From contig JAFSNG010000019.1 of the NCBI GenBank assembly GCA_017447515.1, positions 1 to 36,231 of the forward strand: 36,231 nt of DNA. Direction: 5' to 3'. The position numbers were made by a program, and so were the translations under genes. Source of the stretch: Prevotella sp. (lineage in GTDB: Bacteria > Bacteroidota > Bacteroidia > Bacteroidales > Bacteroidaceae). A model generated the notes under the pieces. It ran no database searches, was not told the DNA's origin, and worked only from the letters and a program-made list of their open reading frames with translations. Positions 1 through 36,231 of the stretch are shown piece after piece; positions within the stretch are counted from its first letter, which is position 1; each line of letters starts with the position of its first letter.

Positions 1-94
<94 letters not shown>

Positions 95-106
95 TTTTTC
101 TGAAGC

Positions 107-141
107 GAAGCCCTGAGTCAGCAATGATTCAGGGCTTCTTT
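107..141 (+). terminator. rRNA operon terminator
   Basis: A perfect 10-bp inverted repeat, GAAGCCCTGA (107-116) and TCAGGGCTTC (129-138), with a 12-nt loop is followed by a short T-rich run. It lies just after the 5S rRNA and between convergent transcripts, since the CLC gene ends at 201 on the other strand. Confidence 0.85.
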
Positions 142-163
142 CGTTTTCTATAGTCTTTGTTGA

Positions 164-202
164 CGTTGTGGATGTTTGTCTTGACTAGCGTTGTGGATGT
201 TT
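164..202. repeat. 14-bp direct repeat at the 3' end of the CLC gene
   Basis: CGTTGTGGATGTTT occurs at 164-177 and again at 189-202, start to start 25 bp. The second copy overlaps the stop codon of the minus-strand CLC channel gene. Its role is unknown; a small duplication at the gene end is the simplest explanation. Confidence 0.6.
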
Positions 203-2009
203 AGTCCTGGCTGAAGTCATGTACCATCTTACGGTACATATCGTACATGCGTTTGCGTGAGATATAGCCCTTCAGATGGTTGCTTTCGTCGATGACGGGG
301 AGCCAGTCGGCTTGTGTACGCTCGAAGGTTTTCATCACTTGTGCCATAGGTGTGTTGTCAGTCAGCGTGGCGTCGGGTTCTGACATGAGTTGCGACGCAC
401 GGAAATGGTTATACAGTTCGGTGCGGAAGACGACGTGACGTATTTTGATGATATTGATTTCTCCAAGTAGTGTTCCTGCAGCATCGGTCACGGGCAGCAC
501 ATTGTTGTGTGAACGGCTGATCTTGTGTACTATCTGCCCTAACTCCATATCAGGGTCAACGGCCTGGAAGTCGCGCTCAATGACGGAATCCAGACTCATC
601 AGCGTCAATACGGCATGGTCGGTATGGTGGGTCACCAGTTTTCCCTGTTTTGCCAAGCGCAGACCGTAGATGCCATGAGGTTCGAAGATGCTGATGGTGA
701 GATAGCTGGATACGGCGACAATCATCAGCGGCATGAAGAGGTTGTAGCCACTGGTAATCTCAGCAATGAGGAAGATGCCTGTCAACGGGGCGTGCATGAC
801 ACCCGACATGACGCCCGCCATGCCGAGGAGGGAAAAATTCTTTTCAGGCACATAAACACCTATCTGATGGATGTTCCAAAGTCGTGAAAAGAGGAATCCC
901 GTGAAGCAACCAATAAACAATGATGGTGCGAATGTACCGCCACAGCCACCGCCACCATTTGTTGCAGAGGTGGCAAAGACCTTTGTGAGCAGTACTAGTC
1001 CTATATATATAATAAGGTATTCTGCATGACCGTAGAATAGCGAGCCTTCCAGAATCTGGTTCCAGTCTGCTTCCGTCTTGCCGTTCAGCAACAGGTTGAT
1101 GGAGTGGTAGCCTTCACCATAGAGTGACGGGAAGACGAAGATGAGTGTGCTGAGGATGGCGCCACCGATAGCCAGACGGACGTATGGCTTGTCTTTGAAG
1201 CGTGCAAACATATCCTCGCAGGCATTCATCGTACGAATGAAATAGAGCGATACCAGTCCACATGTTACGCCTAACAGGATGGATGCCGGAATGCGTTCCA
1301 CCGTCCAGTCGCTGTCGAGCTGGAAGGAGAACATGACGGCATTACCACTGAAGATATAGGTGAAACAAGTGGCCGTCACGCACGACACAAGGATGGGCAA
1401 TAGCGATGCCATCGTCAGGTCAATCATCAGTACTTCGAGCGTAAATACCAGTCCTGCGATGGGCGCCTTGAAGATACCTGCAATAGCTCCAGCCGCACCG
1501 CAGCCCACGAGCGTCATCAGCGTTTTGTTATCCAAACGGAACAATTTTCCGAGATTTGAACCAATGGCTGAGCCCGTCAGTACGATTGGTGCCTCGGCTC
1601 CCACCGAACCACCAAAGCCGATAGTGATGGCGGAGGCAATGACCGACGACCATGTGTTGTGTGCCTTTATGCGGGAATGGTTTGACGAGATGGCATAGAG
1701 GATGCGTGTGATGCCGTGTGAGATATTGTCTTTTACGATATAGCGTACGAAGAGCGACGTCAGCCAGATGCCTACTACTGGATATACCAGGTAGAGCCAG
1801 TTGTATGAATCTGTGGCAAATTTACCCGTCAGCAGGGCGACGATGATGTTGATGAGTCCGTGCAGGACGTATGCGGCCACCGCAGATAACAGTCCTACAA
1901 GGAATGCCAGTACGAGCAAGAACATCTTGTCGCTGACATTCTGTACGCGCCACTCATGCAGTCGTTGCAACCACTTGGGACCTATCACCTGTTCGCTCTG
2001 TCGCTCCAT
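201..2009 (-). CDS. CLC-family chloride channel/transporter with C-terminal CBS pair
   Basis: This is a 602-residue inner-membrane protein of the CLC family, which moves chloride or other anions through a channel or in exchange for protons. The selectivity motif GSVGAEAP lies at about residues 134-141, with Glu139 at the position of the gating glutamate. The later filter motif GGGGCGGTFAPSLFIG matches the GGxFxPxLxxG signature. About ten hydrophobic segments are followed, from about residue 470, by a cytoplasmic tail with two CBS-like units that may bind adenine nucleotides. It is the last gene of the packed run beginning with lysE, only 7 bp after tsaC. Channel versus H+/anion antiporter cannot be decided from motifs alone. 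Confidence 0.93.
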   Translation of the reverse strand: MERQSEQVIGPKWLQRLHEWRVQNVSDKMFLLVLAFLVGLLSAVAAYVLHGLINIIVALLTGKFATDSYNWLYLVYPVVGIWLTSLFVRYIVKDNISHGITRILYAISSNHSRIKAHNTWSSVIASAITIGFGGSVGAEAPIVLTGSAIGSNLGKLFRLDNKTLMTLVGCGAAGAIAGIFKAPIAGLVFTLEVLMIDLTMASLLPILVSCVTATCFTYIFSGNAVMFSFQLDSDWTVERIPASILLGVTCGLVSLYFIRTMNACEDMFARFKDKPYVRLAIGGAILSTLIFVFPSLYGEGYHSINLLLNGKTEADWNQILEGSLFYGHAEYLIIYIGLVLLTKVFATSATNGGGGCGGTFAPSLFIGCFTGFLFSRLWNIHQIGVYVPEKNFSLLGMAGVMSGVMHAPLTGIFLIAEITSGYNLFMPLMIVAVSSYLTISIFEPHGIYGLRLAKQGKLVTHHTDHAVLTLMSLDSVIERDFQAVDPDMELGQIVHKISRSHNNVLPVTDAAGTLLGEINIIKIRHVVFRTELYNHFRASQLMSEPDATLTDNTPMAQVMKTFERTQADWLPVIDESNHLKGYISRKRMYDMYRKMVHDFSQD

Positions 2010-2016
2010 CGTTCTT

Positions 2017-2616
2017 TTATTGTCGGATAATTGTCACTTCACCATTTTCGCGCAGACGGATGATGCTGCTGGGCGTGTGCGGTTTATGCTCCTGACGACG
2101 ACTCCAGCAGACGTAGTCCACCTGTTCGATGATGCGCGGGTCGATGTCGCAGTAGTTCTGCGCGGCAGGTTCGCCGCTGATATTGGCGGAGGTAGATACC
2201 AACGCCTTTTGGAAACGATAGCAGAGCTCTTTGGAAAAGGGCTCCTGCGTGATGCGGATGCCCAGACTGCCGTCCTCGGCAATGAGGTTCGGAGCGAGGT
2301 TGATGGCACCGTCGAGGATGATGGTGGTGGGCTTGGCCGACGGAGAATCGTCGGGAACGGTGGCGGTGAGGCTGTCGATGAGCTGCCAGGCAACGTCGGG
2401 GACGTTGCGGAAGTAGCGCTGCATGCGGGCGTCGCTATCCACCAGACAGATGAGTGCCTTCGAGTCGTCGCGCTGCTTGATGTCGTAGACGCGCTTGACA
2501 GCCTCCGCGTTCGTCGCATCACAACCAATGCCCCAAACAGTATCGGTAGGGTAGAGGATGACTCCGCCCTCGCGCAACACTTTCACTGCATTTTTGATAT
2601 CTTCTTCTCTCGTCAT
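2017..2616 (-). CDS. tsaC: Threonylcarbamoyl-AMP synthase (Sua5/YciO/YrdC family)
   Basis: This 199-residue YrdC-domain protein should make threonylcarbamoyl-AMP from threonine, bicarbonate and ATP, the first step of the t6A modification at position 37 of ANN-decoding tRNAs. The N-terminal stretch GGVILYPTDTVWGIGCDATN and the later STSANISGEPA motif are characteristic of the nucleotide-binding cavity. It has the short form, without the C-terminal Sua5 domain. The start overlaps the prfC stop by one base (TAATG), implying coupled translation. Pairing with release factor 3 puts two translation-fidelity genes together. Some YciO-type paralogs have other roles, so the exact enzyme is a strong but not certain inference. 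Confidence 0.9.
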   Translation of the reverse strand: MTREEDIKNAVKVLREGGVILYPTDTVWGIGCDATNAEAVKRVYDIKQRDDSKALICLVDSDARMQRYFRNVPDVAWQLIDSLTATVPDDSPSAKPTTIILDGAINLAPNLIAEDGSLGIRITQEPFSKELCYRFQKALVSTSANISGEPAAQNYCDIDPRIIEQVDYVCWSRRQEHKPHTPSSIIRLRENGEVTIIRQ

Positions 2617-4202
2617 TAGAACTCTGATGTAAAGTGGAACTTAATGTGCTTGAAATCTTCCTGCGCCATTGAGAGCACGTAGCCGGAGTCAGCAAGGAAC
2701 ACATCGCGACCTTCCTTGTCCTTGGCCATATACTGGTACTTGCGCTTCTTGAAGTTCTCCAGTTCTTTTTCATCGTCACTCTCTATCCAGCACGCCTTAT
2801 ACAGGTGTACGGGTTCCCAGCGGCACTTGGCGTTATACTCGTTCTCAAGACGATACTGGATGACCTCGAACTGCAGTTGGCCCACGGTGCCGATAATCTT
2901 GCGGCCGTTGAACTGGTTGACGAACAACTGTGCGACGCCCTCGTCCATCAGCTGGTCGATACCCTTCTGAAGCTGTTTTGACTTCATCGGGTCGTCGTTC
3001 TCGATATACTTAAACAATTCGGGGCTGAAGGAAGGCAGTCCGCGGAAGTGCAACAACTCACCCTCTGTCAGCGTATCGCCAATCTTGAAGATGCCGTTGT
3101 CAGGCAGACCCACGATGTCGCCGGGCCATGCCTCGTCGATGGTCGACTTACGCTGTGCCATAAACTGCGTAGGCGACGAGAATCGCAGCGTCTTACCCTG
3201 ACGCACATGCAGGTAGGGCTGGTTGCGCTGGAACTTGCCGCTGCACACCTTGCAGAAAGCAATACACGATCGGTGGTTGGGGTCGATGTTGGCGGTAATC
3301 TTAAAGATAAAGCCCGTGAATTTCGGCTCGTCGGGCTGCACATCGCGCTCCTCGGCCTTGGTGGGCTTGGGACTGGGAGCTATTTCCACGAAGCAGTTCA
3401 AGAGTTCCTGCACACCGAAGTTGTTTAGGGCAGAACCAAAGAATACGGGAGCCACTTCGGCGCTGCGGTACGTCTCGACGTCGAATTCCGGATAGACACA
3501 ATCCACCAGTTCCAGGTCTTCGCGGAGCTTGGCAGCGTTTTGCTCACCAACCATCTTATCGAGCTCGACGGAATCGAGCTCCACACTAACTTTTTCTGTC
3601 ACGCGCTGCTTGTCGGGCGTAAAGAGGTCGAGCTTGTTTTCGTAGATGTTATACACGCCCTTGAATTTCGCGCCCTGATTGATGGGCCAACTTAAAGGGC
3701 GCACCTTGATTTCCAGTTCCTGCTCCAACTCGTCCAGCAAGTCGAACGGGTCACGACCCTCGCGGTCCATCTTGTTGATAAAGATGATGACGGGCGTATT
3801 CCTCATGCGGCACACGTTCATCAGTTTACGCGTCTGCGTCTCCACACCTTTTGCACCGTCCACCACGATGATTGCTGAGTCGACAGCCGTCAGCGTGCGG
3901 TAGGTGTCCTCGGCAAAGTCCTGGTGACCCGGGGTGTCAAGGATGTTTACTTTATACTCAACGTCCGACCCGTCGGGCGTATAGTCGAACTCCATCACGG
4001 ATGTCGACACCGAGATACCGCGCTGCTTCTCGATATCCATCCAGTCGGAAGTAGCGGTCTTCTTAATCTTGTTGTTCTTTACTGCACCAGCCACCTGAAT
4101 CTGACCGCCGAACAGCAGAAATTTCTCTGTCAGCGTGGTCTTACCGGCATCTGGGTGCGAGATAATCGCAAATGTTCTTCTTCTTTCTATTTCTTGATTC
4201 AT
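2616..4202 (-). CDS. prfC: Peptide chain release factor 3
   Basis: This 528-residue translational GTPase has the usual length for RF3, which removes RF1/RF2 from the ribosome after peptide release. The G-domain motifs are clear: G1 [13 protein letters not shown] near residue 16, G3 [16 protein letters not shown] near residue 89, and G4 [10 protein letters not shown] near residue 143. The distinctive RF3 segment [16 protein letters not shown] follows G1, and the C-terminal half matches RF3 domains II and III. Its start overlaps the rfbD stop (ATGA) and its stop overlaps the tsaC start (TAATG), so the three genes should be translated from one message. Confidence 0.97.
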
Positions 4203-5047
4203 AACTTTTCAATACATTCTTTCAATGACTCCTCCCAATAGGGAATCTCAATGCCATAAACGGTCTTGATTTTCGTCTTGTCGAGCACGGAATAGTGCGG
4301 ACGGGCGGCAGGCGTCGGATATTCGGCTGTATGCAGGGGGCGCACATGACACGATGTGATGCCGGCCATGCGATGAATCGCCTTGGTGAAGTCATACCAC
4401 GATATGACACCTTCGTTGGAGAAATGATAGATACCAGGAACGATGCCCTTGTTGATGGCTGTCATGATGACCGCAGCAAGGTCACGGGCGTATGTCGGTG
4501 TGCCTATCTGGTCAAAGATGACGCCCAGTTCTGGTTTCTCCTTGCCCAGACGAATCATCGTCTTTACGAAGTTGTTGCCGAAGGTAGAGTACAGCCAAGC
4601 TGTACGGATAATCATCGAACGCTCGCACAGTTTCTGGACGTTCAGTTCGCCCACCAGTTTCGTCTTGCCATAGACGCTGTTAGGGCAAGTATCCTCATCC
4701 TCCGTATAGGGAGTGTGATGGGTGCCGTCGAACACGTAGTCGGTAGAAATCTGAATCATCCAACCGCCCCGCTTCCCGATGGCATGAGCCAGATAGGCAG
4801 GTGCCTCGGCATTCAGTCGCTGACAAAGTTCCTCGTTGTCCTCCGCCTTGTCGACAGCCGTATAGGCGGCACAATTGACGATGCCTTCAATGGCATTCTC
4901 TGCTACAAAGTTCTCGATGGCCTGCTGATTGGTGATATCCAGCTCAGCAACATCCGTATTAAAATAGGTGTGTTGGGGATTCTCCTTCTCCAACAGTTGC
5001 ATCTCATTGCCTAATTGGCCGTTACAGCCTGTAATCAGTATATTCAT
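4199..5047 (-). CDS. rfbD: dTDP-4-dehydrorhamnose reductase
   Basis: This 282-residue extended short-chain dehydrogenase should reduce dTDP-4-keto-L-rhamnose to dTDP-L-rhamnose, the last step of rhamnose donor synthesis for surface polysaccharide. The N-terminal Rossmann loop [10 protein letters not shown], the STDYVFDG motif and the catalytic YGKTK (YxxxK) are all present. Length is normal. The other rml genes (rmlA, B, C) are not next to it; instead it sits between DUF4924 and prfC with overlapping stop and start codons on both sides. The isolated location suggests that rhamnose synthesis genes are dispersed in this genome. Confidence 0.95.
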
Positions 5048-5592
5048 TACTCGAATTTCAGTCCTTCTTCTTTATCCTTCTTGTAATAATCCGAGAGCAT
5101 CCCCAAAAAGGTTGTAATCTCCTTGATGGCGTGTTCCGTATTGGTGCTGATTTCCTTCTTTTGCAAGCGTAGCATCATGACGCCATAGAGCGAATTGAAA
5201 CATGTCTCCACCTCGTTTTCTTCCTTGTTGGCACCCCGGTTGCGAAGTTCTACGATATAGGGCAACACCCGATAGTATTCGGCATTGTAAAACGGGAACT
5301 TGGTTGATGCCAGCAGTTGCGTATGTAGTTCAACAAGTGTCTGCATGGTTACCTTGTTGATTTGCAGGTGTCCTTGTTCGCGACAGCCCTCCTGGTTCAT
5401 CATGCGTATGAGGTTGCCATACCAATCCGTCAATTCTTCCTTCTGCTCGTCAGTATAGTCGAATCGCGCAATATACTCCTTACGAATGCGTGTCAGCGAA
5501 CAGTCGAAAGCCCTGATGATATTCTCTACCTGCCACATATACAGCAGATATTCAGCAATATTGGTCTTACGTAATTCTTGAGAAATAAACAT
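5047..5592 (-). CDS. DUF4924 family protein
   Basis: This 181-residue cytoplasmic, mostly helical protein has no signal peptide or membrane segment. Its N-terminus, with IAEYLLYMWQVENIIRAF at about residues 12-29, resembles DUF4924, an uncharacterised Bacteroidetes family. The family's function is unknown. It overlaps the rfbD start by one base (TAATG), and lies 28 bp after the LysE-like gene, so it belongs to the same transcription unit. The protein is rich in charged residues and ends in an acidic/basic mix (KKDKEEGLKFE). Confidence 0.85.
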   Translation of the reverse strand: MFISQELRKTNIAEYLLYMWQVENIIRAFDCSLTRIRKEYIARFDYTDEQKEELTDWYGNLIRMMNQEGCREQGHLQINKVTMQTLVELHTQLLASTKFPFYNAEYYRVLPYIVELRNRGANKEENEVETCFNSLYGVMMLRLQKKEISTNTEHAIKEITTFLGMLSDYYKKDKEEGLKFE

Positions 5593-5620
5593 TTTCCTTA
5601 GCCGTTATAACGTTCTTACG

Positions 5621-6286
5621 TTAAAAGAATCGATAAAGATTTGTCACTGTGCCGAACAGCGAGATGCTTGCAAATAGTGTCACCGCTGCCCCAATGACCT
5701 GATTGATGATGCGGATGCCGTGATCGTCAAAGATGGTGCGCACCTTGTCCACCAGCCACGACAATCCATACCACCACAAGAGTGCTCCTCCGATGATGCT
5801 TGCAAAACCTACCATCATCTCGAACGGATGGTCGGGAATGACGAAGGCAAACTGAGCGAACAGCGCCATGAAAAGGAATACAATGAGTGGATTGGAGAAT
5901 GTCACCAGGAATGCCGTCCAGATATTGTACCATAGCGACCCTTTCTGTTGTCCTGACTGGTGCATGTTCTTCGTCGGGTCCATGCGCCACGTATAGATGC
6001 CAAAGCCCAAAAGCAGCACACTGCCGATAATCTGCAGGTAGAACTTGTTCTGGTCGTTATTGATGAAATCCATGACGAATGCCATACCGAAGCCCGTGAT
6101 ACCGGCATAGATGATGTCGCTGATGGATGCACCAATGCCTGTAGCAAGACCATACCAGCGTCCTTTGTTCAGCGTGCGCTGTACGCAAAGGATGCCTACT
6201 GGTCCCATAGGCGCTGACGCAATCATACCAATCAGCATGCCTTTGAACACCAAATCGACTATGTTGATATGTATCGGAAATGCCAT
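5621..6286 (-). CDS. LysE/RhtB-family amino-acid exporter
   Basis: This 221-residue protein has about six hydrophobic segments and the LysE-family N-terminal motif: a first helix followed by APMGPVGILCVQRTLNKG, then GLATGIGASISDIIYAGI. LysE/RhtB proteins export amino acids such as lysine, homoserine or threonine; the substrate here cannot be read from sequence. It is the first gene of the minus-strand run that continues to the CLC gene. Its promoter -7 box ends only 8 bp before the ATG, so the message is probably leaderless or nearly so. The upstream region is shared with the divergent ROK kinase. Confidence 0.9.
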   Translation of the reverse strand: MAFPIHINIVDLVFKGMLIGMIASAPMGPVGILCVQRTLNKGRWYGLATGIGASISDIIYAGITGFGMAFVMDFINNDQNKFYLQIIGSVLLLGFGIYTWRMDPTKNMHQSGQQKGSLWYNIWTAFLVTFSNPLIVFLFMALFAQFAFVIPDHPFEMMVGFASIIGGALLWWYGLSWLVDKVRTIFDDHGIRIINQVIGAAVTLFASISLFGTVTNLYRFF

Positions 6287-6294
6287 ATCGAGTG

Positions 6295-6302
6295 CAAAGG
6301 TA
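6295..6302 (-). promoter_or_regulatory. -7 box of the lysE-operon promoter
   Basis: On the minus strand the sequence is TACCTTTG, an exact match to the Bacteroidetes TAnnTTTG -7 element. The lysE ATG lies 8 bases downstream, so the 5' UTR would be 0-5 nucleotides. No clear -33 TTTG is seen at the expected distance; the region overlaps the ROK promoter in the other direction. Confidence 0.7.
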
Positions 6303-6321
6303 CGAAATATTTTGTTAAATC

Positions 6322-6352
6322 CTTGCAGTTTCAGAATATTTTTGTACCTTTG
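6322..6352 (+). promoter_or_regulatory. Promoter of the ROK kinase gene
   Basis: CTTG at 6322-6325 (a -33 TTG variant) is followed after 19 bp by the -7 element TACCTTTG at 6345-6352. The predicted 5' UTR to the ATG at 6397 is about 35-40 nt. It stands back to back with the lysE promoter. Confidence 0.75.
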
Positions 6353-6396
6353 TAGGCAGATTCATAAAATAGACATAACTTAAAAACATAAAAACA

Positions 6397-7377
6397 ATGG
6401 AACAACAAGGAATCAAGCCGTATGTTATCGGTTTAGACTTAGGAGGCACGAACTCCGTATTCGGCATCGTTGATGCACGTGGTGAAATCAAGGCTACTAC
6501 AGCTATCAAGACAGGTGGCTACACCAAAGTAGAAGACTATGTCAAGGCTTCTATCGAGGCTTTGCAACCCATCATCGAACAGGTGGGCGGTATTGACAAA
6601 ATCAAGGCAATGGGTATTGGTGCGCCTAATGGCAACTATTACAATGGTACCATTGAGTTTGCACCTAATCTGCCCTGGGCTCACGACGGAGTCGTCCCCT
6701 TGGCAAAACTCTTCAGCGACCAGTTGAACGGCATTCCCGTTGCACTGACCAACGATGCCAATGCTGCTGCACTGGGTGAAATGGTCTATGGCGTTGCCCG
6801 CGGCATGAAGAACTTCATCGTCATTACCCTGGGAACAGGCGTTGGCTCTGGTATCGTGGTGAATGGTCAGTTGCTGTATGGTCACGACGGTTTTGCTGGT
6901 GAATTAGGCCATGTCATTATGGTGCGTGGTGCTGAGGGCCGTAGCTGTGGTTGCGGACGTACAGGATGTCTGGAAGCTTATTGCTCTGCAACGGGCGTAG
7001 CACGTACTGCTCGCGAACTGTTGGCAAAGACCGACCGTCCTTCTCTGCTTCGTGATATGAATCCAGACGACATCACTTCGCTCGACGTGTCTATTGCCGC
7101 AGGCAAGGGTGACGAACTGGCTAAGGAAATCTACGAGTTTACCGGTAAGATGCTGGGCGAGGCCTGTGCCGACTTCACCGCCTTCTCCAGCCCTGAGGCC
7201 TACATCTTCTTCGGTGGCATGGTAAAGGCTGGCGACCTGATTATGGAGCCCATCAAGAAAGCCTACGAGGCCAGCGTCATGAATATTTTCAAGGGCAAGG
7301 CTCAGTTCTTGGTCAGCGGTCTCGACGGTGCTTCGGCTGCCGTGTTGGGCGCTTCGGCCATTGGTTGGGAGATTTAA
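6397..7377 (+). CDS. ROK-family sugar kinase (probable glucokinase)
   Basis: This 326-residue ROK-family protein likely phosphorylates glucose or another hexose at C6 using ATP. Motifs in order: phosphate loop DLGGTNSVFGIV near residue 14, sugar-binding EFAPNLPW, catalytic LTNDANAAALGE, the GTGVGSGIV loop, the GHDGFAGELGH motif, and the zinc site CGCGRTGCLEAYC (CxCGxxGCxE). There is no N-terminal helix-turn-helix, so it is a kinase rather than a ROK repressor. It has its own promoter and a strong terminator, so it appears monocistronic. Placement before pectin genes fits general sugar metabolism. The precise hexose is not determined by motif. Confidence 0.92.
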   Translation: MEQQGIKPYVIGLDLGGTNSVFGIVDARGEIKATTAIKTGGYTKVEDYVKASIEALQPIIEQVGGIDKIKAMGIGAPNGNYYNGTIEFAPNLPWAHDGVVPLAKLFSDQLNGIPVALTNDANAAALGEMVYGVARGMKNFIVITLGTGVGSGIVVNGQLLYGHDGFAGELGHVIMVRGAEGRSCGCGRTGCLEAYCSATGVARTARELLAKTDRPSLLRDMNPDDITSLDVSIAAGKGDELAKEIYEFTGKMLGEACADFTAFSSPEAYIFFGGMVKAGDLIMEPIKKAYEASVMNIFKGKAQFLVSGLDGASAAVLGASAIGWEI

Positions 7378-7394
7378 ATTGACGATATCTGAAA

Positions 7395-7421
7395 GGGGAG
7401 GGCACTGCCCTCCTTTTTTTC
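7395..7421 (+). terminator. Terminator after the ROK kinase
   Basis: GGAGGGC (7397-7403) pairs with GCCCTCC (7407-7413) around a 3-nt loop, followed by an uninterrupted T run. This is a classic intrinsic terminator 20 bp after the stop codon. Confidence 0.92.
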
Positions 7422-7488
7422 TTTGCTCATAATCTTCGTCATTCTGTGCAATTACTAAAACGATTGCGCTAGGAAATGCCTTAATATT

Positions 7489-7520
7489 TTTGGTACTTTG
7501 TTTGCTTTTTCGTACCTTTG
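7489..7520 (+). promoter_or_regulatory. Promoter of the GH28-GH105 gene
   Basis: TTTG at 7489-7492 and TACCTTTG at 7513-7520 are separated by 20 bp, matching both Bacteroidetes -33 and -7 elements exactly. The 5' UTR to ATG 7551 would be about 25-30 nt. Confidence 0.85.
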
Positions 7521-7550
7521 CAAGCAGAACTACTAGAACAAATAAGAATT

Positions 7551-10247
7551 ATGAAGAGATTCCTACAAACAGTGATGCTTCTCACCGTTGTCGCTATGGC
7601 CGTTCAGGCTAAGGGTTGGAACGACCAGGAGTACAAGCAGATTGAGCAGAGCATCCGCCTGCCGCAGTTCGCTGATAAAGCGTATGTGATTACCAAGTAT
7701 GGTGCCAAGACCGACAATCCGGCTGCCAAGAATCAGAAAGCCATCCAGAAGGCTATCGACAAGTGTTCGCAGAAGGGCGGTGGACGCGTCGTTGTGCCTG
7801 CCGGGCAGAAGTTCCTCACCGCTGCCATCCAGTTGAAGAGTGGTGTCAACCTCGTCGTCGAGGAAGGTGCCGTGCTGGAGTTTGCCTTCGAGCCCGAGCT
7901 CTATCCCATCGTGCCGACGCGCTGGGAGGGTCTCGACTGCTGGAACCTCTCACCGCTGATTTATGCCTATCAGGCCCGTGATATAGCCATTACTGGCAAG
8001 GGCACCATCGACGGCGGCGGCTCGAACGAGACGTGGTGGCCGTGGTGCGGCAACAAGCGTTTTGGCATGAAGGAAGGCGGTATTGCCCAGAATCAGGGCG
8101 CCCGCGCCCGTCTGTTGCAGTATGCCGAGGACGGTGTGCCTATGGACGAGCGTCGCTTCGGTCCTAAGGATGGTCTTCGCCCGCAGATGATTAACCTGAA
8201 CCAGTGCGAGGGTATTCTCATCGAGGACGTTACGCTGTTGCGCTCGCCGTTCTGGGTCATTCACCCCTTGCTATCGACCGATATTACCGTGCGTGGCGTA
8301 CATATTAATAATGATGGCCCCAACGGCGACGGTTGCGACCCCGAGTCGTGCGACCGCGTGCTCATCGAGAACTGCTATTTCAATACTGGCGACGACTGTA
8401 TCGCCATCAAGAGCGGCCGCAACAACGACGGTCGCGAGGGTGGTCAGGGCAAGTATGCCGGACGTGCGTCGAAGAACATCATCATCCGCAACTCGAAGTT
8501 CAACAATGGTCACGGCGGCGTGGTCATCGGCTCTGAGATTAGCGGCGGCTGCCAGAATGTCTACGCCCACGACTGCGAGATGGACTCTCCGTCGCTGGAC
8601 CGCGTGCTGCGTATCAAGACAAACTCCTGCCGCGGGGGCATTGTCGAGAACATCAATATGCGTAACATCAGCGTCGGCCAGTGCGGCGAGGCCGTGCTCA
8701 AGATCAATACCGACTACGAGCCCCGCGAGGTTTGCTGTCGCGGTTTCTATCCCACCGTCCGCAACGTCACAATGGAGAACGTCACCTGTAAGAAGTCGAA
8801 GTACGGTGTGATGATTGTAGGCTACGACGACCCCAAGCTGGCTTATACCGTCAACAACATCACCGTGCGCAACTGCCGCTTCGACGGCGTCTATAGCAAG
8901 CCCATCCACCAGACTGGCCTTGCGCAGGACGTTACCTACGACAACCTCTTCATCAATGGTTCCCTCGTTTTGCAGGACAAGCCCTACAAGCACTACTCCG
9001 AGTGGCTGACGTATAGCGAGATGCAGCGTGTGCCGAATAGTTATTTGCTCGATTTCTCGACGAGTCCGAAGTGGAGCTATGTCATGGGCATCGAGCTCGA
9101 AGGCATGCTCGATACCTACCTCTGCTATGGTGGCGAGGCCATCCGCAAATACTGCCAAGAGTACACCGACACGATGATTTATGCCGACGGCAACATCCGC
9201 GGTTTCGACATTCTCGACTACAATCTCGACAACATCCGCACGGGTCATTTCGTTACCCGCATGTACGAGAACTGGCCCGAGGCGAAGAACCTCAAGGCCA
9301 TGCAGCTGATGATGAAGCAGTTGCAGGACCAGCCCCGCACCATTGTTGATAAGGTGTTCTGGCACAAGGCCATCTACGCCTATCAGGTGTGGCTCGACGG
9401 CATCTTCATGGGTCTGCCGTTCCGCGTCCTCACCGCCCCGATCACGTTGAACGTTGATAAGTCAAAGGTCAAAGGTCAAGGGTCAAAGGTTAACGTTCAA
9501 AGTATCTATGATGATGCCGTGAACCAGCTGAAGATTACCTACGAGCGCACGCTCGATCCCAAGACTGGCCTGAATCGTCACGCCTACGACGAGACGCGCA
9601 ACGCCTTCTGGGCCGATAAGGAAACGGGTTTGTCACAGCACTGCTGGGGTCGTGCGCAAGGTTGGTACACGATGGCGCTGATTGAAGTGCTGGACGCGCT
9701 GCCCGACGACTATGCCCGCAAGCAGGAAGTCGTGGAGTTGCTGGAGAAGGACTTCGACGCCATCCTCAAGTGGCAGGACAAGGACAGCGGCGTATGGTAT
9801 CAGGTGATGGACTCCCCGGGTCGTGAGGGAAATTACCTCGAGAGCACCTGTTCGGCCATGTTCACCTACGCACTGTTGAAGGCATATCGCAAAGGATATG
9901 TCGGCGAAAAGTACCGCGATGCTGGTATCAAGGCCTACAAGGGCATGATCAACAAGTTCATCCGCGTCAATGCCGACAAGACTATTTCGCTCACCGAGTG
10001 TTGCAGCGTCGCCGGTCTTGGTCCCGCCGAGACACCTGAGGTCGTTGCTGCCATGAAGAAAATCAACCCGAAGGGCAGCGTCAAGGAAAACCGCCGCCGC
10101 GACGGCAGTTACAATTACTACCTCTCCGAGCCCATCCGTGACAACGATGCGAAGGGCGTAGGCCCCTTCATCTGGGCTTCTCTCGAAATGGAAATGCTCG
10201 GCTACGACACCGACTCCGGCTACAGTCTTAACGTCAAAAAGAAGTAA
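7551..10247 (+). CDS. Secreted GH28 polygalacturonase-GH105 unsaturated glycuronidase fusion
   Basis: This 898-residue bifunctional pectin enzyme begins with a signal peptide (residues 1 to about 21, ending QAKG). Residues ~45-470 form a GH28 right-handed beta-helix with the family motifs NGDGCDP (~258-264), GDDCIAIKSG (~280-289), GHGGVVIGS (~320-328) and RIKT (~354-357). Residues ~500-890 form a GH105 (alpha/alpha)6 domain with the VWLDGIFMG motif containing the likely catalytic Asp (~616) and SQHCWGRAQGWY. GH28 cleaves galacturonan or rhamnogalacturonan; GH105 removes the unsaturated uronate that a pectate lyase leaves, fitting the PL1 gene next door. ATG 7551 was chosen because it follows the promoter and starts the signal peptide; an upstream TTG overlaps the -7 box. 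A heptamer repeat interrupts the GH105 domain at residues ~632-649. Confidence 0.93.
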   Translation: MKRFLQTVMLLTVVAMAVQAKGWNDQEYKQIEQSIRLPQFADKAYVITKYGAKTDNPAAKNQKAIQKAIDKCSQKGGGRVVVPAGQKFLTAAIQLKSGVNLVVEEGAVLEFAFEPELYPIVPTRWEGLDCWNLSPLIYAYQARDIAITGKGTIDGGGSNETWWPWCGNKRFGMKEGGIAQNQGARARLLQYAEDGVPMDERRFGPKDGLRPQMINLNQCEGILIEDVTLLRSPFWVIHPLLSTDITVRGVHINNDGPNGDGCDPESCDRVLIENCYFNTGDDCIAIKSGRNNDGREGGQGKYAGRASKNIIIRNSKFNNGHGGVVIGSEISGGCQNVYAHDCEMDSPSLDRVLRIKTNSCRGGIVENINMRNISVGQCGEAVLKINTDYEPREVCCRGFYPTVRNVTMENVTCKKSKYGVMIVGYDDPKLAYTVNNITVRNCRFDGVYSKPIHQTGLAQDVTYDNLFINGSLVLQDKPYKHYSEWLTYSEMQRVPNSYLLDFSTSPKWSYVMGIELEGMLDTYLCYGGEAIRKYCQEYTDTMIYADGNIRGFDILDYNLDNIRTGHFVTRMYENWPEAKNLKAMQLMMKQLQDQPRTIVDKVFWHKAIYAYQVWLDGIFMGLPFRVLTAPITLNVDKSKVKGQGSKVNVQSIYDDAVNQLKITYERTLDPKTGLNRHAYDETRNAFWADKETGLSQHCWGRAQGWYTMALIEVLDALPDDYARKQEVVELLEKDFDAILKWQDKDSGVWYQVMDSPGREGNYLESTCSAMFTYALLKAYRKGYVGEKYRDAGIKAYKGMINKFIRVNADKTISLTECCSVAGLGPAETPEVVAAMKKINPKGSVKENRRRDGSYNYYLSEPIRDNDAKGVGPFIWASLEMEMLGYDTDSGYSLNVKKK
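9444..9499 (+). repeat. Heptanucleotide satellite inside the GH105 domain
   Basis: Eight consecutive 7-bp units in perfect register: ACGTTGA, ACGTTGA, TAAGTCA, AAGGTCA, AAGGTCA, AGGGTCA, AAGGTTA, ACGTTCA. They encode a Lys/Val/Gly/Ser-rich loop (NVDKSKVKGQGSKVNVQ) just after the VWLDGIFMG motif. Eight units are 56 bp, so the gene stays open only because of flanking phase; adding or losing one unit would frameshift the GH105 domain. Confidence 0.85.
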
Positions 10248-10313
10248 GGGAAAGACGTAAACGTTTTCGGTTGATTTTAATCAATTTTCGTTCCGCTTTC
10301 CGATAAAAATGCG

Positions 10314-10321
10314 TAACTTTG
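10314..10321 (+). promoter_or_regulatory. -7 box before the pectate lyase gene
   Basis: TAACTTTG matches the TAnnTTTG element and lies 24 bp before ATG 10346. There is no exact -33 TTTG at the expected spacing. No terminator was seen between 10248 and this site, so read-through from the GH28-GH105 gene is also possible. Confidence 0.6.
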
Positions 10322-10345
10322 CAACAGAATTCAAAACAACTACTA

Positions 10346-12088
10346 ATGATTCTACTAAAAAAGTATTTTCTAACGCTGAGTGCAGCGATGGCAACGGTGA
10401 TGTCGGTGGCCCAGACGGGGGCACCGGCATTTCCCGGTGCAGAGGGTCACGGCCGCTACGTAACGGGTGGACGTGAGGGTTCGGTCTATCACGTGACAAA
10501 CCTGAAGAACAGTGGCTCGGGATCGTTCCGCGACGCTGTGAGCAAGGCTAATCGCATCGTCGTGTTCGACGTAGCAGGCGTCATTCCCTTGGCCAGCGAC
10601 CTGACCATGAAGGACAACATCACTATCCTCGGACAAACGGCGCCTTATCCAGGTGTTACTATACGTTATTATACCATTCGCCCGGGTGCAAACAATATCA
10701 TACGTTTCATCCGCTTCCGTCGTGGAGAGGAAAAGAATGTCAACGAGGGTGCCGATGCCACATGGCAGCGTAACAAGACGGGCATCATCCTCGACCACTG
10801 CTCGTTCTCGTGGAGTATCGACGAGGTGGCTTCGTATTACGATAACAACAACTTCACCATGCAGTGGTGTACGGTTGCCGAGAGTCTCGTGAATGCGGGT
10901 CACGGCAAGGGCGCTCATGGCTATGGCGGCATCTGGGGCGGCAAACTGGCTTCGTTCCACCATAATCTCATTGCCCACGTGGCTAACCGTTCGCCGCGTT
11001 TCAACGGTGCACGTTACGATTGGACGGGGTACACGAGCAACATGTTGTACGACGAGTATCAGTGGAAGAACGCCGTGCAGTCGGAGAACGTCGATTTCCG
11101 CAATTGTGTGGTTTATAACTGCAGTAATGGTTGCTATGGTGGTCCTGGCGGCGGCTATGTCAACATGGTGAACAACTACTATAAGACAGGTCCTGCCGGC
11201 ACTACGAATCGCGTTACGACGGTGTCGATAGCCAACAGCACCTCGTCGAGTGACAACAAGAAGTATTGGGATATGACCAGTCGTTACTACATCAACGGTA
11301 ACCGCGTCAATAATAATGAGAACCACGACTGGACGAACGTCAACTTTGACAGCGGCGTGGTGACTTACAACGGTGCCAAGTACACGAAAGACCCCAACCA
11401 CTACTATGGAGAAGACTTGGAATACACCAACATCAACGATGTTGACTGCCTGCCTATCAAACTTGACAGTCCGATGGCTCCCATTGGCGAGATTACGACC
11501 CATGTCGCTGCAACGGCTTTTGACAAAGTGCTGGCATTTGCCGGTTCCTCGCTTCATCGTGACGATGTCGACGCCCGTTATATGACGGAAGCCCACGACG
11601 GCACAGCGACCTATACCGGTAGTGTCACGAATAAAAAGGGACTGATTGACAAGGTTTCTGACGTCAATGGTTATACGGAGGATACTTTCCCCACAGGGCA
11701 GCACCCTTCCGACTACGACTCCGACGGTGACGGCATTCCCGACGATTGGGAGATTGCCAACGGATTGGATCCTGAGGATAAGTCGGACGGTATGAAAAAG
11801 ACTATCGACGAAAAAGGATGGTACACCAATCTGGAGGTCTTTGCCCACTCACTGGTTGAGGACATCATGAAGTCCGGCAACGAGGATGGCGACAGTAATT
11901 TCGAGGAATACTACCCTGCGTACAAGAAGCCCACGACGGCTATTGAGTCCGTTCGCACGTCGACAATCTTACATACGGAATACTATTCGCTGGACGGACG
12001 CAGGTTGGAAGAGCCGCAAAAAGGCGTCAACATCCGCGTGGAGCGAATGAGCAACGGAAAGACTATTACGACTAAAGTCCTTAAGTAG
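10346..12088 (+). CDS. Secreted PL1-type pectate lyase with calcium repeat and C-terminal tail
   Basis: This 580-residue secreted protein has a signal peptide (residues 1-23, ending VMSVAQ). The mature part begins APAFPGAEGHG, typical of Bacteroidetes PL1-like pectate lyases, and forms a parallel beta-helix; HVANRSPRFN contains the likely catalytic arginine. The enzyme would cut polygalacturonate by beta-elimination, making unsaturated ends for the GH105 domain encoded upstream. Near residue 463 there is a calcium-binding repeat, DYDSDGDGIPDDWE, of the thrombospondin-3 type. The last ~45 residues (YYSLDGRRLEEPQKGVNIRV) resemble the C-terminal tail of Prevotella secreted proteins, perhaps a type IX secretion signal. 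Start 10346 is chosen over an upstream TTG inside the promoter. Confidence 0.9.
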   Translation: MILLKKYFLTLSAAMATVMSVAQTGAPAFPGAEGHGRYVTGGREGSVYHVTNLKNSGSGSFRDAVSKANRIVVFDVAGVIPLASDLTMKDNITILGQTAPYPGVTIRYYTIRPGANNIIRFIRFRRGEEKNVNEGADATWQRNKTGIILDHCSFSWSIDEVASYYDNNNFTMQWCTVAESLVNAGHGKGAHGYGGIWGGKLASFHHNLIAHVANRSPRFNGARYDWTGYTSNMLYDEYQWKNAVQSENVDFRNCVVYNCSNGCYGGPGGGYVNMVNNYYKTGPAGTTNRVTTVSIANSTSSSDNKKYWDMTSRYYINGNRVNNNENHDWTNVNFDSGVVTYNGAKYTKDPNHYYGEDLEYTNINDVDCLPIKLDSPMAPIGEITTHVAATAFDKVLAFAGSSLHRDDVDARYMTEAHDGTATYTGSVTNKKGLIDKVSDVNGYTEDTFPTGQHPSDYDSDGDGIPDDWEIANGLDPEDKSDGMKKTIDEKGWYTNLEVFAHSLVEDIMKSGNEDGDSNFEEYYPAYKKPTTAIESVRTSTILHTEYYSLDGRRLEEPQKGVNIRVERMSNGKTITTKVLK

Positions 12089-12111
12089 AAAGATTGTTAG
12101 GAGAAAAAGAA

Positions 12112-12137
12112 GGATTCAGTGATGAATCCTTTTTTTA
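12112..12137. terminator. Bidirectional terminator between PL1 and MATE genes
   Basis: GGATTCA (12112-12118) and TGAATCC (12123-12129) enclose a 4-nt loop; a run of seven or more T follows on the plus strand and a T-rich tract follows on the minus strand. It serves both convergent genes and overlaps the MATE stop codon (12135-12137). Confidence 0.9.
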
Positions 12138-13496
12138 TGCTATCTTCCGCATCCAGCCGCCGTGGAACAGGCGTGCGAGGAAGATGATGCCGCGGAAGGT
12201 CAGTTCGATGGCCATGGCCGTCCAGACACCTGGCAATCCGTAGGTAACAGCCAACACGGCGGCGAGCGTCAAGCGAACGCCCCACATCGACAGCAGACTC
12301 ATAATGGCGGGTTTCAGCGTGTCGCCAGCACCGACGAACACACCGTTGCAGACGATGGATGCTGCAAACAACGGTTCTGCGAAGGCCTCAATACGCAGAC
12401 ACTGTGTCCCCAAGGCAATGATTTCTTTGACGGGTGTCATGATGGCCATCAGTTCGGCTGCAAAAACATACATAAACAGCCCCATCAGCGTCATCACGCC
12501 CATGCCCAGTGCTACCGACATGTGGGCAAACTGGCGCGTGAGCAGTTTCTTGCCCGCGCCGAAACTCTGTCCCACCAGCGTCGTGGCGGCCTCGGCAATG
12601 CCAAAGCCCGGCATGTAGCAGAGACTCTCGACGGTGATGGCCAACGAATGGGTAGCAATGGCCATCGTGCCTAACGGTGCGACGATGAGCGTGCTGACAA
12701 CCTGTGCCGAGCCCATCAGCAGGTGTTGCAGCGCCATGGGTGCGCCAATCCTGAATGCGTTGCCCACGACATCGGCCTTGGGCTTGAACTTATCCCACGA
12801 CAGCGGCAACTTCTGACCTCTCACCTCTTCCCTCTTACCTCTTTTCAGGATGCCCAGCATGTCCGAGCGGTACAGCAGGAAATACATCATCAGCAGGGCA
12901 GTGATGAACATGGCCAGACACGTGCCGATGGCTGCACCTGCCACGCCCATGCCTAACAGATAGATGAACGCGTAGTTGAACACGACATCCATGACGCACA
13001 TCAGGATGTTAAGTATCGACGGAATCTTCATGTTGCCCGAGCATTTCAGCATCGAGCCCGCCAGACCCTCCATTTGGAAGAAGATGCCTGCCCCACAGAA
13101 AATGGCGAAATAGAGCGATGCGTCGTGGGCGATTTCCTCCGTACCGCCCAACCAATAGGGCAGGGGAATGCTGATGGCCTCGGCGACGAGCATCATGCTG
13201 ATGGCATATATCGCACAACATACCAGCGACTGACGTAACACGCGCTGGGCGCGATTGATGTCGTTGGCCCCGATGGCGTGCGCTACCTGCACCGAGAAAC
13301 CCATGTTGACTGCCGACGCCAGTCCGCCCATCAACCAGCCTGTCGTCTCGACGAGTCCGATGGCTGCTGAGGCCTTCGCGCCCAGGTGTCCGACCATCGA
13401 CGCATCGATGAAGAACATGACCGTGGCGGAAATCTGCGCCAGAATAGAGGGAATACTCAGGCTGACAATCAACCTGAGTTTCTCGCCCTGCGTCAT
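12135..13496 (-). CDS. MATE-family multidrug efflux transporter
   Basis: This protein of at least 453 residues has about twelve hydrophobic segments and MATE-type features: SIPSILAQISATVMFFIDASMVGHLGA at the N-terminus is split by family into helix 1 and 2, and FGIAEAATTLVGQSFGAGK starts the second half. MATE proteins export cationic drugs or metabolites using Na+ or H+ gradients. ATG 13496 is the first canonical start, but the frame stays open upstream to a stop at 13560 and encodes a plausible N-terminal helix (DRSKELLAYIREGRE) with no ATG, GTG or TTG, so the start is doubtful. The cytoplasmic loop between the two halves (KRGKREEVRGQK) is made by a heptamer repeat. It lies downstream of GH31 on the same strand, 82 bp away. 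Confidence 0.9.
   Translation of the reverse strand: MTQGEKLRLIVSLSIPSILAQISATVMFFIDASMVGHLGAKASAAIGLVETTGWLMGGLASAVNMGFSVQVAHAIGANDINRAQRVLRQSLVCCAIYAISMMLVAEAISIPLPYWLGGTEEIAHDASLYFAIFCGAGIFFQMEGLAGSMLKCSGNMKIPSILNILMCVMDVVFNYAFIYLLGMGVAGAAIGTCLAMFITALLMMYFLLYRSDMLGILKRGKREEVRGQKLPLSWDKFKPKADVVGNAFRIGAPMALQHLLMGSAQVVSTLIVAPLGTMAIATHSLAITVESLCYMPGFGIAEAATTLVGQSFGAGKKLLTRQFAHMSVALGMGVMTLMGLFMYVFAAELMAIMTPVKEIIALGTQCLRIEAFAEPLFAASIVCNGVFVGAGDTLKPAIMSLLSMWGVRLTLAAVLAVTYGLPGVWTAMAIELTFRGIIFLARLFHGGWMRKIA
12812..12846 (-). repeat. Heptanucleotide satellite inside the MATE gene
   Basis: Five 7-bp units on the plus strand: TCTGACC, TCTCACC, TCTTCCC, TCTTACC, TCTTTTC (consensus TCTYACC; GGTRAGA on the coding strand). 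They encode the basic loop KRGKREEVRGQ between the two six-helix halves. The same unit forms the GH5/GH31 spacer at 15882-15951. Confidence 0.85.
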
Positions 13497-13578
13497 CTCG
13501 CGACCCTCGCGGATGTAGGCTAGGAGTTCCTTGCTACGGTCTTTCGTATCGTTTAGTTTTTACGTTCCGTTAGAGACG

Positions 13579-15879
13579 TTATTTTGTGATCACGGTGGTC
13601 TTCGTGTCGCCGGGCTTGAACAGCAGACCCTCGCACTTCTTGGCATCGGCCTTGTACGTGCGTAGCTCTATCTTGTTCCAGTCTATCTCGTCGGTGCGTT
13701 GTGCCAGTGGTGCATGGGGGATGATGCTGCCGTCCTTCACCAGGATGATGGCAGGAATCTTGCCTGCCACGATGGTCTGATAACCGCCGCTGTACACCTT
13801 GCCCGTCTGGTAGTCAATCCACTTCCCCTTGGGCAGATAGACGTCGCGGCTGTTGCCGCTCTCCATCAGCGGGGCTACGAGGATTTGCGAACCGAACATA
13901 TATTCGTCCTCCACATACCACGCCCCCTTGTCGTCGGGGAACTCTACCAGTAGGGCGCGCACCATCGGCAGTCCGCGCTCCGAGCAGTCCTTCGCCTGGG
14001 CATAGACGTACGGCATCAGCCGGTATTTCATTTCGGCACACTCGCGGAAGGCTTTCGTGAACGACTCGCTGATGAGCCAAGGCTCCGTGGGCGGTGCACC
14101 GTGGGCTCGCGTATGGCTCGACAGGAAACCGAACGGCAACCAACGGCGATAGATGTCCTCGGGCGAAGCGGTCACAAAGCCGCCCATGTCGTGACTCCAG
14201 AACGAGAATCCGCTGAGGCCAAACGACAGGCCGCCGCGCAGGTCGCCCAACAGTCCGGTATTGTTCGTTGCCGCATCGCCGCCCCAGTGCAGGGCGTAAC
14301 GCTGGGAACCGGCCCACGCCGAGCGCGCCCAGATGATGCCTTCGCCGGGATGCGAGCGTTCCACCACTTCCCACAGGGCTTTGTTGTAGCGCAGCGGATA
14401 GAGGTTGTGCTCGTACAGGCCGCCCTTGCCGCTATGATAGAAGCCGTTATAGGGTGCTGCCTCGCCGAAGTCGCACTTGATGGTCGATACGCCTTGCTTC
14501 ATCAGACCCTCAATCTTCGACTGGTACCAGCTGACGGTCTCAGGATTCGAGAAGTCCAGGATGGCATCCTCCACCGGCATGCCGCCCGTAGCATTCACCA
14601 CGTGCAGCCCCTTTTCAATAATCTCCGGGAAGAAACGGTTCTTCGGCGTGAAGTAAGGCAACTGCCACAGACAAGTGTGGAAACCGTCCTTCTTCAGCTG
14701 CTTCAACATCCCGACAGGGTCAGGGAAGCGGTCCTTCGCAAACTGGTAGTCACACTGCCAGTCGACGCCGAACCAGCCCGTGTCGAAGTGGATGACGTCG
14801 CTGGGAATCTTGTGCGCCCTCAACTGACGGGCAATCTCCAGTCCCTCTTCCTGCGAGAAATAGGTGATGCGGCTCATCCACGTGCCAAAGCTCCACAGCG
14901 GCAGCATCGGACTCTTGCCGGTAATGTCGGTGTATTCGTTGAGGATGTCCTTCGGCTCGCCGAAGAACACAAAGAAGTCCATCTGCTCGTCGGCCATAAA
15001 CAGCCGCTGTGCGCCGATGTACGAGGCTCCGAAGTCGCAGGTGACAGGTGCCGACGTATGCATAAAAATGCCGTAGCCGCGATTCGAGAAGTAAAACGGC
15101 ACGGGCTTATACTGTCCGTCGGTCTCAGGACCTTGGGGGTCGGTCACGCTCAGGTGCACCTTCTGCCCCACCTTGTTCAGCGACGTAAACGACTCGCCGC
15201 AACCGTAGATCCGTTCGCCGGGCGACAACAGGAATACGGGGTTGATGCTGCGCGAATTGTCCGAGCCGCGCTTGATAAACGAGAACGGCAACAGCTTCAC
15301 CTGTGTCGAGTCGTTGTCAATGATATGACGCGTCTGCGTCAGCACCCGTCCCTTCGCGTCCTTGATGACGATGCGGAACGGATACGGCTGCACCTCGATG
15401 CTTCCGTATTCTGATTTGTTGGCAGTTCGGCTGCCAGCCGCCTTCTGCTTAAAAGCGTCACAGAACATCACGTCGTCCTGATCCGTCGTCTTCGGCTCCA
15501 CCGGCGTCGTCAGCATCCGGATGCGTGCCGTCCGCGGCGTAATCCACTCCACCTTGATTTTCAGCGCGGGGTCGTTCTCGTAGGCTGCATCGGGGAAGTC
15601 CAGCATCTGCATCCTTACGGGCCAGTAGCCGTTCAGGTTGAATGCCTGACGCGGGCTCAGCCGGTAGCGTTTCCACTGCACCAGTCCCTCGCCCTTCGCT
15701 GCGTCGTAACTCACCAGCGAGTCCGCCAGGAAATACGTGTTCGACAGGTCGTAGAAGTCCGTCGACATATCTTTTTGCATACACTGCAGGTACTGAATGC
15801 CTGCATTCGTCTGAATCTGCGCCGTGGCGGCTACTGCCCACCACACCAGACATGCTGTTCCAATAATTTTTCTCATCAT
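13579..15879 (-). CDS. Secreted GH31 glycosidase, probable alpha-xylosidase
   Basis: This 766-residue protein has a signal peptide (residues 1 to ~21, ending AATAQ). The GH31 barrel starts near residue 325 (LPLWSFGTWMSR). The catalytic nucleophile is Asp470 in IKCDFGE and the acid/base is Asp535 in HWGGDAATNN, in the same arrangement as YicI-type alpha-xylosidases; WSFGTWMSRITY and FDTGWFGVDWQCDY also resemble that subgroup. The likely role is removing alpha-1,6-xylose from xyloglucan oligosaccharides. The upstream gene on the same strand is a GH5 endoglucanase, supporting a xyloglucan pair. The 46-bp spacer is a heptamer satellite. Alpha-glucosidase activity cannot be excluded by motif alone. 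Confidence 0.92.
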   Translation of the reverse strand: MMRKIIGTACLVWWAVAATAQIQTNAGIQYLQCMQKDMSTDFYDLSNTYFLADSLVSYDAAKGEGLVQWKRYRLSPRQAFNLNGYWPVRMQMLDFPDAAYENDPALKIKVEWITPRTARIRMLTTPVEPKTTDQDDVMFCDAFKQKAAGSRTANKSEYGSIEVQPYPFRIVIKDAKGRVLTQTRHIIDNDSTQVKLLPFSFIKRGSDNSRSINPVFLLSPGERIYGCGESFTSLNKVGQKVHLSVTDPQGPETDGQYKPVPFYFSNRGYGIFMHTSAPVTCDFGASYIGAQRLFMADEQMDFFVFFGEPKDILNEYTDITGKSPMLPLWSFGTWMSRITYFSQEEGLEIARQLRAHKIPSDVIHFDTGWFGVDWQCDYQFAKDRFPDPVGMLKQLKKDGFHTCLWQLPYFTPKNRFFPEIIEKGLHVVNATGGMPVEDAILDFSNPETVSWYQSKIEGLMKQGVSTIKCDFGEAAPYNGFYHSGKGGLYEHNLYPLRYNKALWEVVERSHPGEGIIWARSAWAGSQRYALHWGGDAATNNTGLLGDLRGGLSFGLSGFSFWSHDMGGFVTASPEDIYRRWLPFGFLSSHTRAHGAPPTEPWLISESFTKAFRECAEMKYRLMPYVYAQAKDCSERGLPMVRALLVEFPDDKGAWYVEDEYMFGSQILVAPLMESGNSRDVYLPKGKWIDYQTGKVYSGGYQTIVAGKIPAIILVKDGSIIPHAPLAQRTDEIDWNKIELRTYKADAKKCEGLLFKPGDTKTTVITK

Positions 15880-15881
15880 AT

Positions 15882-15951
15882 TCTTATTTCTTACCTCTTA
15901 CTTCTCACCTCTCACCTCTCACCACTCACCTCTTACCTCTCACCTCTTCTT
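15882..15951 (-). repeat. Ten-unit heptanucleotide satellite at the GH5/GH31 junction
   Basis: Ten 7-bp units in unbroken register on the plus strand: TCTTATT, TCTTACC, TCTTACT, TCTCACC three times, ACTCACC, TCTTACC, TCTCACC, TCTTCTT. The array fills the whole spacer and also encodes the last eight or so residues (KEEVRGKR) and the TGA stop (15926-15928) of the GH5 protein. Confidence 0.92.
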
Positions 15952-17185
15952 TGATTCCTTCCATCGCATACGTGCCAAAAACCGCCAGCCGCTCACGGTC
16001 GACGACGGTCATACAACCCTTCGCACCCTGCCGGTCGCAGAAGTTCGTGTCCCATGTCATTGGCACCATGCCGCCCAGCTCCTTACACAGCCGGTGCATT
16101 TCGCGATAGTGCACCCTGATGCTGGCGTTGTGCTTCTCCTGACTCTCGCCGGGCAGTGCCGACAGGTCGCGCCAGTTGGCACCGAACTCGCCGATCACCA
16201 CGGGATAGCCCTTGTCCACGAACGTCGTCTTCATCCGCATCAGCAGTTCTCTCATGTTGTCTTCCTCGCCTGTCGTGGCATTGCGTGTCGAACCGCTCAG
16301 GTGGTTGCCCTTGCCCCAGTAGTAGACCACATTACCCCACGACTCGTCCTTCTCCATGCCCCAAAACTGCCAGGGGTGGTAGTAGTGTACCTCGATGGCA
16401 AGTCTGTCTGCGACGACGTCCGTCGGCATCCTGCCTGCCATGAAGTTACACGTATGCTCGATGTTCGTCGTCGGTCCTTGCACCACCAGCACGCGCTTCA
16501 GGTTGTTGCCCCCTGTGGCGCGAACGGCATCCACAAACGTCTGGTTATACTGTATCAGGTTGTCCGTCGCCGCCTGAGTGTCGGCGCTCGGCTCGTTCAG
16601 TCCCGCAAACAGCAGGTGCTCGTCGTAGTCCCTGAATGCCGTGGCTATCTGCGTCCACAGCGCCGTCAGCACCTCCTTGTTCCTCTTGATGGTCGCCGCG
16701 TCCGAGTCTTTGATGTGCTCCTCCAGCCAACCGCCGTCCCAGTGGTCGTTCAACACCACATACAGGCTGTCCCTGATGCAGTAGTCCACCACCTCCTTCA
16801 CGCGCGCCATCCATTGTGCGTCTATCTCGTATGTCTGTGCATTACTGATATGTCCGCACGCCCATGCGCAGGGAATGCGAACGCTCCGGAACCCCAGGCT
16901 CTTCACGTAGTCTATCACCTGTTGCGTGGTCTTTGTCGGCTGCCATGCTGTCTCCGACTCCAGGCCGCCTTTGTTGTTCAGAAAGTCAGCCCCGTTCCCA
17001 TTCTTCGCCTCCAGCGTGTTGCCGAGGTTCCACCCGGGACTCATGTCATTAATCACCTGCATCGCCGAATGCCACGCCTCGCTCTCAGGGAGCGAACGGT
17101 CTATGCCGTCCTGCGCGCTAACCCTCATTCCCACCGTCAGCAGCCATGCCGCCACAATGGCTAAACGCATCATTCTTCTCATCAT
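15926..17185 (-). CDS. Secreted GH5 endo-beta-1,4-glucanase, possibly GH5_4 xyloglucanase
   Basis: This is a 419-residue protein with a signal peptide (residues 1 to ~24, ending RVSAQ). The GH5 barrel opens with SPGWNLGNTLEA and SVRIPCAW; the acid/base Glu (~198) is in FAGLNEPSA and the nucleophile Glu (~333) in PVVIGEFGANW. The WNLGNTLEA opening is typical of subfamily GH5_4, which includes endoglucanases and xyloglucanases. With the downstream GH31 it would cut and debranch xyloglucan. Start 17185 was chosen because the longer frame to 17242 crosses the promoter; ATGs at 17173 and 17170 are also possible because transcription may begin at or just inside 17185. The C-terminal residues come from the heptamer array. 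Confidence 0.9.
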   Translation of the reverse strand: MMRRMMRLAIVAAWLLTVGMRVSAQDGIDRSLPESEAWHSAMQVINDMSPGWNLGNTLEAKNGNGADFLNNKGGLESETAWQPTKTTQQVIDYVKSLGFRSVRIPCAWACGHISNAQTYEIDAQWMARVKEVVDYCIRDSLYVVLNDHWDGGWLEEHIKDSDAATIKRNKEVLTALWTQIATAFRDYDEHLLFAGLNEPSADTQAATDNLIQYNQTFVDAVRATGGNNLKRVLVVQGPTTNIEHTCNFMAGRMPTDVVADRLAIEVHYYHPWQFWGMEKDESWGNVVYYWGKGNHLSGSTRNATTGEEDNMRELLMRMKTTFVDKGYPVVIGEFGANWRDLSALPGESQEKHNASIRVHYREMHRLCKELGGMVPMTWDTNFCDRQGAKGCMTVVDRERLAVFGTYAMEGIKEEVRGKR

Positions 17186-17188
17186 GCC

Positions 17189-17221
17189 GCGAAGGTACGA
17201 AAAAAAAACGAGTCCACCAAA
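17189..17221 (-). promoter_or_regulatory. Promoter of the GH5-GH31 operon
   Basis: On the minus strand, -33 TTTG (17218-17221) is followed after 21 bp by TACCTTCG (17189-17196), one mismatch from TAnnTTTG. The first ATG is only 3 bases downstream, so the transcript would be leaderless or start inside the cluster of four ATGs. Confidence 0.65.
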
Positions 17222-17253
17222 CGCTCGCCCCGTTTTTTGCATATACCCTAATA

Positions 17254-17306
17254 CTAAAGTCCCTCTAGCATGACACTAAAGCGCCTTTAGTATGACACTA
17301 AAATAC
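17254..17306. repeat. 22-bp tandem repeat carrying a CTAAAG-N3-CTTTAG dyad
   Basis: Units start at 17254, 17276 and 17298. Unit 2 holds the perfect dyad CTAAAG CGC CTTTAG (17276-17290), unit 1 the near-perfect CTAAAG TCC CTCTAG, and both end in YATGACA. Unit 3 is degenerate (CTAAAATAC). It lies about 35-90 bp upstream of the GH5 promoter and could be an operator array. Confidence 0.75.
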
Positions 17307-17399
17307 AATACTCCGAAAGAAATTTTGAATACTCCAAAAGTATTTTCGATTACTGCGGTAGTATTGACCACCTTCCCTGCTGTCCGCTACTCTGCCCGC

Positions 17400-17418
17400 C
17401 AATGTCGGGTCGACATTG
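17400..17418. promoter_or_regulatory. Perfect 8-bp inverted repeat, possible operator or hairpin
   Basis: CAATGTCG (17400-17407) and CGACATTG (17411-17418) flank GGT. The symmetry suits a dimeric DNA-binding protein or an RNA hairpin. There is no T run, so it is not an intrinsic terminator. Confidence 0.5.
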
Positions 17419-17506
17419 CTTGAATCGTGCCCAACGATTAGGGAGCAGAGTGCCGTTCAGCCAGTAAGGTGATTGGGCGCACCCTGTGCGAGGCTTTCGC
17501 TCCCTC

Positions 17507-17580
17507 AATAAGTGCCACTTATTTCTGAATAAGAGCCACTTTTTTCCGAGAAACGGCACTTGTTGACGGATAAGCGCCGC
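17507..17580. repeat. Four 20-21 bp phased degenerate repeats
   Basis: AATAAGTGCCACT (17507), AATAAGAGCCACT (17528), GAAACGGCACT (17550) and GATAAGCGCCGC (17569) recur every 20-21 bp, two helical turns. The first two are nearly identical and the last two diverged. Confidence 0.6.
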
Positions 17581-17796
17581 AGGAAATTTTCCTTCTTATT
17601 ACTATTTTTTCGCATAGGCTGCACCTCAGAAAAATTCCAAAATAATTTGGTTTTTCGTTCGGTTTGATCAACTTTCTCACGCTCAGGAATGAAAATATAT
17701 TCTCATTTCCTTCGCTAAATCGAAATTTTGCACTATCTGCAGCGTGTTTAGATAACAGAGACATTATAATTAAGGATTAAAATAATTATTGTATTT

Positions 17797-18570
17797 ATGA
17801 AAAAGAATGTGATAATTTTAGCCTTGGGACTGGCTGCAGTGCTGCCAGCGAAGGCCCAGTGGACCCATTACGACACTCGGTCAACCATTAGTGGCGTATT
17901 TGGTGCTATCAATCACAGTATCGAATCTGCCGAGCGCAAGAAACAGATGGAGATTCACGCCAAGGAGAAGGCAGAGTATGAACAGAGCTTCAAGGACGCT
18001 ATGGAGAGTGCCAAGGACTATGAAGGAGGTGAATATTGGGCGGATGCCCTCGCCAAGTATGAGGAGGCCGCCAAGCTGAACTGCAATTATGGCTATACAG
18101 ACCAGCAGCAGATCAGCCGCAAAATCAGCGAACTCTACGTAAAGGCTGGCCGCACGGAAGACGGCCCGAGCATTCTGAACAATGCCAAGGTGGCGCTGCC
18201 CGACTATTCTAAATATAGATATATGCGCGAGAACCCTGTGTATGTCAACAAGAAGAGTACTAATACAAAGATTTTGCGCGTAGCTTGCTCTGATACGGAG
18301 ACACGTCTGGAGATGGAGGTTGAGGCAGGAGGCGTTAACAGTAGCTGGAACGTCAAGGGACAGGCTTATATCAAGGGTAACAAGGGAGGCAAGAAGGAAT
18401 TGGTGGGTGTGGAGAACATCGTAATGGCTCCTGCAACTGTCAAGATTCCCTGGCCCTACCAAAAGCTGCGCTTTGCCCTGATTTTCGAAGCCCTGCCTGA
18501 GGATGCCAAGGAGTTCGACTTCATCGAACCTTCCACCTCCTGGCAGTTTAAGGACATCAAGTGTAAATAA
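17797..18570 (+). CDS. Secreted protein of unknown function with TPR-like segment
   Basis: This 257-residue protein has a clear signal peptide (residues 1-20, cut after PAKA) and so is periplasmic or secreted. Residues ~45-75 are strongly charged and probably coiled coil. Residues ~75-115 (EYWADALAKYEEAAKLNCNYGY) look like one or two TPR-type helical hairpins. The C-terminal half is beta-rich with no motif I recognise. No exact -7 promoter element is visible; AAATTTTG at 17723-17730 is the closest. The gene is followed after 29 bp by a lipoprotein gene on the same strand, with no terminator between them. The function is unknown. Confidence 0.8.
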   Translation: MKKNVIILALGLAAVLPAKAQWTHYDTRSTISGVFGAINHSIESAERKKQMEIHAKEKAEYEQSFKDAMESAKDYEGGEYWADALAKYEEAAKLNCNYGYTDQQQISRKISELYVKAGRTEDGPSILNNAKVALPDYSKYRYMRENPVYVNKKSTNTKILRVACSDTETRLEMEVEAGGVNSSWNVKGQAYIKGNKGGKKELVGVENIVMAPATVKIPWPYQKLRFALIFEALPEDAKEFDFIEPSTSWQFKDIKCK

Positions 18571-18599
18571 AATTATTGTAATATTAAAAAAATACGTTT

Positions 18600-19100
18600 G
18601 TGAAAAAGTTTATGATGGCTGCAGTTGCCTTAATCTGCATGACAAGTGTGCTTACCGCCTGTGGTGATGACAATGATTCAAAAGGCGATAAGGAAATAAT
18701 TTGTGAATATGGTATTTTAACCGATATCGCCAGTTTTTCTTTCACGGGAAATGCTGAGGAAGGCAATCCCTGGAACAAAGTTGTGAATGATACCAACAAG
18801 AAGGTGAAAGAAATCTTGGCCAAATACTCTGGCTCATGGAGCGTCAAAGCCACCACGTCAAACGTGCAACAGGTTGTTGCGACCAATGATACCGAGGCAA
18901 AGCAAAAGGTTGAGGACATGAAATCAGAACTTAACAAGGTCTTTACAGACTTGGAGAGTCTGCAGTCAACGTACCCGGATGAATATATTCGGTACAAGAT
19001 TGTCGTCGTGGCTATGCATGATGTATCGGTAAGCGGTATTCTAAATGAAAGGGCCTTTATCGAAGAAGAAATCTATCTCAGCTTTGGAAATCTTGAATAA
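18600..19100 (+). CDS. Putative lipoprotein of unknown function
   Basis: This 166-residue protein begins with a lipoprotein signal peptide whose lipobox LTAC puts the lipidated cysteine near residue 21. The residues after it (GDDNDSKGDKE) are acidic, as in Bacteroidetes lipoprotein export signals, so surface exposure is possible. The rest is mixed alpha/beta without a recognised domain. The start is GTG at 18600, giving MKKFMMAAVAL; an ATG at 18612 would leave a shorter signal without the basic n-region, so GTG is preferred. It lies 29 bp after the secreted-protein gene and is probably co-transcribed. Confidence 0.75.
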   Translation: MKKFMMAAVALICMTSVLTACGDDNDSKGDKEIICEYGILTDIASFSFTGNAEEGNPWNKVVNDTNKKVKEILAKYSGSWSVKATTSNVQQVVATNDTEAKQKVEDMKSELNKVFTDLESLQSTYPDEYIRYKIVVVAMHDVSVSGILNERAFIEEEIYLSFGNLE

Positions 19101-19117
19101 AAAGAACCCGAGCTCAC

Positions 19118-19134
19118 AGAGGGGCTGACCCTCT
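19118..19134. other. Small GC-rich hairpin between convergent genes
   Basis: AGAGGG (19118-19123) pairs with CCCTCT (19129-19134) around a 5-nt loop. No T run follows on either strand. It lies 18 bp after the lipoprotein stop. Confidence 0.5.
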
Positions 19135-19154
19135 AATGATTGATAAAATGTCTC

Positions 19155-19182
19155 AAGCCCTGTTGCTTCGGCAATGGGGCTT
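19155..19182. terminator. UUCG-loop hairpin, probable shared terminator
   Basis: Symmetric stem: AAGCCC, TG, TTGC, loop TTCG, GCAA, TG, GGGCTT. The outer and inner stems are perfect and the loop is the stable UUCG on the plus strand. It sits between the convergent lipoprotein and LuxR-type genes. The T run is weak on both strands, so termination strength is uncertain. Confidence 0.6.
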
Positions 19183-19221
19183 TATGTGTGATCAAGGGGT
19201 CGGCAATTCGGACGACAGAGG

Positions 19222-19815
19222 TTAGATTTTGTTGATGTCGACGTAGCCGTGCATGACGGCGTAGATGGTGAGGGCGGAGACGCTGCGGAGGCCGAGCTTG
19301 TCCATGATGTTTTTGCGGTGGGTGACGACGGTGGAGAGGGCGATGTTGAGACGGTCGGCAATCTGCTTGTTGATATACCCCTGAACGATAAGGGCCATGA
19401 CCTCGATTTCGCGGTCGGAAAGGATTTTCTGTTGCAACACCTGAGGGGTAGGGGGCAGGTGCTGGCCTTGTCCGTGGGCGTGTTGTTCGAGCACGAGGAG
19501 CTGTCGGATGAGCTGCGGCTCGGGCTGGTTGATGCAAAGGGTGTGGAACTCGCTGGGCTGTGTGCTGTCGGAGAGCGAGAGGGTAAGCACAATGGTCTTA
19601 CGGCGTCGCTCGGCGAAATAGGCGCGGTTGGCGAGGACAATATCCAGGGAGACGAAATAGTGGGCGTAGCCGTCGGCATCGTTAGCCTCGAGTTCGGCGA
19701 GTGTGCCGAAGGTATCGACGGTGATGATGGGCATCATGTTAAGCAGCAACTGCTTAAGTCCCAAAACGGCGAGCGTGTTGGGGTCGATGATGGCTATCTT
19801 AGGACGGTGAACCAT
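19222..19815 (-). CDS. LuxR/NarL-type regulator with atypical receiver domain
   Basis: This 197-residue protein resembles a NarL-type response regulator. Residues ~1-80 look like a shortened receiver: Asp11 in IAIIDPNT represents the acidic pocket and Asp58 in VSLDIVL may be the phosphate acceptor, but the usual second acidic residue and the later Thr/Lys motifs are not clear. Residues 132-190 are a clear LuxR helix-turn-helix (LSDREIEVMALIVQGYINK, STVVTHRKNIMDKLGL). No histidine kinase is adjacent. It follows the alarmone synthetase with no gap (TAAATG), so it is probably part of the same signalling operon. It may respond to protein contacts rather than phosphorylation. Confidence 0.88.
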   Translation of the reverse strand: MVHRPKIAIIDPNTLAVLGLKQLLLNMMPIITVDTFGTLAELEANDADGYAHYFVSLDIVLANRAYFAERRRKTIVLTLSLSDSTQPSEFHTLCINQPEPQLIRQLLVLEQHAHGQGQHLPPTPQVLQQKILSDREIEVMALIVQGYINKQIADRLNIALSTVVTHRKNIMDKLGLRSVSALTIYAVMHGYVDINKI

Positions 19816-20916
19816 TTACCGTTTGACGTTCATGAATTCCAGGCGGCTGGCCTGTTCGATGACCATTTCGGCGAGGATCTCGTTCTGTGGCATCTTGCCG
19901 TTGATGGTGTCGAAGAACTGAACGAGGGACAGTCTGCCGCCCCCAGTCTTCAGCAGGTGGACTATGCAGAGGTTCTGCAGGCCGATGGTCTCGGCGAGGA
20001 TGTCGATGTCGGTGCTGCCCAGTTGGAACAGTGCCAACTGATAGGCATCGTCGAAATTGTTGCGCATGAGGCGTTCAACATCGCCGAGGGTGTTCATGCC
20101 TATGTGGCGCAGGGCTTTGAGGTAGGGCCACCAGGGTGCTTCGTGGAGCTCGGCCTGAGTGATGGCGGCTATCTTGCGGTTGAGCTTGTCGAACGGACGC
20201 TTGTCGAGATAGCTGCGGAAGGTGTCGAGGTCGAGTGGTACTTCCTCGAGCTGGCCGCTTTGTACGAGGCTTTGTGCGCGGCGGCGATAGTCGGTAATGG
20301 CGTTGCGGATGCGGCTGAACTCGTTGTCGGCGAGTTCGAGCATTCCTGCCAGTCGGCTGAGGTTGCGGTGGTATTCTAAGGGGGTTTCGATTTCGGACTT
20401 ATAGCCAATGTCGTGCTGGATGGCGGACCATACGTGCTGAAGGGCGGTACGCATCTGAAGCTCGAAGCGGATGTTGTTGAGTTCGGGCTTCTCGGGGTTG
20501 TAATACTGCTCCTTCGGCAGGCGGCAGATGTAGTGCAGCGAGTTGTAGCCGAAGCTGTCGAACTGGTGCATACGGCGCTTGTCGACGGAGTTGTCCCAGT
20601 CAATCTCGAACAGCACTTCTGCCATCGAGGCGATACGGTCGACGTCCTCGTTGTAGAACGTGATGATGCGCGCACCGAAAATATCGGTGATGTCGAGCAG
20701 CGAAGCGTATTTATGACCTTTCAGCCTGAGCTTTCCTGCCAGCGACTCTTCGGCCTTGATGCGCGACTCCATCGAGTTGACTTCAATGCCGCTCTGACGG
20801 ACTAGGGCTCCCAGCTTTTCCATGACCACACGTTGAAGCTCCTCGAAGAGCGGCTGCTTGTCGCAGTACTCTTCGAGAAGCATTTCACCATGTAGATCGA
20901 GTCCGTAATCTGTCAT
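19816..20916 (-). CDS. RelA/SpoT-domain alarmone synthetase without hydrolase domain
   Basis: This 366-residue protein should make (p)ppGpp or a related alarmone from GTP/GDP and ATP. The synthetase motifs are present: SRIKAEESLAGKL (~51-63), DIFGARII (~78-85), FGYNSLHYI (~122-130) and FELQMRT (~151-157) holding the E-Q-R set, then HVWSAIQHD. There is no HD hydrolase domain, TGS or ACT domain, so it is a small-alarmone-synthetase-like enzyme. About 180 C-terminal residues are helical and of unknown role; they may sense a signal or hold the complex together. It sits 6 bp after the STAS gene and directly before the LuxR-type gene, which links alarmone synthesis to the partner-switching module. 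Confidence 0.9.
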   Translation of the reverse strand: MTDYGLDLHGEMLLEEYCDKQPLFEELQRVVMEKLGALVRQSGIEVNSMESRIKAEESLAGKLRLKGHKYASLLDITDIFGARIITFYNEDVDRIASMAEVLFEIDWDNSVDKRRMHQFDSFGYNSLHYICRLPKEQYYNPEKPELNNIRFELQMRTALQHVWSAIQHDIGYKSEIETPLEYHRNLSRLAGMLELADNEFSRIRNAITDYRRRAQSLVQSGQLEEVPLDLDTFRSYLDKRPFDKLNRKIAAITQAELHEAPWWPYLKALRHIGMNTLGDVERLMRNNFDDAYQLALFQLGSTDIDILAETIGLQNLCIVHLLKTGGGRLSLVQFFDTINGKMPQNEILAEMVIEQASRLEFMNVKR

Positions 20917-20922
20917 ACGGAA

Positions 20923-21225
20923 TCAGCGAATGTCAAAGAGGTTGAAGAAACCAGTCATCATGAACACCTTCTTGATTTCATCGTTGATGTGTTCGATGAT
21001 TACTTTGCCACCCTTTGCTGACGCCTCCTTGCGGATGGTCAGGAACAGACGAAGACCGGAAGAGCTGATGTACTCGAGGTCCTTGCAGTCGAGGGTGATT
21101 TGCTTGTCGGCATTCTCCAACAGTGGGGCGATCTCCTGCTGAGCCTTGACGGCAGCAGGGGTGTCCAAACGCCCACTGACAGTGGCGACGTAACCGCCAT
21201 CTTGTTCGTTTATTTCAAAAATCAT
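20923..21225 (-). CDS. STAS-domain anti-sigma factor antagonist-like protein
   Basis: This 100-residue single-domain protein matches SpoIIAA/RsbV-type STAS proteins: an N-terminal strand pair (VATVSGRLDTPAA), ITLDCKDLEYI, and the phosphorylation loop SSSGLRLFL with Ser56 at the expected acceptor site. The Asp usually before the two serines is Ser here. In partner switching such a protein is phosphorylated by an RsbW/SpoIIAB-type kinase and dephosphorylated by a SpoIIE/RsbU phosphatase; both activities appear fused in the protein encoded at 25129-27537. It lies 6 bp before the alarmone synthetase gene. A TAATATTG sequence at 21231-21238 (minus strand) is a weak -7 candidate. Confidence 0.93.
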   Translation of the reverse strand: MIFEINEQDGGYVATVSGRLDTPAAVKAQQEIAPLLENADKQITLDCKDLEYISSSGLRLFLTIRKEASAKGGKVIIEHINDEIKKVFMMTGFFNLFDIR

Positions 21226-21240
21226 TGTTTCAATATTACT

Positions 21241-21310
21241 AATTAGAAATTCACAATTAGAAATTCACAATTATCAATTCACAATTATCAATTGTCAAAT
21301 GTCAATTACT
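21241..21310 (-). repeat. Ten-unit AT-rich heptanucleotide satellite
   Basis: Ten units in register on the plus strand: AATTAGA, AATTCAC, AATTAGA, AATTCAC, AATTATC, AATTCAC, AATTATC, AATTGTC, AAATGTC, AATTACT. The array fills the STAS/lipoprotein spacer, and its last unit contains the lipoprotein stop codon (21306-21308). The same AATTNTC unit recurs at 29531-29565. Confidence 0.92.
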
Positions 21311-22109
21311 TGATGATGGCCTTGCGGGCGTCGTTAATCTGATCCTTGGCCTTGGCAATCTGATCCTTCAGCTCGGCAACGGTGGTAGCGTTAAGAACAT
21401 CCAGGGGAGCGAGGGCCTTGGCAACGGGCTCGATGTCGGGATCGTACTCAGAGAGACGGTTGATGGCGTCGAGCACGAGGATGATGCGGAAGGTCACGTT
21501 GGAAGCAGCCTCGTCGGTGAAGGTGCTGAGGTACTTGTCGGGATTCTGGTTGGCCAGATAGAGTTGCTCAGTCAGTGCACCGGCAGCCATCTGCCAGAAG
21601 AAGTTGATGCGAGCGTTCTTCTCCATAGCGTCGTAGAGGGTGTTAGAGGTCTCGTAGAGCGTGTTGGTGTCGTCAATGACCTTGAATGAAGGATCGTTGA
21701 TGTCAGCCACGAGCTTGGTGATGGCCTTGTCGTAGTCCTCGGTAGGCATTTCGTAGAGCTGGGCAATCTTCTTGTCAACGTTCAGCGCGCTGAGGATGCG
21801 ATACTTCTCAGCCAGTGTGGTAGCCTCCTCGGCAACACTCGGGTTCAGCAGATAGTCGGGCTTCACCTGCTTCTCTTCCTTGGTCAGCTGGATGCCGTCG
21901 TCGCCTTCAGACAGGAAAGGCAGCTGCTTGAGTTTACCAATCTCGGAAGCAATGCTGTCGAAGTGCATCTTGATGCTGGCCTCGATCTGCTGCTGTTCGA
22001 AACTCTTCAGGCTGTCGGCATTCTCGGCTGCCTGCTCACTCTTCTTACCGCTACATGCAGCGAAAACAACGGCTGCAAATGCAATAGCTAAAACAGATAA
22101 TTTCTTCAT
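21306..22109 (-). CDS. Putative lipoprotein of unknown function in the signalling cluster
   Basis: This 267-residue protein has a lipoprotein signal peptide with lipobox FAAC (Cys ~19) followed by SGKKSEQAAENADS. The mature protein is rich in Lys, Asp, Glu and Leu and predicted helical throughout, with no recognised domain. A periplasmic sensor or scaffold would fit its place between the ABC transporter and the STAS gene, but this is inference from context only. It lies 49 bp after the ABC transporter gene and no terminator was seen between them. Confidence 0.82.
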   Translation of the reverse strand: MKKLSVLAIAFAAVVFAACSGKKSEQAAENADSLKSFEQQQIEASIKMHFDSIASEIGKLKQLPFLSEGDDGIQLTKEEKQVKPDYLLNPSVAEEATTLAEKYRILSALNVDKKIAQLYEMPTEDYDKAITKLVADINDPSFKVIDDTNTLYETSNTLYDAMEKNARINFFWQMAAGALTEQLYLANQNPDKYLSTFTDEAASNVTFRIILVLDAINRLSEYDPDIEPVAKALAPLDVLNATTVAELKDQIAKAKDQINDARKAIIK

Positions 22110-22158
22110 TTCTTTTTTAATTTTGAGTTATTAATACTGTTAATTGTTTTTTGTCTCG

Positions 22159-25050
22159 TTAATTCTCTGATTTTCGGATGTATCGCCCGGGGCAGTCGGT
22201 GAGCAGCAGCACGATGGCAATGATGCTCATGAGCAGCAGCACGGCCATGTTGAACCACAGCGTCTTGACGTGCCACTGGCCGACGATTTTCTCACTGCTG
22301 TAGAACGGAGCGCGACCTACGGTGCTCTGAGGTGTCAGGAAGATCAGTCCGGTGCGGGGTACAGCATAATTATCAATAATCTCGAGCATACGTCGCTGGT
22401 CGGCACCGATGACGCAGTCCTCCAGCTTGATGTTATGGTTCTGGCGCTTCAGGTCGAGCAGCGATTCCTTGCCGTGTTCGCGGACATAGCGCGACGTGAG
22501 GGCGTCGGCCTTCAGCGAAATGTCGTTACTGCGCTTGGAGAGCAGGTTCTCGGCCTCCTTCATGTAGTCGTAGAGCGACTGGTAGGATTCGTCGCCGCTG
22601 TAGGGCTTCATGCCGCAATAGTCAGTGACCAGCGGCAGGTTGGTGCGGATGACAGCCATGTGATCTTCCTTGGCTTCCTTGCCTCGCTTTTGCTCGTCCT
22701 TCATGGTCTCGAGCTGCGACTGCAGTTCGTAGAGCAGGCCCATGTTGTAGTATTGCGTCTCGTACTTATCCTTGTCGAGGGCGAAGAAGTTGCGCTCGTA
22801 TTCATTGTCGGTGAACGACGTGACGGCCAGTGCCTCGTACGACCAGCGCGAGGGGATGAGGTCGCCTATGACCGGAACGTTACCCGTCGTGCTCTTGGGC
22901 GTCAGGTCGGAGAAGCTGACTACCAGTCCGCAGAGCAGAATCTGTGGAATGAGCAGCATGGGGATGCTGATGTAGATGGCTACGATGGAGTTGAGACACT
23001 GCGACAGCAACAGTCCGGTGAGGTTTGCCAGGAAGGCGGTCATGAAGAGGATAAGCCACCACGTCCAGAAGAGCCCGTGCAGTCCCATGATGGAATTGCC
23101 GACAACGATGAACAGCAGTGTCTGGATGATGGAGACGAAGGCCATATAGACGATCTTCGACCAGATATAGCTGCCGTAGGACAGGTGTAGGAAACGCTCG
23201 CGTTTGAGCAGGGCGCGGTCCTTGATGATTTCCTCGGCACTTCCGATCATGCCCGTGAATGTTGCCACGATGACGGCCATGAAGAAATAGCTCACGAGGT
23301 TCTTGTTGTCCATGACGGTATAGCCCTCGGGAGGCGCATAGCGCGTGAGATAGGAGCAGACCACCGCCAGCAGGGGAGCCTGAAGGAGGGTGATGCAGAG
23401 ATATTGCACGTTGGTAATCTTCGTCTTGAAGTTACGGTGCAGGAAGATGGCGAACTGCTTGAGCACGCCGGGCTTCTTCTGGTCGGAAGGCGGTACGGTG
23501 CTGACAGCGGGTGCAGGCAGCTCGGGACGGTTCTTCAGATACAGCTCGTGCCACTCCTGCGGCGTCATCTTACGCTCGTCGGACACCTCGCCGTTGCTGT
23601 TGAGCCGCTTTTCGTCAATGATGTTCAGCACGATTTCGGGATTGACGTTGCCGCACATGGGGCAAGCGCTGGTCTCGGCATCGGCATAGTTGGCAGCCTC
23701 CTTGAAATAGGTGATGGCATCGATGGGGTTGCCGTCGAACACGGGATAGCCGCCACGGTCGAGCAGCCACAGGCGGTCGAAGAGCTTGTAGACGTCGCTG
23801 GACGGCTGGTGGATGTTGACAATGATGAGCTTGCCCTTCAGCGTCTGCTCCTTCAGCAGGTTGATGACCTTCTCGGTATCGGCTGACGACAATCCTGACG
23901 TGGGTTCGTCGAGGAAGAGCACAGCGGGCTCGCGGATGAGCTCCAAGGCAATGTTCAGACGCTTGCGCTGTCCGCCGGAGATGTATTTGTTGATGGCCGA
24001 ACCTGCTTTCAAATCCTTGACGGCATCCAGCCCGAGGTCTTTCAGCGTCTTCATGACACGACGGTCGAGTTCCTCGTCAGCCATGCCGGCAAAGCACAGC
24101 TTGGCGGTGAACCAAAGGTTCTGATAGACGGTGAGTTCCTCGATGAGCAGATCGTCCTGAGGCACGAAACCGATGAGCGCCTTAGCCTCTGGCTCGCTGA
24201 TGTCGTGGCCGTTGATAGTGATGGTGCCTTCCTGGGGTTTCATGCTGCCGTTGAGCAGTGACAGGAGCGTGGTCTTGCCCGTTCCGGAACCGCCCATGAT
24301 AGCCAGCAGCTCACCGTTATGAAGGGTGAAGCTGAGGTTGTGCATGCCATTGTCGCTATGGGGGAAACGGAAGGTGACATTGCGTCCGCAGAACTCTACG
24401 GCCTCTATCTTACGATCTGACTGGTCGTAGCAGCCGATGATAGAAGAATAATAGACGGGTTGGCCGTTCTTGCCTTTCAGCACGCTGCTCTGGAGCCATA
24501 CTTGATAGGAACCCGAAAGCACGGGAACATCGTTGAGCAGGACGGTGTCGTTGCCCATATAGGTGAACAGCAACAAGCCAGTGAAGGGGTCGAGCAGGGT
24601 CTTCAGCTGTCCGTCGAAACCCTCTAACTGGTGCATCATCACATGCTCTGTGGACTTGTTGTTGACGTAGTCCATGAAGATGTTGTACTGCTCGTCAGGG
24701 ATGTTAAACTGCTCGGCCATCGTCCGGAACATGGTGTCCGTGAAACCGTCGTCGTCGGCACAGAATTCCAGCAGACGCAGCAGCAACAGGGCTTTCTCCG
24801 TGTTGCGGATATCCGCCTGCAGGTTGGAACAGATGGACGTAACGGTGTCTTGGGTATTCAGGTCATCGGTCATCTCGTAGGCCATGCGCATATCGCTGTA
24901 GAGGTCCAGATAGAGGTCGATGTTCCTGATGCCGAAATGGTGGCGCAAATAGCTTACGAGCATTTCCTTTGCCCGCTCTTCGTCAACTTGCTCTACTTTG
25001 CCAAATAGTGCAAACAGACTAATAAAACTTGATAATATTACGTCAGTCAT
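22159..25050 (-). CDS. ABCG-type ABC transporter (ATPase-permease) with N-terminal TerB-like domain
   Basis: This 963-residue half-transporter has an ATPase followed by an ABC-2 permease. Residues ~20-135 are helical and acidic (LLRLLEFCADDDGFTDTMF), resembling a TerB-like domain. The ATPase has Walker A GGSGTGKT (~253-260), signature ISGGQRKRLN (~357-366) and Walker B VLFLDEPTSGLSS (~377-389), the ABCG/White order. A possible zinc motif CPMCG lies at ~463-467. Six or so membrane helices follow, with a large soluble loop before the last one. The substrate is unknown. ATG 25050 was chosen: the longer TTG start overlaps the -7 box TATATTTG. The position between the SpoIIE phosphatase and STAS genes suggests that it is part of, or controlled by, the partner-switching module. 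Confidence 0.9.
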   Translation of the reverse strand: MTDVILSSFISLFALFGKVEQVDEERAKEMLVSYLRHHFGIRNIDLYLDLYSDMRMAYEMTDDLNTQDTVTSICSNLQADIRNTEKALLLLRLLEFCADDDGFTDTMFRTMAEQFNIPDEQYNIFMDYVNNKSTEHVMMHQLEGFDGQLKTLLDPFTGLLLFTYMGNDTVLLNDVPVLSGSYQVWLQSSVLKGKNGQPVYYSSIIGCYDQSDRKIEAVEFCGRNVTFRFPHSDNGMHNLSFTLHNGELLAIMGGSGTGKTTLLSLLNGSMKPQEGTITINGHDISEPEAKALIGFVPQDDLLIEELTVYQNLWFTAKLCFAGMADEELDRRVMKTLKDLGLDAVKDLKAGSAINKYISGGQRKRLNIALELIREPAVLFLDEPTSGLSSADTEKVINLLKEQTLKGKLIIVNIHQPSSDVYKLFDRLWLLDRGGYPVFDGNPIDAITYFKEAANYADAETSACPMCGNVNPEIVLNIIDEKRLNSNGEVSDERKMTPQEWHELYLKNRPELPAPAVSTVPPSDQKKPGVLKQFAIFLHRNFKTKITNVQYLCITLLQAPLLAVVCSYLTRYAPPEGYTVMDNKNLVSYFFMAVIVATFTGMIGSAEEIIKDRALLKRERFLHLSYGSYIWSKIVYMAFVSIIQTLLFIVVGNSIMGLHGLFWTWWLILFMTAFLANLTGLLLSQCLNSIVAIYISIPMLLIPQILLCGLVVSFSDLTPKSTTGNVPVIGDLIPSRWSYEALAVTSFTDNEYERNFFALDKDKYETQYYNMGLLYELQSQLETMKDEQKRGKEAKEDHMAVIRTNLPLVTDYCGMKPYSGDESYQSLYDYMKEAENLLSKRSNDISLKADALTSRYVREHGKESLLDLKRQNHNIKLEDCVIGADQRRMLEIIDNYAVPRTGLIFLTPQSTVGRAPFYSSEKIVGQWHVKTLWFNMAVLLLMSIIAIVLLLTDCPGRYIRKSEN

Positions 25051-25065
25051 TTCTCTATTAAGTTG

Positions 25066-25073
25066 CAAATATA
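25066..25073 (-). promoter_or_regulatory. -7 box before the ABC transporter gene
   Basis: TATATTTG on the minus strand matches TAnnTTTG and lies 15 bp before ATG 25050. No -33 TTTG is seen. It implies that the ABC-STAS-RelA-LuxR genes can be transcribed independently of the SpoIIE gene. Confidence 0.6.
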
Positions 25074-25128
25074 CTTAAAATCTCAGACTAAGTTCTAATC
25101 GAAGTAGTTAAAAATCGTTAAATCGTAC

Positions 25129-27537
25129 TCAAACTATCTTTTTACGCAGTGTTAGGACGTTCTTTCCGTCCGTTCTTTCGTAATTAATGGAGTCCATAAT
25201 CTGTCTTACCAAGTGGATGCCAAGACCGCCGATAGGACGTTCTTCGGCAGACAATGTGGTGTCCACGTCACCCTTCGCCGTGGGGTCGAAAGGTGTACCC
25301 CAGTCGTTGATGACAATCTTCAGATACTGCTCGTTCGCCCTGGCCTCGATCAGGATATCGCCTTTCGTGCCGGCCGGGTAAGCGTAATCTATTACGTTAA
25401 CCACAGCTTCCTCGATGGCGAGGTTCAGACTCATGGTGAGCGACATGTCGAGACCGATGGTCTCACAAACTTCGTCGACGAAGGCCGCCAATTGGTGTAC
25501 CTCGTCAAGGTCATTTGTCAGTTTTAGACTGCGGTCCAGGCGCGTATTGTCGTCCTGTTCCTTGGAATACTGAATGGCGAGCATGGTCTGGTCGTCACTT
25601 TGTTCAGCATTACCTACAAAGTCATGTACAACTTTAGTCATATGTTCGATAAACTTGTCTGGTTTCCGTTCAGCCTCGCAGGCGGTGTCCAGGACGCGTT
25701 CTTCCTGGAATTGTTCGTGGCGCAGGTTTTCGGCCTCCGTCAGTCCGTCTGTATAGAGGAAAATGGTGGTCTGTGAGTTGATGATATCCTCCTGTGTGGT
25801 GAATTTCCAGTCGGGGTCGATGCCGACAGGAATATTGGGTTTGCACGGCAGGTGACCAATACCCACATTGCCTATTAATATCGGTTCGTCGTGACCTGCA
25901 TTCGTATAGCGCAGACGGCCTGTAGGCAGGTCGAGAACGCCGATGAACAGGGTGACGAACATGTTTGATTCGTTGTCTTCGGAAATGGATTCGTTGATGG
26001 CTGTCATGATGCGTGACGGCATTGCCTCGTGAGACGAGATAGTGCGGAACAGCGACCGCGTGACCGCCATGAGCAGCGAGGCTGGCACACCCTTTCCGCT
26101 GACGTCGCCGATGCAGAAGAACAGTTTCTCGTCGCGGATGAAGAAGTCGAACAGGTCGCCGCCAACTTCCTTGGCAGGCATCAGCTGGCCGTAGATGTCG
26201 ATATCGTCGCGGTCGGGGTAGGGCGGGAAGGTCTTTGGCAACATCGACATCTGGATGCTGCGGGCGGTCTGCAGTTCGCCCTCTATGCGTCCTTTGTCTT
26301 CGTTGACGGCCTTCGTTTCCTCAATCTGCTTCACCAATGACAGCTGCATGGTCTCGAACGAGTCACGCAGACGGCGCATTTCGTCTTTTGTCTTGATTTT
26401 GGGCAGTTCAGCGGTGAAGTTACCCTTGGCTATTTCGTCGGCAGAGGTCGTAAACTGCCTGATAGGCTTGGTCACCTTGCGCACGGCGAAATAGCAAGCC
26501 AGAACGATAATGCCGATACCAATGAAGGTGAGGACCCCCATGAATACCATGAAACTGTTCAGCAGCCACAGCAGTTCGCTTACGGGGAGTGTCATCACCA
26601 TCAGCCAGTCTGTACGCTCAATGCAAGCGGCAAACATCCATATATATTTTCCGTTCTTGTCTTCATAGATTTTGATCAGCTTTACGTCAGGACCTATTCC
26701 GAGAATGTCCTGGGCGAGTTTTGCCTTGCGCTTTTCTGATTCTTTGATGTCCTTGAAATAGTCTTTGAGTGAGGCTCTCATCACCAGACTCGAGTCGGGA
26801 TGAGCCACTATAGTGCCTTGGCGTGTGACAAGGAAACTGGTGAAATGGCTTTTGGCCTCATCGTCGAAGATATCCATGAAATTGTCATTGAAGGTACTGT
26901 CCGACTTCTGTCTCAGCGTTTCTATCCAGTCCAGCGACAGGTCGGCAGTATATACGGCATAAACCTCACTGCTGTCTTTGATGAGCGGCAGTGAGTAAGT
27001 AATCATCGGTATGTTTCCACCTCCTTCGTCTACGTATGGCTCCGACCAGTAGCCTTTCTTCAATTCCACGGGTTTCTTAAACCACTCTTTCTCCGGGTAA
27101 TTGTATGCCCGAGAGTTCAGCTGTGTGGTATGAATGCCCATGCTGGTGCGATAGGCATAGGGCGCATAGAGCTGTCCCTTCTTTGGCTCATAGTCAGGGT
27201 TAAAGGCAATGGCAGCTCCAATGATTTCGTCGTTCAACTTCAACATGTGCTGTACCGCAAAGAAAAGCATATCGTCCTGGTAGATGTTCTTTTTCGCTTC
27301 CGGCACATTGTTTCTGACCACAGCTTCCACATTCGTGAAAACGGTGTTCATCTTCTCGTTGGTAACCTCCATTGCAGCGCCAAACATGATTCCCAAGAGT
27401 GTCGCACCTACTATGTAAATGATGAAGAAAATAAGCCCAAGAATGAGTATGAGGCTAATGACAGTAGCCACCATGATGCGCCACGTCAGACGAGAGACAA
27501 TGGAGCGTGAAGGCCGGAAAATATTCAATAGACCCAT
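25129..27537 (-). CDS. Membrane sensor SpoIIE-type phosphatase fused to RsbW-like HATPase
   Basis: This 802-residue protein combines several modules. A first membrane helix lies at ~20-50, then a Cache-like extracellular sensor to ~310 (with PEKEWFKKPVELKKGYWSEP), a second helix at ~330-355 and a HAMP segment. After a coiled coil is a PP2C/SpoIIE phosphatase (ARSIQMSMLPKTFPP, AKEVGGDLFDFF, FCIGDVSGKGVPASLLMA) carrying the metal-binding Asp residues, and the last ~140 residues are a GHKL ATPase of the RsbW/SpoIIAB type (SLNLAIEEAVVNVIDYAYP, GGLGIHLVRQIMD). Phosphatase and kinase on one chain would set the phosphorylation state of the STAS protein encoded at 20923-21225. The gene has its own promoter and heads the minus-strand cluster. 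No sigma factor is adjacent. Confidence 0.93.
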   Translation of the reverse strand: MGLLNIFRPSRSIVSRLTWRIMVATVISLILILGLIFFIIYIVGATLLGIMFGAAMEVTNEKMNTVFTNVEAVVRNNVPEAKKNIYQDDMLFFAVQHMLKLNDEIIGAAIAFNPDYEPKKGQLYAPYAYRTSMGIHTTQLNSRAYNYPEKEWFKKPVELKKGYWSEPYVDEGGGNIPMITYSLPLIKDSSEVYAVYTADLSLDWIETLRQKSDSTFNDNFMDIFDDEAKSHFTSFLVTRQGTIVAHPDSSLVMRASLKDYFKDIKESEKRKAKLAQDILGIGPDVKLIKIYEDKNGKYIWMFAACIERTDWLMVMTLPVSELLWLLNSFMVFMGVLTFIGIGIIVLACYFAVRKVTKPIRQFTTSADEIAKGNFTAELPKIKTKDEMRRLRDSFETMQLSLVKQIEETKAVNEDKGRIEGELQTARSIQMSMLPKTFPPYPDRDDIDIYGQLMPAKEVGGDLFDFFIRDEKLFFCIGDVSGKGVPASLLMAVTRSLFRTISSHEAMPSRIMTAINESISEDNESNMFVTLFIGVLDLPTGRLRYTNAGHDEPILIGNVGIGHLPCKPNIPVGIDPDWKFTTQEDIINSQTTIFLYTDGLTEAENLRHEQFQEERVLDTACEAERKPDKFIEHMTKVVHDFVGNAEQSDDQTMLAIQYSKEQDDNTRLDRSLKLTNDLDEVHQLAAFVDEVCETIGLDMSLTMSLNLAIEEAVVNVIDYAYPAGTKGDILIEARANEQYLKIVINDWGTPFDPTAKGDVDTTLSAEERPIGGLGIHLVRQIMDSINYERTDGKNVLTLRKKIV

Positions 27538-27560
27538 CAGTTCTTAGCTTAATAACCCTG

Positions 27561-27568
27561 CAAAGATA
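27561..27568 (-). promoter_or_regulatory. -7 box of the SpoIIE/HATPase gene
   Basis: TATCTTTG on the minus strand matches TAnnTTTG, 23 bp before ATG 27537. ATTG at the -33 position, 21 bp upstream, is a partial match. Divergent from the promoter at 27611. Confidence 0.7.
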
Positions 27569-27610
27569 CGAATAATTCTTAACTAATGGCAATTTTTCAC
27601 AATTTTTTAT

Positions 27611-27618
27611 TACCTTTG
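27611..27618 (+). promoter_or_regulatory. -7 box of the basic-tail protein gene
   Basis: TACCTTTG matches the Bacteroidetes -7 element exactly, 26 bp before ATG 27645. No exact -33 element is visible upstream. Confidence 0.7.
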
Positions 27619-27644
27619 CACGAAATTTTTTCATTTAGACGCTT

Positions 27645-28337
27645 ATGAAGTTACAAAAATACATTGCAATTCTCGCTATTTTTACTTCTTTGACTGCTGT
27701 TCGCGCGCAGGAACATACCCGTTTCCTGGACCTGCCGCTCGACCTCACTCCCGAGGAAATCGTGGAGGCACTGGAGGACAAGGGACTGCAACAGGAGGAC
27801 CGTTACGAACTCTCCGGACGTATCGCGGGCCTTGACGTGTGGATGTATGTGAATGTGGGTAAGGATTCCACGAAAATCAACCATTTGCTGCTGACGTCGC
27901 AGCAACAGCAGGGCAATACGCAGCGCGACGACTATGTCGCCCTGCGCAAATGGATGCAGAAACACTACGGCGCCCCTACGTGGGAATCTACCGTCCGTTC
28001 TCACTCCTTCGCACGCTGGTATATAGGCTTCGACCGCGACATCGTGATGATAGCAACGGCCTCGGCGGGTGTTGAGATTTGGTTCTACGAGAATCACCAG
28101 CGTCGCAATATTGACTACTACGCCATTCTGAAATACTGTGAGCGCAATCCCGCTCCCGGCCTGCCCGTGATGTTTGCCCGCGACAATGTCACGTGGAAAA
28201 GCACGGGTGACACGTCGACGGTGAAGAAGAAAGCCGCTAAGCGCAATGTCCGTAAAGCTACTAAGAAAAAAGCCAAGGCAACGAAAAAGCGCCGTTCGAA
28301 GACCGCTAAGTCTAAGAAACAGCGCCGTAAGCGTTAG
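27645..28337 (+). CDS. Secreted protein with a very basic Lys/Arg tail
   Basis: This 230-residue protein has a signal peptide (residues 1-21, ending VRAQ). The globular part (~22-190) has mixed alpha/beta sequence and many aromatic residues; no domain is recognised. From residue ~194 to the end the chain is almost entirely Lys, Arg, Ala, Thr and Ser (KKKAAKRNVRKATKKKAKA), like the tail of histone H1 or some nucleoid proteins, although the signal peptide predicts export. The tail may bind nucleic acid, polysaccharide or the acidic cell surface; that is inference. It has its own promoter and terminator, so it is monocistronic. Confidence 0.83.
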   Translation: MKLQKYIAILAIFTSLTAVRAQEHTRFLDLPLDLTPEEIVEALEDKGLQQEDRYELSGRIAGLDVWMYVNVGKDSTKINHLLLTSQQQQGNTQRDDYVALRKWMQKHYGAPTWESTVRSHSFARWYIGFDRDIVMIATASAGVEIWFYENHQRRNIDYYAILKYCERNPAPGLPVMFARDNVTWKSTGDTSTVKKKAAKRNVRKATKKKAKATKKRRSKTAKSKKQRRKR

Positions 28338-28345
28338 TATAATGT

Positions 28346-28374
28346 CCCCAAGCCGATGCTTGGGGCATTTTTTT
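28346..28374. terminator. Bidirectional terminator between convergent genes
   Basis: CCCCAAGC (28346-28353) and GCTTGGGG (28358-28365) enclose CGAT; a T run follows on the plus strand and overlaps the stop codon of the minus-strand decarboxylase beta gene. Confidence 0.92.
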
Positions 28375-29530
28375 ACGATAGGAATCCGAGCAAAGCGCCC
28401 GCAGCAACGGCAGAACCGATGACGCCGGCAACGTTCGGCCCCATGGCGTGCATCAGCAGGAAGTTGTGGCGGTCGTACTCCAGTCCGAGGTTGTTCGAGA
28501 TACGTGCGGCCATCGGCACAGCACTCACGCCCGCATTACCAATCAGCGGATTCAGCTTCTTATCCTTCGGCAGGAACACGTTCATCAGCTTCACGAAGCA
28601 TACACCGCTCATGGTAGCGATGATGAAGGCTCCGGCACCGATGGCAAAGATGTAGATGGTGTTCATCGTCAGGAACTCGGAAGCCTGCGTCGAACAACCT
28701 ACCGTCAGACCCAACAGCATCACCACGATGTCGTTCAGTGCTGCACCGGCAGTCTTGGCCAGACGGGTGGTCTTGCCGCTCTCCTTCAACAGGTTGCCGA
28801 AGAACAGCATTCCCAGCAGAGGCAGACCGGACGGAACGATAAACGTCGTCAGCAACAGTCCCACGATGGGGAACAGGATGCGCTCCGTCTGCGAAACTTC
28901 GCGGGCAGGCTTCATCTTGATGAGGCGCTCCTTCTTGGTGGTCAGCAGTCGCATCAGAGGGGGCTGAATCAGCGGCACCAGTGCCATATACGAGTAGGCA
29001 CACACCGCAATGGCACCCATCAGGTTTGGTGACAACTTTGACGACAGGAAGATGGCCGTAGGACCATCTGCACCACCGATGATGGCGATACCGGCTGCCT
29101 GGTTGGGTTCGAAACCTAAGGCCAGCGCAAACATATACGCACCGAAAATACCAAACTGTGCGGCAGCACCGATAAGCATCAACTTTGGATTGGCCAGCAG
29201 TGCCGAGAAGTCCGTCATAGCACCAATGCCCAGGAATATCAGTGGCGGATACCAGCCTTGCCGCACACCCTGATAGAAGATGTTCAGCACGGAGTTGTCC
29301 TCATACAGTCCGATCTCCAATCCGGCATCGGCACGGAAGGGGATGTTGCCCAGTATGATACCCAGTCCAATGGGGACGAGCAGCAGGGGCTCGAAGTCCT
29401 TCTTGATGGCTAGCCAGATAAAGAAGGCACCCACTACTATCATGATAAGGTTACCTGCTGTCACGTTCGCAAACCCCGTGTACGTCAGGAACTCATTGAA
29501 GTTTTCTACGATGAAATTTGTAAATCCCAT
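28373..29530 (-). CDS. Na+-pumping decarboxylase beta subunit (OadB/MmdB family)
   Basis: This 385-residue integral membrane protein is the Na+-translocating subunit of biotin-dependent decarboxylases. Family landmarks are GIGAMTDFSALLANP, FGAYMFALALGF, the GGADGPTAIFLSSKL stretch carrying the conserved Asp and Ser that bind Na+, and NAGVSAVPMAARISNNLG near the end. The free energy of decarboxylation drives Na+ out of the cell. Closeness to mutA/mutB points to methylmalonyl-CoA rather than oxaloacetate, but subunit beta does not show the substrate. Start 29530 (MGFTNFIVENF) is preferred over a TTG inside the heptamer repeat. It is the last gene of the gamma-biotin-beta run. Confidence 0.93.
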   Translation of the reverse strand: MGFTNFIVENFNEFLTYTGFANVTAGNLIMIVVGAFFIWLAIKKDFEPLLLVPIGLGIILGNIPFRADAGLEIGLYEDNSVLNIFYQGVRQGWYPPLIFLGIGAMTDFSALLANPKLMLIGAAAQFGIFGAYMFALALGFEPNQAAGIAIIGGADGPTAIFLSSKLSPNLMGAIAVCAYSYMALVPLIQPPLMRLLTTKKERLIKMKPAREVSQTERILFPIVGLLLTTFIVPSGLPLLGMLFFGNLLKESGKTTRLAKTAGAALNDIVVMLLGLTVGCSTQASEFLTMNTIYIFAIGAGAFIIATMSGVCFVKLMNVFLPKDKKLNPLIGNAGVSAVPMAARISNNLGLEYDRHNFLLMHAMGPNVAGVIGSAVAAGALLGFLS

Positions 29531-29565
29531 AATTGTCAATTATCAATTATTAATTGTCAATTAAC
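29531..29565 (-). repeat. Five-unit AATTNTC heptanucleotide satellite
   Basis: AATTGTC, AATTATC, AATTATT, AATTGTC, AATTAAC on the plus strand. The array fills the entire spacer between the biotin-carrier and beta-subunit genes and includes the biotin-carrier stop codon (29561-29563). It is the same unit class as at 21241-21310. Confidence 0.88.
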
Positions 29566-30043
29566 CAATGGTCAGCATCACTGCACCTTCCATCACTGAG
29601 TCGCCCTGATTGACGAGAATCGAGGTGACGGTACCTGCAGCCTCGGCCTCGATGTTGTTCTGCATCTTCATGGCTTCCAGTACGACAACCACGTCGCCTA
29701 CGCCAACCTTGTCGCCCACCTTCACGTTGATGGCATTGATAGTGCCAGGCAGCGGAGCCTTCACAGGAGTACCGGCACCAGCGGGGGCGGCGGGCTGAGG
29801 CTTGGCGGGAGTTGCTGCGGGTGCTGCGGCCTGCGGTTTCTCTGCAGGCTCTGCTGCTGCAACCGGTGCTGCTACACTGGCTTTTGTTGCGGCCAACTCA
29901 GGATGCTTGGCGGCATTAATGGGTTTCTGCATCTCAATCTCGAATGGGATGCCGTTTACGTTTACTCTGGCTATCTTGCCTTCTACGTCGGTGATTTCTA
30001 CCTCGTAGTCTACGCCTTGTACTTTATACTTATATGTTTTCAT
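29561..30043 (-). CDS. Biotin carboxyl-carrier subunit of the Na+-pumping decarboxylase
   Basis: This 160-residue protein (MKTYKYKVQGVDYEVEI start) has a small N-terminal beta domain (~1-50), a long flexible Ala/Pro linker (~55-92), and a C-terminal biotinyl domain (~93-160) with the motif VLEAMKMQNNIEAEAAG, where the Lys of AMKM is biotinylated. It carries CO2 from the carboxyltransferase (alpha) subunit to the membrane beta subunit. ATG 30043 is preferred to a TTG inside the preceding repeat. It is sandwiched between the gamma and beta subunit genes, with spacers of 20 and 30 bp made of heptamer repeats. Confidence 0.94.
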   Translation of the reverse strand: MKTYKYKVQGVDYEVEITDVEGKIARVNVNGIPFEIEMQKPINAAKHPELAATKASVAAPVAAAEPAEKPQAAAPAATPAKPQPAAPAGAGTPVKAPLPGTINAINVKVGDKVGVGDVVVVLEAMKMQNNIEAEAAGTVTSILVNQGDSVMEGAVMLTIG

Positions 30044-30064
30044 AACTTTCAACTTTCAACTTTT
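30044..30064 (-). repeat. Three-unit AACTTTC heptanucleotide satellite
   Basis: AACTTTC, AACTTTC, AACTTTT in register on the plus strand. They make up the complete spacer between the gamma-subunit stop (30064-30066) and the biotin-carrier ATG (30041-30043). Confidence 0.8.
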
Positions 30065-31101
30065 TAATGCAGTTCCGGTCCTGTCGGGATGCGTTGTCCC
30101 ATGGGATTGAGAGGCAGCACAGGCTCGTGCAGATGTGTCATCTGGCTGTATTCGTCGTCCCAGCCGGTGTCCTTCGGCTTGATGGTGATGACACCGCTCT
30201 CCACGTCGTGGATGTCATCTTCATACTGGCGCAAGGCCAAACCGATGACGGCCATGTACACCTCCTTGTCGATACCCTTCGTGTCGAAGCCTTCCTGCAG
30301 GATGACGCCTGTCTTGTGGCCAATCTCGATGGTCTTCTCCACCGTCTTCGTGATGGGCTTGATGGGCTGCTGGTTGATGACCTTCTTGGCCATTTCCTGA
30401 TGACGCATAAACATGCCGAACAGCGTGAAGAATACCCACAGCAACGCCAGACAGAAGAACACAATGCCCATCGCCATGATGGCCATGCCGAAGCCGTGCG
30501 GGTCTTCGCGCTTGAACTTGGCCACCTTCGACTCGCTCACCACCGTCTGGTTCTGGATGCCCAGCGTCACACGGTCGGCCGACTTCACCTCCCAGTCCTT
30601 CGCTGTACCGTTGTTCGCAATACGCGCGTATGACTGGTCTGCCTCCAACACAGGCACCGTCACCGAGTCTATCAACTGCGTCGCATTACCGTTGTACAGG
30701 GCAATCCACGTGGGTTCCGTCGGGTTGACCTTCACCGAGAGATGCAGCGCGCCTTTCGTAGGCTGGCTGCCCAGTTGCAGCACGATGAGCTGTCGTCCGC
30801 TGAGGTTCGTACGCTCGTCGCCATTGGGAATCTGGCTCATGCGTTTCATGCGCTCAGGCACGCTCATCTTCTTGTCGAGCACGGAGCGGTCGGTCGTCAC
30901 AAACATCCCGCGGATGTTGTACGTCGAGAACGAGATGTTGGCAATCTCCAGCCACGCGTTCCTCACTCCGTATTCATCAATCAGACTCGTCTCGTTCCGC
31001 GTCATCACCTCGTTCAGCTTGATGCTGGCATCCATCTGGGCCAACATCGGCAGCGAGGTCAGTGCAAGGAGCGAGCCTAACAAGAATTTTTTTATTTCCA
31101 T
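30064..31101 (-). CDS. OadG-like gamma subunit with N-terminal lamin-tail-like domain
   Basis: This 345-residue protein starts with a signal-like hydrophobic segment (MEIKKFLLGSLLALTSLPMLAQ). Residues ~25-165 resemble a lamin-tail (LTD) beta-sandwich (IKLNEVMTRNETSLIDEYG, WLEIANIS, RGMFVTTD), predicted to be periplasmic. A single membrane helix follows (~205-230, GFGMAIMAMGIVFFCLALLWV), then an OadG-type cytoplasmic tail. Classical OadG is about 80-100 residues, so the LTD extension makes this several times longer. OadG holds alpha and beta subunits together. ATG 31101 was chosen because the upstream extension to 31266 has no support and runs across the promoter. It heads the gamma-biotin-beta operon. 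Confidence 0.87.
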   Translation of the reverse strand: MEIKKFLLGSLLALTSLPMLAQMDASIKLNEVMTRNETSLIDEYGVRNAWLEIANISFSTYNIRGMFVTTDRSVLDKKMSVPERMKRMSQIPNGDERTNLSGRQLIVLQLGSQPTKGALHLSVKVNPTEPTWIALYNGNATQLIDSVTVPVLEADQSYARIANNGTAKDWEVKSADRVTLGIQNQTVVSESKVAKFKREDPHGFGMAIMAMGIVFFCLALLWVFFTLFGMFMRHQEMAKKVINQQPIKPITKTVEKTIEIGHKTGVILQEGFDTKGIDKEVYMAVIGLALRQYEDDIHDVESGVITIKPKDTGWDDEYSQMTHLHEPVLPLNPMGQRIPTGPELH

Positions 31102-31158
31102 TATATTAAAAATAGGTATTATTATATAGCTTTCTCTCTGATTTTTCGTAATCGCCTG

Positions 31159-31189
31159 CAAAATTACAAAAAATATCGCACACAACAAG
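31159..31189 (-). promoter_or_regulatory. Promoter of the gamma-biotin-beta operon
   Basis: TAATTTTG (31159-31166, minus strand) matches the -7 element; CTTG (31186-31189) is a -33 variant 19 bp upstream. The 5' UTR would be about 50-55 nt. Confidence 0.65.
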
Positions 31190-31289
31190 CGTTTTTGTGC
31201 AATTATTTTTCGAGTAACCCTAAAAAAGACACTAATAGGACAAGACAAGAGGCGCTTGTCGTTCAATTCAAGTTACGAATGTTTACATT

Positions 31290-32987
31290 CTATCCGCAGA
31301 AGAAGAGGACGACGATTTGGGCAGTGAAAATGCGCAGGAACATCGCCAGCGGGTAAACCGTCGAGTAGCCCAAGGCGGGAGCCTCTTTCGAGCAGATGCT
31401 GTTGGAGTAGGCGAGGGCAGGGGGGTCGGTGTAGGTACCGGCAATCATTCCCGCCAGGGTGAAGTAGTTGAACTTGTAGCGTATGCGGGCAATGGGTCCT
31501 ACGATGAGAATGGGGATGACGGTGATGAGGAAGCCCGTGAGGACGTAAAGCAGTCCGTCGCCGTCGACCACCGTTTCGAGGAACCCTGCACCAGCCTTGA
31601 TGCCCACGGAGGCGAGGAAGAGCACGAGACCAATCTCGCGCAGCATCATGTTTGCCGAGGTGGTGGTATAGGTAACGAGGTGTATCTTATAGCCGTAACG
31701 ACCAATGAGGATGGCGATGATGAGCGGACCACCGGCAAGACCGAGTTTGACGGGTACAGGCATACCGGGAATAGCCAGCGGGAAGGAACCGAAGATGAGT
31801 CCGAGGAAGATGCCCACGAAGATGGTGGCGATGTTGGGCGCGTTGAGCTTGTTGCTGGAGTTCCCCATACGGATAGCTACGCGGTTGACGGCTTCCTCGG
31901 GACCTACGACGCGAATCTTGTCACCCACCTGCAAGGGCAGACTGGCTGAGGCGAAGAGGTCGATGCCGTGACGGGTGACGCGCGTGACGTTGACCCCGTG
32001 AACGCTGGAGAAATGCATGGAGGCCAGTGTCTTGCCGTTGATTTTGGGGTTGGTGATGAGTACGCCCTTGGAAATCATGGGTTCTTCCTGTTGTTGCTGC
32101 TCGAGGTCAATGTCGACAACAGGACCGATGAAGGCAATGATGGCCTCATAGTCGGCTTCCGCACAAACGATGAGCATCTTGTCGCCCAGATGGAGCTGTG
32201 TGTTGCGGTTGGCAATGGTGATGTCGCCATTATGCTCGATGCGCGAACAGACGAAGTCGCGGTTCAGGAATTCATGAACCTGAAGGATGGTTCTGCCCTC
32301 CAAATACTGGTTGGTGACCTCTACATGCATCTTGTAGGGCTTTTTGTTGGTCTTTGTACCCTCCATTTGTTTCAGCTCTTCCTCCTCCTGCTCCAGTTTG
32401 ACACCGCAGATATACCTTATTAATATAATAGCACCGATGATGCCGAGCACACCGAGGGGATAGGCACAGGCGTAGGCCGAGGCAATCTGCGGGGCGTTGG
32501 AGCCGAAAACGGTGCCCAGCGCCTCGTTGGCAGCACCAAGACCGGGGGTGTTCGTCACAGCACCATATAGTGTACCGACCATCATGGGCAGGTTCATCTT
32601 GTTGCCGGTGTCGAAGAAAATGTAGTAGCAGGCGAACATGACGAGGATGTTGAGCAGGATGGCCGTTGCCGCTAGTCCGTTGAGCTTAATGCCCTGAGTG
32701 CCAAAGCTTTCGAAGAAACCTGGGCCGACCTGCAAACCAATCATGAACACGAAGAGGATGAGTCCGAAGTCCTGTGCGAAATTAAGGATGGGCGTCGGGG
32801 CGGTGAATCCGATGTGACCTGCAACGATGCCTGCAAAGAGCACAAAGGTGACGCCCAACGAGACGCCTGCAATCTTGATTTTGCCCAAATATACACCTAC
32901 GGCTATGACAACGGCGTAGAGCAACACTATGTGTGCCACGGAGTCCGTCGTGACGAATAATTCTCTTAACCAGTGAAACGATTCCAT
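31290..32987 (-). CDS. AspT/YidE-like transporter with two TrkA-C domains
   Basis: This 565-residue membrane protein has two hydrophobic halves, each with about five or six helices, separated by two TrkA-C (RCK-C) domains: one around [21 protein letters not shown] and one around [20 protein letters not shown]. This is the architecture of aspartate:alanine antiporters and the uncharacterised YidE/YbjL proteins. Helix motifs such as [19 protein letters not shown] and [19 protein letters not shown] repeat in both halves. The substrate is unknown; a dicarboxylate or amino acid is plausible beside succinate/propionate genes. ATG 32987 ([11 protein letters not shown]) is preferred because the longer frame to 33053 runs through the promoter. 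It is divergent from mutA. Confidence 0.9.
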
Positions 32988-33010
32988 AAAGTACTTTTTG
33001 AAATTGACTG

Positions 33011-33044
33011 CAAAATTACGAATTATTTGCTCAAAACGTGCAAA
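33011..33044 (-). promoter_or_regulatory. Promoter of the AspT/YidE-like transporter gene
   Basis: TAATTTTG (33011-33018, minus strand) is the -7 element; TTTG (33041-33044) lies 22 bp upstream. ATG 32987 is 23 bp downstream. Confidence 0.7.
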
Positions 33045-33121
33045 ATAGTGCAACTATTTTTCATAAAAACAAAATATTTATTAAATTCTTCATTATTCTT
33101 CGTTATTTCAGAAATTATTGC

Positions 33122-33129
33122 TACCTTTG
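33122..33129 (+). promoter_or_regulatory. -7 box of the mutA-mutB operon
   Basis: TACCTTTG matches the -7 element exactly, 39 bp before ATG 33169. TTCG at 33099-33102, 19 bp upstream, is an imperfect -33 candidate. This region is shared with the divergent transporter promoter; no cobalamin riboswitch was recognised in the short leader. Confidence 0.75.
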
Positions 33130-33168
33130 CAGGAAATTCTAAAACAACTTATATAATAAACAGTATTT

Positions 33169-35025
33169 ATGGCAAACAAAGAAAAACTCTTCAGCGAGTT
33201 TCAGGCTCCGACCAAACAGGAATGGTTGGACAAGATTGAAGTGGACCTGAAAGGTGCCGACTTCCAGAAACGACTCGTATGGAGAACGAATGAGGGCTTC
33301 AACGTACAGCCCTTCTACCGTCGTGAGGATCTGAAAGACCTCAAAACTCCTGATGCACTGCCCGGCGAATTCCCTTTCGTTCGCGGCAACAAGAAAGACA
33401 CCAACGAATGGTATGTCCGCCAGAATGTCGTTGTTGGCGGTGATCCCGTGGCAGCCAACAAGAAGGCGCTGGACATCCTGATGAAGGGTGTGGACAGTAT
33501 CGGTTTCAAACTGGGACACGACGAGGTCAGCGCCGAGTACATCGAGGCATTGTTGAAGGACATTCGCCTCGACATTGTGGAGGTGAGCTACCGTGCCTGT
33601 CTGCGTCACGCTCTTGAGCTGGCCGACTTGCTCGTGGCCTATTTCGAGAAGATGGGCTATGACAAGGAGAAGATTGTGGGTGGTGTCGGTTTCGACCCCA
33701 TCGAGCGTATGCTGATGAAGGGCAAGGACTCGACGTTCCTGTTGCCCGACATGCCGAAGCTGGTGGAGAAACTGAAGGATTATCCCAACCTGCGCTGCGT
33801 GATGGTTCACAGCGACCTGCTGAACAACGCTGGTGCGTATATCGTTCAGGAAATGGGTTACGCCCTGGCTTGGGGTAACGAGTATCTGCAGCAGATGGTG
33901 GATGCCGGTGTGGATGTCGACCTGGCTGCGAAGAAAATCAAGTTCTACATGGGTATCTCGGAGAACTACTTCATGGAGATTGCCAAGTTCCGTGCCTGTC
34001 GCCTGTTGTGGGCGCAGATTGTGAAGCAGTACGAACCCAAGTGCGACTGCTCGTGCAAGATGATTATCAATGCTTCGACGTCGACGTACAATCAGACACT
34101 GTTTGACAGCTACGTCAACCTGCTGCGTTCGCAGACGGAGGCGATGAGTGCCGCACTCGGTGGTGTACACTCGATGGTTGTTACGCCGTTCAATGCACCT
34201 TACGAGAAGCCCAACGATTTCAGCGAGCGTATCGCCCGCAACCAGCAGTTGCTGATCAAGGAGGAGAGTCACTTCGACCGTATCGTTGATCCGTCGGCTG
34301 GTTCGTACTATATCGAACACCTCACAGACGCACTGGCTCAGGAGGCTTGGAAGTTGTTCCTGAAAGTGGAAGACGAGGGCGGTTTCTTAGAGGCTGTCAA
34401 GAAAGGTACCATTCAGGAGGACATCAACGCCACAAATGTCAAGCGTCATGGTGATGCTGCCAAGAGGAAAGAGTTCCTGCTGGGTACCAACCAGTTCCCG
34501 AACTTCACTGAGAAGAGCGAGGGCAAGGAGCCGTTGGCTTCTAATGACTGTGTCGCAACACACGCTGGCGATGCTGACGTGCCTGCCTTGAAGATTAGCC
34601 GTATGGCCTCTGACTTCGAAACCCTGCGTCTGACGACGGAGAAGGCCAAGAAGGTGCCTGTGGCATTCATGCTGACGATTGGTAATCTGGCTATGCGTCA
34701 GGCTCGTGCACAGTTCTCTTGCAACTTCCTGGCTTGTGCCGGTTACAAAGTGATGGACAACCTCGGCTTCAAAACCGTGGAGGAAGGTGTAGATGCTGCG
34801 CTGGAGGCTGGAGCTGATATCGTAGTGATTTGCTCTTCGGATGATGAATATGCTGAGTACGCTATCCCTGCCTTCAAGTATCTGAATGGTCGTGCGATGT
34901 TCGTCGTGGCTGGTGCTCCTGCTTGCATGGAAGACCTCAAGGCTGCCGGCATCGAGAACTACATCCACGTGAAGTGTAACGTGCTCGAGACTTTGAAAGA
35001 ATATAATCAGAAACTTGGTATTTAA
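33169..35025 (+). CDS. mutA: Methylmalonyl-CoA mutase small (beta) subunit
   Basis: This 618-residue protein is the non-catalytic partner of MutB in the B12-dependent enzyme that interconverts succinyl-CoA and (R)-methylmalonyl-CoA, the key step of propionate formation. It starts like known MutA proteins (LFSEFQAPTKQEWLDKIEVDLKG, split over residues 6-28), with the mutase barrel in the middle (EMGYALAWGNEYLQQMVDAG, MEIAKFRACRLLWAQI) and a flavodoxin-like B12-binding-type domain at the end (VPVAFMLTIGNLAMRQARA). The C-terminal domain lacks the DxHxxG cobalamin-ligand motif, as expected for the small subunit. It is followed after 19 bp by mutB. Confidence 0.95.
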   Translation: MANKEKLFSEFQAPTKQEWLDKIEVDLKGADFQKRLVWRTNEGFNVQPFYRREDLKDLKTPDALPGEFPFVRGNKKDTNEWYVRQNVVVGGDPVAANKKALDILMKGVDSIGFKLGHDEVSAEYIEALLKDIRLDIVEVSYRACLRHALELADLLVAYFEKMGYDKEKIVGGVGFDPIERMLMKGKDSTFLLPDMPKLVEKLKDYPNLRCVMVHSDLLNNAGAYIVQEMGYALAWGNEYLQQMVDAGVDVDLAAKKIKFYMGISENYFMEIAKFRACRLLWAQIVKQYEPKCDCSCKMIINASTSTYNQTLFDSYVNLLRSQTEAMSAALGGVHSMVVTPFNAPYEKPNDFSERIARNQQLLIKEESHFDRIVDPSAGSYYIEHLTDALAQEAWKLFLKVEDEGGFLEAVKKGTIQEDINATNVKRHGDAAKRKEFLLGTNQFPNFTEKSEGKEPLASNDCVATHAGDADVPALKISRMASDFETLRLTTEKAKKVPVAFMLTIGNLAMRQARAQFSCNFLACAGYKVMDNLGFKTVEEGVDAALEAGADIVVICSSDDEYAEYAIPAFKYLNGRAMFVVAGAPACMEDLKAAGIENYIHVKCNVLETLKEYNQKLGI

Positions 35026-35044
35026 AGGATAGGAGACTTGAATT

Positions 35045-36231
35045 ATGCGTAAACAATTTAAAGATATTGATATCTATGCAGGCATCAAGGCTCAAGATGG
35101 TGCCAAGTGGATTAAAGACAATGGAATCGTAGCCGACTGGAAGACCCCCGAACACATCGAGGTTCGTCCCGTTTATACGAAGGAAGACCTTGAGGGAATG
35201 GAGCACCTCGACTATACAGCCGGTATTCCTCCCTATCTCCGCGGTCCGTATTCTATGATGTATCCGTTCCGTCCGTGGACCATCCGTCAGTATGCCGGAT
35301 TCTCTACCGCTGAGGAGTCGAATGCATTCTATCGTCGTAACCTGGCTTCAGGTCAGAAGGGACTTTCTGTAGCCTTCGACCTGCCCACCCACCGTGGTTA
35401 CGACCCCGACAACCCCCGTGTGGTGGGCGATGTAGGTAAGGCAGGTGTGAGTATCTGTAACGAGGAGAACATGAAGGTGCTCTTCAGCGGTATCCCCTTG
35501 AATAAGATGTCTGTGTCGATGACCATGAACGGTGCCGTGCTGCCTATCCTGGCATTCTACATCGTGGCTGGTCTGGAGCAGGGTGCACAGTTGGAGGAGA
35601 TGGCAGGAACCATCCAGAACGATATCCTGAAGGAGTTCATGGTGCGTAACACCTATATCTATCCCCCTGCATTCTCGATGAAGATTATCGCTGATATCTT
35701 CGAGTACACCTCGCAGAAGATGCCGAAATTCAATAGCATTTCTATCTCAGGTTATCACATGCAGGAGGCTGGTGCTACCGCTGACATCGAGTTGGCTTAC
35801 ACTTTGGCCGATGGTATGGACTACCTGCGTACGGGTGTCAACGCCGGTATCGATGTGGATGCTTTCGCTCCCCGTCTGTCGTTCTTCTGGGCTATCGGCA
35901 TGAACCACTTCATGGAGATTGCCAAGATGCGTGCTGGCCGTCTGTTGTGGGCGAAGATTGTGAAGAGCTTCGGTGCCAAGAACCCGAAGTCGCTCGCATT
36001 GCGTACGCACTCACAGACCTCTGGTTGGTCGCTGACAGAGCAGGATCCCTTCAACAACGTAGGTCGTACCTGTATCGAGGCTATGGCAGCTGTCTTGGGT
36101 CACACCCAGTCGCTGCATACCAACGCCCTCGACGAGGCAATTGCTCTGCCTACCGACTTCTCGGCCCGTATCGCTCGTAACACCCAGATCTACATCCAGA
36201 ACGAGACGAAGGTGTGCAAGCAGATTGACCC
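35045..36231 (+). CDS. mutB: Methylmalonyl-CoA mutase large (alpha) subunit, 3' end outside window
   Basis: The frame starts at ATG 35045 ([17 protein letters not shown]), 19 bp after mutA with a purine-rich GGAG stretch before it, and stays open to the window end (395 codons). The catalytic-subunit hallmarks are visible: [20 protein letters not shown] with the substrate-binding Tyr and Arg, then [32 protein letters not shown] and [19 protein letters not shown], the last holding conserved His and Gln. The cobalamin-binding domain would lie beyond the window. With mutA it forms the heterodimeric B12 enzyme. Confidence 0.97.

Follow-up and report, generated by a model that had tools for sequence, protein, structure and literature searches.

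What does a partner switch control where no sigma factor gene lies beside it? The question is raised by a stretch of 36,231 nucleotides from Prevotella sp. (contig JAFSNG010000019.1, assembly GCA_017447515.1), referred to here as the window. ORF and Pfam analysis reveals six co-directional minus-strand ORFs at 19222..27537 (Table 1), the same row of genes that a first-pass annotation of this DNA had reported. The near fusions it described are also present, with gaps of 6 bp between the STAS and synthetase genes and 0 bp between the synthetase and LuxR-type genes. Five of the genes form a cassette. It encodes a sensor of Cache-HAMP-SpoIIE-RsbW architecture, a lipoprotein paired with an ABC exporter, and a STAS protein next to a stand-alone alarmone synthetase.

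The first-pass annotation had proposed that the STAS protein controls the synthetase, the LuxR-type protein or the transporter instead of a sigma factor. A dedicated alarmone synthetase is probably the output of this partner switch, because the two are linked in several Bacteroidales groups, the same set of genes recurs in rearranged orders and a hydrolase is frequently added. The LuxR-type protein probably drops out as a component, and we infer that the STAS protein controls the synthetase physically. Carriers of the cassette belong to several Bacteroidales groups of the gut and rumen, and a search of one collection of papers found no described system joining a partner switch to an alarmone synthetase.

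Table 1. Features of the locus and its flank, in window coordinates
Feature	Position	Strand	Support
LuxR/GerE-type regulator, N-terminus unrecognised; abuts the synthetase gene	19222..19815	-	GerE, 68 bits
Stand-alone alarmone synthetase, 366 aa: SAS-type domain (~47-210), conserved helical C-terminal domain (~220-366)	19816..20916	-	PF04607, 55 bits (cut-off 27)
STAS protein, 100 aa, anti-sigma-factor-antagonist type, predicted acceptor Ser55	20923..21225	-	Pfam STAS (PF01740), 62 bits; TIGR00377, 74 bits (cut-off 53)
Codon of predicted phospho-acceptor Ser55	21061..21063	-	STAS ORF position 55, counted from start 21225
Lipoprotein, 267 aa, travels with the ABC gene; accessory	21306..22109	-	No Pfam family; NCBIfam matches weak only
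ABCG-type exporter half, 969 aa: ATPase 243-391, ABC-2 membrane part 538-749; accessory	22159..25068	-	Pfam ABC_tran and ABC2_membrane
Membrane sensor, 802 aa: PDC/Cache, HAMP, SpoIIE PP2C phosphatase and RsbW-like HATPase_c_2 kinase on one chain	25129..27537	-	Pfam
Sodium-pumping decarboxylase beta subunit, other flank of the insertion site	28373..29539	-	OAD_beta, 499 bits

The sensor and the STAS protein

The membrane sensor had been described as carrying both a SpoIIE phosphatase and an RsbW-like kinase, and Pfam recognizes both: the matches are SpoIIE (PF07228, 159 bits), MCP-like_PDC_1 (106), HATPase_c_2 (PF13581, 94) and HAMP (44). NCBIfam matches are weak, with SiaA (residues 219-654) reaching 61 bits against a cut-off of 700, and RsbW 47 bits against 145. 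All three SpoIIE metal-binding motifs are found in 67 of 73 SpoIIE ORFs, and of 105 HATPase ORFs, 99 have both the N-box and the G-box of the kinase.

The acceptor of the STAS protein was previously placed at Ser56. Alignment with RsbV and SpoIIAA moves it to Ser55, opposite the phosphorylated serine of those proteins. All 117 STAS proteins compared have Ser at position 55; at position 56 they have Ser, Gln or Thr. The STAS half of the fold prediction resembles RsbV. The phosphorylation state of Ser55 would act as the switch.

Linkage of the switch to the synthetase

Relatives were drawn from a genus search (120 matches, of which 77, the window included, were read for neighbours, the other 43 being mostly lower-scoring) and from the best 80 of at least 577 matches in a second source. 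From 164 loci, 3 without a full synthetase and 27 with an identical synthetase core were dropped, which leaves 134 distinct loci. A STAS gene counted as immediately upstream of the synthetase gene if it was on the same strand and at most 60 bp away, with an overlap of no more than 20 bp permitted. By this measure 96 of the loci have one, as do 83 of the 117 clusters formed at 90% identity and 45 of the 70 formed at 75%. Loci of the second source, whose ranking followed similarity to the query alignment, favour the pairing more: 43/53 have the adjacent STAS gene, against 53/81 of the others. A LuxR gene is missing behind 62 of the 96 pairs. In 57 of these 62 the fetched stretch also lacks a decarboxylase beta gene, so the link is independent of any one insertion site.

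Co-occurrence of the six genes, which the first-pass annotation had suggested checking, is seen in these loci, with all six classes in 18/134 loci and 7/70 clusters (75% synthetase identity), which argues against a chance cluster. The gene order is not confined to the window's strain. STAS-synthetase pairs occur in every major branch of the synthetase tree. Against a switch acting on the synthetase, STAS presence changes 14 times on that tree, and STAS, kinase and hydrolase genes are all out of range at 20 of the 134 loci; the genomes of 16 of these 20 all carry related STAS genes elsewhere, in at least 6 cases in kinase-STAS-LuxR clusters with no synthetase between. A search at phylum level matched 13 of 395, the window being one; the remaining 12 are weaker, and most extend over the synthetase part only.

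The same set, comprising phosphatase and kinase (P, K or PK), STAS (S), synthetase (SYN) and hydrolase (H), occurs in varied orders: PK-S-SYN-H, H-PK-S-SYN, K-P-S-SYN-H, SYN-H-PK-S, SYN-H-K-P-S, K-S-H-SYN and SYN-PK-S. A SpoT-type hydrolase is found near the synthetase in 40/134 loci. For the single hydrolase tested, the match is to the SpoT hydrolase region; 35 of 42 ORFs retain HD-type motifs. The sigma-less character that had been noted for the window, where no sigma gene lies near the cluster, extends to its relatives: with six recognizable sigma proteins as queries, a sigma-like ORF was found within 5 kb at 1/134 loci, so a sigma factor gene is not a conserved neighbour of the STAS gene. 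A sigma target encoded elsewhere in the genome is possible.

Perhaps the circuit has the canonical topology, in which the RsbW-like kinase holds the synthetase inactive and the unphosphorylated STAS protein draws the kinase off, never contacting the synthetase. This is the classic RsbW/SpoIIAB logic outlined in passages of PMC11418112, and it is consistent with the intact kinase motifs and with a kinase in range of the synthetase at 98/134 loci. It also fits the modelling of a STAS-synthetase complex, a check proposed earlier, which lent that complex no support: AlphaFold2 placed no confidence in docking within a read-through chain of the two proteins. This chain has a disordered linker and a pTM of 0.58, versus 0.73 for the synthetase alone; because 0.73 x 366/484 = 0.55, the value for the chain is about that of unlinked parts. 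However, 11/134 loci carry a STAS-synthetase pair with no kinase in the fetched stretch, some stretches being short, whereas none clearly has a kinase and synthetase but no STAS gene. At the two apparent exceptions among the 134, the STAS gene lies further along (L172) or the contig ends at the kinase (L154). These counts point to STAS as the nearer partner. Moreover, the window's kinase is part of a membrane receptor chain, so that holding a soluble enzyme in check would be less straightforward. We therefore consider the canonical topology unlikely.

The alarmone synthetase

Pfam finds no hydrolase domain in the synthetase, in agreement with its earlier description as hydrolase-less. Foldseek matches its fold to SAS1, SAS2 and RelP, and its nearest relatives by sequence and fold are RelP/RelQ-type synthetases. 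Columns R52, K54, S58, K62, D78, R83, Y124, H128, E152, Q154 and R156, with catalytic or ATP-binding roles, are invariant in 46/46 synthetases, and the ExQxR motif is present in 134/134. Lys113-Arg114 takes the place of the Arg/Lys-Asp found before the GY loop in three aligned relatives. The product would be a (p)ppGpp- or (p)ppApp-type nucleotide.

With its extra helical domain, the protein exceeds a single compact SAS domain of ~200-250 aa. Its AlphaFold2 pLDDT is mostly above 90. For the extra domain, searches of Pfam, the PDB and Foldseek found no known fold relative. No STAS-synthetase fusion was seen in the loci read; a 477-codon open frame in one genome (G172, locus L055) was suggestive, but the STAS sequence there is in another frame.

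CapRel carries an extra C-terminal domain too. The synthetase could accordingly be a growth-arrest or phage-defence enzyme of the toxSAS/CapRel kind (a tRNA or adenosine pyrophosphokinase), set off by the switch and countered by the hydrolase as its antidote. CapRel is among the Foldseek matches, at ranks 40, 41 and 44 of the 50 listed, and PADLOC gives weak matches only, including PDC-S33 over the synthetase domain (50 bits). Occurrence is patchy, with matches in 112/299 genus genomes; the window itself is counted here, as are four matches that are weak and partial (30-33% identity). The hydrolase beside the synthetase would be a SAH, and according to PMC9765508 a SAH is often found with toxic synthetases. 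Yet the closest proteins by sequence and fold are of the RelP/RelQ type and not toxSAS, and the C-terminal domain shows no resemblance to CapRel among the Foldseek matches listed. To our knowledge, sensor-phosphatase-kinase control is also untypical of toxin-antitoxin modules. A toxic or defensive role is thus improbable.

Accessory genes and the insertion site

The ABC exporter and lipoprotein are an accessory pair found in a minority of loci. ABC matches occur in 39/134 loci and the lipoprotein in 36/134, always together with an ABC match; the three ABC matches without a lipoprotein are perhaps generic ABC proteins. The TerB-like N-terminus attributed to the exporter is not apparent, because no credible Pfam family matches there, even at E 5.

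The LuxR-type gene, previously counted as a member of the system, is probably a neighbour at the insertion site. Its N-terminal part is found in 247/298 genus genomes, and the decarboxylase beta gene lies upstream in 23/35 synthetase-LuxR loci. We read 70 LuxR loci, and because 40 of them were picked from genomes without a synthetase match (the others being the 30 best), the fractions that follow are not population frequencies. Fifteen have STAS and synthetase genes, 6 have STAS without synthetase (four of these with the ABC/lipoprotein pair), 19 have the beta gene at most 350 bp upstream with no cassette, and 30 show neither pattern, among which 5 have fewer than 750 bases upstream and one has the beta gene 765 bp away. 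The 19 empty sites, together with the genus count and the 62 pairs without LuxR, led us to drop the LuxR-type protein as a core output.

When 18900-27800 was scanned for promoters and terminators, the counts were close to shuffle level. The minus strand shows no terminator-like site in this range, and between the lipoprotein and STAS genes it has one sigma-70-like match (11 of 12). A Bacteroidetes-type promoter pattern occurs 4 times in the window, each time outside the cassette. Co-transcription of the LuxR-type gene with the cassette is possible.

The STAS protein might instead act on the ABC exporter, the LuxR-type regulator or an unlinked protein, the synthetase being simply a co-regulated neighbour. 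Kinase-STAS-LuxR and PK-ABC-lipoprotein-STAS-LuxR clusters without a synthetase exist, and at the six sites with STAS alone the protein may serve another target too. The window genome has two further partner-switch loci, neither with a synthetase or sigma gene alongside. Against this, the 62 pairs occur without LuxR, synthetase and hydrolase stay with the switch across varied orders, and the ABC-lipoprotein pair and LuxR are largely confined to the window's branch, whereas the STAS-synthetase pair is in all the major ones. A separate STAS target therefore seems a doubtful explanation, and a switch acting on the synthetase is preferred.

Comparison with known systems

The best reading, by analogy, is that the cassette is an alarmone counterpart of SiaC-SiaD. 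In the passages of PMC8457831 on Pseudomonas aeruginosa SiaABCD, SiaA is a phosphatase, SiaB a kinase and SiaD a diguanylate cyclase, which unphosphorylated SiaC binds and activates; phosphorylation prevents this. The cassette shares the sensor phosphatase, kinase, STAS-like switch protein and output that synthesizes a nucleotide second messenger. However, the SiaABCD output is a GGDEF protein and SiaC is a DUF1987 protein with a Thr acceptor (same passages), whereas the cassette has a PF04607 output, a PF01740 STAS protein with a predicted Ser acceptor, and kinase and phosphatase on one chain. The same passages count SiaC, HsbA and BgrV as STAS-type proteins that control diguanylate cyclases; HsbA-HsbD (P. 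aeruginosa) and BgrV-BgrR (Sinorhizobium meliloti) thus resemble the control suggested for the cassette, but act on cyclases and not on alarmone synthetases.

The Bacillus subtilis systems RsbU-RsbV-RsbW-SigB and SpoIIE-SpoIIAA-SpoIIAB-SigF have a phosphatase, a STAS protein with an acceptor Ser and a GHKL kinase homologous to those of the cassette, which differs in having no linked sigma factor output. RelP and RelQ (SAS2 and SAS1) share the fold and catalytic residues of the synthetase domain, but the cassette enzyme adds ~150 conserved helical C-terminal residues, Lys113-Arg114 and the partner-switch link. CapRel/toxSAS enzymes likewise combine a SAS domain with a C-terminal domain, and a possible SAH partner; no resemblance was found between the C-terminal domains, and the neighbours of the cassette enzyme are signalling genes.

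A proposed mechanism and its implications

The Cache domain would sense a periplasmic ligand or stress and signal via HAMP to the SpoIIE-type phosphatase of the same chain. This phosphatase would dephosphorylate the STAS protein at Ser55, and the RsbW-like kinase domain would rephosphorylate it. One phospho-state, by analogy with SiaC the unphosphorylated one, would engage the synthetase, probably through its helical C-terminal domain, and change how much of a (p)ppGpp- or (p)ppApp-type nucleotide is made. Where a SpoT-type hydrolase belongs to the same cluster, as in many relatives, it would remove the product and reset the system. In the window's group, the cassette appears to have gained the ABC exporter/lipoprotein pair; it is flanked by the decarboxylase beta gene on one side and by an unrelated gene of LuxR type on the other. 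Direct gating of this kind, a ribosome-independent alarmone route in several Bacteroidales groups, is a proposition whose chances we judge to be evenly balanced.

For 8 Bacteroidia genomes, a 2011 RSH survey names long RSH types only (PMC3153485), so this type of synthetase may have been overlooked there.

Most inputs known to drive alarmone synthesis are ribosomal (RelA/Rel), act by metabolite binding or work through transcription of SAS genes. If the proposed reading is true, a receptor would govern a stand-alone synthetase through a phosphorylation switch, a new means of turning on an alarm nucleotide, and the SiaC-SiaD principle would reach from c-di-GMP to alarmones. It would also hint at the role of some sigma-less partner switches in Bacteroidales, and would connect growth control in Bacteroidales of the gut and rumen to signals from outside the cell.

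Gene neighbourhoods of the synthetase

The STAS-synthetase cassette is a real, conserved module of Bacteroidales. The six minus-strand ORFs from which the first-pass annotation assembled a stress-signalling system are all present in the places it described, but the exporter loses its TerB label because its N-terminus has no credible Pfam match.

Features of the window, with the databases used for the six ORFs
Feature	Coordinates	Strand	Databases
Membrane sensor, PDC/Cache-HAMP-SpoIIE-HATPase_c_2 on one chain	25129-27537	minus	Pfam, NCBIfam
ABCG-type exporter half	22159-25068	minus	Pfam, NCBIfam
Lipoprotein, no family	21306-22109	minus	Pfam, NCBIfam
Sigma-70-like match	21270-21298	minus	
STAS protein, over the anti-sigma-antagonist cut-off	20923-21225	minus	Pfam, NCBIfam
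RelA_SpoT synthetase domain, without hydrolase	19816-20916	minus	Pfam, NCBIfam
GerE/LuxR-type DNA-binding protein	19222-19815	minus	Pfam, NCBIfam
Secreted-looking protein	27645-28337	plus	
Beta gene (sodium-pumping decarboxylase beta subunit)	28373-29539		
ORF with GH28-like and GH88 domains	7518-10247		

Neighbourhoods were compared at 134 of 164 loci, the rest being duplicates (27) or lacking a full synthetase (3). The co-occurrence of STAS and synthetase genes is conserved, with a STAS gene at most 60 bp upstream on the same strand at 96 of the 134 loci. The arrangement holds in 83 of the 117 clusters formed at 90% identity and in 45 of the 70 formed at 75%. An adjacent STAS gene is found at 43 of 53 loci from named records versus 53 of the remaining 81. 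Across the same loci, 115 STAS genes occur in 1,363 kb near the synthetase versus none in 666 kb more than 5 kb away. Genes in range of the synthetase encode STAS (107 loci), kinase (98), SpoIIE (64), hydrolase (40), ABC (39), lipoprotein (36) and LuxR (35) proteins; STAS, kinase and hydrolase are all missing in range at 20 loci.

The commonest architectures (SYN, synthetase; S, STAS; P, phosphatase; K, kinase; PK, both on one chain; H, hydrolase) are bare SYN (16 loci), PK-S-SYN-H (15), PK-abc-lip-S-SYN-lux (14), PK-S-SYN (14), K-S-SYN (11) and abc-lip-K-S-SYN-lux (10). Other orders include H-PK-S-SYN, K-P-S-SYN-H, SYN-H-PK-S, SYN-H-K-P-S, K-S-H-SYN and SYN-PK-S. Retention of the gene set despite this re-ordering argues, at the level of gene order, for a functional tie among the cassette genes over plain inheritance as a block. 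A quick tree built from 98 synthetases has members with a linked STAS gene in all three large branches and 14 changes of STAS presence.

The sigma-70-like match (11/12) lies in the lipoprotein-STAS gap and might give the STAS, synthetase and LuxR genes their own promoter, although promoters of Bacteroidota are usually unlike the sigma-70 consensus.

Distribution

Within the window's genus, 112 of 299 genomes carry the synthetase, four of these as weak partial matches. With the window included, it occurs in 8 of 295 genomes (6 of 184 genera) in a sample of the order and in 13 of 395 in a sample of the phylum, where only weaker forms lie beyond the order. Remoter relatives from other Bacteroidota groups (L191-L202) mostly align over the synthetase part only. 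A scan of species genomes revealed 577 relatives or more. Names were taken from the 80 best matches, which belong to Prevotella, Prevotellaceae, Paludibacteraceae, Bacteroidaceae, Candidatus Colimorpha, Colivivens, Cacconaster and other Bacteroidales/Bacteroidia, include Prevotellaceae assemblies as the closest named relatives (synthetases 92-93% identical), and have the ruminant gut as the source of many named records.

STAS and synthetase proteins

Alignment with the serine of RsbV and SpoIIAA that is phosphorylated in those proteins predicts Ser55 as the STAS acceptor in place of the Ser56 proposed originally. Position 55 is Ser in all 117 STAS proteins (96 adjoining a synthetase and 21 others), and position 56 is Ser, Gln or Thr. 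At six loci (L045, L053, L116, L121, L127 and L134), a tandem pair of distinct STAS paralogues lies 5' of the synthetase.

By sequence alignment and Foldseek, the solved structures closest to the synthetase are SAS1/RelQ, SAS2 and RelP. None of 46 aligned synthetases varies at R52, K54, S58, K62, D78, R83, Y124, H128, E152, Q154 or R156, positions with catalytic and ATP-binding roles, and ExQxR is found in 134 of 134. Unlike RelP and RelQ, this synthetase has about 150 extra conserved C-terminal residues, predicted by AlphaFold2 to form a compact helical domain (pLDDT mostly >90) that matched nothing by sequence or by fold search. Before the GY loop, Lys113-Arg114 (invariant in 46/46) replaces the Arg/Lys-Asp of three aligned relatives, so the acceptor nucleotide should not be assumed.

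The hydrolase beside the synthetase at many loci favours a soluble 3'-pyrophosphorylated nucleotide as the probable product. The HD protein at locus L087 matches the SpoT hydrolase region (TIGR00691 positions 1-122), and all three motifs looked for are kept in 35 of 42 neighbouring HD ORFs, some of the rest being fragments. The window genome, 61% complete, also has two long frames, of 740 and 786 amino acids, that match RSH; a search there for a separate hydrolase of the neighbour type returned one long RSH match only. A TIGR02172/APH-type kinase is in range at 32 of 134 loci (for example, L157:10086-10922), once on the opposite strand, and is fused to the hydrolase at 6. Outside the window's branch, many clusters have it between synthetase and hydrolase, often followed by a tyrosine-phosphatase-family protein (in range at 21 of 134 loci, one an opposite-strand fragment).

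Insertion site

The LuxR-type regulator had been counted as part of the system, but 62 of the 96 STAS-synthetase pairs lack it. Its N-terminal part, an unrecognised domain, is present in 247 of 298 genus genomes and is far commoner than the synthetase. In the genus the gene often follows the beta gene, and its product may regulate the beta-gene operon. Upstream of LuxR in 70 loci, a partly hand-chosen sample, are a STAS-synthetase pair (15), STAS without synthetase (6), the beta gene within 350 bp with no cassette between (19), or neither pattern (30). The beta gene is on the cassette's far side at 23 of 35 synthetase-LuxR loci, as in the window. These patterns are most simply explained by two long-standing neighbours that flank the cassette, the 0-bp gap to LuxR being a property of the site.

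The LuxR-beta gap hosts variable partner-switch cassettes. At the window's site, four loci (L281, L282, L297 and L304) have STAS with the ABC/lipoprotein pair but without synthetase, so a second STAS output is possible there. Between beta gene and cassette, the window encodes a secreted-looking protein of 230 amino acids whose C-terminal tail is strongly basic and which belongs to no Pfam family. Elsewhere, the ORF with GH28-like and GH88 domains, beside a pectate-lyase-like gene, is predicted from those domains to be pectin breakdown enzymes on one chain.

Partner switching and its proposed output

Searching the 134 loci with six sigma proteins from the window genome bears out the lack of a sigma factor: a single sigma-like ORF was found less than 5 kb away (L094) and one more 8.5 kb off (L110). 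The components of the switch are intact, their motifs being kept in 67 of 73 SpoIIE phosphatase ORFs and 99 of 105 kinase ORFs. The most economical reading makes the synthetase the output of the switch. The STAS protein would either bind the synthetase directly or just release it from the kinase. In favour of the putative direct binding, 11 of 134 loci pair STAS with the synthetase although the stretch fetched there holds no kinase, and at none of the 134 is a kinase clearly seen without STAS. However, the complex modelling suggested in the first-pass annotation predicted no docking: for a joint STAS-synthetase chain from a relative (L026), translated across the stop codon of STAS, AlphaFold2 using 32 paired plus 28 single rows returned a disordered linker and pTM 0.58, versus 0.73 for the window synthetase alone and a length-scaled expectation of 0.55, in a method that can miss true complexes and was run without interface scores or a positive control.

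The window genome contains two further partner-switch loci (L224 and L225, contigs C39 and C68). Their translations place a histidine-kinase-like protein behind STAS at one and alpha-glucan enzyme genes around the other; no synthetase or sigma gene adjoins either within the stretch read, and on the second contig about 13 kb separates the locus from the closest sigma match. All 16 genomes tested that have partner-less synthetases contain related STAS genes elsewhere, in at least 6 cases as part of a kinase-STAS-LuxR cluster with no intervening synthetase (L244, L246-L249 and L252), so STAS of this type has other uses too.

Passages of PMC8457831 describe control of diguanylate cyclases by SiaC, HsbA and BgrV, and SiaC-SiaD binding that is blocked when SiaC is phosphorylated. 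These systems likewise join a partner switch to a second-messenger synthetase, although theirs is a diguanylate cyclase. For 8 Bacteroidia genomes, part of a 2011 RSH survey gives Rel and RshB and no SAS (PMC3153485). In a literature search that took in neither preprints nor most subscription papers, no title or abstract opening among the papers listed describes a STAS protein or other partner-switch component tied to alarmone synthesis. A partner switch acting on a second-messenger synthetase is thus already known; the class of output is what is new, and its direct control is proposed.
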